Shown here: positions 1 through 64,000 of the stretch, one piece after another
Numbering within the stretch: position 1 is the stretch's first letter
How the letters are laid out: every line of letters begins with the position of its first letter
NCBI RefSeq assembly: GCF_000374365.1
Contig: NZ_KB894120.1
Location: 62,001 to 126,000, forward strand
DNA: 64,000 bases
From: Bacteroides gallinarum DSM 18171 = JCM 13658
Lineage (GTDB): Bacteria > Bacteroidota > Bacteroidia > Bacteroidales > Bacteroidaceae
Direction: 5' to 3'
The notes under the pieces: generated by a model
Seen by the model: only the letters and a program-made list of their open reading frames with translations
Told to the model about the DNA's origin: nothing
The model's database searches: none
Made by a program: the position numbers and the translations under genes

Positions 1-2126
1 CCCCTACCTTCGACGTCTTTATGAAAAACATGCCGAAAGGTTATCCGCGCATGTACTGCTTCATCGACAAAGGGTTGGAGAAAGGACAGCCCGCCGTTAC
101 TTCGCATCCCGAATACAAAGAGATGAAAGGGCGTGCAGACGGCGCGATGAAGAACAGCCACGAAACCGCCGCGAAACCTTATAAGCTGATAGGCAAGATA
201 GCCACCGATTTCAACTTCCTCTACACCGCCTACCGCTCTACGGGCGAACAGCAGTACGCCGACAAGATGCTTGCCGTGACCCGCGCCCTGCTTGCCGTAC
301 CCCATGACATGAGCCTGAAAAACGATTTCGTATGCGGCGACATCATCTACACATTCACGCATGTCTACGACGCCTGCTACGACCGCCTGACCGATGCCGA
401 ACGCAAAGAGCTGGAAAAGCGCACCTTCGCCACCGCCAAATACCACCACATGCTGCAACGCAAGGGAACCGAAGAAAACCACATCTTCGACAACCACTAC
501 TGGCAACGCGGCTTCCGCGAGATGCTGCAACTGGGACTGATGTTCGGCGATACCCGCGACGATGCCAAAGAAATACTGGAATACTGCTACGAACTCTGGA
601 CGGCACGCGCTCCGGCATCCGGTTTCAACCGCGACGGCGAGTGGCACAACGGGCAGGGCTATTTCAACGCCAACACCAAAACCCTGTGGTACGTACCCGC
701 CCTGATGTCGTACATTACGAAGACCGACTTCCTGCAACACCCTTTCTATAAGAACCTGGGCAAGGCGCTTGTCTACGCCTGGCCGCCGCGCAGCATGAGC
801 GCCGGTTTCGGCGACGGAAACGAAAAGCCGGAAACTCCCCCGCGCCAGCGCGTAGCCCTTGCCGACTACATCGCCCGCGAAACGGGCGACCCTTATGCCA
901 TGTGGTATTGCAACGAGACAAAAGCCGTCAGAGGAGACTTCGATACCCGCCTTCAACGCATGGGCTCGTACGACAAGAGCTTCCCGGCTTCCACCCCGCT
1001 GCCCGAAGACGCCCCCAAAGCCTTATGGATGCAAGATACCGGCGAGATGCTGGCACACAGCAACCTCAGGAACTATCGCCAGAACACATTCCTGAGCTTC
1101 CGCTCCAGCCCGTTCGGTTCGGGAAGCCATACGCTTGCCGACCAGAACAGCTTCAACCTGCATTTCCGCGGAGTACCCGTGTACCGTTCCAGCGGCTACT
1201 ACCTGAATTTCAGCGACCCGCATAACCTGCTGTCCTACCGCCACACCCGCGCCCACAACACAATCCTCGTAGACGGCATCGGGCAGCCCTTTACCACCCG
1301 TGCCTACGGAAAGATAGTACGCATGATGTCGGGCGAGAATATCTCTTATGCCTGCGGCGACGCCTCGAACGCTTATTGCGGCCTGACCGACTACCCCATG
1401 TGGCAGAAGAATTTCCAGAACTCCCAAGTGGAAGAATCCGCAGCCAACGGTTTCGGCGAAACACCCTTGACGAAATACCGCCGCCACATCCTGCTGCTGC
1501 ATCCCGACATCGTGGTAATCTACGACGAACTGGAAGCCGCCAAACCCGTACGCTGGGACTGGCTGCTGCACAGCCCCGTACAGTTCGAATTCGAGGAGAA
1601 CGGCAAGGACAAGACGCTCACCACGCGCTATCCCGAGAAGAAGTTCAGCTCCATAGCGAGGCTGTACAGCAACTCCGACTGCAAGCTGTCCCAAACCGAC
1701 CGGTATTTCTCCGCACCCGACCCCAAGAAGATGCGTAAAGGGCAGGAATACCCCAACCAGTGGCATATGACCGCCGCTTACGAGAAAAGCCCCGCCAACC
1801 GTATCCTTACTATCATCACCCTGCAACCTGACGGCGATAAAGTAATCCCCGTCATGCACGACAAGAACGGCAATCCCAACGACTTCGTCGCCGGCAAGTG
1901 GAAGATTCGCGCACAGCTCAACCCGGACGAACCTGCCGAACTGCTGATACGCGCCCCTAAAGGAGGCGCCCTTTTCAGCCTGGGCAACAAGAGCCCCAAA
2001 ATCGAAGGCGAACTCTACAAACGCTCGCCCGGCACTTCCGTCCTTTTCGATGTAATGGACGGCGCATGGACTATTCACGAAATGTCCGACATCGAACCGA
2101 TGCCAACGGGGAAAGTAATGAAATAA
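1..2126 (+). CDS. Heparinase II/III-type polysaccharide lyase (DUF4962 type), 5' end cut by window
   Basis: The reading frame is open to the left edge, so the start codon and the signal peptide plus N-terminal Fn3-like domain (about 130 residues in its paralogs) lie outside. The first ATG at 21 is internal: the residues before and after it (TFDVFMKNMPKGYPRMYCF) align with the interior of the lyases at 7561 and 35792. Visible catalytic-type motifs are DNHYWQ, FNRDGEWHNGQGYF, GSHTLADQNSF and YRHTRAHNT, in the order typical of an (alpha/alpha)-toroid followed by a beta-sandwich (PL12/15/17/21 fold). The family cleaves uronic acid polymers by beta-elimination. Its closest relative here is the lyase at 35792. 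PL15_2 exo-heparinases are a plausible family, but the subfamily and substrate are inference. The sulfatase follows after 18 bp, so the two are probably cotranscribed. Confidence 0.85.
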   Translation, partial: PTFDVFMKNMPKGYPRMYCFIDKGLEKGQPAVTSHPEYKEMKGRADGAMKNSHETAAKPYKLIGKIATDFNFLYTAYRSTGEQQYADKMLAVTRALLAVPHDMSLKNDFVCGDIIYTFTHVYDACYDRLTDAERKELEKRTFATAKYHHMLQRKGTEENHIFDNHYWQRGFREMLQLGLMFGDTRDDAKEILEYCYELWTARAPASGFNRDGEWHNGQGYFNANTKTLWYVPALMSYITKTDFLQHPFYKNLGKALVYAWPPRSMSAGFGDGNEKPETPPRQRVALADYIARETGDPYAMWYCNETKAVRGDFDTRLQRMGSYDKSFPASTPLPEDAPKALWMQDTGEMLAHSNLRNYRQNTFLSFRSSPFGSGSHTLADQNSFNLHFRGVPVYRSSGYYLNFSDPHNLLSYRHTRAHNTILVDGIGQPFTTRAYGKIVRMMSGENISYACGDASNAYCGLTDYPMWQKNFQNSQVEESAANGFGETPLTKYRRHILLLHPDIVVIYDELEAAKPVRWDWLLHSPVQFEFEENGKDKTLTTRYPEKKFSSIARLYSNSDCKLSQTDRYFSAPDPKKMRKGQEYPNQWHMTAAYEKSPANRILTIITLQPDGDKVIPVMHDKNGNPNDFVAGKWKIRAQLNPDEPAELLIRAPKGGALFSLGNKSPKIEGELYKRSPGTSVLFDVMDGAWTIHEMSDIEPMPTGKVMK

Positions 2127-2144
2127 CATAACCAACGATATAAT

Positions 2145-3506
2145 ATGAATAAACTGAAACCTATCTTATTGATAAGTGCAACCCTTCCCGCAACCCTGCC
2201 GGCACAGGAGAGGCCGAACATCATCTACATCATGACCGACCAGCAGACTGCGAATGCCATGAGCTGCGCCGGCAATGAGGACCTGCATACCCCCAACATG
2301 GATAAACTGGCTCAACGGGGTGTCCGCTTCGAGAATGCCTACTGCGCCCACCCTCTGAGCGGCCCCTCGCGCGCATGTATGTTCACCGGACACACTTCCG
2401 GCGAAACGGGCATGGATAAAAACGGCACGCCGATACCCGATTCGCTGCGTACTCGTACGTTGGGAATCCTTGTGGAACAAGCCGGTTACACCACCGCCTA
2501 TGCAGGCAAATGGCATGTACATACCAACTCACTGCCGGACAAACATGCTTTCGGCTTCGAGAACCTGCACGGACACAATGATTTCGGACTGGCAGAAGCC
2601 TGCGTGGAATTCCTGCGGCGAAAGCACGGCAAACCATTCTTCCTGGTAGCTTCATTCGACAATCCGCATAACATCTGCGAATACGCCCGCAAGCAGCCCA
2701 TGCCCTTCGCCACCGTAGATGAGCCGCGGATAGAGGACTGCCCCAACCTGCCCGGAAACTTTAACGTAGCCCCCTACGATGCCGATGTGCTGGCACGCGA
2801 AAAGACACTCAGCTACCGCGTCTATCCCACCAATAACTACACCCCCGACGACTGGCGCCGTTACCTCAACGCCTACTACCGTCTTGTGGAACACGTAGAT
2901 GACGAGATAGGTAAAATCGTAGCCGAGATAGACAGGCAGAACCTTTGGAAGAATACCGTTATCATCTTCACCAGCGACCACGGCGACGGTGCAGCCGCTC
3001 ACCAGTGGAATCAGAAAACCGTGCTGTACGAAGAAGTAGCCAACGTGCCCTTTATCGTCTGCCTGCCCCAAAGCAAGCATGCGGGCAAAGTACTGCCGCA
3101 GCTTATCAACAATGGTACAGACCTCCTGCCGAGCATCTGCGACTGGATAGGGGTACAAGTGCCCGCAGGCTGCCGGGGTGTAAGTTTCCGTCCCGTCGTC
3201 GAAAGCGGCGACGCACGGAAAGCTCATCAATCTTACGTGGTTACCGAAACTTTCTTCTTCCAGACAGGTGGCACACGAGGCTGGTCGGTACGTACCCCCC
3301 GGTACAAATATGTACTGTATGAAGCCGGCAAGAATCGTGAAATGCTATACGACATGCAGGCCGACCGCGGCGAAATGCGCAATCTTGCCATTGAAAGCAA
3401 GTATCGCGACACCCTGCTCCAACACCGCAAAATGCTGGAAGCATGGATGAAGCGACATCCCCTGCCCGGACGCGCCACGGCACTGCGATTCATACCGAAA
3501 CAGTAA
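2145..3506 (+). CDS. S1-family sulfatase, serine type
   Basis: This secreted sulfatase hydrolyses sulfate esters, probably on sugar residues of the PUL substrate in the periplasm. Residues 1-21 form a signal peptide. The N-terminal metal-site segment NIIYIMTDQQ follows, and the sulfatase signature is SGPSRACMFTG with Ser72 as the residue to be converted to formylglycine by an anaerobic maturase (anSME); the S-x-P-S-R form is usual in Bacteroides. A second metal-site motif, FTSDHGDG, lies near residue 275. Its 453 residues are normal for S1. It starts 18 bp after the upstream lyase and is likely in the same operon. The S1 subfamily, and so which sulfate it removes, cannot be fixed by eye. Confidence 0.88.
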   Translation: MNKLKPILLISATLPATLPAQERPNIIYIMTDQQTANAMSCAGNEDLHTPNMDKLAQRGVRFENAYCAHPLSGPSRACMFTGHTSGETGMDKNGTPIPDSLRTRTLGILVEQAGYTTAYAGKWHVHTNSLPDKHAFGFENLHGHNDFGLAEACVEFLRRKHGKPFFLVASFDNPHNICEYARKQPMPFATVDEPRIEDCPNLPGNFNVAPYDADVLAREKTLSYRVYPTNNYTPDDWRRYLNAYYRLVEHVDDEIGKIVAEIDRQNLWKNTVIIFTSDHGDGAAAHQWNQKTVLYEEVANVPFIVCLPQSKHAGKVLPQLINNGTDLLPSICDWIGVQVPAGCRGVSFRPVVESGDARKAHQSYVVTETFFFQTGGTRGWSVRTPRYKYVLYEAGKNREMLYDMQADRGEMRNLAIESKYRDTLLQHRKMLEAWMKRHPLPGRATALRFIPKQ

Positions 3507-3524
3507 GAAATCACATTATATATA

Positions 3525-3562
3525 CCCTCTCCCCCTTCAGTATGTACAATACTGAAAGAGGG
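3525..3562 (+). terminator. Stem-loop after the sulfatase gene
   Basis: TTCAGTAT (3536-3543) pairs with ATACTGAA (3549-3556). The outer CCCTCT (3525-3530) pairs with AGAGGG (3557-3562), leaving a five-C bulge. No clear T-tract follows, so this may be a weak terminator or a processing hairpin at the end of the first operon. Confidence 0.45.
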
Positions 3563-3641
3563 TTGAACAGAATTGCAAGCCGATTCGCCGATGTTGAACA
3601 AAGAGAAGACAATAAAGAAATCCCCTTTCCTGCAAAGCATA

Positions 3642-3649
3642 TACATTTG
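3642..3649 (+). promoter_or_regulatory. Candidate Bacteroides -7 promoter box (TACATTTG)
   Basis: TACATTTG matches the Bacteroides consensus TAnnTTTG and lies about 70 bp before the DUF3575 start and after the 3525-3562 hairpin. No good -33 TTTG was seen, so the call rests on one box and its position. Confidence 0.4.
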
Positions 3650-3716
3650 CCCACAGGGAAACACCGGAAATCCGGCGATTGAAAAACACTGTTATAAACG
3701 ATGAACGATACCCTAT

Positions 3717-4574
3717 ATGAAACCGAATAACCATTTACTACGACAAGTCATCCTGATGCTATGCCTCGCAATAGCCTCCGCCTGTGGAGCGCAAGATGCA
3801 AAGAAAACGCAGAAAAAGGCTTCGAACCCCTCCAGGACAGAAGTCATCAATAAAAAAACTATTGTCGATAAGAAAGTCGTCAAAGCCCCCAAGCAGCCTG
3901 CCTCCAAAACCGCAGCAACGCCGAAAAACCGGACATCCGCCGAGGCTAAAGCAACTCCCAAAGGCAGTAAAGGCAACGTAAAAAAGAACGGCAAGCCGCA
4001 AAAAAGTGATAACGGCAAAGCGCAAAAGGCGAAAAGCAATACCCGTAACGCCAAACCACGCAAGGAACAACCCGCCGAGAAAGCAGCGGGCCGTTATATC
4101 GCCCTGAAAACCAACCTGCCGTTCGATGCGCTCGCCGTGCAGAACCTTGCCCTCGAAGTACAGGTACACAAACACATCACCATAGACTTTCCCGTTATGT
4201 GGAGCATCAGCGACATAGAGCGCGAACATGCCGTACGCGGTATCGCCTTCCAACCCGAAGGGCGCTGGTGGCTGAAAGAAGCGGGTACGGGGCACTTCTT
4301 CGGATTGCACACCCACGTGGCATGGTTCAACGTCAAGTGGAACGACACCCGTTACCAGACCGCCAAACGTCCCCTGGCAGGCGTCGGTATCAGCTACGGC
4401 TACAAGCTGCCCCTTTCCGCCCATTGGGGAGCCGAGTTCAACATCGGTGCAGGCTACGCCAATATGAAGTACGACACTTTTTACAATATAGAGAACGGCG
4501 CCCGGCTGGATACCCGTATCCGCCACTACTGGGGAATTACCCGTGCAGGCCTCTCATTAGTTTACCGTTTTTAA
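3717..4574 (+). CDS. DUF3575-type outer membrane beta-barrel protein with Lys-rich N-terminal region
   Basis: An N-terminal signal sequence (hydrophobic residues about 10-22) is followed by roughly 90 residues of Lys/Ala/Pro/Thr-rich low-complexity sequence. From about residue 127 (ALKTNLPFDA) a DUF3575 domain with alternating beta-strand patterns runs to a C-terminal Tyr-Arg-Phe, as expected for a small outer membrane barrel. In Bacteroidales DUF3575 genes are commonly found near fimbrillin-type genes, and here two DUF6562-type lipoproteins follow directly. The stop codon overlaps the Shine-Dalgarno sequence of the next gene, implying translational coupling. The function is unknown; assembly or anchoring of surface proteins is inference. 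Confidence 0.7.
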   Translation: MKPNNHLLRQVILMLCLAIASACGAQDAKKTQKKASNPSRTEVINKKTIVDKKVVKAPKQPASKTAATPKNRTSAEAKATPKGSKGNVKKNGKPQKSDNGKAQKAKSNTRNAKPRKEQPAEKAAGRYIALKTNLPFDALAVQNLALEVQVHKHITIDFPVMWSISDIEREHAVRGIAFQPEGRWWLKEAGTGHFFGLHTHVAWFNVKWNDTRYQTAKRPLAGVGISYGYKLPLSAHWGAEFNIGAGYANMKYDTFYNIENGARLDTRIRHYWGITRAGLSLVYRF

Positions 4575-4580
4575 GGAGGA
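4573..4580 (+). promoter_or_regulatory. Strong Shine-Dalgarno site (AAGGAGGA)
   Basis: AGGAGG lies 8 nt before the ATG at 4588 and overlaps the TAA of the DUF3575 gene. Bacteroidetes rarely use such strong sites, and no comparable one was noticed before the other genes here. It fixes the start of the 4588 gene. Confidence 0.65.
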
Positions 4581-4587
4581 AGAAACC

Positions 4588-5643
4588 ATGAAAAAGAAAC
4601 TCGCTACATACCTTCTGTACCTGCTGCTGCCCGCCCTGACGGCAAGCTGCCTGTACGAACACCCCGTAATGACCGAAGACGGTGAAATTGGCGTAGACCC
4701 CACATCCGTAACGCTGAACACCAATCTGAAGCTCAACTTCACGATGCCTGCGGCGGAAGAAGGCGGAACCGCACTGTCACGTCCCGCGGCAGGCGACGCT
4801 CCCCAATACCGCCACCGTTTCATTGTCGATGCATACCTGGAGCGCGTATTCGTAGCACGCCAGATAATCTACCAGAACATCACCGACGGACGCGACGAAA
4901 TCACCCTGCCCGTCAACATGAAACTGCACGCACGCAACTACGAGATAGCCGTATGGACGGACTATGTACAGATGCCCGATGAGGAAGAAGGCATCACCGG
5001 AACAGAAGAATACTTTTACAATACCACGGACAATCACCTGCTCACCGTGCTGGGCAGCGAAACCTACCGTGGCAACAACGAATACAAAGACGCCTTCTGC
5101 GGCAGCGCCCGACTCGACCTCGAGGAATACCGCGACGAATGGAATGCCCAGGTGTCCCTCGACATGGAACTGAAACGCCCCGTAGCACGCTACGAACTCG
5201 TAGCAAACGACGTAGCTAAATTCCTGAAACGCTTCGACGACGGCACACTGAGCGGCAGCAGCTTCACCGTACGCCTCAAATACATCTCCTACCTCAATGT
5301 AGGCTACAACGTACCGGAACGCCTTCCCCGCCACGGGCTGATGTACATGCAGTACGAAAAGACTATCAAGAACACCGAACTGAAAGACAAGGCCACCCTG
5401 CCGATAGCCTTCGACTATGTATTCGCCGCCGAAGATGCCGTGACGCGTATCCCCGTAACACTGGAAATCGTAGTGAACAAAGAAGTGGCGGCATCCGCCA
5501 CCTTCAACGTCACCGCCCGCGCAGGCAGGAATACCACCATAACCTACGGCTTCCTCACGGCAGACCCGAATGGCGGTATCGACTTCGACCCCGGCTTCGA
5601 CGGACAGGACGACATTACAATACCCGTATACCCCGCCGAATAA
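4588..5643 (+). CDS. DUF6562-type fimbrillin-like lipoprotein
   Basis: A lipoprotein signal ends at Cys21 (LTASC). The body resembles the N-terminal half of the proteins at 5698, 48640 and 50391: an early beta-sandwich, a segment on an aromatic, Asp-rich 'WTDYV' core, a YNTTD motif and a later 'KRPVARYEL' strand like the Rp-x-aK strand of fimbrillins. At 351 residues it lacks the extra C-terminal module found in the other three. It is probably anchored to the outer membrane and surface exposed. The strong SD and overlap with the DUF3575 stop place it in that operon. A surface glycan-binding or fimbrial-base role is inference. Confidence 0.6.
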   Translation: MKKKLATYLLYLLLPALTASCLYEHPVMTEDGEIGVDPTSVTLNTNLKLNFTMPAAEEGGTALSRPAAGDAPQYRHRFIVDAYLERVFVARQIIYQNITDGRDEITLPVNMKLHARNYEIAVWTDYVQMPDEEEGITGTEEYFYNTTDNHLLTVLGSETYRGNNEYKDAFCGSARLDLEEYRDEWNAQVSLDMELKRPVARYELVANDVAKFLKRFDDGTLSGSSFTVRLKYISYLNVGYNVPERLPRHGLMYMQYEKTIKNTELKDKATLPIAFDYVFAAEDAVTRIPVTLEIVVNKEVAASATFNVTARAGRNTTITYGFLTADPNGGIDFDPGFDGQDDITIPVYPAE

Positions 5644-5697
5644 CCGAACCGGCAGACAACATAAATAAATTATTAACCAACTAATATCACATCGATT

Positions 5698-7428
5698 ATG
5701 AAAAAGAATTTCTTATTCACAGTAATGGCATTCTTCTTGGGGCTATCGGCAGCCTCATGCAGCCAGGACGAGATTGTCTCAAGCAACGGACAAACAGGAG
5801 GAGAAACCGTATCGGTAGCGGTAAACATCCCCGTGAACGACCCCGTAACACGCGCCGTACCCAATATCCCCGACGGATACAAATTACGCTGCATCCTGCA
5901 ATTAGTAAACTCAAACGACAATAGCGACATTGCAGACGGCAGACATGTAATGGAGGTTCCGGCAGGAAGCGAAAAGGTAACTTTCACTTTCAACGCACCG
6001 AGTGACCCGTACAAATGCCTTTTCTGGGCAGACTATGTAAAGAGCGAGGTAGCAGACGTTGCCTCTGCAGAAGCGGACAACATCTACAATACCACTGACT
6101 TAAAAGCTATCGGTTACACAGCAAATGCAGGCGATGAGATGTTCAAGGGCGATGTAGCCGATGCATTCTACGCCTGCACATTAGACGCAGTAACCGGCAA
6201 CGGTGCGCTTAACTCCGTCAACCTGGTACGTCCTTTTACCAAAATCACATTCAAATCCACAGACGCAAGCTATAAGGACTACACTAAAATCGTAGTAACC
6301 GACCTGCCCGCCCCGACAGGGTTCAACGTCATGACCGGGACTACTATCGGATATGCCGGTAAAGGCAAGTATGAGAGTAATAAAATCACTTCCGCCGAAC
6401 TTACTATCGACGAAAGCGGAAATTGGTTCAGCGCATACCTGTTCACAAGCCAGAATGCAAGTACCCTGGGTGAAGGTAACGATATAAAGTTTCAATTGAT
6501 AAATGCAGACGGCTCCAAGACAGATGAACTTTACTTCGACGGCAGCAACATACCTTTAACCCCGAACCACGAAGTAAGTGCAGACGTACAACCTCAAAAG
6601 GACGGAGACACCTCGATAGATGTCATCTTCCCCGGCGAAATGGAGAACCCCGATAAATTGGCGGTAGGCGACTATATTTTGAAAGACGGGACATGGAGCA
6701 GAGAATATTCGGAAAATGTGGTTGCTATCGTATGGAAAATGGTAACAGATAAAGGAGCGGCGGTAGGCGATGCAGCCGGTAATTATACCGCAGAGAATAA
6801 TGGGAGTGACCTGACTGCCAAAGAAATTGTAGGGTATGCATTCGCAATCAATGGGGTCGAGCGTTCTTATTTCGCAGAAAACAAAGAGAAAATAGAGGAA
6901 TTCAATACGACTTTTGCTGCAAATGACACAGATTTTGATTTTACTAATGTCGGAGATGACTATTTTTCAATAGCCAACTCAAATACATTTTTATCTTCTT
7001 TACAAACGGGTAACGCTAACTCCGCCCTTCTTACCAAGTATAATGAATTCTGTACGAATAATGAGATAACCGGTGATAATACCAGTAAATGGTATATCCC
7101 CTCATTCAGCCAATTGTTAAACGTCTATACACTACTATTAGGATATGAATCAGAACCAGCCAATCCTACCATTTCCCAAGCATTCGAAAATGCAAGCGGA
7201 CTTGTGGCAGGTAGTAGAACAGCAGACTGCTATCATCTTACAACAACTATACCGGCAGAAAATAAATGCGCTATGCTAAATACAAATGGTGAAAGCGGAA
7301 CTTATACATTTACGAATAACAATAATAAAACAATAAGCTTAAACGGTGGTGTCCAAGCATATATCCGCCCCGTTCTCACCATTTTCAACAGTATTCAAAA
7401 AGCAACAAACCAACAAACTAAGAACTAA
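5698..7428 (+). CDS. DUF6562-type lipoprotein with C-terminal DUF1566-like module
   Basis: A lipoprotein signal ends at Cys21, followed by acidic residues (CSQDE) as in surface-exported Bacteroides lipoproteins. Residues about 30-300 form the fimbrillin-like region, with KLRCIL, CLFWADYV, YNTTDL and RPFTKITF. From about residue 320 (GDYILKDGTW) a second module carries KWYIPSFSQL (Lys464 onward) and ends in an IRPVLTIF strand. This pattern resembles DUF1566/Lcl-C-terminal-like domains, some of which bind glycosaminoglycans. A hairpin and then a lyase gene follow. Binding of the PUL polysaccharide at the surface is inference. The second half of the gene is more AT-rich than the first. Confidence 0.6.
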   Translation: MKKNFLFTVMAFFLGLSAASCSQDEIVSSNGQTGGETVSVAVNIPVNDPVTRAVPNIPDGYKLRCILQLVNSNDNSDIADGRHVMEVPAGSEKVTFTFNAPSDPYKCLFWADYVKSEVADVASAEADNIYNTTDLKAIGYTANAGDEMFKGDVADAFYACTLDAVTGNGALNSVNLVRPFTKITFKSTDASYKDYTKIVVTDLPAPTGFNVMTGTTIGYAGKGKYESNKITSAELTIDESGNWFSAYLFTSQNASTLGEGNDIKFQLINADGSKTDELYFDGSNIPLTPNHEVSADVQPQKDGDTSIDVIFPGEMENPDKLAVGDYILKDGTWSREYSENVVAIVWKMVTDKGAAVGDAAGNYTAENNGSDLTAKEIVGYAFAINGVERSYFAENKEKIEEFNTTFAANDTDFDFTNVGDDYFSIANSNTFLSSLQTGNANSALLTKYNEFCTNNEITGDNTSKWYIPSFSQLLNVYTLLLGYESEPANPTISQAFENASGLVAGSRTADCYHLTTTIPAENKCAMLNTNGESGTYTFTNNNNKTISLNGGVQAYIRPVLTIFNSIQKATNQQTKN

Positions 7429-7474
7429 GTATAAGAAAACAACAGGATAACACAACAAACATAAGCTCTATCCA

Positions 7475-7520
7475 TTCCCGCCCCATTCATTATAAAATAA
7501 ATATGGGGCGGGATTTCTTT
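7475..7520 (+). terminator. Intercistronic GC-rich hairpin with T-rich tail
   Basis: TCCCGCCCCAT (7476-7486) pairs perfectly with ATGGGGCGGGA (7503-7513), and TTTCTTT follows. It has the form of a rho-independent terminator, but the next gene starts only about 45 bp downstream with no recognisable promoter box between. Partial read-through (attenuation) is therefore likely. Confidence 0.7.
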
Positions 7521-7560
7521 AATTAATTCCTCATATACAGCTACTAACCCCACAAAACAT

Positions 7561-10134
7561 ATGAAAGCACAATCCCGTCCCCTCCGCCGCCATACCGTAC
7601 GTCTGTACCTCGTTGCATCACTGCTGTTACTCTCCGCCTGCCGGGACGACGCCCTACCCGTGCCCCCCACAGCCCCGGATACCGAGGAAGAGGAAACTTA
7701 CGAGCTGCCCGACGCCTTCCATGACAGCGAGCGTACCACCCCCTATCCCAAAGCCGATAACGAACTCTACCTGAACCCTCCCCCCTTCATCGTACCCGAA
7801 AATATGAAAACGGACGAACTGCTCCAGTTCGAACTGTCGCACGACGAAACATTCCCCGAAGGCGAAACCCGGCAGTCCGAGCCCAAGCCCTGGAACATCT
7901 ACGGGCCGCACTGCAAGCTCGAAACGGGCACATGGTACTGGCGCTTCCGCAGCGTAAACGCCGACGGAACACCCGGAGAATGGAGCCGGAACTACTCCTT
8001 CGAAGTGAAAGCCGAAACTCCCGTTTTCGTTACCCCCGGCTTCGAAACTTTCCGTACGAACGCACCGCACTCCTATCCGCGCCTGTTCTGCTACTTAGAC
8101 CCCTACATAGACGAAGCACGCCGTACCGTATCATCGCACCGCGAATACAAATCCCTGCTCAGCCGCGCCCGTAATGCTATCGAGGCAGACTATTCCGCCA
8201 AGAACCCGAATGAAGACGCCGAACAACTGAAAGTCCACATCCAGTCGCTCTACCACGCCTACCACCTCACCCGGCAAGATGAATATGCACAACGGATGCA
8301 CGAGCTGCTGCACAGCATGCTCTCCTATCCGGTAAGCGATAACCTCCTGTTTTCCGCCAACTTCACATCTACCAATATCGCCGTTTGCTACGCCATGATT
8401 TACGACCTGCTGTACAACGAGCTGACGGCCGACGAACGCCTGGGTGCAGAAACCATAATGATGCGTATGCTACGCAAGCTCACTCCCCAAATGTGGGGCT
8501 CGCAGGAAAACAAGCTAACACACAACCACTTCTGGCAACAAAACCTGCGCATCTACCTCCAATGCGCCTTCCTGCTCTACGACCACCCCTCATACAGCGC
8601 CGAAGTACTGCCTATGCTGGAGTATTATTACGAACTGTGGGCTGTCCGCGCCCCCGCCACGGGATTCAACCGCGACGGAGCATGGCACAACGGCATCGGC
8701 TACTTCTCCGCCAACCTCACCACCCTACACTATATGCCCATGCTCCTGTCTTACATCACCCGCCAGGACTTCCTGCAACACCCCTGGTATCACAACGCCG
8801 CACGCGCCATGGTCTACACCTGGCCGCCCCACTCCCAAAACAGCGGCTTCGGTGATTCCAGCGAGAAAAAAGGCGATACCCCCGCCCGCCAATACGCCGC
8901 CTTTGCCGACTTCCTGGCACGCGAGCTGGGCGACCCCTATGCCGGCTGGTACGCCTCCGAGTGCGACAACGAGCTGAAAGACGATATCGAGCTGCGCCTC
9001 TACCGCATCTGCTCCCCACGCACCTACGATACCGAACTACCCGCCGACCTTACCAAAATGGCATGGTATCGCGACATCGGCGAAGTAAACATGCACAGTT
9101 GCCTTAATACGACGGAAAAAGACGTGAACCTCTCGTTCCGTTCCAGCACCTTCGGCTCGGGCAGCCACACCACAGCCAGCCAAAACGCCTTCAACCTGCT
9201 GTACCAGGGCAAAAACATATACCGCAGTTCGGGCTATTACTATAATTACCATTCCGCCCATGCAATCATGTCCTACCGCCACAGCCGGGCGCACAACACC
9301 CTGCTGGTAAACGGCATCGGACAAACATTCAGTCCCAAAGGCTACGGCAACATCATGCGCGCCATGGAAGGTGCGCACATCACCTACTGCCTGGGCGATG
9401 CCTCGAAAGCCTACAACGGCATTACAGACGAGAAAGCCTGGCTGGAAAACTTCGAGAACATCGGCATCGAGCAAACCCCGGAATACGGCTTCGGCACTAC
9501 CCCGATCACCAAGTACCGCCGCCACGTACTCATGCTCCACCCCGAAGGAACCGTACTTATCTACGACGAGCTGGAAGCCTCGGAAGCCGTCACCTACGAC
9601 TGGCTGCTGCACAGCCCCTCGCAGATGTTCATCAACCGCGAACTGCTGACGGTCAACAGCCGGAACAAGGAAACCGGAGCCACCGCCGTAACGCAACTGT
9701 TCTGCAACGACCCCGTAACGCTGTCCGTCACCGACCAGTTCTACGAACCGCCTATCGACCCCGTAGCCTACCCCAACCAATGGCATACCACGGCGCGCAT
9801 CGAAGGCAAGGCAAAGACACGCGTCCTCGCCATTATCCAGGTGAACCCCGACGGCGTATCACCGCAAATCATCCGCCGTGCCGGAAACAAGCTCACCGTA
9901 GGAAACTGGACGGTCGAAGCCCAACTGGACGCTTCACAATCCGCCTCACTCCGTGTTACGAACACCGCCGCTCCCGTATGCTTCGACTACGGCAAGGAAA
10001 ATCCCGTATTGGACGGCGTTCCCTACCCGAGAGAGTACAGCATGTCGTCCCTGCTCTACGATGAAACGGACAGCGGATACGAAGCCGTGGAAATGACCGA
10101 CCAACTGCCCATATCCACCCGTGTAGCCCGTTAA
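7561..10134 (+). CDS. Heparinase II/III-type polysaccharide lyase lipoprotein (DUF4962 type)
   Basis: A lipoprotein signal ends at Cys27 (LSACRDD), and acidic residues after Cys suggest surface exposure. An Fn3-like domain spans about residues 55-150 (YLNPPPFIVP to WYWRFRS). The (alpha/alpha)-toroid carries HNHFWQ (His321-Trp325) and FNRDGAWHNG (Phe369-Gly378) followed by GYF. The beta-sandwich carries GSHTTASQNAF (His536) and YRHSRAHNT (Tyr572-Thr580). His in the NHxW and SHT motifs and Tyr after the NG motif are the residues expected to catalyse beta-elimination in this fold. The 857-residue length fits PL15-type exolyases. It follows two DUF6562-type lipoproteins, the same association as at 48640-54711. 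Heparin/heparan or another GAG-like uronate polymer is the likely substrate class. Confidence 0.82.
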   Translation: MKAQSRPLRRHTVRLYLVASLLLLSACRDDALPVPPTAPDTEEEETYELPDAFHDSERTTPYPKADNELYLNPPPFIVPENMKTDELLQFELSHDETFPEGETRQSEPKPWNIYGPHCKLETGTWYWRFRSVNADGTPGEWSRNYSFEVKAETPVFVTPGFETFRTNAPHSYPRLFCYLDPYIDEARRTVSSHREYKSLLSRARNAIEADYSAKNPNEDAEQLKVHIQSLYHAYHLTRQDEYAQRMHELLHSMLSYPVSDNLLFSANFTSTNIAVCYAMIYDLLYNELTADERLGAETIMMRMLRKLTPQMWGSQENKLTHNHFWQQNLRIYLQCAFLLYDHPSYSAEVLPMLEYYYELWAVRAPATGFNRDGAWHNGIGYFSANLTTLHYMPMLLSYITRQDFLQHPWYHNAARAMVYTWPPHSQNSGFGDSSEKKGDTPARQYAAFADFLARELGDPYAGWYASECDNELKDDIELRLYRICSPRTYDTELPADLTKMAWYRDIGEVNMHSCLNTTEKDVNLSFRSSTFGSGSHTTASQNAFNLLYQGKNIYRSSGYYYNYHSAHAIMSYRHSRAHNTLLVNGIGQTFSPKGYGNIMRAMEGAHITYCLGDASKAYNGITDEKAWLENFENIGIEQTPEYGFGTTPITKYRRHVLMLHPEGTVLIYDELEASEAVTYDWLLHSPSQMFINRELLTVNSRNKETGATAVTQLFCNDPVTLSVTDQFYEPPIDPVAYPNQWHTTARIEGKAKTRVLAIIQVNPDGVSPQIIRRAGNKLTVGNWTVEAQLDASQSASLRVTNTAAPVCFDYGKENPVLDGVPYPREYSMSSLLYDETDSGYEAVEMTDQLPISTRVAR

Positions 10135-10232
10135 CAACAAGATTATAATTCTATCGTACATAATTATAATACAACAACAGGATATTATCACTTTAAAAAA
10201 CAACATTAATATCCTATTCCGATTCCATGCGT

Positions 10233-10240
10233 TACCTTTG
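10233..10240 (+). promoter_or_regulatory. Candidate Bacteroides -7 promoter box (TACCTTTG)
   Basis: TACCTTTG matches TAnnTTTG and lies 36 bp before the ATG at 10277 in an AT-rich gap. It would start an operon running from the PL8-like pair to the jelly-roll gene at 24159. No convincing -33 TTTG was seen. Confidence 0.5.
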
Positions 10241-10276
10241 TTTCGCAAGAAAAAACGATAAAAAAACAAGAACATC

Positions 10277-13200
10277 ATGAAAAACAAAATCCTGTATCTG
10301 TTAACCGTATTATTCATCTTCCCGGCTTGGTTGTCCGCCGCACCTAAAGAAGAGAAAGTATTCGCCAACTATTTCGACATCCCGGTGAACAGTCCCGAAG
10401 GAACCGAAGTAATCGGACGCATCCACCTGGAAAGGAACAAGGATGTATTGACAAACCCCATTCCCGCCGGCTATCACTTTGAGATTCTCAAACAAGAGGA
10501 CGGGCTGTTCGATTTGGAAACCCGGTACGACCTCTCCAAACGCATTATGGGAGTACTTACCGTAGCTCCAGGCAAGGACACGGGAAGCGCCCCCTCCAAC
10601 CACCGCCTCACCATAGCCCTAAAAGACGGCGACCGGCTGCTGAAAAAATTCAATATCAACATCAAGGTAGTAAAGGAAACCCTGTGGAGCCTGTTCTACA
10701 GACGCTACACCCCTCATACCCTTAAAAACAAACGCCTGTACGGACGCATCAAATACTCCGACGATGAGGTAGCCGCCAAAATCGGCGAGCTGAAAAACAA
10801 CGGCTGGAAATTCGCCGGACTGGAGAAATGCTACCGGGGACGTCCGCAGGACTATACAGCCAAGTTCGACCCAACCAACGACCATGCCCCGAGCGGAACC
10901 ATAGAATACGACTGGGCGAAAGTAGCCAACCAGATAGGCGGAATGGGCTATGCCTATGCCACCTCCAAAGTGTACGGTCCCCAAGGAAATCCCCAAAAGC
11001 GGAATGAGTTGAGAGAGACCCTATACCAGGCAATACTGACCTATACCAACTCCGTACCCGTAGAAGGCAACGAAGTCATGGTAGACGGCAAGCCGATAGG
11101 CAACTGCACCGGCGACGGCTTCGGCATGCTGCAAGCACACAAAATGGCGGGCATGCAGACCCCTACCCACCAATGGGGATTGACCGACCCGCTGGTAGTG
11201 CCCGTACTCCACTTGATGCCCGATTTGCTGGAAGGCATGCACAACCAAGATGAAACCAGCCTGAAAGTACACAACGCACTGATACGCTACCTGCAAATAT
11301 TCTTCGCCGAAATAAAAAGCCGCCGCGCTATCGACGACCCCGACGGACGCTGGGGCGAACTGCAAGACACCATTTACTCGGCAGGCGCATGGGCGGACGC
11401 CAACCTCGGCCACCGTTCGCGCACCCTGCTGGCGCTGCCTATCATCTGGGCGGACTACAACCGCCCCCTGACCTACGTACAGTATTGGTACAGCGATTTC
11501 TACCACGACCGGCCGTTCAAGGATTTCAGCTACTCACCGGGGTGGAGCCCTCACGGAATTGTGGCCGACGTCAGCCGCTGGATGACTAAATACAATGTCG
11601 TAGCCCATAAGTACATCCAGTCCGGTTTCCAGCCCGACGGAACCATATCCCACCACATAGGCAATGCCACCGACGCCGCCATGGTAGCCTACGGTTTCGA
11701 ATGGCTCACAGACTGCAACACCGGGTACAGCTATTTCAGGAATACCAAGTTCAAGATAGCCGACAAATACTACCAGTTCCAGGCAGACCGCCTGCTGAAC
11801 GTATATCCGAAACTGTTCTACAAGCAACGCATGGACTTCCTCGTTGCCGGACGCTCTTTCCTGGACGATATGCGCACATTTGCCACCAAAACCTATCCCC
11901 AGGCCGTAAAGTCCATGCTGAATGCACGTAACAAAGGTTCCCGGCTGACCGGAGTGGAAAAGCTGCAAGACATCTGCAAGCAAATAAAAGACAATACATT
12001 CGAATACTCGGGTACGGATGCCTATTGGGTGAACGAATACCTCGTACACCGCCGCGGCGAAAACGAACAGCCGTTCTATGCCTCGCTCAAACTGAAATCG
12101 GAACGTACCGTAGGAGCCGAGGACTTCAGCAAAGAAGTACGCCGCTCCTGGCACATGGGCTACGGCATACTGCAAGTAAAAGTAAAAGGCGACGAATACG
12201 CCGACCGCGTACTGCGCAACTTCGACTGGCACGCCCTGCCCGGACTGACGGAAGAATGGCGCACCGACCCGATGCCGCTGGGACACGCGCAAGCATCGCT
12301 GCCGGGGCTGAACAAGATTTCGGGCGTGCTGGCCGACGGCAAAGCCGGCATGGGCATCTACCACCACCTGCCCAAAGAAACGTACAGCTCGGCTACCGCC
12401 TTCAAGAGCTACCACTTCATCGGGGACAAAATCATCGCCCTGGGAAGCGGCATAGCCCGCCTGCGCCCCGGACAGGGAAACGAAATCACCACTTTCATCG
12501 ACCAGTCCGCCTTGAACAGCCCGCTTACATGGTGTGCCGGCGGAGAGACGCAGACCGTAGCCCCCGGACAGTCCGTAAACATCGCCCGGGAGATAAATGG
12601 CGTATGCTGGCTGCACCAAGGCAGCAAAGGATACGTTATCTTACCGGTACGGAAGTTGTCGCTGCAAATAAAGAGCGGCAAGGAAGTGAATATCACCGAC
12701 CGTACGATAGCCGATAAGAAACCGAATTTCATTATTGCCGTAAACCACGGAACCGAACCCGGAAAGACATGGGACAATGCCTACCGCTACATACAACTGC
12801 CCAACGTTAGCGCGGAAGAAATGCCCGCACGTGTGGAGGCATTGCTCAAAGACCTGGAATTCGCCATGCAGGAAGGTGCGGCGCACGCCGTCTATTCCGA
12901 TGCGGATAAAACCTGGCAGTACGCCTTCTTCAAGCCCGGAAGCATCTCCGCAGGCAATACCACGGTAACCTCCGGAGACATTGCGGAAATCATGTTGCGC
13001 GACGACGGCGAAGCATGGGTGCTGTCCGTCAACAACCCGGCACCGGACGGACGGAAACAGACCCTGACCTTCAACATCTCCGCCAAGCTGCCTGCCGGAA
13101 CCTACGCCTACCGTACCTGCGGCGTCTATCCGCTGGAAGGCGAAACCGTGACGGTGACACCCGAAGGCAAAGGCAGCAAAGTAACGGTAGAACTGCCCGA

Positions 13201-13282
13201 CAGCCGAGATGCGGAGAAATACAACTACCAGTCCGACCTCTATGCCGCCACTCCGATTATCGTAAGCATCCCCAAGAAATAA
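10277..13282 (+). CDS. Chondroitin ABC lyase-like (PL8-fold) polysaccharide lyase, copy 1
   Basis: A signal peptide covers about residues 1-21. The 1001-residue length is typical of chondroitin ABC lyases. The catalytic-toroid motif FQPDGTISHH places His460 where Proteus vulgaris chondroitinase ABC has its catalytic His. The Arg of AGRSFLDD (Arg526) matches its active-site Arg. C-terminal segments such as FDWHALPGLTEEW, the TTFIDQ strand and GSKGYVILPV align with the super-sandwich domain. The Tyr expected seven residues after the His is Ala467; the nearest Tyr is Tyr472. It is followed 32 bp later by a close paralog. Action on chondroitin, dermatan or a decorated variant by beta-elimination is likely; exact specificity is unknown. 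Confidence 0.75.
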   Translation: MKNKILYLLTVLFIFPAWLSAAPKEEKVFANYFDIPVNSPEGTEVIGRIHLERNKDVLTNPIPAGYHFEILKQEDGLFDLETRYDLSKRIMGVLTVAPGKDTGSAPSNHRLTIALKDGDRLLKKFNINIKVVKETLWSLFYRRYTPHTLKNKRLYGRIKYSDDEVAAKIGELKNNGWKFAGLEKCYRGRPQDYTAKFDPTNDHAPSGTIEYDWAKVANQIGGMGYAYATSKVYGPQGNPQKRNELRETLYQAILTYTNSVPVEGNEVMVDGKPIGNCTGDGFGMLQAHKMAGMQTPTHQWGLTDPLVVPVLHLMPDLLEGMHNQDETSLKVHNALIRYLQIFFAEIKSRRAIDDPDGRWGELQDTIYSAGAWADANLGHRSRTLLALPIIWADYNRPLTYVQYWYSDFYHDRPFKDFSYSPGWSPHGIVADVSRWMTKYNVVAHKYIQSGFQPDGTISHHIGNATDAAMVAYGFEWLTDCNTGYSYFRNTKFKIADKYYQFQADRLLNVYPKLFYKQRMDFLVAGRSFLDDMRTFATKTYPQAVKSMLNARNKGSRLTGVEKLQDICKQIKDNTFEYSGTDAYWVNEYLVHRRGENEQPFYASLKLKSERTVGAEDFSKEVRRSWHMGYGILQVKVKGDEYADRVLRNFDWHALPGLTEEWRTDPMPLGHAQASLPGLNKISGVLADGKAGMGIYHHLPKETYSSATAFKSYHFIGDKIIALGSGIARLRPGQGNEITTFIDQSALNSPLTWCAGGETQTVAPGQSVNIAREINGVCWLHQGSKGYVILPVRKLSLQIKSGKEVNITDRTIADKKPNFIIAVNHGTEPGKTWDNAYRYIQLPNVSAEEMPARVEALLKDLEFAMQEGAAHAVYSDADKTWQYAFFKPGSISAGNTTVTSGDIAEIMLRDDGEAWVLSVNNPAPDGRKQTLTFNISAKLPAGTYAYRTCGVYPLEGETVTVTPEGKGSKVTVELPDSRDAEKYNYQSDLYAATPIIVSIPKK

Positions 13283-13314
13283 ATACCGTAATATCAACCA
13301 TACACTAATACCTA

Positions 13315-16300
13315 ATGACAAGAAACAAACTGAACACATGGCTCGGCATCATACTGTGCAGCTTACTGCCGCTCGGTATTCAAGCACAAGAACGGGAAAA
13401 AGTATTCGCCGACTACTTCGACATCCCGGTAAACAGTCCCGAAGGAACCGAAGTTATCGGGCGCATCCACCTGGAGCGCAATAAAGACGTATCCACGCGT
13501 CCTATTCCCGAAAGCTACCGATTCGAAATCCTGGAACAGGATGCCGCCAACCTGTTTACGCTGGAAACCCGCTATGATTTGTCGAAACGCATCATGGGTG
13601 TGTTCACCGTAGCCGAAGGCAAGAAAACCGAAGCCGAAAAAGCTTCGCACCGCCTGGTCGTAGCCCTAAAGGACGGCGACAGGCAACTGAGAAAGTTCAA
13701 AGTCACTATCCGCGTAGCCAAAGAACCTCTGTTAAAGACACTCTACAACCGCTACCTGCCGGAAGTGATAAACAACGACCGCATGTACGGCCGTACAAAG
13801 TTTACGAACGATGAAGTAGCCGGCAAAATCATAGAGCTGAAACGAAACGGCTGGAAATTCGAAGGACTGGAAAAATGTTACGAACGCCGCCCGCAGGACT
13901 ATCTGTACAAGGTAAACGCCAACGACGACCACCGGCCTACCGGCACTATCGAGTACGACTGGGAGAAAGTCGTAAACCAGATTGGCGGCTTGGGACATGC
14001 GTATGCCAACTCCAACGTGTACGGCCCGCAAGGAAACCCCGCCAAACATCGCGAACTGCGCGAAACCCTATACCATACCATATTGACCTTTACCAGCTCC
14101 GTCCCCGTAGAAGGGAGCGAGTTGCTGATAGACGGCAAGCCTATCGGCAACTGTACAGGAGACGGATTCGCCCTGCTGCAATCCCGCAAAATGGCAGGAA
14201 TGCAGGTATCCACCCACCAGTGGATGATAGTGGACGGACTGGTAGGCCCGGCAGTCCACCTGATGCCCGACCTGCTGAAAGGCATGCAGAACGGAGACAG
14301 CATTTGTGAAAAAGTGCACAACGCCCTAATCCGCTACCTGCAAGTATTCTTCGCCGAGATAAAAGGCCGTCGTGCTATCGACAACCCGGCAGGTCGCTGG
14401 GGCGAGCTGCAAGACACCGTTTACTCGGCAGGAGCCTGGGCAGACGCCAATCTGGGACACCGCATACGCACCATGCTGGCATTGCCTTTCATCTGGGCCG
14501 ATTACAACCGCCCGCTCACCTATGTGCAATACTGGTACGAGGACTTCTACAAAGGCAAGCCCTTCAAAGGATTCAGCTACTCGACCGGGTGGAGCCCTCA
14601 CGGAATAATGTCCGACCTCAGCTATTGGATGACGAAGTACAACGTAGTGGCGCACAAATACATCCAGTCCGGCTTCCAGCCCGACGGCACTGTATCGCAC
14701 CACATCGCCAATGCAACCGATGCGGCTATGGTGGCATATGGTTTCGGCTGGCTGACCGACTGCAACGTAGGCTATAACTACTTCAGGAATACGAGATACA
14801 GCGTTCCCGCGCAATACTACCAGTTCCAGGCAGACCGCCTGCTGAACGTCTATCCCCGTATGTTCTACAAACAACGTATGGACTTCCTCGTGGCCGGACG
14901 CTCTTTCCTCGACAACTTGCAGGACTTCGCCGTCAAGACCTATCCCCGCTCCGTAAACAGCATGCTGAAAGCACGCAGTAAAAACACCCGGATAGAAGGC
15001 GTGGAGGAGCTGAAAGCCGTATGCAGGCAAGTCAGGGAAAACACCTTCGAATACTCCGGTACGGATGCTTATTGGGTCAATGAATACCTGGTACACCGCC
15101 GCGGACAAAATGAAGCTCCCTTCTACGCTTCGCTCAAACTGAAGTCCGAACGTACGGTAGGAGCAGAAGATTTCGGCAAGAAAGTACGCCGTTCCTGGCA
15201 CATGGGCTACGGCATCCTGCCCGTAAAGGTAACAGGTGACGAATATTCCGAGAAAGTCATCTGTAACTTCGACTGGCACGCCCTGCCGGGGCTCACCGAG
15301 GAGTGGCGCACCGACCCGATGCCCATGAAGGGAGGCTCGCAAGGCTCATTACCCGGGCTCAACAAGATTGCCGGCGTAACGGCCGACGGCAAAACGGGTA
15401 TGGGCATCTACCACCACCTCACCAAAGAGAAGTACAGCACAGCCACCGCTTTCAAAAGTTACCACTTCATCGAAGACAAGATAATAGCCATGGGAACCGG
15501 CATCGGACGGGTACGCCCCGGACAAGGCGAGCCCATAGCGACCTTCATCGACCAGACGGCACTGAAAACCCCGCTCACCTGGTGTACAGGAAAAGAGATA
15601 CAGACCGTGCAACCGGGAGAGTCGGTGAACCTGGCGGAGGAGATAAACGATGTATGCTGGCTGCACCAGGGAAGCAAAGGCTACGTTATACTACCCGTGA
15701 AAAAACTGCAATTACTCATCAGGAGCGGTAAGGAAATCAATGTCACCGACCCTTCCATAGCCAAAGGCAAACCGGGATTCATCATCGCCCTGAGCCACGG
15801 CACACAACCGGGCGAAACGCTGGACAACGCCTACCGCTATGTACAGTTGCCGAACGTCACCGCACAGGAAATGCCCCGACGCGTGGCAGCTCTGCTGAAA
15901 GACCTGGAATTCACCGCACAAGAGTGTACGGCACATGCGGTATACTCCAAAAAAGACCGCATCCGCCAATACGCATTCTTCGAGCCCGCCACCATTGAAG
16001 CGGGAGGTATCGGAGTGACCTCGGACGACGTGGCGCAAATCATACTGCGCGAAGAAGGAAACCAATGGATAATGACCGTAAGCAACCCCATGCCCGACGG
16101 ACAAAAACAGACGCTCACCTTCCACGTATCGACACCGCTACCCGCAGGAACCTACACCTACCGTACCCGCGGCGTCTACCCGCTGGAAGGCGAAACCGTG
16201 ACCGTATCCCCCGAGGGCAACGGCAGCAAAGTAACGGTAGAACTGCCCGACAGCCGGGATGCAGCCAGGTACAACTACCAGTCAGACCTGTACGCAGCTA

Positions 16301-16332
16301 CGCCTATCGTAGTAAACCTGCCGAAACAATGA
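13315..16332 (+). CDS. Chondroitin ABC lyase-like (PL8-fold) polysaccharide lyase, copy 2
   Basis: It is a close paralog of the upstream gene over its whole length (1005 residues), with blocks such as YFDIPVNSPEGTEVIGRIHL identical. A signal peptide (about residues 1-25) points to the periplasm. The matching residues are His463 in FQPDGTVSHH, Ala470 instead of the usual Tyr, Tyr475 and Arg529 in AGRSFLDN. The two copies probably arose by tandem duplication and diverged; differences are spread through the protein. The GH29 gene follows after about 50 bp in the same direction. The shared Tyr-to-Ala change argues for a subfamily trait and not decay of one copy. Confidence 0.75.
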   Translation: MTRNKLNTWLGIILCSLLPLGIQAQEREKVFADYFDIPVNSPEGTEVIGRIHLERNKDVSTRPIPESYRFEILEQDAANLFTLETRYDLSKRIMGVFTVAEGKKTEAEKASHRLVVALKDGDRQLRKFKVTIRVAKEPLLKTLYNRYLPEVINNDRMYGRTKFTNDEVAGKIIELKRNGWKFEGLEKCYERRPQDYLYKVNANDDHRPTGTIEYDWEKVVNQIGGLGHAYANSNVYGPQGNPAKHRELRETLYHTILTFTSSVPVEGSELLIDGKPIGNCTGDGFALLQSRKMAGMQVSTHQWMIVDGLVGPAVHLMPDLLKGMQNGDSICEKVHNALIRYLQVFFAEIKGRRAIDNPAGRWGELQDTVYSAGAWADANLGHRIRTMLALPFIWADYNRPLTYVQYWYEDFYKGKPFKGFSYSTGWSPHGIMSDLSYWMTKYNVVAHKYIQSGFQPDGTVSHHIANATDAAMVAYGFGWLTDCNVGYNYFRNTRYSVPAQYYQFQADRLLNVYPRMFYKQRMDFLVAGRSFLDNLQDFAVKTYPRSVNSMLKARSKNTRIEGVEELKAVCRQVRENTFEYSGTDAYWVNEYLVHRRGQNEAPFYASLKLKSERTVGAEDFGKKVRRSWHMGYGILPVKVTGDEYSEKVICNFDWHALPGLTEEWRTDPMPMKGGSQGSLPGLNKIAGVTADGKTGMGIYHHLTKEKYSTATAFKSYHFIEDKIIAMGTGIGRVRPGQGEPIATFIDQTALKTPLTWCTGKEIQTVQPGESVNLAEEINDVCWLHQGSKGYVILPVKKLQLLIRSGKEINVTDPSIAKGKPGFIIALSHGTQPGETLDNAYRYVQLPNVTAQEMPRRVAALLKDLEFTAQECTAHAVYSKKDRIRQYAFFEPATIEAGGIGVTSDDVAQIILREEGNQWIMTVSNPMPDGQKQTLTFHVSTPLPAGTYTYRTRGVYPLEGETVTVSPEGNGSKVTVELPDSRDAARYNYQSDLYAATPIVVNLPKQ

Positions 16333-16381
16333 CCGGTACGGCACATTATTTACCCAATTCACCAACTAATTATTACCGATT

Positions 16382-17887
16382 ATGAGAAAACTGTTTATCA
16401 GCCTTTTATTACTGGCATCATGTACGCTATCCGCACAAAAATACAAACCCACATGGGAGTCCCTGGCCGCCCACAACGAAATACCCGAATGGTTCAAAGA
16501 CGTAAAGTTCGGCATCTACCTGCACTGGGGCGTCTACTCGGTTCCCGAACATACGACCGAATGGTATCCCAGGTACATGTACTTCAAATGGCACGAAGTT
16601 GCCGATTTCCATGAAAAGAACTACGGTAAAAAAGAGTACCACGAGTTAGTACCCCTCTTTACCGCCGAGAAATTCGACGCCGCAGAATGGGCGGCACTGT
16701 TCAAGAAAGCCGGTGCGCGCTTTGCCGGGCTGGTAACCGAGCACCACGACGGATTCTCCATGTGGGACAGCGAGTGCACCCCCTGGAACGCCGCCGATAT
16801 GGGACCGAAGAAAGATATCGTGGGCCTGCTGGAAAAAAGTATCAAAGGGCAAGGCATGAAATTCATCACCACCTTCCACCATGCCCGCAACTTCCAGCGC
16901 TATTCAGACCCCGAAACGATGAACGAAGAACTGACCAAGGATTATACCGGACACGAACGCCACCGCTTCTACGACAGTCATTTCCCGTATTATCCCAACA
17001 CAGCTCCTTCCTCCGATGACAAGAAGCTGCAATACATGTACGGAAACATGCCCGCCAAGAAATGGTACGAGGAAGTGTGGTTCGCCAAACTGAAAGAAGT
17101 GATAGACAAATACGACCCGGATATCATCTACTTCGACTCATGGCTCGACCTCATCCCGGAAGAATACCGGCAGAAGTTCTGCGCCTATTACCTGAACAAG
17201 GCGGACGAAAGAAAAAAAGAAGTGCTCATCCTGCGCAAGCAGAACGACCTTCCCTTGTCCGTCAGCGTAGAGAACCTGGAAAATTCGCGCAAAGACGAGC
17301 TGCATCCCGTTACCTGGCAAACCGAGCAGACTATCAGCTACGACAGTTGGTCGTACACCAAGGACTTCAAGATTAAGACGGCACGCCACCTGATACACGA
17401 GATGATTGATATCGTAAGTAAAAACGGCATCTTCCTGCTCAACATCTCTCCCAAGGCAAACGGCATCATCCCCGACGACCAGCGTAAAGTACTGCTGGAC
17501 ATCGGCGAATGGCTGGGCAAGTACGGAGAGGCAATCTACGGAACCCGTCCCTGGTACACTTTCGGCGAAGGTCCTACCAAACAACCCAAGGGAAGCATCA
17601 AGTTCAGGGCCGAGTTCGACAAATTGCAATACACTCCCCAAGATTACCGCTTCACCACGAAAGGCAACAACGTCTACATCCTGACCTTGGGAGAGCCCCA
17701 GCCCGGTACGGCCATTAAAATCGATGCATTCGCCAAGTCCAGGATACCGGGCGGAAAACGCATCAAAAAAGTATCCATGCTCGGCACATCGGCAAAAGTC
17801 AACTGGACTCATACCGACCAGGGACTCCGGCTGAGCGTTCCGAATGCGAAGTACGACATCGCAACCGTGTACAAGGTAGAATTCTGA
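16382..17887 (+). CDS. GH29 alpha-L-fucosidase
   Basis: A signal sequence covers about residues 1-19. The family pattern is clear: FGIYLHWG (to Gly50), EHHDGFSMWDS (His121-His122) and PDIIYFDSWL, where Asp252 is the expected catalytic nucleophile of the retaining mechanism. The C-terminal beta-sandwich follows ILLNISPKANG-type residues near 390. It should release alpha-L-fucose (or a related sugar) from oligosaccharides in the periplasm. It sits between the PL8-like pair and a sulfatase in one operon, so fucose or a fucose-like branch is probably part of the same substrate. The GH29 subfamily and linkage cannot be set by eye. Confidence 0.88.
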   Translation: MRKLFISLLLLASCTLSAQKYKPTWESLAAHNEIPEWFKDVKFGIYLHWGVYSVPEHTTEWYPRYMYFKWHEVADFHEKNYGKKEYHELVPLFTAEKFDAAEWAALFKKAGARFAGLVTEHHDGFSMWDSECTPWNAADMGPKKDIVGLLEKSIKGQGMKFITTFHHARNFQRYSDPETMNEELTKDYTGHERHRFYDSHFPYYPNTAPSSDDKKLQYMYGNMPAKKWYEEVWFAKLKEVIDKYDPDIIYFDSWLDLIPEEYRQKFCAYYLNKADERKKEVLILRKQNDLPLSVSVENLENSRKDELHPVTWQTEQTISYDSWSYTKDFKIKTARHLIHEMIDIVSKNGIFLLNISPKANGIIPDDQRKVLLDIGEWLGKYGEAIYGTRPWYTFGEGPTKQPKGSIKFRAEFDKLQYTPQDYRFTTKGNNVYILTLGEPQPGTAIKIDAFAKSRIPGGKRIKKVSMLGTSAKVNWTHTDQGLRLSVPNAKYDIATVYKVEF

Positions 17888-17921
17888 CATAACACCCCAT
17901 TACCTACATAAAATACAAGAA

Positions 17922-19334
17922 ATGATGAACAAACTGACAATCGCATGCGTGGCAGCCGCAGGGCTATCGTCCTGCACCGGCTCCAAGACCGTGCAACCCG
18001 AAAATACGGATGCTGCCGCCCGACCCGCCGGCCGGCCTAATATCGTAATCCTGCTGACCGACGACCAGGGATACGGCGACATGCAATGCTATGGCAACCC
18101 GCACCTGCAAACGCCCAACCTGGACAGATTGGCTGCCGAAGGAACCCGTTTCACCGACTTCTACGCCGGAGCCGCCGCCTCCACCCCCTCGCGCGCCGCC
18201 CTGCTTACCGGACGCTACGCCGAACGCGTAGGCGTGCCGGGCGTAGTAGACGACACCTCGGAAAACGGTATCAAACGCAGTGAAATCACCCTTGCGGAAT
18301 ACCTGAAACAGAACGATTACGCAACCGGCATCATAGGCAAATGGCATCTGGGCTACCAGCCCGAATACCTGCCGCTGCGCCACGGCTTCACCGAGTTCTA
18401 CGGCCTTCCCTACTCCAACGACATGTGGCCTTACCACCCGGCGCCCGACCACGCTTATCCGGCGCTGCCGCTCTATGACAACGACCGTGTGGTAGAATAC
18501 AACGCCCCCGTCAACCAAATGACGACAAGGCTTACCCGGCGCGCCGTCCGCTTCATTAACGACCACAAGGCAGAGCCGTTCTTCCTCTACCTGCCCTACA
18601 CGCAGCCGCATGTGCCGCTGGGCGTATCGGACAAGTTCAGGGGAAAATCGGGCAAAGGCCTCTATGCCGACGTTATCATGGAGATAGACTGGAGCGTGGG
18701 CGAAATCATGAAAGCCCTGAAAGCCAACGGACTGGACGATAACACCCTCGTTATGTTCACCTCCGACAACGGCCCCTGGCTGAGCTACGGCAACCACGGC
18801 GGCAGCAACGGCGGCCTGCGCGAAGGCAAAGGGACGACTTTCGACGGCGGGCAGCGCGTGCCCTTCGTAGTACGCATGCCGGGCGTGATACCCGCAGGCA
18901 AAGTGAGCAACCAGTTCCTTTCCGCCCTCGACATCACGCCGACCCTGGTAAACCTCACCCAATCGCAAATGCCGCGCATGAACAAATTCGACGGCCAGGA
19001 CGCCTGGGGCATCCTTACCGGAAAGGAAACCGGGCACGAGCCTTTCTACTTCGTGTACAACGGTGTAGTGGAAGCTCTGCGCGACGGCAAGTGGAAATGC
19101 GTAATCCCGCATAACTACCGCATCGTAAAGACTCCCGGCAAAGACGGGCTGCCCGGCCAGCAGATTGCCGGTGGCGGCAGCATCGGCCTCGCCCTTTTCG
19201 ACATGGAAGCCGACCCCTGGGAAAGCAACGACGTAGCGGCGCAGCATCCCGAAATCGTAGAGCGGATGTACACCCGGATAAAAGAGTTCCAAAAAGAAAT
19301 GGACGAGGAAATGAAACACCTGGTAATCGAATAA
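17922..19334 (+). CDS. S1-family arylsulfatase-type sulfatase, serine type
   Basis: A lipoprotein signal ends at Cys18 (GLSSC). The metal-site segment NIVILLTDDQGYGD is followed by the signature STPSRAALLTG with Ser87 as the formylglycine precursor. Downstream are FTSDNGP and the GGLREGKGTTFDGGQRVP segment typical of arylsulfatase A/GALNS-like S1 enzymes. The 470-residue length is normal. An alternative start at the second ATG (17925) would give the same mature protein. It lies between the GH29 and GH88 genes with 34-36 bp gaps, so it probably desulfates the oligosaccharides made by the lyases. An N-acetylgalactosamine 6-sulfatase-like activity is possible but unproven. Confidence 0.88.
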   Translation: MMNKLTIACVAAAGLSSCTGSKTVQPENTDAAARPAGRPNIVILLTDDQGYGDMQCYGNPHLQTPNLDRLAAEGTRFTDFYAGAAASTPSRAALLTGRYAERVGVPGVVDDTSENGIKRSEITLAEYLKQNDYATGIIGKWHLGYQPEYLPLRHGFTEFYGLPYSNDMWPYHPAPDHAYPALPLYDNDRVVEYNAPVNQMTTRLTRRAVRFINDHKAEPFFLYLPYTQPHVPLGVSDKFRGKSGKGLYADVIMEIDWSVGEIMKALKANGLDDNTLVMFTSDNGPWLSYGNHGGSNGGLREGKGTTFDGGQRVPFVVRMPGVIPAGKVSNQFLSALDITPTLVNLTQSQMPRMNKFDGQDAWGILTGKETGHEPFYFVYNGVVEALRDGKWKCVIPHNYRIVKTPGKDGLPGQQIAGGGSIGLALFDMEADPWESNDVAAQHPEIVERMYTRIKEFQKEMDEEMKHLVIE

Positions 19335-19370
19335 AACACACTCGTACGAACAAGAAAAACGGATTATATC

Positions 19371-20597
19371 ATGAAAAGAACCCTACTGCTGCTGGCTTTG
19401 TCCCTACTGGGCTGCCGAAACATCTCGACCGCCCGACAGGTACACCCCCTCCAAGTGAAAGAAGTACCCGCATGGACGGCGAACGCCTTTACGGTAGCGC
19501 AGGCACAATCGGAAGCCATGTACAAAGAAGTGATGAAGGCCGGGATGCTCCCGCGCTCCATTCAACGGGGTCTGTACCCCAAAACGGACTGGACGGCAGG
19601 CTTCTTCCCCGGTACGCTATGGTATCTGTACGCCTATACCGGAAAGGAAGAATGGAAAACGCGTGCCGAGCAAGCCACCGCCCTCATGGAAGGAGAGCAG
19701 AACAACGCCTTCGACCACGACATCGGCTTCAAGATGTACTCCTGCTACGGCAACGGCTACCTGCTGACCGGCAACAAAGCCTACCGCCACATCATCTTCC
19801 GCGCCGCCAAGACACTGGCATCGCGCTACTCGTACAAGACCGGCCTTATCATGTCGTGGGAACCGAACGAAGAACGCGACTGGCTTTTCCCCGTCATCAT
19901 CGACAACATGGTTAACCTGGAGCTGCTAATGGAAGCCTATAAACTGTCGGGCGACACCACACTCAGGCACATCGCCGTTTCCCATGCGGACAAAACCATG
20001 AAATACCATTACCGCAAGGACATGTCGTGCCCGCACGTGGCAGACTACGAACCCGAAACGGGCGCCCTGCGCAAATACGACTGGAACAACGGCTCGGACA
20101 ACACGAACAACTCCGCCTGGTCGCGCGGCCAGTCATGGGGACTTTACGGCTTTACGATGATGTACCGCGAAACGGGCGACCGGAGATACCTGCAACATGC
20201 GGAAAAAATTGCGGACTTCCTGCTAAGCCACCCCAATATGCCCGACGACCTGGTTCCTTACTGGGACTACTCCGCCCCCGAGCGCTCGAAGATGCGCGAC
20301 GCATCGGCGGCAGCCGTCATGGCATCGGCGCTTATGGAGCTCAGCACCTATTCCGCCCGGGGCGAGAAGTATTTCGAAGCCGGCGAGAAACAGTTGAAAA
20401 GCCTTTCTTCTCCCGTCTACCTGGCAAAACCGGGAACACACAAGAACTTCATCCTGATGCACGCCACCGGCAACTTCCTGCGCAACAGCGAGCTGGACGG
20501 GGCACTCTCGTACGCTGACTATTACTATATGGAAGGGCTGCTGAGATACCTGCGGCTTCTCGACGGGCAGGAGCTGTACAAGGTTGCGGAACTGTAA
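19371..20597 (+). CDS. GH88 unsaturated glucuronyl hydrolase
   Basis: The enzyme hydrolyses the 4,5-unsaturated uronic acid that polysaccharide lyases leave at the non-reducing end, using water addition to the double bond. The family residues are present: Asp117 in FDHDIGF and Asp178 in PVIIDNMVNLELL, the two catalytic aspartates of unsaturated glucuronyl hydrolases. WSRGQSWGLYG and the aromatic WTAGFFPG segment also fit the (alpha/alpha)6-barrel. The N-terminus ends in LSLLGC, so it may be a lipoprotein (Cys15). Its 408 residues are normal. Its presence shows that the lyases here act on uronic-acid-containing chains by elimination. Confidence 0.92.
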   Translation: MKRTLLLLALSLLGCRNISTARQVHPLQVKEVPAWTANAFTVAQAQSEAMYKEVMKAGMLPRSIQRGLYPKTDWTAGFFPGTLWYLYAYTGKEEWKTRAEQATALMEGEQNNAFDHDIGFKMYSCYGNGYLLTGNKAYRHIIFRAAKTLASRYSYKTGLIMSWEPNEERDWLFPVIIDNMVNLELLMEAYKLSGDTTLRHIAVSHADKTMKYHYRKDMSCPHVADYEPETGALRKYDWNNGSDNTNNSAWSRGQSWGLYGFTMMYRETGDRRYLQHAEKIADFLLSHPNMPDDLVPYWDYSAPERSKMRDASAAAVMASALMELSTYSARGEKYFEAGEKQLKSLSSPVYLAKPGTHKNFILMHATGNFLRNSELDGALSYADYYYMEGLLRYLRLLDGQELYKVAEL

Positions 20598-20635
20598 ACA
20601 TCCTGCATTCCCATTACATAATATTATACGATTTT

Positions 20636-23425
20636 ATGAACGTCAATCACACCATAAAAGCAACCGTATGCGGAGCGATGCTATTCGCAGCATCGCTCCC
20701 CGCATGGGGACAAGAAACGAAAAACAGCCTGTTCGAAGGATTTCACCGTTTCGCCGTCGGATACGATGCAGGTCAGACACCTGCCGGCATTTCCACCACC
20801 GGTATCAGCCTTCTCGATGAAAGCGTACTTCGCCAAACGGGCAACCGTACCTTTCCTTACCCTGTCAAAGGGCACTCGGTTATCACTAATCCGCCGACTT
20901 TCACCTGGCCGTCAGCCGACTACAAAATGCCCTCCACCTTTCCCGTACCGCTCGAAGATAAAGGAATAGACGATTTCGTACGTTACGACATCCAATTGGG
21001 ACGTACCCCGGATTTTTCAGATGCCGGGTCTTTCGTACGGAAAGGATTACGGCTGGCATTTTACAATCACCACACCGCTCTCGAACCCGGTACTTGGTAC
21101 TGGCGTTACCGTACCGCAGGCAAAGAATGGTCTGTCACATACGAAGTAAACATCCCATTCCACACCCGGAAATTCGAATCGCCGCAACCTCAAGAGGCTT
21201 ATAACATGATTCCGGAAGAACATCCCCGTATCTACAAAATACCGGAAGAAGGACACCTATGGACTACAGACCAAAGAAAGCTGATAAAAACCTACCTACA
21301 AAAGGCTAAAACCGCCCTAACCAAAAGTCCGGAAGAATACGCCGTAAAAGGACAGCCCATTCCGCCTACCGCCACGGCAGAAGAAAGGGCGCAAATAGAG
21401 AAATTCCGCTTGCGCTACGAACTGGAAGCCCTCGACAAAGACATTACCAACCTGCTGAACGCCTATCTTTACACGCAAAACAGCGATTTTCTAGGCAAAG
21501 CCATTGCATTGGCCGACCACGTGGCACAGAAAGACGGGGAGCAACTGTACAAGGCAGCCGATTTTACCGGAGCCTTCTCGATGTCCACACTGGCCATGGT
21601 TTACGACGCGGCCTACGACCGCCTGAGCAAAACGCAACGCCTTAAATACGAACAATTCATCTCCACGGTGATGTATTGGAACCTCGCCCAAGCCATGCAG
21701 GAAAACACGGGAAGCGCCGACGGCATCCTGTTCGCCCATTTCTTTCAGCATACCTTCTACTGCTGTTTCACTACGGCTATCATCATGAAAGGGCATTTGC
21801 ACGAAGCGGAAACATGGTTCGACATGCTCTACGATATCTGGTTATCGCGTACGCCGGGCGGCGGTTTCCTGACCGACGGTGTATGGCCTAATGGAAACAT
21901 GGGTTACCTGCACGTCAATATGGAATCGATGATAGACAACTTCGTGCTATACCGCGACCTTTTCAATGTAAACCTCTTTACCCATCCCTGGTACGAGAAT
22001 TGTGCCAATGCACTGGCATATACAGTTCCGGCAGGTTCGGCAGGCGACGGTTTCGGCGACGGTTGCGAGCGTTGGCAAAGTGTGAACAAGCTCCGGGCGG
22101 ATTTCGCCTACATCCTATCGCAGGAACTGGATAACCCCTTTGCAGCGAACTACGCCTACACATTGGCCGGGCAAAACCCGGACACGCATTACCAGTTCAA
22201 TGGAACATCTTTTGCGCGCTACCGCCTCAGCCACCGCCATACCCCCCTAAAAAGAGCAATGCCCGACAAAGTGCCCCAATCAGCCGTATTCCCCCAAACC
22301 GGTATCGTAGTGATGAATACCGATGTGATGAATACACCGGACAATCTGTTCGTATCTTTCGTCAGTTCGCCCTTCGGAGTAGGCTCTCACGGTATGGCAG
22401 AGCAAAACAGCTTCAACCTTTCTTATAAGGGAAAGCCCGTTTTTTACCCCACAGGCTACCGTATAACTACACGGGACAAGCACTACTTACTGGCACAAAA
22501 GCACAGCCGCGCCAAAAACACCGTTACCGTAGACGGCAAAACGCAAGCCTATTCCAGTCATGGCTACGGCTGGATTGCCCGTTACCTCGACGGCAAAGAT
22601 ATCACCTATACGCTGGGCGACGCATCGAACGCCTACAAAAAGTTCGACCGGAGCGCCGTAAATTGGATTACCGTGCTGGAAAAGGCTGGTGTTTACAAAC
22701 CCGAATACGGATTTATCCTCAGTAAAGAGGACGACCCTCAAGTAAAGCTCTTCCGCCGCCACCTCGCCCTGCTACGTCCCAACATACTGGTGGTGTACGA
22801 CGAGCTGGAAGCCGAAAAAGAGGTAACCTGGACTTTCCAACTCAACGGCCCGGAACGTTCGAACATGAAAATCGACCATGGGAAACAGATGCTGGTGGCC
22901 GATACCGACAACGGCGATGCAGCGGTCAAGGTATTCGGCAGCAGCAGACTGGACATCTCGCTGGCCGATACGAATTACGTCAAACCTTTCGACTGGCTGA
23001 ACCCTCAACGGGGTCGTCCCGCCGTCCAATTCGAGCAACACCAGTACCACAGCAAGATAGAGAACCGCAAAAAGTGCAAAAAGATGCGTTTCCTCGCTAT
23101 CATCCAAATCGATGAATCGAACACCCTCTCATTTGCCGATGTAAAGCAAGATGCCGACGGTGCTATCCGCATCGGCGACTACCTGATTAAGGGACAGACC
23201 GATACCGGCGAGGAAGCGCGCCTGGAGATAGAAAACCACAAAACGGGCGAATACCTGCTGTACGGCCCTACCGGAGATTCCAACCGGGCGGAAGCGCGCC
23301 GATACTCGCACAGCACTTTGCTATGCATCCCTGAGAACACTGGCGGATATAAGTTAAGGGAAACCGTAGACCGCTATCCGCTAATGATACCGGAACAAAA
23401 CCCTGCAAAAAAGACACGTCGATAA
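20636..23425 (+). CDS. Divergent heparinase II/III-type polysaccharide lyase
   Basis: A signal peptide covers about residues 1-25. An Fn3-like N-terminal region with PPTFTWPSADY and WYWRYRT strands precedes the toroid. It is the longest of the five paralogs (929 residues) and the most divergent. NHxW has become FAHFFQ, so the His is kept but Asn and Trp are lost. RDGxWHNG is TDGVWPNG followed by GYL, and RAHNT is RAKNT. GSHGMAEQNSF is kept, so the main catalytic His is present. It is probably an active lyase of another subfamily or specificity. It belongs to the operon that starts at 10277, directly after GH88. Confidence 0.75.
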   Translation: MNVNHTIKATVCGAMLFAASLPAWGQETKNSLFEGFHRFAVGYDAGQTPAGISTTGISLLDESVLRQTGNRTFPYPVKGHSVITNPPTFTWPSADYKMPSTFPVPLEDKGIDDFVRYDIQLGRTPDFSDAGSFVRKGLRLAFYNHHTALEPGTWYWRYRTAGKEWSVTYEVNIPFHTRKFESPQPQEAYNMIPEEHPRIYKIPEEGHLWTTDQRKLIKTYLQKAKTALTKSPEEYAVKGQPIPPTATAEERAQIEKFRLRYELEALDKDITNLLNAYLYTQNSDFLGKAIALADHVAQKDGEQLYKAADFTGAFSMSTLAMVYDAAYDRLSKTQRLKYEQFISTVMYWNLAQAMQENTGSADGILFAHFFQHTFYCCFTTAIIMKGHLHEAETWFDMLYDIWLSRTPGGGFLTDGVWPNGNMGYLHVNMESMIDNFVLYRDLFNVNLFTHPWYENCANALAYTVPAGSAGDGFGDGCERWQSVNKLRADFAYILSQELDNPFAANYAYTLAGQNPDTHYQFNGTSFARYRLSHRHTPLKRAMPDKVPQSAVFPQTGIVVMNTDVMNTPDNLFVSFVSSPFGVGSHGMAEQNSFNLSYKGKPVFYPTGYRITTRDKHYLLAQKHSRAKNTVTVDGKTQAYSSHGYGWIARYLDGKDITYTLGDASNAYKKFDRSAVNWITVLEKAGVYKPEYGFILSKEDDPQVKLFRRHLALLRPNILVVYDELEAEKEVTWTFQLNGPERSNMKIDHGKQMLVADTDNGDAAVKVFGSSRLDISLADTNYVKPFDWLNPQRGRPAVQFEQHQYHSKIENRKKCKKMRFLAIIQIDESNTLSFADVKQDADGAIRIGDYLIKGQTDTGEEARLEIENHKTGEYLLYGPTGDSNRAEARRYSHSTLLCIPENTGGYKLRETVDRYPLMIPEQNPAKKTRR

Positions 23426-23466
23426 AAACCGACCTGCATTATGAAAAAGAATAAACATATACAGTC

Positions 23467-24159
23467 ATGAACAAAAAATACCTGATTTTAGCAATCCTGT
23501 TATTGTGCCTGGCATCCGCACCGCTCTCCGCACAAACACCCAAAGGTACTGTATCCTTAAAAAACTGGAAAATGGAAGCGCAGTCAGAGCAAACACACCT
23601 CCAAGTGTACGGTGACACGCTGGAAATAACCACCCCAAAAGGCCTTACCTTGTGGAACAACCGCCGTATCACAGGCGACTACGAGATAACCTACCGCATT
23701 AAAATGGTAATGCAGGGAGGCAGCTACGACCGGTTGAGCGACCTGAACTGCTTTTGGGGAGCCAACGACCCTGAGAATCCGGATAACTTGTATGCTGACG
23801 GCACATGGAGAGACGGTTTTTTCAAACGATACAAAACCCTCAGACTATTCTATGTGGGCTATGGGGGCAATGACAATTCTACCACACGCTTCCGCCGCTA
23901 CTATGGCGGAGGGCCGGAAAAACCGGACAGCATAGTGCGTCCGATTATCAAAGAATACACCGACCCCGGACACCTGCTGGAAGCCAATCACTGGTACACC
24001 GTCTGCATCCGCGTAGAAAAAGGAACGACAACCTACTATATAGACGGAAAAGAGCTGTTCCGACTACCGATAAAGCCGGGCGACTGTAACGGGCAGTTCG
24101 GTTTGCGATTGTTGCAGAACCACGTGGTATTCACCGGATTTCGGATAAAATCATTATAA
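23467..24159 (+). CDS. Secreted jelly-roll protein, DUF6250-like
   Basis: A signal peptide (residues 1-22) is followed by about 200 residues of beta-rich sequence with the look of a concanavalin-A-like jelly roll: WKMEAQSE, GLTLWNNRRITGDYEITYRI, NCFWGAND, LRLFYVGYGGNDNSTTRFRRY, YTVCIRVEKGTTTYYIDGKELF and a final VVFTGFRIKSL strand. This matches DUF6250-type proteins of PULs as far as can be judged by eye. No catalytic pair could be assigned. It is the last gene before the regulator and probably the end of the 10277 operon. It may bind, cut or cap oligosaccharides. Confidence 0.5.
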   Translation: MNKKYLILAILLLCLASAPLSAQTPKGTVSLKNWKMEAQSEQTHLQVYGDTLEITTPKGLTLWNNRRITGDYEITYRIKMVMQGGSYDRLSDLNCFWGANDPENPDNLYADGTWRDGFFKRYKTLRLFYVGYGGNDNSTTRFRRYYGGGPEKPDSIVRPIIKEYTDPGHLLEANHWYTVCIRVEKGTTTYYIDGKELFRLPIKPGDCNGQFGLRLLQNHVVFTGFRIKSL

Positions 24160-24225
24160 AGAATTCAAATAAAAAACCGGACAATATGCCTGTCCGTACA
24201 GAAAGTCTCTCCACCTGCCGGGAAC

Positions 24226-24266
24226 AAATCTTCATTTTTGCCATTATCCGGCAAAAATGAAGATTT
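24226..24266. repeat. Perfect 17-bp inverted repeat upstream of the regulator gene
   Basis: Arms 24226-24242 and 24250-24266 are exact reverse complements, separated by ATTATCC. The repeat ends 5 bp before a -7 box and covers the -33 region of the regulator promoter. It could be an operator, or a terminator for the upstream operon; no uniform T-tract follows. Confidence 0.75.
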
Positions 24267-24271
24267 ATTGT

Positions 24272-24279
24272 TATCTTTG
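24272..24279 (+). promoter_or_regulatory. Candidate Bacteroides -7 box for the regulator gene (TATCTTTG)
   Basis: TATCTTTG is a full match to TAnnTTTG, 30 bp before the ATG at 24310. No -33 TTTG was found at the usual spacing; that region is filled by the 17-bp inverted repeat, suggesting factor-dependent control. Confidence 0.5.
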
Positions 24280-24309
24280 TTGCTGTAAAACCTTATCGAC
24301 CGACAAGCC

Positions 24310-27300
24310 ATGGCAAAGTCAATCTTATTATCCGTACTATGCTGGATATGTATATATCCGCTCCGTGCACAAACCGCCGAACCTATCAGCTTTGTCCACA
24401 TCGGGCTGGACGAAGGCCTGTCGCAAAGCACCGTGTTCGACATTGCCCAGGACAAGTACGGAAATATGTGGTTTGCCACCTACAACGGGCTGAACAAGTA
24501 CGACGGCTACACGTTCACCGTTTACCAGCACAACGAGAAAGACCCGCAGAGCCTGGGGTGCGACATCGTCCGCTCGCTAAAGACGGACGAGGAAGGCAGG
24601 CTGTGGATAGGAACCTACGAGGGGCTTTCGCTATACGATAACGACAAGGAGTGTTTCCGGAACTTCCGGTATAGGAAAGAGGGGAAAAACATGCCCGTCA
24701 ACAAGATTGTACCGGTGGGCGACGAACTGCTGCTTATCCATACGGAGGGGGAGCTCGTCTTGTTCGACACCCGCACCCGGTCGTTCTCCCAGTCCGGGCT
24801 GAATCCGGAATTATTCACCCTAAAGCCCACTTCCGTCAGCCGCCAGGGAGACAATATCTACATAGGAAGCCGCAAAGGGCTGTATGCCTATTCTATCCCG
24901 CAGAACACGCTCAGGAACATCCTGCCCGAAGTCCTGAAAGGGAAACCCATATCCGCCGTACTGCAACAGTCGCCCACCGCGCTATGGGTGGGCACCGAAG
25001 GCAACGGCCTTTTCCTCATAAACCCGCTGGACGGCGAAACCAGGCAATATACGGCTGCGCCGGGAAGCGCACATCCTATCAGTTCGGACTACATACGCGT
25101 GTTGTCGCTGGATACGCAAAACCGGCTGTGGGTAGGCACTATCAACTCCCTTAACATATACCAACGGGAGAGCGGCTCGTTCCGGGTGTATAAAAGCAAT
25201 CCCCTGAGAAAGGGCAGCCTGTCGCAAACCTCCATTCGCAGTATCTTCACCGACTCGCAGGGCGGCGTATGGCTGGGAACATTTTTCGGAGGCCTGAACT
25301 ACTACCACCCCTTGAAAAACCGCTTTCAGAAGATACAGTCCGTTCCTAACCGCAACTCTCTGAACAACAACATCATAAACTGTATCGTGGAAGACCGCGA
25401 AAACAATCTGTGGATTGGGACGAACAGCGGCGGCGTCAACTTCTACAATTCCAGGAACAATACCTTTATCCACTATACCCGGAAAGACGGCTTGGGCTCC
25501 AACGATGTAAAGACGATTTACGTAGACGAACGGCAGGATAAAGTGTATATCGGCGTGCATGCAGGCGGCATCAGCATACTGGACTGCGCCACCGGCCGTA
25601 TCGAGACGCTCGCCATTCCCTACCCGTCGGGGATAGCGGCGAAAAGTATCTACGCTATCGTACCCGCCGGCAACGGCGAATACTGGGTAGGCACTTTAGG
25701 CGGAGTGGTACGCTTCAACCCCTTGCAGAAGACGTTCACCCCCGTTACCGCCGAGAAAAATGGAAAACCTTTTAGGAGCACGCAGATTACCACCGTGTTC
25801 AAGGACAGCAGGCAACGCTTGTGGTTCGGGAGCGAAACGGGGCTTATCGTCTATGGGCAGGAAGGAAACGGGCTGCAAAGCATCCCCCTGCTGCCTCCGG
25901 GCTCTCCTCTCGAGCACCGTTTCATCAACAGCATATACGAGGGGCACGACGGTGTTTTCTGGATAGGTACGCGCAGCGGCCTATACCGTTTCGATGAGAA
26001 AAAGAAAGAAACCAGACAATATACTACCGAAGAAGGCTTGCCCAACAACGTCGTATTCGGCATTCTGGAAGATGCCGGAGGACGGCTGTGGATTAGTACG
26101 GACAATGGCCTAAGCTGTTTCCAGCCCAAAGCCGGAAAATTCCGTAACTTCACAAGTAGCGACGGGCTGCAAAGCAACCAGTTCACCGCATCGGCATACT
26201 GCCGCACCGCCAACGGCAAGATGTACTTCGGCGGCATCAACGGTATCACCGCCTTCCAACCGGAGGATGTGGTCGATAACCCGTACACTCCCCCGGCCGT
26301 CATCACCGGACTGCGGCTTTTCAACAGGAAAGTCCTCCCGGGAGACGATACCGGCATACTGAAGGAAAACATATGCGAAACCCGCAGTATCACCCTTGCG
26401 GCAGGACAGTCCATGTTCTCGCTGGAATTCACCGTATCGAACTACATATCCGGTAACCACAACACCTTCGCCTACATGCTGGAGGGATACGACCGGGAGT
26501 GGTATCGCACCGAAACGCAACGTACCGTATCCTACTCCAACCTGCCCGCAGGGACGTACCGATTCCTGGTGAAAGCGGCAAACAGCGACGGGAAATGGAA
26601 CGAGACTCCCACCGGATTGGAAATCACGGTACTGCCGGTATGGTACAGGACATGGTGGGCGCTACTGCTGTTCGCCGCAGCGTTCATGGCAATCACCATA
26701 TTCATCTTCAGGTATTTCTGGATGCGGAAGAGCATGCAGGCGGAGCTGCAAATGGAGAGGGTGGACAAGCAAAGGCAGAAAGAGGTGAACGAGATGAAAC
26801 TGCGCTTCTTCATCAACATCTCGCACGAGCTGCGCACACCCCTCACACTGATACTCGCACCCGTGCAGGAGATGCTCGACAAGGTGAGCGACCGGTGGAT
26901 GCACAGGCAACTGGAACATGTGCAGAAGAACACCAACCGGCTGCTCCACCTCGTAAACCAGCTCATGGATTACAGACGTGCCGAATTGGGGGTATTCGGA
27001 CTGAGGGTAAGACGGAACCCCATTCACAAGGTCATTGAAAAAGATTTTCTGTTCTACGACCGCCTGGCGCAAAGAAAGAGGATTGCCTACGACTTCGCCT
27101 CGGAAGTAGAGGGGAAAGATATACTATGCGACCCCGATTACCTGGAACTGATTGTAAACAACCTGCTGTCCAACGCATTCAAATATACCGGAGAGGGGGA
27201 AAGTATCACCGTGACACTGAAAGAAGAGGGCGGTGAACTCCTGCTGCAAGTGAAGGACACCGGAAGCGGGATACCCGTGGACAAGCAGGCGAAGGTTTTC

Positions 27301-28413
27301 GAACGCTTCTACCAGGTGGACAACGAGCATATGGGTAGCGGGATAGGATTGTCGCTGGTACAACGCCTCGTAGAACTGCACCACGGACGCATCGAGCTGG
27401 AAAGCAGGGAGGGCGAAGGGAGCGTCTTCTCCATTTACCTGCCGACGGAGGAAGCGGCATACCGTCCGGAGGAGCTGGCGGGCAGCACGGACACCGACGC
27501 CGGGCAGCAGGCATACACCACCAACCGACGCGACATGTACATCGTAGATACGGAGGGAGAAAAGCCGGAGGAAGAAGGAGAAGAAAAAACAGAGAAGGAA
27601 GAAGCCGCAACGGACGACGGTGGACAGCAAAAAGAACAAAAAGAACAGAAAGAACGGAAAGAGCAGAAAGAAAAGATACTCGTCGTAGAGGACAACCCGG
27701 ACATCCGCCAATACCTATGTGAGGAATTGGGAAAGAGCTACCGCGTGCTGACCGCCGGAAACGGGGAGGAAGCGCTGGCTATACTCAAGGAGCAGGAGGC
27801 AGACCTGATTCTTACGGACGTAATGATGCCCGTAATGGACGGACTGCAACTGTGCAAGCAGATTAAGCAGAACCTACGCACCTGCCACATACCTATCATC
27901 ATGCTATCAGCAAAGACAGACCTGAAGGAACAACTGGAAGGGTTGCAGGTAGGGGCGGACGACTACATACCCAAACCGTTCTCCATGGCAGTGATTACGG
28001 CGAAGATAAAGAACCTGTTCCGCACGCGCTACCGCGCTATCGAGCATTACACCAACTCGCTGGAAGTGGAGCCGGAGAAGGTGGCGCTCAACCCGCTGGA
28101 CGAGGAACTGCTGAAAAAGGCCGTAGCCATTGTAGAGAAGAACATGGACAACGTGGAGTTCTCCACCGACGACTTCGCCCGCGAAATGTGCATGAGCCGC
28201 TCCAACCTGCACATCAAGATGAAAGCGCTGACGGGAGAGCCCACCAACGACTTCATCCGCAAGATACGCTTCAACCGTGCCTGCAAGTTGTTGAAAGAAG
28301 GCAGATACACCGTATCGGAAATCAGCTCCATGGTGGGTTTCAACACCCCTTCCTACTTCGCCACCAGTTTTAAGAAATACTTCGGTTGCCTGCCGTCGGA
28401 GTACGGCAAATAG
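24310..28413 (+). CDS. Hybrid two-component system sensor/regulator (HTCS)
   Basis: One protein senses PUL oligosaccharides in the periplasm and activates transcription. A signal sequence (1-20) is followed by two-component propeller repeats to about residue 690 (many LWIGT/LWVGT strands), a Y_Y_Y domain near 705-775 and a membrane helix near 783-805. The kinase has an H-box, ISHELRTPL, with His839, an N-box near 949-960 and the G-boxes DTGSGIP and GSGIGLSLV. A receiver domain follows with Asp1170 in ILTDVMMP and acidic residues 1127-1128. An AraC-type helix-turn-helix ends the protein (about 1260-1367). Residues about 1082-1122 are a Glu/Lys/Gln-rich charged linker between kinase and receiver. 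Control of neighbouring PUL genes is inference from position. Confidence 0.96.
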   Translation: MAKSILLSVLCWICIYPLRAQTAEPISFVHIGLDEGLSQSTVFDIAQDKYGNMWFATYNGLNKYDGYTFTVYQHNEKDPQSLGCDIVRSLKTDEEGRLWIGTYEGLSLYDNDKECFRNFRYRKEGKNMPVNKIVPVGDELLLIHTEGELVLFDTRTRSFSQSGLNPELFTLKPTSVSRQGDNIYIGSRKGLYAYSIPQNTLRNILPEVLKGKPISAVLQQSPTALWVGTEGNGLFLINPLDGETRQYTAAPGSAHPISSDYIRVLSLDTQNRLWVGTINSLNIYQRESGSFRVYKSNPLRKGSLSQTSIRSIFTDSQGGVWLGTFFGGLNYYHPLKNRFQKIQSVPNRNSLNNNIINCIVEDRENNLWIGTNSGGVNFYNSRNNTFIHYTRKDGLGSNDVKTIYVDERQDKVYIGVHAGGISILDCATGRIETLAIPYPSGIAAKSIYAIVPAGNGEYWVGTLGGVVRFNPLQKTFTPVTAEKNGKPFRSTQITTVFKDSRQRLWFGSETGLIVYGQEGNGLQSIPLLPPGSPLEHRFINSIYEGHDGVFWIGTRSGLYRFDEKKKETRQYTTEEGLPNNVVFGILEDAGGRLWISTDNGLSCFQPKAGKFRNFTSSDGLQSNQFTASAYCRTANGKMYFGGINGITAFQPEDVVDNPYTPPAVITGLRLFNRKVLPGDDTGILKENICETRSITLAAGQSMFSLEFTVSNYISGNHNTFAYMLEGYDREWYRTETQRTVSYSNLPAGTYRFLVKAANSDGKWNETPTGLEITVLPVWYRTWWALLLFAAAFMAITIFIFRYFWMRKSMQAELQMERVDKQRQKEVNEMKLRFFINISHELRTPLTLILAPVQEMLDKVSDRWMHRQLEHVQKNTNRLLHLVNQLMDYRRAELGVFGLRVRRNPIHKVIEKDFLFYDRLAQRKRIAYDFASEVEGKDILCDPDYLELIVNNLLSNAFKYTGEGESITVTLKEEGGELLLQVKDTGSGIPVDKQAKVFERFYQVDNEHMGSGIGLSLVQRLVELHHGRIELESREGEGSVFSIYLPTEEAAYRPEELAGSTDTDAGQQAYTTNRRDMYIVDTEGEKPEEEGEEKTEKEEAATDDGGQQKEQKEQKERKEQKEKILVVEDNPDIRQYLCEELGKSYRVLTAGNGEEALAILKEQEADLILTDVMMPVMDGLQLCKQIKQNLRTCHIPIIMLSAKTDLKEQLEGLQVGADDYIPKPFSMAVITAKIKNLFRTRYRAIEHYTNSLEVEPEKVALNPLDEELLKKAVAIVEKNMDNVEFSTDDFAREMCMSRSNLHIKMKALTGEPTNDFIRKIRFNRACKLLKEGRYTVSEISSMVGFNTPSYFATSFKKYFGCLPSEYGK

Positions 28414-28444
28414 TTGTTTGGACAGAATTAAAATATGGTTCGAC

Positions 28445-28479
28445 AAAAATGAGACAGGTATAAACCCGTCTCATTTTTT
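28445..28479 (+). terminator. Rho-independent terminator after the HTCS gene
   Basis: AAAATGAGACAGGT pairs with ACCCGTCTCATTTT with one mismatch and a short AT loop, ending in TTTTTT. It lies 32 bp after the HTCS stop codon. Confidence 0.75.
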
Positions 28480-28517
28480 ATCATACACAGTTATAATCAT
28501 CGAAACGCTCACTCGCC

Positions 28518-28525
28518 TATCTTTG
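28518..28525 (+). promoter_or_regulatory. Candidate Bacteroides -7 promoter box (TATCTTTG)
   Basis: TATCTTTG matches TAnnTTTG, 41 bp before the GH29 start at 28566 and just after the HTCS terminator, so the GH29 gene is probably transcribed on its own. The -33 box is not obvious. Confidence 0.55.
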
Positions 28526-28565
28526 TGCAACAAGAAAAGTAATTTTAAATTAACGATTATCCGTC

Positions 28566-30017
28566 ATGAAGAAAACTTTACTACTGTTGTTAATGCTTAC
28601 ACTGTCCTTGCAAGGCAGTTTTGCGCAAACCGAAGAACAAGACCGAAAAATGAAATGGTGGCGCGAAGCACGCTTCGGCATGTTCATCCACTGGGGCCCT
28701 TATTCCATTCTGGGCGGTGTCTATAACGGATACCTACAACGCGTCGGAGGCACGGAATGGATTATGAACCGCTGCAAAATTCCGGTAAAGGAATATCAGG
28801 AAATAACCAAAACATTCAACCCCGTGAAATACGATGCCGAAGCATGGGTGAAAATGGCAAAAGACGCCGGTATGAAGTACCTGATAATCACCGCCAAGCA
28901 CCACGACGGCTTCGCCATGTTCAAAACCGAAGCCAGCAAATACAACATCGTGGACTTTACCCCGTACGGTAAGGACGTGCTGGACGCCCTGGCAAAAGCC
29001 TGCCGCAAATACGACATGAAACTGGGTTTCTATTACTCGCAGATACAAGACTGGAACAATCCGGGCGGAACTACCGGAAGGAGACCCATGAGCCAGGGCT
29101 GGCCTAATCCCAAAGCAGACGAAATAGACGCCTACACACTGGCGCATCATGGAAGTTGGGACCCTTTGCAGCAGACAGCTACCCGCGAAGAATATTTCGA
29201 CAACGTGGCTATACCTCAAATCAAGGAACTGCTGACCAACTACGGCGATATAGCCGTATTCTTTTGGGATACCCCCTCCGAAATGACGGAGAAGTACGCA
29301 AAAAAAATCAGCGACCTTTTCAAGGACTATCCGCACATCATTACCAACGACCGCCTGATTAGAGGAAGCGAGAAATATACAGGCGACTACAAGACGCCCG
29401 AACAAATCATCCCCACCGTCAAGCAACTCGACGGTACGGACTGGGAAACCAATATGACCTTGAACGACAGTTGGGGATACAAGAAACGCGGTTGCGTATG
29501 GAAAACATCGCGCACGCTGATTTTAAATCTGGTCGACATCGTATCCAAAGGCGGCAACTACCTGCTCAACATCGCTCCCGACGGTGAGGGCGCCATTCCC
29601 GAAATCAACTACCGCCGCCTGAAAGACGTAGGAAACTGGATGAAAAAATACGGAGAGTCTATCTACGGGACCGAACGCGTAAAGACAAGCGAACCCAAAT
29701 GGGGACGTTGTACACAGAAGTTCGACGGCGACAAAACCTACGTATACCTACACGTAATAGACTGGCCCGAAGACCGGCAGCTATTGTTCCGCCTCTACGA
29801 AAAAGCCTCATCTGCAACCCTACTGCACAACGGGCAGGCATTGAAATTCAAGAATACTCACGACGGCATCTACATCGACCTCCCCAAAGAAGCCCCCGAC
29901 CCGTATGTTTCGGTTATCAAGCTTGAATTCGATAAGAAACTTCCCAAAGTCAAAATCAAGCCGATGAATGCCAAAAGCTATGAAATCGTAGACGAGAACA
30001 ATAAGAAGAAAGAATAA
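28566..30017 (+). CDS. GH29 alpha-L-fucosidase
   Basis: A signal peptide (about residues 1-20) leads into the catalytic barrel: FGMFIHWGPYS (His42), ITAKHHDGFAMF (His112-His113), LGFYYSQIQDW and IAVFFWDTPSEM, where Asp235 is the expected nucleophile. LLNIAPDGEG and a C-terminal beta-sandwich complete a 483-residue protein, a normal GH29 size. The C-terminus is Lys/Glu-rich. It belongs to the same family as, but is not closely similar to, the GH29 proteins at 16382 and 43251, which suggests different linkages or positions. It has its own promoter box and a terminator and may form a single-gene unit. Confidence 0.88.
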   Translation: MKKTLLLLLMLTLSLQGSFAQTEEQDRKMKWWREARFGMFIHWGPYSILGGVYNGYLQRVGGTEWIMNRCKIPVKEYQEITKTFNPVKYDAEAWVKMAKDAGMKYLIITAKHHDGFAMFKTEASKYNIVDFTPYGKDVLDALAKACRKYDMKLGFYYSQIQDWNNPGGTTGRRPMSQGWPNPKADEIDAYTLAHHGSWDPLQQTATREEYFDNVAIPQIKELLTNYGDIAVFFWDTPSEMTEKYAKKISDLFKDYPHIITNDRLIRGSEKYTGDYKTPEQIIPTVKQLDGTDWETNMTLNDSWGYKKRGCVWKTSRTLILNLVDIVSKGGNYLLNIAPDGEGAIPEINYRRLKDVGNWMKKYGESIYGTERVKTSEPKWGRCTQKFDGDKTYVYLHVIDWPEDRQLLFRLYEKASSATLLHNGQALKFKNTHDGIYIDLPKEAPDPYVSVIKLEFDKKLPKVKIKPMNAKSYEIVDENNKKKE

Positions 30018-30087
30018 CATTCGCCGAAAAATACTCCAGACAAGCCAATCCGCCGGTCGGCCACCATGCCGCCAACCCGAACGAAAT

Positions 30088-30129
30088 GAAGAATCTTTCC
30101 CCTACTCACGAATGGGGAAAAGGTTCTTC
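30088..30129 (+). terminator. Probable terminator after the GH29 gene
   Basis: GAAGAATCTTTCCCC (30088-30102) pairs with GGGGAAAAGGTTCTTC (30114-30129), with one bulge. It is followed by a T-rich stretch and separates the PUL gene from the iron operon. The rest of the 300-base gap (30018-30318) is AT-rich and holds only the candidate promoter at 30247-30277. Confidence 0.6.
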
Positions 30130-30246
30130 ACTTTGTTTTGAACAATGCAAACCCCTTTTTATATTTTCTATATTCCCATTAAAAAATACCTATTTTCTTT
30201 GATTGAGGCGCTTTTTGTACCGGCACAAAATACCGACATATAGCGA

Positions 30247-30277
30247 TTGCACGCATTACAATAATTAAAGAACTTTG
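30247..30277 (+). promoter_or_regulatory. Candidate promoter of the xus-like operon
   Basis: TTG at 30247-30249 and GAACTTTG at 30270-30277 have the spacing of a Bacteroides -33/-7 pair, with one deviation in the -7 box. The xusA start is 41 bp downstream. No Fur-box-like palindrome was confirmed. Confidence 0.35.
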
Positions 30278-30318
30278 CACCCACTTTAATAAACATAAAC
30301 CTACTTCAATTTTTTTAA

Positions 30319-32742
30319 ATGAAACTGAAAATATTATTTCTTTATCTCGTAACAATTCTGCTCCTTCCTTCCCCTCTGATTGCCCAACATCATCACGGAA
30401 GGGGCGACAAGACGATACTATCGGGACGAATCATCACTACCGAGAATGGAAAAGAGGATATCGTAGACTTCGCCACCGTCTACCTGAAAGGTACGACCTT
30501 CGGAAGCTCCACCGACCAGCAAGGGCTTTACCATATCAAAGCCCCTGCCGGAAATTATACGCTGGTGGTATCCGCTATCGGTTACCGAACGGTAGAAAAG
30601 AAAGTTTCGCTAAAGAGAGGCGAACGCACAAAGCTGAATGTCACCCTCACCCCCGAAACGCATGTGCTGGACGAAGTAACGGTCGTTTCCACGGGAGTAA
30701 GCCGTGTGAAACGTTCCGCCTACAATGCAGTAGCAGTAGATACGAAAGAGCTGCAGAACACCACTAAAAACCTGGGCTAAGCCCTGCAAAAACTGCCGGG
30801 AATGAAATTGCGCGAAGCCGGCGGCGTCGGTTCGGACATGCAGTTGATGCTGGACGGTTTCAGCGGAAAGCACGTGAAAATCTTCATAGACGGCGTACCC
30901 CAGGAAGGGGCGGGCACGGCATTTGACCTCAACAACATCCCCGTAAACTTCGCCGAGCGCATCGAAGTATATAAAGGCGTGGTTCCCGTAGGCTTCGGCA
31001 CGGACGCTATCGGCGGCGTTATCAATATCGTCACCAACAGGCAGAAGCGGAACTGGTTCCTGGACGCCTCTTACTCGTACGGTTCCTTCAATACCCATAA
31101 ATCCTACGTCAACTTCGGCCAGACATTCAAGAACGGTTTCACTTACGAAATCAACGCATTCCAGAACTACTCGAACAACGACTACTACATCTATAACACG
31201 GTGTACGAGTTCGACCACTCCGACAACTCATCGCAGGCTACGCAGGATGAAAAGCGCGTGAAACGTTTCAACGACACATTCCACAACGAAGCGGTCATCG
31301 GCAAGCTCGGCGTAACGGAAAAGTCATGGGCCGACCGGCTGATATTCGGCTTCGCCTACTCGCACTTCTACAAAGAGATACAGACGGGCGTGCGCCAGAA
31401 ATACGTATTCGGCGAGAAGCACCGCCACGGCTACTCCTTCGTTCCGTCAGTGGAATACCGCAAGCGCGACCTCATTATCAAGGGACTGGAAGTAATTGCC
31501 AACGCAAACTACAACCACAATATCACCACCAACGTGGATACCGCCAGATACCAGTACAACTGGTACGGCGACCGCCTGCCGACGTCCACCGCCGGCGAGC
31601 AGAACCACCAGTACAGCGACCAAAAGAATACCAACTGGAACGCCACCTTCACAGCGAATTACCGCATCGGCACAGCCCATACATTCACGCTGAACCACGT
31701 TTTCAGCTCGTTCGAGCGGACACGCCGCAGCCTGATACCCACCAACTCCACACTCGAGAAATACGATGTGCCCAGCGAGACTCGCAAAAACATCACCGGA
31801 CTGTCCTACCGGCTCATGCCTACCGACAAATGGAACGTGACGGCTTTCGGTAAATACTACAAGACCTTCAGCCGCGGCCCCGTTTCGCTCAGCACTACGG
31901 ATGTGGGCAACGACACGATTGTTTCGCAGGGCGTCAGCTCCTTAGGATACGGAGCCGCCGGTACGTACCATATCCTGAAAGACCTGCAAGTGAAACTCTC
32001 TTACGAAAAGGCGCTCCGCATGCCCAGCACCGAGGAGCTCTTCGGCGATGGCGACCTCGAGGCCGGTTCCGTAGCCCTGAAACCGGAGAGCAGCCACAAC
32101 CTGAACATCAATGTAGGGTATAACGGCCAGTTCGGAAAACACGGGGTGTATGCCGAAGGTAGCTTCATCTACCGCAACACCAACGACTACATCAAACGTA
32201 CCTTCGAATCGTTGGGAGGAAACACGTACGGAGCCTACGAAAACCACGGCAAAGTAGAAACTAAGGGCTTCAACGTAGCCCTGCGTTACAGCTACTCCCG
32301 CTGGTTCAACCTCGGAGGCATGTTCACCAAAATGGATGCTATCGACAAGGAAAAGAAACGCTCCAGCACTACCGGACAGTACTCCACCACCTACGGGCAG
32401 CACATACCGAACCAGCCCTATATGTACGCCAATTTCGATGCCAATTTCAGTTGGCACGACCTGTTTGCCAAAGGTAACGTGCTGACGGTAGGCTGGGACA
32501 GCTACTACCAGCACGAGTTCCCCCTGTACTGGGAAAACTACGGCGCGTCCGGCTACAAACAGACCGTGCCCACCCAGTTCTCCCACAACCTCACCATAGG
32601 TTACAGCATCAAGAACGGGCGCTACAACCTTTCTTTCGAATGCCATAACCTGACGGACGAAAGGCTTTACGACAATTACAGCCTTCAAAAGGCAGGTCGG
32701 GCATTCTACGGAAAAGTGCGTGTTTACTTCGGCAACCGATAA
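30319..32742 (+). pseudogene. xusA: TonB-dependent outer membrane receptor, XusA-like, interrupted by an in-frame stop
   Basis: The frame codes for a complete receptor of about 807 residues except for TAA at 30778-30780 (codon 154). Before it are a signal peptide, a CarboxypepD_reg-like domain (about 33-110: SGRIITTENGK, GSSTDQQGLYHIKA, VSAIGYRTVEKKV) and the start of the plug. After it, in the same frame, ALQKLPGMKLREAGG, IDGVPQEG and IEVYKGVVPVGFG continue the plug, and a 22-stranded-barrel sequence ends in KVRVYFGNR. A single base change explains the stop; there is no frameshift. The next two genes are XusB- and XusC-like, hence the name. In xusABC this protein imports siderophores made by other bacteria. 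The break should abolish uptake unless it is read through, re-initiated at 30802 or a sequencing error. Confidence 0.8.
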
Positions 32743-32793
32743 TGAGAAACAACCCTTATTTATACATATAACATAAACATTAATCCATTAAAA

Positions 32794-34227
32794 ATGAAAA
32801 AGTATTCTTTATTCAGCCTCGCATTTGCCGCCTTGTGTGCAAACTGCATGTTGACAACTTCCTGTAGCGACGAGCTGGAGGGGCCTTCGTTCGACGACCA
32901 CAACAACTTCGAAGGCAACTACATCATTCCGGTTACCGCCGCCGACGAGACGCAGCTTATCCTGACCGCCACATCCTTGGATGAAGGTACTATCTCTGCA
33001 AGTGGAAACGGCGTTAGCATGGACGAAGCTGCCACCTACTGGGTATTCTATAACGAAAACTATTTCTTCTCACTCGTCTATAACAAGGGAGGAAACGGAA
33101 CCGGTGCGGCATGGTACCTCAACTCTCAGAACGTCCCTACCAAAAAGACCGACTATAACTTCCGCCGCATCACCACCTACGGAACATGGGGCGAAAACGT
33201 GCTAACCGTCTCCACAGGCGATACCAAAGAGAAAGACGACCAGGGCAACACCGCCCAGGGATTCCAGGTGAACTACCTGAATGTCAACACCGGAAAAAGC
33301 ACTTCGAACCAAGAAGACATCTTAGCCGAAAACTACCTGGGCAACGGCGAGAAAGTGACAATGGCAGGTATCGTCGAAGCCAACGGCAAACTCTACACCT
33401 CTATCGTCCCTATGGGCATGAGCCAGTACGGTGTAAACAAATGGCCGAAATGCGTAAAGAACCAGGCATATGTAGCCCAGACAAGCGGCGGCTCGGGTTC
33501 CGGCTCTTACGATGCAGGTGAAATCCCCTCCACACAGATTCCCGACTCCGCTTTCGTAGCTATCTATGAAGGCAGCAGCTTCGAAGAAGGCCCCATTGCC
33601 ATTGCACGTACCAACAAAATCGGATTCGCATCCGGACGTATGAAATCGCAATACTACCAGACAATCTGGAGCGACGACGACGGCAACCTCTATGTATTCT
33701 CCGGCGGCTTCGGACGCACTTTCTCCGACGACACCAAGACCGGACTGAAGAAAGCCAAAGGTACGCTGCCTTCGGGTGTGGTACGCATTCCCAAAGGCTC
33801 CACTACGTTCGACGATTACTACGTGAACCTGGAAAGTTCGGAACTCGCCAACAGCACCGGACATCCCTTGAACCGCTGCTGGCACGTGGGCGGCGACTAC
33901 TTCCTGCTGAACAACTACTCATGCAGCATCGAAGAAGTGATTGAGCTGGGCAGCAGCAAAGCGCCGCGCAACGAGTACATCATTTTCCGCGCATCCACCA
34001 AAGAACTGATTCCTATCCAAGGATTGCCGGAGAACATCGCCTCATTCGGCGACCAGCCCTACCTGGAGAACAAACACTTCTACATCCCTCTGGTAACCGA
34101 TGACGAGGGAGCCGTACCCACATTCTACAAAGTCAATCCCGAAACCGGAAAAGCTGTTCCGGGCTTGAAGGTAGAAAGCGTACAAGAAGTGATTACCGCC
34201 GGCAAAGTAGCACCGTTGAACCAGTAA
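32794..34227 (+). CDS. xusB: XusB-like lipoprotein (DUF4374), siderophore-binding candidate
   Basis: A lipoprotein signal ends at Cys24 ([11 protein letters not shown]), with acidic residues after the Cys as in surface-exposed lipoproteins. The 477-residue body is a repeated beta-strand sequence ([40 protein letters not shown]) consistent with the beta-propeller of DUF4374 proteins. In Bacteroides thetaiotaomicron XusB is the surface lipoprotein that captures iron-loaded enterobactin-type siderophores with XusA and XusC. Here it lies 51 bp after the xusA frame and before a PepSY-type membrane protein, the same order. The gene itself is intact. Confidence 0.72.
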
Positions 34228-34256
34228 GAACCTATTACAATACGCTATTCGCCAAT

Positions 34257-34294
34257 AAAGAGCCTGACGTCCGGTAGGCCGTCCAGGCTCTTTT
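34257..34294 (+). terminator. Intercistronic hairpin between xusB and xusC
   Basis: AAAGAGCCTG (34257-34266) pairs with CAGGCTCTTT (34284-34293), and TTTT is part of the tail. It looks like a terminator, but xusC starts about 22 bp later without a promoter box, so partial termination or RNA processing is likely. Confidence 0.7.
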
Positions 34295-34315
34295 ACATGA
34301 TAAGGACTACGATAT

Positions 34316-35485
34316 ATGAAAAAGACATTCCGCAATATACATCTCTGGCTGTCCGTACCTTTCGGGCTGATTATCACGTTAATCTGCTTCTCGGGCGCTA
34401 TGCTCGTGTTCGAGAGCGAAATCATGCAACTGACGCACCGCAGCCTTTATTACGTGGAGAAAACGGACGGCAAACCTCTCCCGTTGGACGAGCTGGCGGC
34501 AAAAGTGGCCGGAACCCTGCCCGAAGACGTCACGGTAACGGGAGTTACCGTCTTTCCCGACCCGGAGAGAGCCTACCAGGTCAATCTTTCCAAGCCCAAG
34601 CGGGCTTCCGTCTATATAGACCAATATACGGGCGAGATAAAGGGCAAGTACCAGCGCTCTCCGTTTTTCAGCACCATGTTTTCCATGCACCGCTGGCTGC
34701 TGGACAGCCGCCCGACGGGAGACGGCGTATTCTGGGGAAAGATGATTGTAGGCATCAGCACCCTGATGTTCGTATTCGTCCTGGTATCCGGCATCGTCAT
34801 CTGGTGGCCGCGTACCCGTAAGGCATTGAAGAACAGCCTGAAAATAACCGCACGAAAAGGTGCACGCCGGTTCTGGTACGACCTGCACGTAGCCGGAGGC
34901 ATGTATGCGCTCCTGCTCGTCCTGGTTATGGCGCTGACCGGACTTACCTGGTCTTTCGGCTGGTATCGCACGGCTTTCTATACGGTGTTCGGCGTCGATA
35001 TGCCCTCGCGTACGGAGCACGGACATGGCGCCGCGAATGCGAAAGGAGAAAAAGGTAAAACGGAAAACGGACGGAAAGAAGACAAAGGGCACGGCAGGAA
35101 AGACGATGCCCTGCACGGCAATAGCGCCTCTTTTGCCTGCTGGCAGCAAGTGTACGAAGAACTGGCTAAAGAAAATCCCGGTTGCAAACAAATCAGCGTG
35201 TCCGACGGCTCGGCCAGCGTATCTTCCAACCATTTCGGCAACACGCGGGGAGCAGACCGCTACACTTTCGACCCCCGCACCGGAAAGATTACCGGCGTCT
35301 CCCTCTACAAAGAAGCGGATAATTCCGGCAAAATACGCGGCTGGATTTATTCGGTACACGTAGGAAGCTGGGGAGGCATGCTCACCCGCATCCTATGGTT
35401 CCTCGCCGCCCTGCTGGGTGCCAGCCTGCCGCTGACCGGTTATTACCTGTGGATTAAACGCCTCCGCCATAAAAGATGCTCCTGA
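34316..35485 (+). CDS. xusC: XusC-like PepSY-associated membrane protein
   Basis: Four membrane segments are visible near residues 12-34, 143-165, 190-213 and 355-378, with periplasmic PepSY-like sequence between the first two (KLPLDELAAKV-type and ASVYIDQYTGEIKG). His residues occur in or near the helices (RNIHLW, SMHRWLL, YDLHVAGG, YSVHVGSWGG), as in heme- or flavin-associated PepSY reductases. In XusABC this inner membrane protein is thought to reduce or release iron. Residues about 240-275 form a hydrophilic Gly/Lys/His-rich insert that looks like a flexible linker. A strong terminator follows. Confidence 0.75.
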   Translation: MKKTFRNIHLWLSVPFGLIITLICFSGAMLVFESEIMQLTHRSLYYVEKTDGKPLPLDELAAKVAGTLPEDVTVTGVTVFPDPERAYQVNLSKPKRASVYIDQYTGEIKGKYQRSPFFSTMFSMHRWLLDSRPTGDGVFWGKMIVGISTLMFVFVLVSGIVIWWPRTRKALKNSLKITARKGARRFWYDLHVAGGMYALLLVLVMALTGLTWSFGWYRTAFYTVFGVDMPSRTEHGHGAANAKGEKGKTENGRKEDKGHGRKDDALHGNSASFACWQQVYEELAKENPGCKQISVSDGSASVSSNHFGNTRGADRYTFDPRTGKITGVSLYKEADNSGKIRGWIYSVHVGSWGGMLTRILWFLAALLGASLPLTGYYLWIKRLRHKRCS

Positions 35486-35551
35486 TTGCATTACCGGACA
35501 TCTGCCGGGAGGCTTATCCGTAACTTTCCGTGGCAATCCGCATCCCGACAT

Positions 35552-35583
35552 AAAAAGAAGGTGTACCCCCGCACCTTCTTTTT
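35552..35583 (+). terminator. Rho-independent terminator after the xus-like operon
   Basis: AAAAAGAAGGTG (35552-35563) pairs perfectly with CACCTTCTTTTT (35572-35583) around TACCCCCG. The T-rich end faces downstream of xusC; the A-rich start could also serve the other strand. Confidence 0.85.
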
Positions 35584-35745
35584 GCATTTACAAAGTTCCC
35601 GATGCCCCGCCCGCCAATCCGCCCGCCGATACCTCACGCCGGAAATTATACAGATTCGAAAGTCCATTCCACAAAACTGAAACTGTTTTATACCCGGACA
35701 GCAAATCATTGAACACTGTTCGAAGCCTTTCTTGTACGAATGCGA

Positions 35746-35753
35746 TACTTTTG
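35746..35753 (+). promoter_or_regulatory. Candidate Bacteroides -7 promoter box (TACTTTTG)
   Basis: TACTTTTG matches TAnnTTTG and lies 38 bp before the lyase start at 35792, after the xus terminator. No -33 TTTG at the usual distance. Confidence 0.5.
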
Positions 35754-35791
35754 TTGCAGTCAGCTAAAAATCATTTCAAGAACGGCATAAC

Positions 35792-38296
35792 ATGAAAAGA
35801 CTACTCTTAATCCTTCCGGCACTCAGCCTGGTACTGAACCTCGTGCAAGCAGGCAACACCGGCCGCATACACGAAAATGTACGCGAAACCCCGTATCCGC
35901 AACAAGCACACACCCTGTACATCAACCCCTCGCCGCTGCTGGTTCCCCAAAGCGCCAAACGGTCGGACTTCCTGCAATTCAACCTGTCCAGAAGCAAAGA
36001 CTTCTCGGATACAAGCACCGTCCTGTCCCGCCCCAGGCCGTGGTGCATGTTCAATCCGCACAAAGTGCTGGAAAACGGCACATGGTACTGGCGTGTCCGT
36101 TCGGTAAGCAAGGAAGGCGAAGAGTTTCCCTGGAGCGAGACATACAGTTTCACCGTAACCGGCGACATACCGCAGTTCGTCACCCCCGAAGCCGATATGT
36201 TCCTGAACAACATCCCCCGGACATCCCCCCGTATCTACTGCTTCCTGAACGACAACTTAGAACAGGCGCGTAAGGAAGTGCGCTCGCACCCCGAATTCGA
36301 GAATATGATTAACGACTCGCGGGACGCACTCGCCTCTAACTACACCAACGATACCAAACCCTACCGGCAAATCACCCGCATATCTGCCGAGTGCGACAAG
36401 CTGAACACGGCTTACCAAATGTTGCAGTCGGACATATATGCAGACAAAATGGTACAGAACGTACGTTGCCTGCTGGCAGCCGAACCCGACGAAAAAGTCA
36501 TCAACAACGACTTCAACGCAGGCGAGCTGGTTTATACCCTGGCATGTACCTACGACAACTGTTACAGCCGTTTCAGTACCGGAGAGAGCAAACAGATAGA
36601 AAACATCATCATGGACGTGCTGGCGCTCTACTATAAAAAACATTTCATCGGGAACGAAGAAACCCATATCTTCGACAACCACTTCTGGCAGTTCGCATTC
36701 CGCCACTTCATGCAAGCCGCCTTAGTGATGTACGGCAAATATCCGCTTGCCGGAGAATATCTGGAATATAGTTACGAGCTATGGACTGCACGTGCCCCGG
36801 CGTCCGGCTTCAACCGCGACGGAGCCTGGCACAACGGCACGAGCTATTTCAGCGCCAACGCCGTTACCCTGTCCTACGTACCCGCCCTATTCGGCTACCT
36901 TACAAAGACAGACTTCCTGCAACATCCCTGGTACAAGAATGCAGGCATAGGCATGCTGTACAGTTGGCAACCCCAGTCGCTGAGCGCCGGCTTCGGCGAC
37001 GGGCATGAAAAGAACAACGGGAAGCCTCTGCGCATCCGCAGCGCTTTCGCCGATTTCATGGCGCGTACCACCGGCGACCCTTACGCCACGTGGTATTCTT
37101 CCCTCGACGACCGTTACAAAACCGAGTCGGAAACGCGCCTTTACCGAATGGCATGCGGCAGGCAGCGTCCTTTATCCGCCGACTTGCCGGCAGACGCCCC
37201 CAAAGCCGTATGGTTCAAAGACACCGGCGAGATGATAGCCAACAGCAACCTGAAAGACTATAAGCATAATATCAGCCTCAGCTTCCGTTCCAGCCCGTTC
37301 GGTTCCGGCAGCCACACGCATTCCAACCAGAACGCCTTCAACCTGCATTACGGCGGAAAAGCCGTTTACCATGCAGTAGGCCATTACATGAACTTCGCCG
37401 ACCCGCACAACCTCTTGTCTTACCGCCACACACGCGCCCACAACACCTTATTGATAGACGGCATCGGGCAGCCGTTCACCACACGCGCATACGGCAACAT
37501 CGTGCGTATGTTCGACGGAGAGCACATCTCCTACGCCTTAGGCGACGCGTCCAACGCTTACTGCGGCATCAGCGAATACCCCATGTGGCAGAAAAACTTT
37601 GCCGCCCAAAAGTTGGAACAGTCGCGCGAGAACGGTTTCGGCGAAACTCCCCTAAAGAAGTACCGCAGGCATATCTTCCTGCTGCATCCCAATATCGTAC
37701 TCATCTACGACGAGCTGGAAGCGGGCAAAGCCGTCCGTTGGGACTGGTTGCTGCATAGTCCCGTCCAGTTCCAGATAGACGAGGCAACCGCCACGCTGAC
37801 CACCCGCAACGAGAAAGACCGTTACACCGCGGTTGCCCGCCTGTTCAGCGAACAAAAGTGCACTATCAGCCAAACGGACAAGTTCGCCGCCGAACCCAAT
37901 AAAAAGATAAGCGTCCGCGGCGAGGACTTCACCGCTCTCTGGTCGTTGACAGCCAGCTACGCCCCCAGCAAAGCCAACCGCATCCTCACCGTCATCCAGG
38001 TAGAGGCAGACGGAAACCGGGTGGCAAACATCGACCGTACCGGCAACAACGGTTTCCGGTGCGGCGACTGGATAATCGAAGCTGAGCTGAACGCCGAACG
38101 CCCGGCAAGCCTGTATATCCGCAGCAAGGCATCGCAAGCAATTTTCAGCTACGGGAAAAAGACGACCGTTATCAACGGAAAAGAGTACGAATGCCAAGAC
38201 AAGCATTCCTCCGTTTTATACGACTGTTTTAACGGAACATGGGGGATAAAAGAGATGAAAGACAGGGAGACGTTGCCGACAGCAAGTGAGATATAA
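35792..38296 (+). CDS. Heparinase II/III-type polysaccharide lyase (DUF4962 type)
   Basis: A classical signal peptide (residues 1-20, no lipobox) suggests a periplasmic enzyme. An Fn3-like domain spans about 35-130 (LYINPSPLLVP to WYWRVRS). Catalytic-type motifs are FDNHFWQ, FNRDGAWHNG (Phe340-Gly349) with SYF, GSHTHSNQNAF (His508) and YRHTRAHNT (Tyr544-Thr552). It is the closest paralog of the lyase at the left edge, including the AFADF/LADYI segment and the SNAYCG motif. It should cut a uronate-containing chain by beta-elimination, perhaps exolytically as in PL15_2. It has its own promoter box and precedes the SusC/SusD pair at 38467. Confidence 0.83.
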   Translation: MKRLLLILPALSLVLNLVQAGNTGRIHENVRETPYPQQAHTLYINPSPLLVPQSAKRSDFLQFNLSRSKDFSDTSTVLSRPRPWCMFNPHKVLENGTWYWRVRSVSKEGEEFPWSETYSFTVTGDIPQFVTPEADMFLNNIPRTSPRIYCFLNDNLEQARKEVRSHPEFENMINDSRDALASNYTNDTKPYRQITRISAECDKLNTAYQMLQSDIYADKMVQNVRCLLAAEPDEKVINNDFNAGELVYTLACTYDNCYSRFSTGESKQIENIIMDVLALYYKKHFIGNEETHIFDNHFWQFAFRHFMQAALVMYGKYPLAGEYLEYSYELWTARAPASGFNRDGAWHNGTSYFSANAVTLSYVPALFGYLTKTDFLQHPWYKNAGIGMLYSWQPQSLSAGFGDGHEKNNGKPLRIRSAFADFMARTTGDPYATWYSSLDDRYKTESETRLYRMACGRQRPLSADLPADAPKAVWFKDTGEMIANSNLKDYKHNISLSFRSSPFGSGSHTHSNQNAFNLHYGGKAVYHAVGHYMNFADPHNLLSYRHTRAHNTLLIDGIGQPFTTRAYGNIVRMFDGEHISYALGDASNAYCGISEYPMWQKNFAAQKLEQSRENGFGETPLKKYRRHIFLLHPNIVLIYDELEAGKAVRWDWLLHSPVQFQIDEATATLTTRNEKDRYTAVARLFSEQKCTISQTDKFAAEPNKKISVRGEDFTALWSLTASYAPSKANRILTVIQVEADGNRVANIDRTGNNGFRCGDWIIEAELNAERPASLYIRSKASQAIFSYGKKTTVINGKEYECQDKHSSVLYDCFNGTWGIKEMKDRETLPTASEI

Positions 38297-38354
38297 AAAA
38301 ACGCATAGCACCCCATTAAGATATTTAACTATATACAATATAGGATTGACATTT

Positions 38355-38383
38355 TTGACATCCGTATCAAAAAATACTATAAA
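38355..38383 (+). promoter_or_regulatory. Sigma-70-like promoter pattern upstream of SusC
   Basis: TTGACA (38355-38360), 17 bp and TATAAA (38378-38383) form an unusual E. coli-like promoter, about 84 bp before the SusC start. A second TTGACA lies at 38346-38351. Bacteroides normally use TAnnTTTG, and the gap is AT-rich, so chance is possible. Confidence 0.35.
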
Positions 38384-38466
38384 AAGACAAGTTCATCCCA
38401 AGTTGCATAAACAGAATATGATTGTAAAATTTAACCCTTTATTATTAACTCAAAAATCAAAATTGT

Positions 38467-41400
38467 ATGAAAAAACACATTAAATTACTTTGTGTAGTTA
38501 TGATGTCTTTCATTTGTTTCGGGGTCTTTGCACAAGGACAGCGAAGAACCATTACAGGTACGGTGAAAGATACGAATGGAGAATCTATTATCGGCGCCAA
38601 TGTTTCCATTGAAGGGACCACCCTCGGAACAATAACCGATATAAACGGAGCGTTTAAGTTAGAGGCTCCGGAAAATGGTACACTCATTATCTCATTTATC
38701 GGGTATGAGAAACAAGAAATCAGTATCAATAAAAAAACTAACTTCACAATTACATTAAAAGAAGACAGCAAAATGCTTTCCGAAGTAGTGGTAACAGCAT
38801 TAGGTATTAAACGGGAAAAGAAAGCATTGGGATACGCCATGCAGGAAGTAAAAACGGATGCTTTCTCGGAAAACCGCTCTACCAGCGTCTCAAATCTGTT
38901 GCAAGGTAAAGTAGCCGGCGTACAGATATCACAGTCCGGTAGCGGTGTAGGCGGACCGACCCGTATCGTTCTTCGCGGTCTGAACTCTTTAAGCGGCAAT
39001 AATACGCCACTCTGGGTAGTCGACGGGCTTCCTGTCCTGGATAATTCCAACAGTAACACACAATTCTCATATTCTTCCGGAGCCGCCGACATCAATCCGG
39101 ACGACATCGAAAGCATCTCAGTATTGAAAGGCGCCAACGCAGCCGCCCTTTACGGTTCAAGAGCACAGAACGGTGCGATTGTCATCACTACCAAAAAAGG
39201 TAAGGAAGGAAAACTGCAACTGGAATACAACGGCTACGTTTCCATGAGCAAGGCTTACGACTCCTATGAGTTCCAGGATGTATACGGGCAAGGTACCAAC
39301 GGACAATATGCACTGGAAGCCAGCGGTTCGTGGGGACCGAAAATGACAGGACAAACAATCCCCAACTGGCGTAAAGAACTCTATGGAGACGAATCCTACA
39401 AAGAGTACGCCATGCTGCCACAGAAGAATATAACCGATGACTTCTTCCGTACAGCCCTGAACTATGTAAACTCCGTCAGCGCAACCGGGGGCAACGAAAA
39501 AATGAATGCCCGTTTTTCCTTCACCGATACCCGCAACCAGGGCATCCTGCCTAATGAATCCATGAACAAGCAGAATTACAACCTGAATGTGGAAATCAAG
39601 AACAAATACCTGACTATCGGTGGTAAAGTATCCTATTTCCGCGAGAAAGTAAAAAACCGTCCGGAAACCTTTTATAGCAGTGTATGGTCAAACCTCATCC
39701 GTTTACCGAGAAGCATCCGCCTGCAGGACTTACAGAACCCGATAGGAATCGACGGCTATGTTGTAAACTGGCATGGCGAAGACACTGAATACAGGAACCC
39801 TTACGGACTCATTGCAAACGGCAACGGTAATGAACTGAACAGAGACAGATTCCAGGGGCAAGCAACCATAGTGGGTAACATCACCGACTGGTTGAAAATA
39901 ACCGGACGAATCGGTCTGGACCGAGTTTCAGACAATGTAGAAACCTATACACCTTACCATTCAAAGGCAGAAAGTCCCAAAGACCTGATGACAGTCACCA
40001 ACTCTACCAGTGAAGAACTGAATGCAGACTTGATGCTGAACATCGACAAACGGTTCAAAGACTTCTCTCTGACCGCCAACATCGGTATCGCCACCAACTA
40101 TAACAAGTTCAAATCCCTGGCAGGCGAAAGCGGCAAAGCCATTATTCCCAATTTCGTAGCATTAAGCAATGGTGAAAACAAGCTCGCTATACAAGACTTC
40201 TCATCGAAACGCGTCAACTCCATTTTAGGAAATGCCACATTGGGATACAAGGGATATGCTTTTCTCGATGTTACAGCCCGTAACGACTGGTCGTCTACCC
40301 TGCCTTCATCCAATTGGTCGTACTTCTATCCGTCTGCCAGCCTAAGCGGCATCTTGTCCGACATATTCCAACTGCCGAAAGAATATTTCTTAAAAGTACG
40401 CGGCTCCATAGCTCAGGTAGGTAATGACACAGCCCCTTACGCGCTCTACAACGTATATACACTGGAGGCATTAGGCAACCATACGGTAGGCAGTAGTTCC
40501 AGCACCTATCCGCTGGCCGACCTTAAACCGGAGAAAACCCTATCCTGGGAAATCGGTGCAGACTACCGCATGTTCAACAACCGCTTAGGTATAGACTTCA
40601 CTTATTACCGGTCTACCACTACCGACCAAATTCTATCCATGACCGTTCCCGGTTCTTCCGGATATGCCAGCAAGAAAATCAATGCCGGCAAAATGGAAAG
40701 CAAGGGCGTGGAATTGATGATAACCGGAACGCCTATCCAAACCAAAGACTGGCATTGGGACATAACCCTGAATTGGGGTAAAAATACGACACGCAACATC
40801 GAGCTGGACGAAAAGAACAAACGCTATGTATTTCCGCTCACTACAAACGTACGTGTAGGCAAAGTCGTTATTGACGAAGGCGGTAAATTCGGCGACATCG
40901 TATCCACCGCTTACAAGAGAAATGAAGACGGACGCATCCTGGTAGGCGACAACGGCCTCCCGCTCATCGACACCAAATCCGAAAAAGTCATCGGCAACAT
41001 GATGCCCGAATGGACAGGCTCTTTCGGCACCACACTCTCCTGGAAAGATATCGTATTCAGCGCACTCATCGATGTAAGATACGGCGGGCAGTTCCTTTCA
41101 ATGACCGATGCCTACGCAACCGGCGCCGGTAACTCCAAAAGGACGTTGAACGGACGCGACGGCATGGTAGTAGACGGTATCGTCGAATCGACCGGACTGG
41201 AAAACACCAAACAAGTAACGGCCCAGGAATACTATGCAACCATAGCCGGCACCTATCCCGTAGGAGAAGAATTCCTGCACGATACCACATACGTAAAACT
41301 GCGTGAGCTCTCTATCGGCTACACCCTGCCCAATATATGGTTCAGAAACACTCCGATAACCAATGTAAAAGTATCCATTGTAGGGCGCGACCTGTTCAAT

Positions 41401-41526
41401 ATCTACAAAGCAGCTCCCGTCAATGCCGAATTCGCACAAAACAGCCAGGACGTATTCCAGGCCTTCGAACTCGCCGCCCTTCCGTCGACACGAACCATAG
41501 GTTTCTCACTTAACGTAAAATTCTAA
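38467..41526 (+). CDS. SusC/RagA-family TonB-linked outer membrane transporter
   Basis: This outer membrane barrel imports glycan oligosaccharides together with its SusD lid. A signal peptide (about 1-22) is followed by a CarboxypepD_reg-like domain (GTVKDTNGESIIGANVSIEG), the SusC-type TonB-box segment SEVVVTALGIKREKKALGYA, a plug (LQGKVAGVQI, LWVVDGLPV, SVLKGANAAALYGSRAQNG) and a barrel ending in TIGFSLNVKF. The 1019-residue length is usual. The SusD gene begins 6 bp after its stop. The upstream lyase and downstream GH29 suggest import of lyase products. Confidence 0.96.
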   Translation: MKKHIKLLCVVMMSFICFGVFAQGQRRTITGTVKDTNGESIIGANVSIEGTTLGTITDINGAFKLEAPENGTLIISFIGYEKQEISINKKTNFTITLKEDSKMLSEVVVTALGIKREKKALGYAMQEVKTDAFSENRSTSVSNLLQGKVAGVQISQSGSGVGGPTRIVLRGLNSLSGNNTPLWVVDGLPVLDNSNSNTQFSYSSGAADINPDDIESISVLKGANAAALYGSRAQNGAIVITTKKGKEGKLQLEYNGYVSMSKAYDSYEFQDVYGQGTNGQYALEASGSWGPKMTGQTIPNWRKELYGDESYKEYAMLPQKNITDDFFRTALNYVNSVSATGGNEKMNARFSFTDTRNQGILPNESMNKQNYNLNVEIKNKYLTIGGKVSYFREKVKNRPETFYSSVWSNLIRLPRSIRLQDLQNPIGIDGYVVNWHGEDTEYRNPYGLIANGNGNELNRDRFQGQATIVGNITDWLKITGRIGLDRVSDNVETYTPYHSKAESPKDLMTVTNSTSEELNADLMLNIDKRFKDFSLTANIGIATNYNKFKSLAGESGKAIIPNFVALSNGENKLAIQDFSSKRVNSILGNATLGYKGYAFLDVTARNDWSSTLPSSNWSYFYPSASLSGILSDIFQLPKEYFLKVRGSIAQVGNDTAPYALYNVYTLEALGNHTVGSSSSTYPLADLKPEKTLSWEIGADYRMFNNRLGIDFTYYRSTTTDQILSMTVPGSSGYASKKINAGKMESKGVELMITGTPIQTKDWHWDITLNWGKNTTRNIELDEKNKRYVFPLTTNVRVGKVVIDEGGKFGDIVSTAYKRNEDGRILVGDNGLPLIDTKSEKVIGNMMPEWTGSFGTTLSWKDIVFSALIDVRYGGQFLSMTDAYATGAGNSKRTLNGRDGMVVDGIVESTGLENTKQVTAQEYYATIAGTYPVGEEFLHDTTYVKLRELSIGYTLPNIWFRNTPITNVKVSIVGRDLFNIYKAAPVNAEFAQNSQDVFQAFELAALPSTRTIGFSLNVKF

Positions 41527-41532
41527 ATAAAC

Positions 41533-43140
41533 ATGATTATGAAATTACATAAAATATTAATCATACTACTCTCTGCCATCACTATCGGCAGTTGCACAAA
41601 CGGCTTTGAAGAAATGAACAAAGACCCAATGGCAGTCAACGAAATATCTCCCAGCTTGTCACTGCCCAATATGCAGTACCACGGTTTCCACATCGTCTAT
41701 GGCGATTACCAAAGAGCCGCTCTGCTATATTCTTTCCTATATTGCCAGTATCTTGCCAATACAAGCAGTTCTTTCACCTCGGGCAATTACGTATTCAACA
41801 CTTCATGGGCCGAACGCGGGCTCTGGACTCCCTACTACCAGCAAATGATAAAAAGAATCCGCGAAATAGAACCCGCACTGGAGAATCATCCGGAATACAA
41901 CGACATGTATCAGATTATGCGTATCAACGTAGCTATCAGTACCATACGCATGACAGACACTTTCGGTGACATTCCTTACTTCCAAGCCGGGAGAGGAGAA
42001 ACCCTCATCCCCTACGACAGTCAGAAAGATATTTATTACGACGTGTTCAACGAACTGACCGAAGCCGTTACAGAGTTAAGGCAGAAAAAGAGTAACCAAC
42101 TCCAATACGCAACCGAAGATTTGATTTACCAAGGCGATGTAGATAAATGGATAAAACTGGCCAACTCATTACGCCTGCGTGCCGCCATACGACTCTCCTT
42201 CATCGACCCGGACAAAGCCAAAGCCGAAGGCGAAGCTGCATTGAAGGAATCCCTTATAGCCTCTAACGATGACAATGCAGGTGTAACTCCTCCCCAACCG
42301 AATGTTTGGGCAAATCCGTTATTGCGTAGCTTGGTAGTCGATGAATCCCGGGCCAGCAAAACCATGGTCGATATACTCGCAAATTACGGTGCAGTGGCCG
42401 ACCCGCGTCTTACCTTAATCCTCTCTCAAAGCGGAGCATGGGTAAAAGGAGAAGCAGACGCCGTACAATACCGGGGAGTACCCAACGGACTGCCCGTTAC
42501 GGAACTCTCACTGCCCGAATATGATAATAGTCACAACTCCAGTATATGGGGATACATGTGGGGATATGACTGGAACTCCGCCGCAAAAGGTTCTAACGTC
42601 TCCAAACCCAACACCGACTCCAATTTTACCCCTTTGGGACTGATGAACTATTCGGAAATATGTTTCTTGAAAGCCGAAGCAGCCCTGCGCGGTTGGCAAG
42701 GAGCAGGAGATGCCCGGGCAAACTATGAAGAAGGTATCCGCGCCTCGTTCGAAGAAATGAGAAAACTGGCTCCTGCAGGCTCTTACTCCACAACCGATGA
42801 CAATGCCTATATTACAACCGGAAAAGTAGCCTGGAACGATGCGGACGATTTCGAAACCAAGTTAGAAAAAATCATCACACAGAAATGGATAGGAATATAT
42901 CCCAACTCGGAGGAAGCCTGGGCCGAATTCCGTCGTACCGGATATCCCAAGCTAAATCCCGTCAAGCAAAGCCTGGAACCTACGATTAACCCGGCAAACA
43001 ATGAATTTATCAAGAAATTGCGCTACGTGGACAATGAGCTGAGCAACAACAAGGAATATGCCACAGACCCCACACTAAACAACGGCCAGGGCGACGGCCT
43101 ATCCGTTCGCGTGTGGTGGGACACCGCCCGGTATAAATAA
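41533..43140 (+). CDS. SusD-family surface lipoprotein (SusD-like_2 type)
   Basis: It is the extracellular glycan-binding lid of the SusC transporter just upstream. The lipoprotein signal ends at Cys21 (TIGSC). An alternative ATG two codons later (41539) gives the same mature protein. Helical repeat sequence with YQQMIKRIREIE, RMTDTFGDIPYF and a C-terminal KIITQKWIGIYPNSEEAWAEFRRTGYP block is typical of the SusD-like_2/RagB class. The 535 residues are normal. A terminator-like hairpin follows. Confidence 0.93.
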   Translation: MIMKLHKILIILLSAITIGSCTNGFEEMNKDPMAVNEISPSLSLPNMQYHGFHIVYGDYQRAALLYSFLYCQYLANTSSSFTSGNYVFNTSWAERGLWTPYYQQMIKRIREIEPALENHPEYNDMYQIMRINVAISTIRMTDTFGDIPYFQAGRGETLIPYDSQKDIYYDVFNELTEAVTELRQKKSNQLQYATEDLIYQGDVDKWIKLANSLRLRAAIRLSFIDPDKAKAEGEAALKESLIASNDDNAGVTPPQPNVWANPLLRSLVVDESRASKTMVDILANYGAVADPRLTLILSQSGAWVKGEADAVQYRGVPNGLPVTELSLPEYDNSHNSSIWGYMWGYDWNSAAKGSNVSKPNTDSNFTPLGLMNYSEICFLKAEAALRGWQGAGDARANYEEGIRASFEEMRKLAPAGSYSTTDDNAYITTGKVAWNDADDFETKLEKIITQKWIGIYPNSEEAWAEFRRTGYPKLNPVKQSLEPTINPANNEFIKKLRYVDNELSNNKEYATDPTLNNGQGDGLSVRVWWDTARYK

Positions 43141-43159
43141 TTCCGAAGTAATTCTGCTG

Positions 43160-43216
43160 AAACGAGGGTATATTATGTAACCGGACAAGATTACATAGCA
43201 ACATACCCTCGTTTTT
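43160..43216 (+). terminator. Compound hairpin between SusD and GH29
   Basis: AAACGAGGGTAT (43160-43171) pairs perfectly with ATACCCTCGTTT (43203-43214). Inside, ATGTAA (43175-43180) pairs with TTACAT (43191-43196). TTTT follows. The next gene begins 35 bp later without a visible promoter box, so partial termination is likely. Confidence 0.75.
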
Positions 43217-43250
43217 AAGAACAATACGAAACCTGAAAAATCAAACCGCC

Positions 43251-44909
43251 ATGAACATCAAAACCCTACTACTCACCCTCTCCTGCTGTACCCTCACCGC
43301 ACAAGCGCAGCATGACGACTTCGGGCAAGACGCCCTTATCAACCCCAGTGCGGCAACCTTCGATTTCAGTATCGCACCGGGTCCCATAAAGCCTACCGAT
43401 GCATCTATTGCAACACACTACCAATGTCCCGAATGGTTCCGCAACGCCAAATTCGGTATCTATATGCACTGGGGAATCAACTCCGTTCCCGGCTACGACG
43501 GACATTACGCACGGTGGATGTACTGGTACCAGGAACCGGATTCCAACTTACGCAAATACCCCATACTGGGTTATAGAACACATGCTCCCAAGGTATACCG
43601 ACATCACCTGAAAACTTACGGACATCCCTCCAAGTTCGGCTACAAAGACTTCATACCGATGTGGAAAGCCGATAAATTCAATGCCGACTCACTGGCGACC
43701 TTCTACAAGGAAATCGGAGCTAAGTTCATCGGTGTAATGGCCGTTCACCACGACAACTTCGACCTATACGACTCAAGCCACCAACCCTGGAATTCCGTAA
43801 ACATGGGTCCCAAGCTGGATATCGTAGGTGCATGGCAGAAAGCATGCAAGAAAGTAGGCGTCCACTTCGCCATTTCCTCCCACCTCAGCAATTACTGCCA
43901 CGAGCACATGTTCTACCAGGGTACCGGTGCCGACCCCGAAGGCGCCTACGCCGGAGTGCCGTACGACTATATGAATCCCGCTTACGAAGGGCTCTACGGT
44001 AAACGCACCCCCGACCGCATCATGCGCCTGGAACCCGAATTCGCCCAGTCATGGTATCTCAGAACCAAAGAACTGATAGATAAATACGAACCCGACCTCC
44101 TCTATTTCGACGGCCCGCTCCCCAACGGCATCTACGGCCTGCAACTGGCGGCGCATTTCTACAACAAAAACCTCTCTCATCAAGGTATCCAGAATGGCGT
44201 ACTTACCATTAAAAGAGTGAGAGACGGCTTTACGATAGACCGTGAATGCTCCGGTGAAGACGATTTGCAGAAAAAGCCGTTCCTGGTGGACACAACCGTC
44301 AACCCCGGCTGGTTCTACATGGGCAATTCACTGAACATCAGTAAAGAAGGAGGAGATGCCGGCATGGCATCCGTAGCCGCAGGAAATACCGAAGACAAAC
44401 TACGTATGACCGCCGGCCAGATTGTAGACAACTTAGTGGACATCGTCAGCAAGAACGGCAATATGATGCTCAATGTAGGCCTCCGTGCCGACGGCAGCCT
44501 GCCCGAAACCTTCCGCAACGAATTAGTAAAGATAGGCAAATGGCTGAAACTGAACGGAGAGGCTATCTACGATACCCGTCCTTTCAAGGTATACGGCGAA
44601 GGAACATTCTCAACCAAAGACCACGGGCAGAAATACGCTGACTATCTATACACATTCACTGCAAAAGACATACGCTTCACCACCAAAAAGAATGCATTAT
44701 ACATCTTTACACTGGACTGGCCGGGAAACAACGAAACAATCAAAATACAGAACCTGAGCAGCAAAGAGCTAAAAAACATACAGTCGGTTTCTTTCCTCGC
44801 CTCGGGAGAAAAAGTGAAATGGAGACAAGACGAAAACGGATTATACATCACAACCCCTGACCGCCCGGCCGGAGAATATGCCTATGTTTTTAAAGTAACA
44901 ACCGACTAA
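43251..44909 (+). CDS. GH29 alpha-L-fucosidase
   Basis: A signal peptide (about 1-20) precedes the catalytic domain with FGIYMHWGINS (His73), VMAVHHDNFDLYDS (His166-His167) and PDLLYFDGPLP, with Asp287 as the expected nucleophile. NMMLNVGLRADGSLP and a C-terminal beta-sandwich follow. At 552 residues it is somewhat longer than the other two GH29 proteins, with extra sequence after the HWG motif. It ends the plus-strand arm; the mirrored cassette begins about 100 bp later. It likely removes a fucose or fucose-like sugar from the imported oligosaccharide. Confidence 0.88.
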   Translation: MNIKTLLLTLSCCTLTAQAQHDDFGQDALINPSAATFDFSIAPGPIKPTDASIATHYQCPEWFRNAKFGIYMHWGINSVPGYDGHYARWMYWYQEPDSNLRKYPILGYRTHAPKVYRHHLKTYGHPSKFGYKDFIPMWKADKFNADSLATFYKEIGAKFIGVMAVHHDNFDLYDSSHQPWNSVNMGPKLDIVGAWQKACKKVGVHFAISSHLSNYCHEHMFYQGTGADPEGAYAGVPYDYMNPAYEGLYGKRTPDRIMRLEPEFAQSWYLRTKELIDKYEPDLLYFDGPLPNGIYGLQLAAHFYNKNLSHQGIQNGVLTIKRVRDGFTIDRECSGEDDLQKKPFLVDTTVNPGWFYMGNSLNISKEGGDAGMASVAAGNTEDKLRMTAGQIVDNLVDIVSKNGNMMLNVGLRADGSLPETFRNELVKIGKWLKLNGEAIYDTRPFKVYGEGTFSTKDHGQKYADYLYTFTAKDIRFTTKKNALYIFTLDWPGNNETIKIQNLSSKELKNIQSVSFLASGEKVKWRQDENGLYITTPDRPAGEYAYVFKVTTD

Positions 44910-45012
44910 ACACAGAGTTTATGAAACACCCGGAACATATTTCCCCTGGACATATAACCAACACCAACATCGCCCTCCCCCGAATTCGGATTACAGATAT
45001 GAGTTATCGCTT

Positions 45013-45034
45013 TTTTGTCGTCACTCGTAACTTT
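45013..45034 (+). repeat. Left terminal inverted repeat of the cassette
   Basis: Its 22 nt match the reverse complement of 48511-48532 at 20 positions; the differences are at nucleotides 8 (G/A) and 17 (A/C). It contains GTCGTCACTCG. Confidence 0.7.
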
Positions 45035-45090
45035 CAGCGATTACCACCTGATAATAAAACAGTTAACAAGTGACGAGAAGCGTTACGACG

Positions 45091-45117
45091 GGTGACGACC
45101 AGGCATCGGTCGTCACC
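45091..45117. repeat. Left hairpin of the GTCGTCACT family
   Basis: GGTGACGACC (45091-45100) pairs perfectly with GGTCGTCACC (45108-45117) around a 7-nt loop, and TGTTTTT follows on the plus strand. It could terminate plus-strand read-through from the GH29 gene and is the counterpart of the hairpin at 48420-48462. Confidence 0.75.
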
Positions 45118-45140
45118 TGTTTTTCATAGTATTATCGCAT

Positions 45141-45764
45141 CTACTGCCCTGTAACCTCCTTATTTACAGCCTTTACGTACACCTTGTGCGACCCCTGCCC
45201 CAATGTCGTCAAAAGCCCCTTCTTCACCAGCAGATTGAGGTCATTCAGCGCCTTATTCTTCAAAAGCCCCGTAATTCCGCTGTAATCCTTGCGGGTAATG
45301 AAAGGATTCGCTTCCAGAAACGCGCACAACCTACGGTAACGCTCCGCACCGCCGATGTCCGCACTATGCCTGAAACCGTACCCTGCCCTGACACGCTCCA
45401 CGAATCCCGCACACTGCTTGCGGAAGCCGGGCGACACCCGGAAACGCACCTTGCCGAAGAATACCGTCTGCGCATGGATTTCTTTCTTATCCATGACGGG
45501 ACGTGCCGCCAGCCCCGCCGAAAAGTAGCCCATATCGCCCAACTGTACATGATGCCCCTCGGACAGATAATAGGAGATGCGGTCTTCCAACGCCGCAAGC
45601 AGCCCCTCGATATCTCCGGGAGTGAAACTGGACGCTTGCGAAATGTCGCTCACCAGACGTCCGGTGGTAATCGTCCCCTTGTTCACGATACGTGGATACA
45701 TAGGTTGTAACTCGCCGTCCCCCTTCGGATTGGGCTTTCTTTGAAAATCATACTCTGCTGCCAT
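45141..45764 (-). CDS. HU-like DNA-binding protein
   Basis: The frame stays open upstream to 45902, but the start is set at the ATG of MAAEYDFQRKPNPKG (45764), the usual beginning of this Bacteroides HU-like family; the extra 46 codons lie in a Cys/Arg-rich non-coding-looking stretch. Residues about 15-130 resemble the HU/IHF fold with an N-terminal extension (ITTGRLVSDISQASSFTPGDIEGLLAAL, then GHHVQLGDMGYFSAGL, and KVRFRVSPGFRKQC). A C-terminal winged-helix-like part (FITRKDYSGITGLLKNKALNDL) follows. It probably binds DNA, perhaps the repeats of its own cassette. It is divergent to the VirE-type gene. Confidence 0.75.
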   Translation of the reverse strand: MAAEYDFQRKPNPKGDGELQPMYPRIVNKGTITTGRLVSDISQASSFTPGDIEGLLAALEDRISYYLSEGHHVQLGDMGYFSAGLAARPVMDKKEIHAQTVFFGKVRFRVSPGFRKQCAGFVERVRAGYGFRHSADIGGAERYRRLCAFLEANPFITRKDYSGITGLLKNKALNDLNLLVKKGLLTTLGQGSHKVYVKAVNKEVTGQ

Positions 45765-46312
45765 TGCTTTTTTGTTTTTAGTTTTTATACATTCGAAATT
45801 CATTACAAGCCGCCCGGCTCTGCACAGGTAACGGACAACCGTTACCGGCGGACTGGAAACAATCCGTGCAAGCCTGTACAATCCACGGTATAACCGGTAC
45901 ACTCCCCCGTGAGCCTCCCCAAGAACCGGAAGGCAAATACCGGTCTGTCCCGTAGTTTTCCTTCTTACAGCCCATGCAAAATGCCGTTATACCGATAGTA
46001 AAACCCCGTTTTGCAGTTGCGGGCTCTCCGGGGGACAACTGCGGGCTGTCGGGCCCGCAACTGCAAACCCTCGGGTTCACAACTGCAAAACGGGGTTTTA
46101 GTACTGGTAAAGATACGAAATACACGAGCCGAAATCAAGTTTTCAACGGTTTATCTTTCAATTTTTCTTATTTATTCCCAGAGGCGGTCGGAGCGGATAA
46201 TTCTCGAAATAAAAGGACGCATTTGCTTGCTTTCAGCCCGTTTTATGCGTACCTTGCAGGAGCTAAGAGAAACGCTCTTGCCTTCAACAATTTTCCAAAC
46301 AAACAACCCCGG
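45765..46312. promoter_or_regulatory. Divergent control region of the HU/VirE cassette
   Basis: This 548-base gap between two divergent genes has no convincing gene. It holds a small palindrome, GGTAACGG/CCGTTACC (45827-45834 and 45839-45846), the large nested inverted repeat at 45999-46100 and, nearer the VirE start, AT-rich sequence where a promoter would be expected. No exact TAnnTTTG box was found. Confidence 0.45.
45999..46100. repeat. 102-bp nested inverted repeat with GCAGTTG/CAACTGC motifs
   Basis: Perfect 21-bp arms lie at 45999-46019 and 46080-46100. Within the loop, a second perfect pair, TGCAGTTGCGGGC (46012-46024) with GCCCGCAACTGCA (46053-46065), overlaps the left arm, so the two hairpins are mutually exclusive. 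A further CAACTGCGGG lies at 46037-46046. It may be a replication or recombination site, or an operator for the HU-like protein. Confidence 0.8.
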
Positions 46313-48412
46313 ATGAAAATAACCTTTATCAAGGAAAACCGTGATGCAGGCACGGAGAGTATCAGCACCTGCGATACGAACGCATTCATCGATAAAATCA
46401 AGTCGGAAACCCAGGCGCGGCATATAAGCGGGCTGCGCTCCATGCTGGAATACACGGCGCATGGCAGTAACGGAGGATATGAGCATATCGACAAGCTGCC
46501 CCGCGTATGCCCCGCCATGGAGTACGGACGGACACGCGGAGGCGAACGGCGGATGAAGCGCTACAACGGCATCGTACTGCTGGAAGCGGGCGGACTTTCC
46601 GGGCTGTCCGAGGCGGAACTCGTGAAAGAGCGGGCGGCACTGCTCCCCCAGACCTATGCAGCCTTTACCGGAAGCAGCGGGCGGAGCGTAAAGATATGGG
46701 CGCTGTTCGCCCTGCCGGACGGCAGCCTGCCCGGGCGGGAAGAGGAAATCAGCCTGTTCCACGCCCATGCTTACCGCATGGCGGTGCAGTGTTACCAACC
46801 CATACTGCCGTTTCCCGTTACGTTGAAAGAACCGTCGCCCGCCGACACTTTCCGCATGACGCTGGACGAAACACCCTATTTCGCCCCCGATGCCGTGCCC
46901 TTCTGCCTGGAACAGCCCCCTACGATGCCCGGCGAGCAGACATTCGGCGAACGCAGGCTGACGGAGAAAAATCCCCTGCAACGGTTACAACCGGGATTTG
47001 AGACCTCGCAGACTTTTACCCTGCTGTTCGAAACGGCGCTGAACCGGGCACTGGACGAAGCGGAGAACTGGCAGCGCGACCGCGACGACTTCCACCCGCT
47101 GCTTATCCCCATAGGCGAGCAATGTTTTAAAAGCGGTATTCCCGAGGAGGAGACCGTGCGGCAAGTGATGATACACTACCACCGCCAGGCGGACGAACAG
47201 ACGGTGCGCACCACGTTGCACAACCTCTACCGCGAATGCCGCGGCTTCGGCAAAAATCCTGTCCTCACCCCCGAACAGCGCACGTCGCTGAAGCTGGACG
47301 AGTTCATGGAACGCCGCTACGAATTCCGGTACAACCAGTTGCTGGGCGACCTGGAATACCGCCAGCGCGACTCCGTCCATTTCTATTTCCATGTAATAGA
47401 CCAGCGTGCACGCAACAGCGTGGCAATGGATGCCTTGCAGGAGGGGTTGCGCGTGTGGGACAGGGATGTGAGCCGTTACCTTACATCCAACCGCGTGCCG
47501 CTGTACAATCCGGTAGAGGAGTACTTGTACGGAGTAGGTCGCTGGGACGGCAAAGACCGTATCCGTGCGCTGGCCGACCTGGTTCCCTGCAACAATCCGC
47601 ACTGGCGGGAGCTGTTCTACCGCTGGTTCCTGAACATGGTGGCGCACTGGCGCGGGCTCGGCAACAAGATGCACGCCAACAGCACCTCGCCGTTGCTAAT
47701 CGGTGCGCAAGGATACCGGAAGTCTACCTTCTGCCGTATCATCCTGCCGCCCGAACTGCGCTTCGGCTACACGGACAGCCTCGACTTCGGAAGCAAGCGG
47801 GATGCGGAGATGTACTTGGGACGTTTCCTGCTGGTGAATATCGACGAGTTCGACCAGGTGGGCGCAAACCGCCAGGGATTTCTGAAACATCTCCTGCAAA
47901 AGCCTGTCGCCAACCTGCGCAAGCCTTACGGGAGTAGCATCGGGGAGATAAGGCGCTACGCCTCATTCATCGGCACGAGCAACCACAAGGACTTACTGGC
48001 GGACAGCAGCGGAAGCCGCCGTTTCGTCTGTGTGGAGGTAACGGCTCCTATCGACACGAACGTAACGGTAAACTACCGCCAACTCTACGCACAGGCCATG
48101 CAAGCGGTACGAAGCGGCGAGCGTTACTGGTTCGACGACACGGACGAAGCGATTTTAAAGGAAACGAACCGTGAATTCGAGCAAATCAGCCCGATAGAGC
48201 AGTTGTTCCATTGTTACTTCCGTTTACCGGAACACGGAGAGAAGGGAGAATGGATATCACCGGTACAGATATTGGAATACCTGCATTCCAAAAGCAGCGA
48301 CATAAAACTGACGGACGGGTATGCAAAGCATTTCGGGCGGGTGTTGAAGAAGAACGGGCTGGAGAGCAAACACACGAACAAAGGGATTGTATATCGGATT
48401 GTAAGGTCTTGA
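46313..48412 (+). CDS. VirE/BT4734-type protein: primase-like N-domain, P-loop NTPase, DUF3874-like C-terminus
   Basis: The start is MKITFIKENRD at 46313. The frame is open back to 45974, but that would translate the large inverted repeat, and family members begin at this position. The N-terminal part (about 1-210) resembles the BT4734-like/VirE_N primase-like domain; the expected acidic DxD strand reads LLEAGGL, so primase activity is doubtful. The middle is a VirE-type P-loop NTPase with Walker A GAQGYRKST (Gly464-Thr472) and Walker B LLVNIDEFD (Asp511, Glu512). The last part (ISPIEQLFHCYF, KHFGRVLKKNGL) fits a DUF3874-like DNA-binding end. A role in DNA replication or mobilisation of the cassette is inference. 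Confidence 0.8.
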   Translation: MKITFIKENRDAGTESISTCDTNAFIDKIKSETQARHISGLRSMLEYTAHGSNGGYEHIDKLPRVCPAMEYGRTRGGERRMKRYNGIVLLEAGGLSGLSEAELVKERAALLPQTYAAFTGSSGRSVKIWALFALPDGSLPGREEEISLFHAHAYRMAVQCYQPILPFPVTLKEPSPADTFRMTLDETPYFAPDAVPFCLEQPPTMPGEQTFGERRLTEKNPLQRLQPGFETSQTFTLLFETALNRALDEAENWQRDRDDFHPLLIPIGEQCFKSGIPEEETVRQVMIHYHRQADEQTVRTTLHNLYRECRGFGKNPVLTPEQRTSLKLDEFMERRYEFRYNQLLGDLEYRQRDSVHFYFHVIDQRARNSVAMDALQEGLRVWDRDVSRYLTSNRVPLYNPVEEYLYGVGRWDGKDRIRALADLVPCNNPHWRELFYRWFLNMVAHWRGLGNKMHANSTSPLLIGAQGYRKSTFCRIILPPELRFGYTDSLDFGSKRDAEMYLGRFLLVNIDEFDQVGANRQGFLKHLLQKPVANLRKPYGSSIGEIRRYASFIGTSNHKDLLADSSGSRRFVCVEVTAPIDTNVTVNYRQLYAQAMQAVRSGERYWFDDTDEAILKETNREFEQISPIEQLFHCYFRLPEHGEKGEWISPVQILEYLHSKSSDIKLTDGYAKHFGRVLKKNGLESKHTNKGIVYRIVRS

Positions 48413-48419
48413 TATTTTA

Positions 48420-48462
48420 TTTTTATAAGTGACGACCGAGGTCCGGTCGTCACTTATAAAAA
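48420..48462. repeat. Right hairpin of the GTCGTCACT family, bidirectional terminator-like
   Basis: Perfect 19-bp arms (48420-48438 and 48444-48462) around a 5-nt loop start with TTTTT and end with AAAAA, 7 bp after the VirE stop codon. It contains the same GTGACGAC core as the left-end hairpin. Confidence 0.85.
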
Positions 48463-48510
48463 CAGTTGTCGTCACTCGATAATCAACTATCTATTAATGT
48501 ATTACATCAT

Positions 48511-48532
48511 AAAGTGACGAGTGATGACAAAA
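48511..48532 (-). repeat. Right terminal inverted repeat of the cassette
   Basis: It is the reverse-complement partner of 45013-45034 (20 of 22 positions identical) and carries GTGACGAG and TGATGACAAAA. Confidence 0.7.
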
Positions 48533-48584
48533 TCATTGTTATTTTACATCGGAGATTCCTCCGATACCTTCATTTATCAATATA

Positions 48585-48620
48585 ATACGGGCGGTACGAC
48601 AAGCATCATACCGCCCGTAT
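48585..48620 (-). terminator. Terminator-like hairpin at the end of the minus-strand arm
   Basis: ATACGGGCGGTA (48585-48596) pairs perfectly with TACCGCCCGTAT (48609-48620), 20 bp beyond the stop of the last minus-strand gene. A smaller hairpin, ATCGGAG/CTCCGAT, lies at 48548-48565. Confidence 0.7.
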
Positions 48621-48639
48621 ATAAAATCAACGTGTCAAG

Positions 48640-50364
48640 TTAAAATGTTAAAACAGCACGGGCATGACGTCCGTCATTTGTTTTCCAGGCAGCTGTTTGC
48701 CCGTAATTTTTGGCCGATGTCGATAATCCGACACGGTACAGCTTCCCAATATCCGCCGCTTTGGTCTTTTCAACGCTACTCGACCAATAGAATTGCTCGC
48801 CGTCCAAAGAGAAAGCCTCGGCCACCCCTGCATCGATAAGAGTTTGCATAGACTTCCCGACAGCCAGCAGTTCAACATCGGTAACTACTCCGTTTTCAAC
48901 CTTTACCTCGGCATATTCTTCCGCCAGTACAAGATATTGCTTCACAGCTCCCCAATACCAACCGCTGGTATTGGCAGGCGCTTTCGTCGCTTCAGCCTCC
49001 TCGTAACTGATAATCGCCTGCGCTATCGGATAATCGGGCAATACAATGCTTTCGGATTTAAACGCTTCCGTATTCCCGAATCCCCGTATATCTGTTTTTC
49101 CGTCATTCAATCTGCTACCCGGTTCCCCGTTTACATCAAGAGCCTCCACTTTTGCAGGGGCAATTCTCGTATTCCCGTCAACAATATCTTTAAGAGCTAT
49201 TACCCAGCCGTTCACTTCTTGCAGTTTCTGAACCCCATTAGCGGCAAGATAATTTTCCGCCCTGTCGCCGGAAGCTTTGCCGTCATCATGAGCCACCGCA
49301 AACACGATACCGATACACGAGTTGCCGCTGTCTTCAATGTAAGATGACGAATACGTGCCGTCCGCATAAAAGAAATCACCTACCTTTGCCTTGAGCGGCC
49401 TTGTAGCAATCTCTACACTACCCGAAACCCAGTCATCGACATCGATGTCGTAAGTTATATCGAACTCGGTATCCTCTATCGGAGATTCCGCCATCATATT
49501 ACCGCTGACTTTAATATGCTGGTTACGTATAACAGGTATCAGGCCTGCCGGAACAATAACATGCTGTACACCCTGCTTGGTGGTAAAGCTCAAATGTATC
49601 TCGCCCATATTACGGTCTTCCCCGTCGGCAAAAACATAGGTAGAGAATAAGGTACCGTCCGGTGTCATTTCCGGATTGAAATCCGAAACTGCGTAATTGA
49701 CCGCCACCGCATCTTCTATCACCCTACCGCTACCGGCGTCGAATTTCGCAGCGGCTTCGTAGGATACAGTCAGTCCCCATAACAAATTGAACTCCCGCAA
49801 ATTTTTCTCTAAAACACTTATTTTGGTAAAAGGGCGGAGTAGCTCCGGTTCCAGCACAAGTGCCTCACCGTCTTTTTTCTGTATCTCGCCACTGTAATAA
49901 AAAGCATCGCAAGCCTCATTATCAATCAGGCTATTCATGTCTTTCACCGTAATATTCCTCAAATCGGAAGTGTCATAATACTTATCTGCATAACGGGAGG
50001 TCCCGCCTTCCGTACGGGTGGCAACAGCAGCATCCGCATCGATATAATCCACCCACATCAGACAGTCATAAGAACCGGCATCGACAGCTATATCCAAAGA
50101 CAACTTAGCCGGTTCCGCAACCGGTTCCGCCACGACTTCACTATGACAGACCGTTTCCGCGTTTTCTCCTTTAGTCCGAAGTTCGAGAATACAACGCAAT
50201 TTATGTCCGGCAATATCGGGCTGCCCGGTAGCAATACTTGCCGGAAGAACAGCAGATACATACATCCGGCCGACATCTCCGCCTGATGTGTTATCATCGT
50301 CACTGCACGAAACAAATAAGCTCATGCAGAAAAAAAGTATCAAACCTAAAAAATTCTTTTTCAT
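48640..50364 (-). CDS. DUF6562-type lipoprotein with C-terminal DUF1566-like module
   Basis: A lipoprotein signal ends at Cys20 and is followed by Ser-Asp-Asp-Asp, an acidic stretch typical of surface export. The first half has the family blocks HKLRCILEL, YDCLMWVDYID, KYYDTSDLRNITVKDM, DAFYYSGEI and LRPFTKISV. The C-terminal module begins near GDFFYADGTYSSSY and has SGWYWGAVKQY, FYWSSSVEK and a final HARAVLTF strand, resembling DUF1566/Lcl-like domains. It is the last gene of the minus-strand operon, after a second family member. Glycan binding at the cell surface is inference. Confidence 0.62.
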   Translation of the reverse strand: MKKNFLGLILFFCMSLFVSCSDDDNTSGGDVGRMYVSAVLPASIATGQPDIAGHKLRCILELRTKGENAETVCHSEVVAEPVAEPAKLSLDIAVDAGSYDCLMWVDYIDADAAVATRTEGGTSRYADKYYDTSDLRNITVKDMNSLIDNEACDAFYYSGEIQKKDGEALVLEPELLRPFTKISVLEKNLREFNLLWGLTVSYEAAAKFDAGSGRVIEDAVAVNYAVSDFNPEMTPDGTLFSTYVFADGEDRNMGEIHLSFTTKQGVQHVIVPAGLIPVIRNQHIKVSGNMMAESPIEDTEFDITYDIDVDDWVSGSVEIATRPLKAKVGDFFYADGTYSSSYIEDSGNSCIGIVFAVAHDDGKASGDRAENYLAANGVQKLQEVNGWVIALKDIVDGNTRIAPAKVEALDVNGEPGSRLNDGKTDIRGFGNTEAFKSESIVLPDYPIAQAIISYEEAEATKAPANTSGWYWGAVKQYLVLAEEYAEVKVENGVVTDVELLAVGKSMQTLIDAGVAEAFSLDGEQFYWSSSVEKTKAADIGKLYRVGLSTSAKNYGQTAAWKTNDGRHARAVLTF

Positions 50365-50390
50365 ATTCAGTACAAAGTTTTAATCAGGAT

Positions 50391-52142
50391 TTATTTTATA
50401 ATTGTCAGGAAAGGACGAATGATACCTTGAGTTTTATAATTAGGCTTCGGGTAAAGGGATGTTACCTGTTCAGCTCCCACTTGTATAGCCATAGGCATGG
50501 CATCATTACTCAAAGAGCTGGTATAAACATAATATCCTTTCGCATTCTCATTGGCAGGAAAATTCGTTGCTATCCCCATATCGATTGCCGTGAGAAGAGC
50601 TTCCAGCAACAACATGTCCTCATTTATATTCTCTGCTCCCCATTGCACATTATCAGCATAATCCTTGTCCGTTTCTTTTAGAGTAAAGCCATAACATTTT
50701 CCCACAGCTTCGTACAACTGCCCTGAAGCAGGAATATACCAACCGCTGGAATTTTGAGGTTTTTCAGCAGTTTCTTTCCATTGTTCGAACACCAGCAAAG
50801 CCGGATAATGCTTTTTGTCGGTGGCTGCCGAATACGACGGCTCGGTTAATATTGCATGGGTAGCTCCGTATCCGTCATATTTTGTCCAGTCCGGGTCATT
50901 ACCTTTAGTAAATACGGTAACTGCATCATCTTTGCCTCCTCCGCCTTCTTTTTGCATATAAAAATAAGGACGGGAATTGTTAAGCAAATACCGTGAGTTT
51001 TCTTCCGGAAAGAGCTCTGCGGGAATACCTGTATTTTTAAGCGCCATCACATAGCCTCTGATAGACTTTCCTCCGGCTTCCACCCCATAATTACCGGTAT
51101 TATCTTCCGGATGTACACCTACCGCGTATACGATACCCACACAATTATCCTTATTGCTTTCAGTCAGCTCGCTACTCCATGTACCATCGATAAAGAAATA
51201 ATCGCCTACATGCAATTCATCACCCGGTACCGGTTCGGGTTCGGGTTCGATTCCGCCTCCGCTAATCAGGTTTCCGCCGGCAACCAGTTGCTGATTGCGT
51301 TTTAATGTAATACTCCCTTCCGGAATTTCGCATTTGACCGTTCCGCTTTCCGTCTTAAACGAAAGAATGGCGCTGCCCATGGAGAAGCCTATGGAAGGAG
51401 TGAATATGTACCCGGTAAATAAAATTTGAGAATTGTCCTCCGGAGCAAAACTCTTATCATACACCGCGGCCAGCATTTCAGTTCCAGGCTCTCCCGTAGC
51501 AACGTTGAATGTCTTAGGCATTTCATAGTTAACTCTTAAATGTTCCAAACCGGCAAATTTACCGGCTTCATTCTCCTTTACAATCAGCTTTGCGAAAGGA
51601 CGTACGAGTTTTACCGCTTTTTGCACAGCCGATTCGCTTTTCTTCAACTCCATATTCATGTAAAAGCCATCGCAAAGTTCGGTATCGAAAAGCATAGAGC
51701 CGCCTGCATCCTTCACCGTTATCTCATTCAGATTGGATGTATCGTAGTAAGTATCTTCAAAATGGGTATAAGTAATGTCATCTGCAACCGTCACTTCCGT
51801 AATGGCGGCATCTGCCCGTATAAAGTCCGCCCATACCAGGCAGTTGTAGTCACCCGGTTTCAATGCAAAATCGAATGTAGGGATAGTACCGCCTTCCACC
51901 GCTATTTCCTTGCGATATTTCAGGTCGGGATTTCTGTCCGCCTCCCAAACTTCTATGATGCACCGCAATTTATGAGTTGCGGGGACTTCTATTTGCGCAC
52001 GGGTAGCCGCGACATCTCCCGGAAGTTCTGCCGATATACTGACACGCTCGCCCCCGGCACTCTTGTTCACCATTTCCTCTTGATTGCATGAAACCGATAA
52101 AGCCATGAATATCAAGGCCGTTATAATATACAGTTTTTTCAT
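50391..52142 (-). CDS. DUF6562-type lipoprotein with C-terminal DUF1566-like module
   Basis: The start is taken as MKKLYIIT at 52142, which gives a clean lipoprotein signal ending at Cys19 (LSVSCNQEE). In-frame ATGs at 52148 and 52163 would only add residues before it. Family blocks are HKLRCIIEV, YNCLVWADFI, TYYDTSNLNEITVKD, LCDGFYMNMEL and VRPFAKLIV. After a Pro/Glu-rich spacer (PEPEPVPGDE) the C-terminal module runs from GDYFFIDGTW through SGWYIPASGQL and YYVYTSSLS to IIRPFLTIIK. It lies between the lyase at 52168 and its paralog at 48640, so all three are probably cotranscribed and act together on one glycan. Confidence 0.62.
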   Translation of the reverse strand: MKKLYIITALIFMALSVSCNQEEMVNKSAGGERVSISAELPGDVAATRAQIEVPATHKLRCIIEVWEADRNPDLKYRKEIAVEGGTIPTFDFALKPGDYNCLVWADFIRADAAITEVTVADDITYTHFEDTYYDTSNLNEITVKDAGGSMLFDTELCDGFYMNMELKKSESAVQKAVKLVRPFAKLIVKENEAGKFAGLEHLRVNYEMPKTFNVATGEPGTEMLAAVYDKSFAPEDNSQILFTGYIFTPSIGFSMGSAILSFKTESGTVKCEIPEGSITLKRNQQLVAGGNLISGGGIEPEPEPVPGDELHVGDYFFIDGTWSSELTESNKDNCVGIVYAVGVHPEDNTGNYGVEAGGKSIRGYVMALKNTGIPAELFPEENSRYLLNNSRPYFYMQKEGGGGKDDAVTVFTKGNDPDWTKYDGYGATHAILTEPSYSAATDKKHYPALLVFEQWKETAEKPQNSSGWYIPASGQLYEAVGKCYGFTLKETDKDYADNVQWGAENINEDMLLLEALLTAIDMGIATNFPANENAKGYYVYTSSLSNDAMPMAIQVGAEQVTSLYPKPNYKTQGIIRPFLTIIK

Positions 52143-52167
52143 ATCCATAAAATTAAATGTCACATAC

Positions 52168-54711
52168 TTATCTCGCTGTTCTTGTTGTCTGAACTTGTTT
52201 TACGGTGCTTTCCTGAATTTGCATAGTACCGTGTATGTCATCGTACAAAACTGAAGAATTTTCCTGTTGGCGCTGATATGGAGCGCCGTTTACCGTAAGT
52301 TCCGTACTGCCATAATCGAACACGGTACCGGTCGCCTCGTTGGTTATGGTAATGGCGGCAGGCTTATCCGCATCCAGCTCCGCATCTATTTTCCAGTCGC
52401 CCACGGTAAACCGGTTATTGACTTGCCAGATATCCTCTACCGCACCATTATCGCTCACTTGAATAATCGTAAGAATCTTATTATTCAGGCTCGGACCGAA
52501 ATCGGCTGTCAAATGCCACTGGACACCTCTGTATTCATCATCCGTCTCGTCCGGCTCCGCACCGGGGAACCACTCGTCGGTAACCGTAATTTCCGGTGTC
52601 TGCCCGCTATATATCTGTGCAACGGAAGTGAACCCGCCTTTGTCCGTATAAGTAGTGGTTACTTTGTTACCCGCTACGTGGAATTCTACAGGACTATGCA
52701 ATAACCATTGCCAGGTAGAAGCCTCGTCGGCACCCAAGTCGTCGTATATCACCACTTTATCGGGACGCAACATGAAGATATGCCGCCTGTAATTATTCAA
52801 CGGAGTTTCTCCAAAACCGTATTCGGGCGTTTGGGAGATTCCGGCATTCTTAAAGGCGTCCTGCCACATCGGATATTCCGATGTTCCGCAGTAGGCATGC
52901 GAGGCATCTCCCAGAAAATAAGCCAGATTCGTTGCATTCAGACCGCGTTCTATATTACCGTAAGCCCGGGTTGTAAAAGGCTGGCCGATATTATTGACCA
53001 TTATCGTATTATGCCCCCGTGTATGGCGGAACTGCAATAAGTTGTGGGCATCCGAGAAGTTCTGGTAATAACCGGCATTCATATAGACATACGTTCCTTT
53101 GTACAGCAGTTTAAAACTATTCTGGTCTGCCAAGGTATGGCTGCCTGAACCGAAAGGACTCGAACGGAAAGATAATGCCATATTGTTGCTTCTGTCCGCC
53201 ATATCGGAATACGCAACCCCTTCACCGATATCCTGATACCAGATAAAGTTGTCCATTGCCGTCTCATCCAGGTCGGGAGCACTATAAGCTATGTAGCTAC
53301 GCGCCATTCTATATAAACGCATGGCATAATCGCTATATAGTGTATTTCCACATTCCTTTACATACCAGGCGGCATAAGCATCTCCTATCTCGCGAGCTGC
53401 AAAATCGGCAAAAGCAACGCGAACTCTGTGAGGTGAATCTACGGGACCGCTAATATCGCCGAATCCTGTCGTTGCAGTTTCGGGTAGCCATGAATAAGCC
53501 AGGTATTTTCCGACATTCTGGTACCAGGGATGTTTCAGGAAGTCTGTCCCTGTCGTCTTTGAAAACAGCATCGGTATGTAATATAGGGTATATGAGTTCG
53601 TATTGAAATACCCGGTTCCATTTTGCCAGGCTCCGTCTCTATTAAAACCGGTGGCAGGAGCACGGGCCGTCCACAATTCATAGAAATATTCCAAGGCTTT
53701 CATCATATCGGGATACTCCTGGCAAACGACAAAGGCTCCTTGCAAAAGCCCTCTCATCACAATCTGCCAGGTATGGTTATCGAATATATGATTTTCCTGT
53801 TTTCCCCGGTAGCTGTTATAATAACGGTTAACCAAATATACGATAACTTCCTCGGCGGCTGTTTTTTCCGCTTCGGTCAAGCTTTCCTGACAAGCATCAT
53901 AAATAGTGCTTAAAACAGTAACGGCGTAGGCAGAATGGAAATTACTTGTGGAAAGCTTGTCTTTATCTATACTGCCGGCAAGCAATATGCGGGCATAATC
54001 CTGTATTTTATCCCGGTACTTGACATCGCCTGTCAGCAAGAATGCCGAGTATAAATAGTCGAATGTATATTGGCTCAACGTACTGGTCTTGCTCTCATCA
54101 TATAAATCGGTTACCGCCGGGGTATAATTCATGGCAGAGTTGGTACGGCTAACCAGTTCCCGGTACTCGCGGTGTTCTGTTATCGTGGGACGTACCTTCT
54201 CCAAATCTTCATTCAAGTAATAGTGCACACGCGGATAAACAGCCGGTATGTTTTGCTGAAAAACAGACCATTCCGGCGTAACGAAGACGGGCTCTTTACC
54301 CGTTATTGTAAAATTGTTCACTTCACTCCATTGTCCCGGTTTGTCATCGGCATCTACCAGCCGAAAACGCCAATACCATTTGCCGGCGGGCATCTGTTGA
54401 TGAATGTTGTACATATTCCATGCCAATTTCCCCGAACGGTATGTTCCTTGTTCCGGAAAACCGGCATCTTGGGAAAGCTCGAACTCCAAAAATTCATCCT
54501 CTCCCCTTACATCGGGCACAATCAAAGGAGCCGGATTCAGGTAAAGTTCATGTTCTTCGCGCGGATAGGGTTTATCCCGCTCGTCAGGATGTACCCTGTC
54601 TACCGTTTCTTCGCCGATTACATCGTCAAAGAATATTTCCTTGTCATCACTACACGCTGTCATTAACAGACCCAGCAAGAATATCAAGCCAGCTATATAT
54701 TTTGTATTCAT
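52168..54711 (-). CDS. Heparinase II/III-type polysaccharide lyase lipoprotein (DUF4962 type)
   Basis: A lipoprotein signal ends at Cys20 (LMTACSDDKE), and the acidic stretch suggests surface exposure. An Fn3-like domain runs about 55-140 (YLNPAPLIVP to WYWRFRLVD). Motifs are FDNHTWQ, FNRDGAWQNG (Phe356-Gly365) with GYF, GSHTLADQNSF and FRHTRGHNT. Gln363 replaces the His found at this place in three paralogs; the more probable catalytic His and Tyr are kept. The 847-residue length matches the lyase at 7561. It follows a SusC/SusD pair and precedes two DUF6562-type lipoproteins in a minus-strand operon. The substrate is probably a GAG-like uronate polymer. Confidence 0.82.
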   Translation of the reverse strand: MNTKYIAGLIFLLGLLMTACSDDKEIFFDDVIGEETVDRVHPDERDKPYPREEHELYLNPAPLIVPDVRGEDEFLEFELSQDAGFPEQGTYRSGKLAWNMYNIHQQMPAGKWYWRFRLVDADDKPGQWSEVNNFTITGKEPVFVTPEWSVFQQNIPAVYPRVHYYLNEDLEKVRPTITEHREYRELVSRTNSAMNYTPAVTDLYDESKTSTLSQYTFDYLYSAFLLTGDVKYRDKIQDYARILLAGSIDKDKLSTSNFHSAYAVTVLSTIYDACQESLTEAEKTAAEEVIVYLVNRYYNSYRGKQENHIFDNHTWQIVMRGLLQGAFVVCQEYPDMMKALEYFYELWTARAPATGFNRDGAWQNGTGYFNTNSYTLYYIPMLFSKTTGTDFLKHPWYQNVGKYLAYSWLPETATTGFGDISGPVDSPHRVRVAFADFAAREIGDAYAAWYVKECGNTLYSDYAMRLYRMARSYIAYSAPDLDETAMDNFIWYQDIGEGVAYSDMADRSNNMALSFRSSPFGSGSHTLADQNSFKLLYKGTYVYMNAGYYQNFSDAHNLLQFRHTRGHNTIMVNNIGQPFTTRAYGNIERGLNATNLAYFLGDASHAYCGTSEYPMWQDAFKNAGISQTPEYGFGETPLNNYRRHIFMLRPDKVVIYDDLGADEASTWQWLLHSPVEFHVAGNKVTTTYTDKGGFTSVAQIYSGQTPEITVTDEWFPGAEPDETDDEYRGVQWHLTADFGPSLNNKILTIIQVSDNGAVEDIWQVNNRFTVGDWKIDAELDADKPAAITITNEATGTVFDYGSTELTVNGAPYQRQQENSSVLYDDIHGTMQIQESTVKQVQTTRTAR

Positions 54712-54717
54712 ACTTCT

Positions 54718-56424
54718 TTAGTTTTTATTTTCACCACTCCAACCCGGATTCTGCGTCAAATTCGGGTTCATATAGATTTCATTTTGCGGATAAGGGAACA
54801 GATACATCTTGTCATCCCAATACATCTGCTGCAGCAGTACTTTTTCATAAGTAAAAGAAGTGCCGCTCCCCGTTATCTTCACACCGTAGATATTTCTAAC
54901 GTCATCCCGGGAAGCGATTTTCCAACGGCGGATGTCATAGAAACGGTGCCCTTCAAAAGCCAGTTCGATACGGCGTTCATTACGGACTTTTTCGGTAAAA
55001 TCCGCTCCCGTTTCGTCTACATGCTTCATGCCGGCACAATCGCGTACCTGGTTCAAGGCCTGCCGTGCCGTCAACGGACAGCCTTCGGCGGTGGCATCGG
55101 GTCCTTTCCATTCGTTCATGGCTTCTGCATAATTCAACAGAATTTCAGCATAACGGAACAATATATAATGGTGATGCAGTTTGTTGGGCTTGTCCGGATT
55201 GAGCGATACGGACGGATTCATGTATTTGCGAAGATAATATCCCGTTTTTGTAGAGCCGTCCAGGATTTTGTTTTTACCTCCTTCGAATGTCTCTATCTTC
55301 CGCTCTTGCCAAACCGACCCATTGGTCAATACATTCAGATACAGACGGGGGTCACGGGTTTCCTCGCCGTTTGCATCATAATAGATATTGGACACATGAA
55401 CCGGGTTGTCCCAACTGAACGGGGTTCCGTCCTTCAGTTCATAAGCATCCACCAGATTTTGCGTCGGAGTATTCCCCCCCTCCGCACTTTCATATCCCAT
55501 CGGCTCATTACGGGATTCAAAGTCGCTGCTCGTTTCCGTGGCACGACGTTCGAAAATCAGTTGCGGGGATTTCAATACCTCATGCCCCCCTAAATCGGAA
55601 TAAAGAGGGTCGTCCGCTATTTTAGGCAACTGATATTTATTCATCGCAATGACCTCGTAAGCTGCTTTTGCAGCGGCTTCCCATTTGGCAGGGTCATTGT
55701 CCGGATTATGTAGCGCACTGGCTGCGTAAAGCAAAGCTCTCGACTTTAAAGCCAGTGCCGTACCCTTAGTTACCCTGCCTGTTTCTCCCCAAAAGTCCGA
55801 CTGGTCTACAGGAAGTTCGGGAGCTATCTCCGTACATTCTTTTACTATAAAGTCTATAACCTCTGTAAACGGAGTTTTTTCTATCGAATTGATTTCTTCT
55901 TGCGTATATGTGCGCGTTACCAAAGGGACATCACCATACCGCTTAGCTAATTCGAACAAATAAAACGCACGTAAGAAACGGACTTCATAGGAGAACTTGG
56001 AAGCTTTTCCTGTCATTTCATCGTAATCTTCATTGTATTCAAAGCGTTTCAATACTTCCGGGTCATAGTTTTCCAGAAAAGAATTGGCGCTCCGGATACC
56101 GTTCCAAAAGCTCCAACCGTCGTCCACTCGTTTCAAAGGACTCCATGTGCCATTAACAATATAATATATACTATTATTTTCCCAGGTGTATATAGAATTG
56201 TCGGTAGCAGATTCCATCATCGCATCGCTCACCCTACCGAAATCAACCGGTAAGACGGAGTAGACGTTAGCAACCAACTGGTTCATATTATCAAAATAGC
56301 TATATGCTTCTTCCCGCGTTTTTCCGGTAGTCTCGTCGTAGTCCAGATAATCGCATCCGCCCAATGCAAGCAAAGTGCAAGCAGCTACCATATATTTTTT
56401 TATGTTTCGCATAATTATCCTCAT
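54718..56424 (-). CDS. SusD/RagB-family surface lipoprotein
   Basis: It is the glycan-binding partner of the SusC protein at 56425. The start ATG follows directly on the SusC stop codon. A second ATG at 56412 (MRNIKKYMVAAC) gives a shorter signal with the same acylated Cys (ALGGC). SusD features include FLENYDPEV-type helices, FLRAFYLFELAKRYGDVPLVTR, the RNERRIELAFEGHRFYDIRRW block and a closing NPNLTQNPGW. The 568 residues are normal. The lyase gene starts 6 bp after its stop. Confidence 0.95.
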   Translation of the reverse strand: MRIIMRNIKKYMVAACTLLALGGCDYLDYDETTGKTREEAYSYFDNMNQLVANVYSVLPVDFGRVSDAMMESATDNSIYTWENNSIYYIVNGTWSPLKRVDDGWSFWNGIRSANSFLENYDPEVLKRFEYNEDYDEMTGKASKFSYEVRFLRAFYLFELAKRYGDVPLVTRTYTQEEINSIEKTPFTEVIDFIVKECTEIAPELPVDQSDFWGETGRVTKGTALALKSRALLYAASALHNPDNDPAKWEAAAKAAYEVIAMNKYQLPKIADDPLYSDLGGHEVLKSPQLIFERRATETSSDFESRNEPMGYESAEGGNTPTQNLVDAYELKDGTPFSWDNPVHVSNIYYDANGEETRDPRLYLNVLTNGSVWQERKIETFEGGKNKILDGSTKTGYYLRKYMNPSVSLNPDKPNKLHHHYILFRYAEILLNYAEAMNEWKGPDATAEGCPLTARQALNQVRDCAGMKHVDETGADFTEKVRNERRIELAFEGHRFYDIRRWKIASRDDVRNIYGVKITGSGTSFTYEKVLLQQMYWDDKMYLFPYPQNEIYMNPNLTQNPGWSGENKN

Positions 56425-59412
56425 TTAAAAATTAATATTCAGCCCCAAATACACGGAAAATACATCCGGATATCCTAAAGCGATGTCTTCGCAATTGAAG
56501 TAGTCTATTTTGTCTATCGAAAAAACATTCTGCGCCTTGGCATAAATTTGGAATTTATCCATTTTCATCTTCTTCACCCATTTTTGGGGCAGGTTATAGT
56601 ACACATTCAGATTACGGAGTTTAAAGAACGAACCGTCCTCAATCCACTGGGTGCTGACCTGGTAATTATTCTCATTGGATAATGTGGAAAGACGGGGGAC
56701 ATTGGCGATATCTTTAGTAGCCTCCGTCCAACGCACCCTGTCCTTTAGATACCAGGTAGCGATATTGGTATTGCCGTTACGCAGCGGCTGATGAACATTG
56801 GCTGTGTTCAACTGTTTGGTAAGTCCGCTGATGCCATTGAAAACCATATCTACTCCAAATCCTTTATACTCGAATCCGAGATTCAGACCATAATACATTT
56901 CGGGTACGGTAGTAGACTTGCCGATAGCTACCCGGTCTTCACTGTCTATCTTTTTATCGCCATTCTGGTCTTTATATTTCACGTCGCCCGGACGGACTAC
57001 CGAGAATGTCTGTTCTGGACTGTTCGCAATATCTTCCTCATCGCGGAAATAGCCGATGGCCTCCAAACCGAACAACTGTCCTACCTTATGTCCTTTAGTA
57101 TACAGATAGTCATAAGGCTGGTATGCCTGGCCGTTTTCAATCACCTCGCTGTCATTTAAGGCCCAGTTGGCATTTACATAATACTTAAAATCCTTGTACC
57201 GGTCGTTCCAGCCCATACTCAGTTCCAGTCCACGGCTTTTCACTTTACCGATATTGGCTTGTGCCGGGGTAATACCCAAAATTGCCGATACCTTATTATT
57301 ATCTACCAGAATGTCGGTACGGTAATCATAATACATCTCCGCTGTTGCCGTGAAATTTCTCCATAAACGGACATCGACACCCACATTGTATTTATCTGCA
57401 GTTTCCAGATTCAGCCGGTACATAGGCAACTTCTGCTCTTTCAGACCGCTAACGGATGTCATACCGTCGCCAAAAAGGTATTTGCCGGAACCCGTCCAGA
57501 AATAATTGCCTAACCCATAGCTGAGGTTATCTGTGGCAGAACGTCCCCAGGAAGCGCGCAATTTCAATAAATCCAGAGCGGAAGCTCCCTGCAAGAATTC
57601 TTCATTGGCAATGTTCCACCCTACCGAAACAGCAGGATAAAAGCGGAATTTATCTCCTTTCAGCAGTACGCTGGTACCATAATAATTGCCGACGACATCC
57701 ACCATATAGCGGTTAGCGTAATTATAACCGACAAAGCCCATTACGTTCTGGCGATAATAGGAGGCGTTGCGTTCCAACGGTTCTTCCATATCCTGGCGGT
57801 AAACGGCAGAAGCCGACAACTGTTGGTTTCCGAATGCATGGTCGTAATTCAACTTCGCTTCCACACTGGCACGGATAAATTGTGCAGACAATTCCGACTC
57901 TGAAATTTGCACTTTGCTGTCCGTTCCATATATTTCGCTCATAGGAAGACCTGCATCGGACAAATGGCTGACTTCATATTTATAGGTTTTACTGCCTATC
58001 TCCTGAAAAGTCGCAGAGTTATCATACGCCACAGCTACTTCGGCATTTAAACCTTTCAGGAACATGGACAAATCTTGCGTAACCCGCATATCGGCTTCCA
58101 GCATGCGGCGGTTCTCCTGCAAATATCCCACATCGGCGATAGCCGCAATCGGATTCATCTTGAAAAGCGTATTACTACCCCAATTATTATTCAAGGTTTT
58201 TATAGGAAATGCGGTGGCCGGGACTTTATAAAAATTCTGAAAAATGGCGTCTATATCTGTATTCGGGCTCTTATCCTCCCCGATTATACCATACATACTG
58301 AATTTCATTTTCGTACCGGATGTAATATCTACGTCCAAATTCATACGTAAATCCAGTTCGTAAGTACGAATCTGCGAATTATAACGGTCTGAATAATGGG
58401 TATAATCTTCATTCAATAGCCCAAATTTATTTTTATAATCCAACAAGGCCATGTAACGTACTCGTTTGCCGCCACCCCGCATCATGATATTGAACTGATT
58501 GTTCTCGCTGAAATTTCTCGTACCTTCTTTCAGCCAGTTTACATTGGGGTAGTAATAGGGGTCTGTTCCATTTTTATACCGCTCCAGTTGTTTTCTTGTG
58601 TACTGCAACGGCAATCCGTCATAATACAAAGCTTCGTTTTGAGCCATAGCATAAGTATAGGCATCCGCCATTTCCGGCTCATTTATCGGAAGCTCGAAAC
58701 CGTGACGGTAATTCACATCTATATCGAATGAATTATAAATACCCCGTTTGGTATTAATCAGGATTACTCCATTGGCTCCTCTGGCTCCCCATAAGGCGGT
58801 AGCAGCACCGTCTTTCAATACCTGTACCGACTCTATTTCTTCAATTGTCATATTAGTCAACCCACGTTGAAACCCGTCTACCAGTACTAAAGGAGAACCG
58901 CTATCCAATCCGCCGCGACCGCGTATATTCATCCCGGCGTTAGCATTCCAACCTACATTTTGCGTAAGATAAAGCCCGGACAGCAACCCGAAAAGTGCGT
59001 TATTTACCCTATTGGGAGAAGTGGCGTTTTTCTCGAGAAAATCTGCATAAACAGCAGTTGCCGATTGGGTCCGAGTCTCTTCCGTACGCTTCAAGAAACC
59101 TAAATCGACAGTCGCATCTTGTTTTGAATCGAGTGTTATATTCAGTGTATTGCCGGTAACCCGGACACGTTTCATTATGACATCCGCATAATTCAACTCG
59201 ATGAAATCGCCTTCTTCCAACATCAGTGAAAATGTTCCGCTATTGTCGGTTACGCTATTGTTTCGGAACTCACCGACTTTCGAAACTCTTACCCCCGAAA
59301 GAGGATTTCCGGAAGCGTCTTTCACTATGCCGTTCACTGTGTCCTGCGCCATTATCTCCGACGAAAAAATGAACGCCAAACCTATCGTATATAAAAACTT
59401 ATTCATATTCAT
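56425..59412 (-). CDS. SusC/RagA-family TonB-linked transporter, atypical TonB-box region
   Basis: A signal peptide (about 1-22) and a CarboxypepD_reg-like domain (NGIVKDASGNPLSGVRVSKV) precede the plug (LFGLLSGLYLTQN, MNIRGRGG, LVLVDGFQRGL, VLKDGAATALWGARGANG) and a barrel ending in YLGLNINF. Where most SusC proteins have EVVVTGYG-like sequence, this one reads VDLGFLKRTEETRTQSATA, so the TonB interaction may differ. Its 995 residues are normal. It is the second of two tandem SusC/SusD pairs in the operon and is adjacent to its SusD gene. Confidence 0.94.
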   Translation of the reverse strand: MNMNKFLYTIGLAFIFSSEIMAQDTVNGIVKDASGNPLSGVRVSKVGEFRNNSVTDNSGTFSLMLEEGDFIELNYADVIMKRVRVTGNTLNITLDSKQDATVDLGFLKRTEETRTQSATAVYADFLEKNATSPNRVNNALFGLLSGLYLTQNVGWNANAGMNIRGRGGLDSGSPLVLVDGFQRGLTNMTIEEIESVQVLKDGAATALWGARGANGVILINTKRGIYNSFDIDVNYRHGFELPINEPEMADAYTYAMAQNEALYYDGLPLQYTRKQLERYKNGTDPYYYPNVNWLKEGTRNFSENNQFNIMMRGGGKRVRYMALLDYKNKFGLLNEDYTHYSDRYNSQIRTYELDLRMNLDVDITSGTKMKFSMYGIIGEDKSPNTDIDAIFQNFYKVPATAFPIKTLNNNWGSNTLFKMNPIAAIADVGYLQENRRMLEADMRVTQDLSMFLKGLNAEVAVAYDNSATFQEIGSKTYKYEVSHLSDAGLPMSEIYGTDSKVQISESELSAQFIRASVEAKLNYDHAFGNQQLSASAVYRQDMEEPLERNASYYRQNVMGFVGYNYANRYMVDVVGNYYGTSVLLKGDKFRFYPAVSVGWNIANEEFLQGASALDLLKLRASWGRSATDNLSYGLGNYFWTGSGKYLFGDGMTSVSGLKEQKLPMYRLNLETADKYNVGVDVRLWRNFTATAEMYYDYRTDILVDNNKVSAILGITPAQANIGKVKSRGLELSMGWNDRYKDFKYYVNANWALNDSEVIENGQAYQPYDYLYTKGHKVGQLFGLEAIGYFRDEEDIANSPEQTFSVVRPGDVKYKDQNGDKKIDSEDRVAIGKSTTVPEMYYGLNLGFEYKGFGVDMVFNGISGLTKQLNTANVHQPLRNGNTNIATWYLKDRVRWTEATKDIANVPRLSTLSNENNYQVSTQWIEDGSFFKLRNLNVYYNLPQKWVKKMKMDKFQIYAKAQNVFSIDKIDYFNCEDIALGYPDVFSVYLGLNINF

Positions 59413-59427
59413 ATCATTTAATTAATC

Positions 59428-61191
59428 TTATTCCCAACCGGGATTTTGAATCAATCCGTACTTTTTATTGATTTCAGCTACGGGGAATGGCAACAGATAC
59501 CAATATTCATTCCAATAATATTTGATATCATCGCGCACACTTACATTGTATTCAAAATTTTTACCCGTTTTTGTAATCTCGAGCATTTCCATTGGACGCG
59601 CCGCCCACTCCGTTCCTTTCTTGTAGCGGGTCATATCAAAATAGCGGACATCTTCCTGCCCGAACTCACGCGCCCGTTCATCTAATAGATAGCTCAGTAA
59701 TGCATCGCCCTGCGGGATTTCTGAAGCTGTTACCGGAGGTAATCCTGCCCGGGTATGTACTAAGTTGAGATAATCATAGGCTGTCATACCGAACTCATCC
59801 GCAGAATTAGCCCGCCCTAATTGGTTCATTGCCTCAGCCACACCTAAATAGATTTCTGGCATACGGATTAAAGGGCAGGAATAAGGCTTGCCTTTCATTT
59901 CATTTTTCTTGTCGCGGACAAACTTACGGAAGCCATAGCCATATTGGGTCTTTTGCTGTACCTTGCTTCCAGTTCCGTATCCTTCACGACCTCCTTTATA
60001 AACTTCGGCAGTACGCCCTTGCCATTTATCGCCATTTACAACCAGGTTCTCATACAAGCGTATATCCCGGGTAGGATTTCCCGCCGCATCGAAAAAAGGG
60101 TGTGCACGATGTTCCGGATTATTCCAATCGAACTTAGAACCGTCATGCCACTGAAACATATCCGCATAATTTCCACGCGGAGCCCCATAGCCGCCTTCAT
60201 ACATACGAAACGGCTTATCCACACCGTCATAAGTACCCCAACGAAAAGAAGCCATTACTACCTCCTGATTACCTTTTGTAAAATATCCGTTTACATAATC
60301 GGTTCGAGGGTCGCCCGTATTCTCTATCCGGTAATAATTGTCGTTTTCCTGGTTTATACGTAAAAAATCCTTTCCCGCTTTCAAAGCGTCTTCCCAACGG
60401 TTGTCCTGGTAATCTCCATACCATGTTAACAGTTCCGTAGCTGCCTGCCCGTCATAATATGCCTCCGTATTATTAAACAGGGGGCTGGCTACGAATAAAA
60501 GCAAACGGAATTTCAGCGCTTTGGCGGCAGCAGCCGTCATATGCCCGTATTCGTCCGCCGATGTATACCACGGCAAATCCGCAGCAGCCTCATCCAGCAA
60601 TGCAACCGTTTTATTCACTGTTTCTTCCAAAGTCATACGGGGCAGTCGAAACATTTCCTCCGGCTTATATGCATGGTCAATCCATGGCATACCTCCATAA
60701 AAGCGAATCATCTGTACGTAATGACTGGCTATGACTACTTTCGCTTCTGCTTTTCGTATCCGTTTCTCATCATCGCTCATATCCGGAACCCTATCTACGT
60801 TTTCTATATAAACATAAGATTTCCGAATGCCATAGGTAGGATCGCCCACCACCTCTTCATGTGCTAACTGAAAAGGGAAATTTGCCGCTGAACTGGATGC
60901 ATTGAAGGCACCATGTGTCCATGAAATACGCTGTGAATATCCCAAATCCGTATATCCGTCCAATATTTTGCCTTCCGGATGACATCCGTCCAAAGTCGGC
61001 ATAAAGTCCCACAGGCTTTTATAAAACTGGTTCATGGCTTGGTCTGCATATTTCTTGGAAGCAAAGACTGTATCGATAGATACTTCATCGCTATTCGGCT
61101 TTTCCAGAAAATTATCACCGAATTTCAGGTCTTCACACCCGGTGGCCAAACCGGTCAATAATCCTAAAAATAATAATATCTTCGTTTTCAT
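59428..61191 (-). CDS. SusD/RagB-family surface lipoprotein
   Basis: A lipoprotein signal ends at Cys19 (LATGCEDLKFGDNF). SusD features are FYKSLWDFMP, HYVQMIRFYGGMPWID near residue 160, LLLFVASPLFN, CPLIRMPEIYLGVAEAMNQLG, LDERAREFGQEDVRYFDMTRY and a final GLIQNPGW. Its 587 residues are normal. It starts 11 bp after the SusC gene at 61202 and probably forms the lid of that transporter. Confidence 0.95.
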   Translation of the reverse strand: MKTKILLFLGLLTGLATGCEDLKFGDNFLEKPNSDEVSIDTVFASKKYADQAMNQFYKSLWDFMPTLDGCHPEGKILDGYTDLGYSQRISWTHGAFNASSSAANFPFQLAHEEVVGDPTYGIRKSYVYIENVDRVPDMSDDEKRIRKAEAKVVIASHYVQMIRFYGGMPWIDHAYKPEEMFRLPRMTLEETVNKTVALLDEAAADLPWYTSADEYGHMTAAAAKALKFRLLLFVASPLFNNTEAYYDGQAATELLTWYGDYQDNRWEDALKAGKDFLRINQENDNYYRIENTGDPRTDYVNGYFTKGNQEVVMASFRWGTYDGVDKPFRMYEGGYGAPRGNYADMFQWHDGSKFDWNNPEHRAHPFFDAAGNPTRDIRLYENLVVNGDKWQGRTAEVYKGGREGYGTGSKVQQKTQYGYGFRKFVRDKKNEMKGKPYSCPLIRMPEIYLGVAEAMNQLGRANSADEFGMTAYDYLNLVHTRAGLPPVTASEIPQGDALLSYLLDERAREFGQEDVRYFDMTRYKKGTEWAARPMEMLEITKTGKNFEYNVSVRDDIKYYWNEYWYLLPFPVAEINKKYGLIQNPGWE

Positions 61192-61201
61192 AGCAGTTAT
61201 T

Positions 61202-64000
61202 TTAAAAAGTTACATTTACGCCTAAACTGAGAATTTTCATAATCGGATAAGTATTATCATCACGTGTCAATTCACCTTCCGGGTCGAACACCTTTAGTTT
61301 ATCGAATGTTAACAAGTTATAACCGGTAAACTGAACGGATAACTTTGAAGCGCCGATTGCCTTCAATATTTTCTGGCTGGTAATATTATATCCTACTGTC
61401 AAGTTTTTCAATTTTATATAGGATGCATCTTTCAACCATACACGGGATGTTCCCAAATTGTTCGAACTCGAAATAGACAGACGCGGATATTCGGCTGTTG
61501 CTGCCGTCTCCGGCGTCCAACGTCCGTCTGCCATATATTGATAAAGTACCTGTCCTTGATAGAAGGGGCGCATATAGGCATTCGTCATATACATATCGCA
61601 CTCTGCAACTCCCGTCCAATTCATCGAAGCAAAAAATCCTTTATATTCTCCACCAAAGTTCAAACCAAAGGTGTAAGCCGGACGTTTGGGATTTCCTATT
61701 TTCATCTGGTCATCATTATCAATCACATTGTCTCCGTTCAAATCCGCATACTTGATATCGCCCGGGTACCTTTTGCCTTGAGGCTGCGGTAAATCGGCAC
61801 GCAACGTACCGTCCTCGTTAAAATCATCTTCATCATAAAACCCTTGCGCTACAAAACCGAAACGGGCTCCTACCTCATTGCCCGTTCTCCACATATAGGG
61901 TTCATTGGGTTCTACTTCATCTTGATAGATAATTTTATTTTTCGAATAAGAAACGTTCGCATTGATGTAATATGAGAAGTCTTTAATCCGGTCATTCCAT
62001 TTCAAATCAATTTCATAGCCTTGATTATTTACTTTACCCATATTGACTACCGGTAGCAAACCGTCCATTGAAATTAGAGAAGGGATGGTAGAGCGCTGAA
62101 TTAAAATATCCCGGCGATTTTCACGGAAATAATCAGCCGTCAGTTTCAAACGGTCATCAAAGAAATAAGCATCGATACCATAGTTCTGCTTTAGTGCCGT
62201 TTCCCAGGTAACATTGGGATTTCCCAATCGCAATTCTCTGGCGGCAGCCATATAAGCAGTATTCGTCAATCCGAATATATACCCGTTCTTATCCTGATAT
62301 GTTTTTTCCAGCCATTCCGAATCATTGATAGAATAAGAGTCCGGCAGATAGAGAAAACGGTTGCTGGACATATTATCATTGCCTACTAATCCGACAGAAG
62401 CACGTATTTTCAGGTATGTCAGAAACTTGTTTTTGGGAAAGAAGTCTTCTTCTGTTATGATATACCCTATCGAACCTGCCGGAAACGTTCCGAAACGCTT
62501 ATCAGGGGCAAAATTCTCGGAGCCGTTATGACCGATGTTAAACTCGGCCATATATTTGGATTTATAATCATAGGTTACACGACCTACCAAACCGACATAA
62601 GCTGTCGGCACATCCGTATATTGCTTAGGGTAGTATTTCTTGCTCTGATTGTACAATAATAAAGCACCTACACTATGTTCCCCAAATTCCCGGTTATAGC
62701 GGATGCTGCCTTCAACATACCAATCACGTCCACGGCTTTTACTTCCTTCACCGTAAGTTTTCATCATATTCTGTCCGGTTATCCGGTAAACTACGGTTTT
62801 ATCGAAATCGGGGTCATTTATATCGAGACCGGAACCATCGACCTCCGACTTATAGTAGGGGGTATAGGTTTCAATATGCCCCCTGACTGTTCTGACATAC
62901 GAATAATCCGTATTATACGAACCTTTTATATCGACAGAAAGCCCTTTTGTTATAAAATCCAATTTTTGGGTCAAATTCAGGTCGAATGTCATATTATTCG
63001 ACACTTTCCGGTCATAACCGTAACCGTAGAACTTATCGAGAACCTGGTTATTCATTTCAATACCCGGAAAACGCGTACTTTGCACCATCACCTTTTTCCC
63101 ATCGATAATTCCCGGAGAAGAAAAAGGCTGGGTCCAAGTAAACTGTTTCCAAATATCTCCGCTTTTACCCGGATCGCGTTGATTGCCGACAATACCGCCC
63201 ATATTGAATTTCAAGGTTGTGGTACGGGTGAGGTTTACATCCAAATTGGCACGATAATTATACCGGGTATAATTGTAATTGTTGTTATAATCCAAGCCTT
63301 CCAGCTTTTTGAACAAACCGTTCTGATAGAGGAAACCCAATGAAACAAAATACCGGATATCCTTTGTTCCACCCGATATATTTACATTATGCTGAGTCTG
63401 GATAGCGACCTTGTTCATCATGTAATCATACCAGTTTATATTCGGATACATAATAGGATCGTCTCCCAAACGGAAACGCTCCAAATCATAAGGCTGAAAA
63501 GTCAACTGGTCTTCTGCAATTCCATCATTGCGCTGGGCTTCTGTATATAAAGAAGCGGTCGTATAACTGTCTGCCGTTTCTAACAAACGCGTAGGCATCT
63601 GGATACCGACATTGGAACTGACGGACACTTTTGTTTTACCTTCCTCACCCCGGCGGGTAGTTACCAGAATTACTCCATTTGCACCGCGTACACCGAATAC
63701 GGCTGTAGCCGACGCATCTTTCAACACATTTATAGACTCTATTTCATTGGGGTCCATTTGGAAGAAAGAACGCTCTACCCCATCTACCAAAACAAGAGGA
63801 GCAGCTCCCCCTTCAGTCAGCGACCCAACGCCACGGACAAAAATTTTCGCATCATCAGCACCAGGTTGTCCGCTGGACTGCATGGACGAAACGCCCGGCA
63901 ATTGTCCTGCCAAGGAATTGGCAATACTGGCACTTGGGGATTTTAACAATGCATCTGTTCCCACACTTGAAATCGCACCGGTTAATGTAGCTTTCTTTTG
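61202..64000 (-). CDS. SusC/RagA-family TonB-linked transporter, 5' end cut by window
   Basis: The frame is open to the right edge. The GTG at 63964 is not the start, because in-frame sequence upstream reads KKATLTGAISSVGTD, the usual segment after the SusC TonB box. The signal peptide, CarboxypepD_reg-like domain and TonB box are therefore outside. The plug (LAGQLPGVSSMQSSGQPG, IFVRGVGSL, PLVLVDGVERS, NVLKDASATAVFGVRGANG) and the barrel ending in ILSLGVNVTF are complete. It is the first visible gene of the minus-strand operon and pairs with the SusD gene at 59428. Confidence 0.95.
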   Translation of the reverse strand, partial: QKKATLTGAISSVGTDALLKSPSASIANSLAGQLPGVSSMQSSGQPGADDAKIFVRGVGSLTEGGAAPLVLVDGVERSFFQMDPNEIESINVLKDASATAVFGVRGANGVILVTTRRGEEGKTKVSVSSNVGIQMPTRLLETADSYTTASLYTEAQRNDGIAEDQLTFQPYDLERFRLGDDPIMYPNINWYDYMMNKVAIQTQHNVNISGGTKDIRYFVSLGFLYQNGLFKKLEGLDYNNNYNYTRYNYRANLDVNLTRTTTLKFNMGGIVGNQRDPGKSGDIWKQFTWTQPFSSPGIIDGKKVMVQSTRFPGIEMNNQVLDKFYGYGYDRKVSNNMTFDLNLTQKLDFITKGLSVDIKGSYNTDYSYVRTVRGHIETYTPYYKSEVDGSGLDINDPDFDKTVVYRITGQNMMKTYGEGSKSRGRDWYVEGSIRYNREFGEHSVGALLLYNQSKKYYPKQYTDVPTAYVGLVGRVTYDYKSKYMAEFNIGHNGSENFAPDKRFGTFPAGSIGYIITEEDFFPKNKFLTYLKIRASVGLVGNDNMSSNRFLYLPDSYSINDSEWLEKTYQDKNGYIFGLTNTAYMAAARELRLGNPNVTWETALKQNYGIDAYFFDDRLKLTADYFRENRRDILIQRSTIPSLISMDGLLPVVNMGKVNNQGYEIDLKWNDRIKDFSYYINANVSYSKNKIIYQDEVEPNEPYMWRTGNEVGARFGFVAQGFYDEDDFNEDGTLRADLPQPQGKRYPGDIKYADLNGDNVIDNDDQMKIGNPKRPAYTFGLNFGGEYKGFFASMNWTGVAECDMYMTNAYMRPFYQGQVLYQYMADGRWTPETAATAEYPRLSISSSNNLGTSRVWLKDASYIKLKNLTVGYNITSQKILKAIGASKLSVQFTGYNLLTFDKLKVFDPEGELTRDDNTYPIMKILSLGVNVTF

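Follow-up and report, generated by a model that had tools for sequence, protein, structure and literature searches.

Layout of the segment

Within the window, that is, the whole 64-kb stretch of Bacteroides gallinarum DNA analyzed here, a two-gene segment lies between two genes that point toward each other (43251-44909, + strand; 48640-50364, - strand), the convergent position that a sequence-only reading of this DNA had described. Its features are as follows:

45010..45127, + strand: left end unit (R1 E = 2.7e-22, R2 E = 1.2e-16, training member of both models; repeats), with outer tandem half-sites at 45013-45034, a spacer, inner half-sites at ~45068-45090 and a hairpin at 45091-45117
45141..45764, - strand: HU-HIG gene, 207 aa (PF18291 E = 1.1e-36; TIGR01201 E = 7.3e-20)
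45990..46109, strand not applicable: imperfect palindromic array in the HU-VirE intergenic region, a 57-nt inverted repeat absent from the sequence-only reading, with matches across the host genome
46313..48412, + strand: VirE/VapE-type gene, 699 aa (matches to PF08800, PF05272 and PF12990)
48418..48535, - strand: right end unit (R1 E = 4.9e-23, R2 E = 7.6e-18, training member of both models), mirroring the left one, with a hairpin at 48420-48462, an inner half-site at 48468-48476 and outer tandem half-sites at 48511-48532

A structured unit of ~118 bp, composed of tandem half-sites, a spacer, inverted half-sites and a terminal hairpin, occurs in inverted copies at the two ends of the segment; the right copy begins 6 bp past the VirE stop codon. 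The mirror-image ends claimed earlier are borne out by this inversion, by the hairpins at both ends and by the outer 22-nt repeats, 45013-45034 and 48511-48532, which are complementary at 20/22 positions (91%). The accompanying count of four motif copies per end held on the left, where GTCGTCACT occurs four times with at most one mismatch (45017, 45069, 45091, 45109), and not on the right, where we found five copies, two of them overlapping (48428, 48446, 48468, 48513, 48520). The window as a whole contains 17 such matches, eight of them scattered outside both ends, versus 9.7 expected after shuffling, with 17 or more reached in 1/100 shuffles. Across the whole host genome, this 9-mer was not enriched (23 matches versus 32 for a reversed control), so that the informative feature is the structured unit alone. 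Searching 44500-49000 against Rfam returned zero families at the gathering score, the best of five weak matches being F6 (E = 0.016; 30.2 versus 46 bits).

Between the two end units lie only the HU-HIG gene and the BT4734_N/VapE/DUF3874 gene, in agreement with the HU-like and P-loop/primase-like proteins named before, and neither protein matched a transposase or recombinase family in Pfam, NCBIfam or PHROGs, as the lack of a transposase noted from sequence had implied. The HU-HIG protein consists of an HU domain followed by a C-terminal part. VirE was resolved by profiles into BT4734_N (PF08800, E = 4.6e-36), a VapE-like helicase (PF05272, E = 1.5e-34) and DUF3874 (PF12990, E = 3.3e-23), and its residues K470/S471 and D511/E512 were invariant across 18 sequences. 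The closest solved chain, by sequence (E = 1.7e-6) as well as by fold (E = 9.8e-6; middling structure model, pLDDT 67.7, pTM 0.40), is 7pds (PriRep1), a staphylococcal VapE-type replication protein. By profile PF08800, VirE carries the BT4734-like N-terminal domain of archaeo-eukaryotic primases; no conserved DhD was seen at the presumed position of primase motif I in 77 aligned sequences, the metal-binding motif I of these primases being given as hhhDhD/E in PMC5862659.

Structured units at VirE loci and across genomes

Altogether 86 VirE loci were oriented, and 62 of them, with the window DNA standing for one locus, were scanned with the R2 covariance model; the remaining 24 were left out as duplicates of listed loci or because they were short-flanked, fragmentary or distant. 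As two entries (L046 and L145) represent one place, the distinct loci number 61. The scan revealed a mirrored pair of units at 26 loci, a left unit only at 12, a right unit only at one and none at 23, and in 21 of the 26 mirrored cases both units scored E <= 1e-3. HU appears dispensable for the mirrored arrangement, since no adjacent HU gene was found at 11/26 mirrored loci. A replication-helicase gene in gut Bacteroides is often flanked by mirror-image structured repeats.

Complementarily, we compared gene and unit across 119 Bacteroides genomes. Strong BT4734/VapE genes (best E <= 1e-150) occurred in 46 genomes, often several in each, and R2 units in 43, leaving 76 without; unit counts per genome reached at least 30 among the matches listed. 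Strong VirE genes and R2 units were both present in 36 genomes and both absent from 66, with ten genomes carrying VirE only and seven the unit only, among them G030 (p = 1.4e-14). Similarly, R1 units gave 31 genomes with both, 15 with VirE only, 5 with the unit only and 68 with neither (p = 2e-12); both p-values are uncorrected for phylogeny, and the R2 training set overlaps the counted loci. Taken together, the link between VirE genes and the repeats is well supported. Outside the genus, R2 (E <= 1e-4) found no unit in any of the 148 non-Bacteroides genomes of the order sample, which sets the whole unit far from chance; within the samples searched, the units are confined to Bacteroides. Inside the genus there are several unit families with differing motifs, some of them without CGTC entirely.

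Gene-less copies

The host genome contains five further units without the genes, four of them with HU-VirE-type arrays nearby; such arrays also stand alone. From longer genome-scan lists, we fetched 43 gene-less copies for comparison of motifs, 3' ends and HU relics. For 33 of the 43, the nearest cassette unit was one from the same genome, versus a mean of 8.4 and a maximum of 20/43 in 10,000 permutations, and three of the ten misses came from G055, a genome without a cassette unit in the reference set. Array retention was assessed in 14 gene-less copies from two genomes, 13 of which had kept the left unit and the HU-VirE array while the genes were gone (8/8 in G035, 5/6 in G083); by these copies, amplified internal-deletion derivatives are present. 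A significant relic of the HU C-terminus was found beside the unit in two of the 43 copies (control, 0) and nothing significant in the other 41, and we limit the relic claim to these two because others, visible by eye, fell below significance. Gene 3' ends lay on the outer side of 25/43 copies, a figure from crude ORF calls without a background, on which we claim no preference for such ends. By analogy, the gene-less copies seem to behave like MITEs.

Unit and protein divergence were also compared. HU divergence tracked unit divergence across 19 HU-bearing cassettes (rho 0.69-0.70), and DUF3874 was the best tracker among the VirE parts (rho 0.52, partial 0.23, given without a significance test).

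Empty sites, target duplications and circular forms had been named as traces by which movement could be recognized. Several unit copies and one whole cassette are present in some related genomes and absent from others at matching sites; neither a target duplication nor an exact terminus was read there, the junctions being too diverged. Three near-identical copies in G029 were excluded from the boundary work because they lie inside a longer duplicated stretch. Part of the absences may be losses: at two sites, G030 still has a short hairpin. In B. propionicigenes the C9 site is also unit-bearing, and cassette L111 had no empty site, G056 and G041 having decayed relatives at the matching position. 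In a phage collection, distant VirE relatives were present in 356 records, seven of which covered at least 80% of VirE; the four records opened were unverified linear metagenome scaffolds, and exact terminal overlap, the sign of a circular form, was absent in the three scaffolds tested (L295, L296, L297).

A possible helicase-served repeat system

These data modify the mobile two-gene element that had been suggested from sequence. That suggestion was to fall if other gene pairs lacked the end motifs or if the motifs were widespread elsewhere, and both were observed in part, because the units form a dispersed family, HU is dispensable and 12 loci are left-only: VirE loci without any unit exist, and gene-less units occur in the host genome and, in large number, in other Bacteroides. 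The recurrence of mirrored ends and their variable presence stand. As the cassette motif matches that of gene-less copies in the same genome, we favor a master-and-satellite picture over plain refutation, and we give about even chances to the segment being a 'master' copy in a Bacteroides repeat system, with a VapE-type initiator helicase serving gene-less satellites.

How the units would move we infer as follows. VirE would act as an initiator helicase that binds half-sites within the units, perhaps with the DUF3874 part at its C-terminus, opens the duplex at these points and drives copying of the sequence adjoining a cognate unit. HU, where present, might bend or bridge the element ends, and gene-less copies with the same motif would be acted on in trans, much as a master gene serves MITEs or REPs. 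The ends might be cut and joined by a host enzyme, by VirE itself through an unrecognized activity, or by recombination once they have been replicated.

Other readings account for parts of the same evidence. The MITE-like behavior of the gene-less copies, together with the lack of a transposase-like domain in VirE and HU, would fit non-autonomous elements that depend on a conventional transposase or recombinase from another locus in the genome and have trapped VirE and HU as cargo, and a Y1 transposase gene is indeed present in the host genome, G030 and G075. However, Y1 (PF01797, the transposase family screened) is missing from the other seven of ten unit-bearing genomes, and cargo explains neither why VirE, with or without HU, recurs as the neighbor of the units nor why motif families match their cassettes; we consider this reading rather unlikely. 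It is quite unlikely, in our estimate, that the units represent chromosomal sites bound by an HU/VirE host system for nucleoid organization, replication control or regulation, spread by duplication and selection without being selfish. The scattered intergenic sites, their cognate HU-type protein and the parallel divergence of units and HU are what such a system would show, but it sits poorly with mirrored loci at which no HU gene was found, with the many Bacteroides genomes free of R2 units, and with copies that hold non-functional cassette remains and vary between close relatives.

A conflict system directed against invading elements, in which the units are sites marked or titrated, is very unlikely: the several motif families in one genus and the distant VirE relatives in phage records speak for it, and Burroughs and colleagues reportedly proposed in 2017 that HU-HIG expansions recognize invading elements, yet it predicts neither units bracketing the system's own genes nor gene-less copies with cassette remains. 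Finally, the units might serve the HU and VirE genes mainly as transcription terminators or RNA elements, as the terminal hairpins stand immediately 3' of both stop codons, several with T-runs. A terminator needs no ~118-bp unit with outer tandem half-sites beyond the hairpin and no motif match to distant copies, and no Rfam family reached threshold, all of which makes this extremely improbable.

Read as a master copy with satellites, the segment resembles REP/RAYT systems ('REPtrons', REPINs) in its dispersed palindromic intergenic repeats with family-specific motifs, and in the placement of a gene between inverted copies of a repeat that also occurs dispersed. It differs in the gene: RAYT is a Y1 tyrosine transposase (PF01797), whereas here it is a VapE-type helicase that may or may not be accompanied by HU, and neither protein matches that family; with PF01797 in only 3/10 unit-bearing genomes, RAYT was rejected as a general driver. 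It differs further in the repeat, a ~118-bp unit with two stems versus a palindrome of 20-40 bp as given in PMC3733652, and the REP-type GTAG tag was not seen in the consensus of a 44-unit alignment. The same paper describes CGTC-tagged REPs, palindromic dispersed repeats found in Bacteroidetes among others and without a dedicated transposase (PMC3733652). The window's motif contains CGTC, a likeness by description; those repeats are roughly single palindromes with 8-9 bp stems and 4-5 nt loops in that account (PMC3733652), and other families here lack the tag.

Like MITEs accompanying an autonomous element, internally deleted copies retain an end and amplify; unlike MITEs and IS, neither protein here matches a transposase or recombinase family and no target duplication is proven, and the gene-less copies, as far as seen, retain the left unit and internal array only. 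A VapE-type replication protein (PF05272; 7pds, the nearest solved relative of VirE in sequence and fold) is shared with SaPI/PICI-type replicons and their staphylococcal relatives, whereas the cassette, with two genes only between its units, has no integrase or packaging gene and its sites lie at both cassette ends and elsewhere in the chromosome.

More tentatively, and with somewhat more doubt than belief, these elements could belong to a new class of transposable elements in bacteria, the prokaryotic equivalent of elements whose replication is driven by a helicase, in which an initiator-type helicase, with or without HU, recognizes family-specific half-sites of a structured unit at each end and copies itself and same-motif gene-less derivatives into intergenic sites without a known transposase or recombinase. 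If VirE genes do move the units, this would be mobility without a known transposase and would reveal genes of a type that can spread structured repeats, with a bearing on the CGTC-tagged REPs without a dedicated transposase, compared here by description only (PMC3733652). BT4734/VapE genes, for which the literature searched states no role, gain a testable job through their motif-matched dispersed partner, namely binding and copying cognate units. HU-HIG/VirE neighborhoods in Bacteroidetes, for which Burroughs and colleagues are said to have predicted a link with mobile elements, share the HU family PF18291 with this segment.

Mirrored ends of the HU/VirE cassette

The cassette is bracketed by two oppositely oriented copies of a structured repeat of about 118 bp (the unit), confirming the mirrored ends that the sequence-only reading had described around the pair of HU-HIG (HU) and BT4734_N/VapE/DUF3874 (VirE) genes. 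Both ends show, in mirror image, an outer tandem half-site pair that a spacer separates from inner inverted half-sites, with a terminal hairpin adjoining the gene's stop codon, and the 22-nt outer repeat matches at 20 of 22 positions. The four motif copies claimed per end were found at one end only, the other carrying five copies, two of which overlap (GTCGTCACT, up to one mismatch); eight more occur elsewhere in the 64 kb, approximately at background level.

Cassette features (window coordinates)
45010-48535, cassette segment, contains two divergent genes
45141-45764, - strand, HU-HIG gene
45990-46109, array, an imperfect 57-nt inverted repeat between the HU and VirE genes
46313-48412, + strand, BT4734_N/VapE/DUF3874 (VirE) gene

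Gene content in window 38467-44909 and around the cassette varies among the host, genome G030 and B. propionicigenes (G143); we take this region, with its putative SusC/SusD-like and fucosidase-like genes, to serve carbohydrate use. The array seems to represent a second family of dispersed palindromes. Its host relatives lie partly near end units and are partly apparently solitary, and in other genomes the arrays consist of other palindromes, such as GAAACTTTAGTTTC repeats.

Array relatives in the host genome
G000:C62:5801-5908
G000:C6:43956-44103
G000:C14:33836-33987
G000:C19:613-701

A dispersed unit family accompanying VirE

The units did not prove to be ends of this cassette alone. Pattern and BLAST searches of the host revealed four structured units that carry the motif without genes. 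A covariance model, R1, built from nine units (both window ends, a pair of B. propionicigenes ends, four gene-less copies of the host and one copy of G030), detected seven units in the host genome, of which two are the cassette ends and five lack the genes, and gave matches in 36 of the 119 genus genomes (E<=0.01). A broader model of 44 units, R2, extended this to 43 of 119 (E<=1e-4), with at least 30 units in the richest genome; within a 149-genome sample of the order, it found units in the host and in none of the others. Among the matches listed, the 3.4-Mb Bacteroides genome G075 is the densest for its size, with at least 30 units at E<=1e-4. Both stems covary in the 44-unit alignment (0.335 versus 0.179 shuffled and at most 0.169 slid; 81% of cells paired), which, as the stems are repeats of one motif, fits protein half-sites and a folded strand equally. 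In genome G029, three gene-less units (L207, L208, L212) lie inside 1.3-1.6-kb stretches that are 92-97% mutually identical, which implies that they are part of a larger repeated element.

VirE relatives occur in 89 of 119 genus genomes (E<=0.001), 46 of them with a best E<=1e-150, our chosen cut for strong VirE. With phylogeny ignored, strong VirE and R1 units coincided (both 31, VirE only 15, unit only 5, neither 68; p=2e-12), as did strong VirE and R2 units (36, 10, 7 and 66, respectively; p=1.4e-14). Scanning 62 VirE loci (61 distinct) with R2, many of the units found being its own training members, yielded mirrored units at 26, left units only at 12, a right unit only at 1 and none at 23. 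Both units reached E<=1e-3 in 21 of the 26, and the start of the right unit lay between -11 and +48 bp relative to the VirE stop. The count of 26 may be low, since some families among the 23 have visible repeats beyond the reach of R2, for example, ATGAGAA repeats left of HU in L131, L133 and L136. An HU gene was found at 15 mirrored loci and not at the other 11, making HU optional and VirE the common gene. The HU/VirE cassette of L299 (NZ_CP059409.1, pCACC737_3), with a left unit, lies beside priA and a phosphatase gene, possibly in a chromosome despite the record's plasmid name. An unverified fecal scaffold (L297, MT838091) has both units.

Gene-less copies and differences between relatives

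Motifs differ between cassette families (for example, GTCGTCAC, GCCGTCAC, GTCAGCAC, ACCCTCAC, GCTCTCAC, TCCTACAC and ATTGTCA). For 33 of 43 gene-less copies the nearest unit belonged to their own genome's cassette, against a mean of 8.4 and a maximum of 20 in 10,000 permutations, a signal that may include shared descent; the other ten came from G072 (four), G055 (three, the reference set holding no G055 cassette unit), G035, G029 and the host (one each). Gene-less copies extend beyond the unit, matching the left unit and HU-VirE array of their own cassette and not its genes. This arrangement is kept in all eight G035 copies examined and in five of six from G083, the sixth stopping at a contig end; in four G083 copies, the aligned pieces, the longest spanning 603 bp, are 78-95% identical. 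Four of five gene-less host copies (C9, C15, C16, C1) have array-like matches nearby, and a decayed HU C-terminus adjoins the unit significantly in 2 of 43 copies (control, 0). The gene-less copies look like amplified internal-deletion derivatives.

As regards the empty sites and target duplications suggested earlier, the presence of gene-less copies does differ at matching sites of relatives, but a target duplication was not readable there. Between conserved flanks, the C9 site measures 560 bp in the host, against 118 bp (G030) and 57 bp (G083), and the C16 site, occupied in the host, measures 194 bp in G030, 94 bp in G143 and 122 bp in G083. G030 retains a short hairpin at both sites, so part of the absences may be loss. 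A unit is present at the C9 site of B. propionicigenes, and some gene-less copies, such as L200, are common to relatives; the gene-less copy L202 of G072 was not seen in G056, G041 or G117. Metagenome scaffold MT836706 holds a whole cassette with both units (VirE 87.6% identical) between two genes nearly adjacent in G030, its positions 1-601 and 4885-5571 matching G030 7258-7858 and 7883-8570; the extra stretch exceeds the cassette by ~640 bp on the left side. The related cassettes of the host, B. propionicigenes (L038) and MT836706 sit after three genes that are consecutive in the G030 order. At the place of cassette L111, only decayed relatives and no empty site were found.

Proteins and a candidate mechanism

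Neither protein matched a transposase family in Pfam, NCBIfam or PHROGs, bearing out the transposase-free cassette of the sequence-only reading. VirE K470/S471 and D511/E512, invariant in 18 sequences, probably form a P-loop and Walker B, motif names assigned here. Its nearest solved relative is 7pds (sequence E=1.7e-6; fold E=9.8e-6 from a structure model with pLDDT 67.7 and pTM 0.40), titled PriRep1 with dsDNA and annotated 'Similar to D. nodosus vapE'; primase-polymerases are among the weaker fold matches. Primase motif I, given as hhhDhD/E in PMC5862659, was not conserved at the position we assigned to it in 77 aligned VirE sequences. Of the VirE parts, DUF3874 is the one whose divergence tracks that of the unit most closely (rho 0.52, partial 0.23); across 19 HU-bearing cassettes, rho was 0.75 for DUF3874, 0.69 for the HU domain and 0.70 for the HU C-terminal part. 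These correlations hint at a link between DUF3874 and the unit.

We propose that VirE is an initiator helicase that would bind and open matching units and drive the copying of DNA lying between or beside them; HU, where present, would shape the ends, and gene-less copies with the same motif would be served in trans. The portions of the literature searched held no description of the end units; HU-HIG itself was reportedly studied by Burroughs et al. in 2017. The VirE/unit system may represent a new class of transposable element, a tentative reading to which we give less than even weight. Cassette and gene-less copies work like an element with its MITEs, but with no transposase or proven target duplication. 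As in REPtrons, a master gene sits between inverted copies of its own dispersed repeat; unlike them, the VirE cassette lacks a Y1 transposase, their defining feature. Of 10 unit-bearing genomes, 7 lack a Y1 transposase; the exceptions are the host, G030 and G075, with the single host gene lying at G000:C14:3605-3946 (PF01797, E=6.7e-24).
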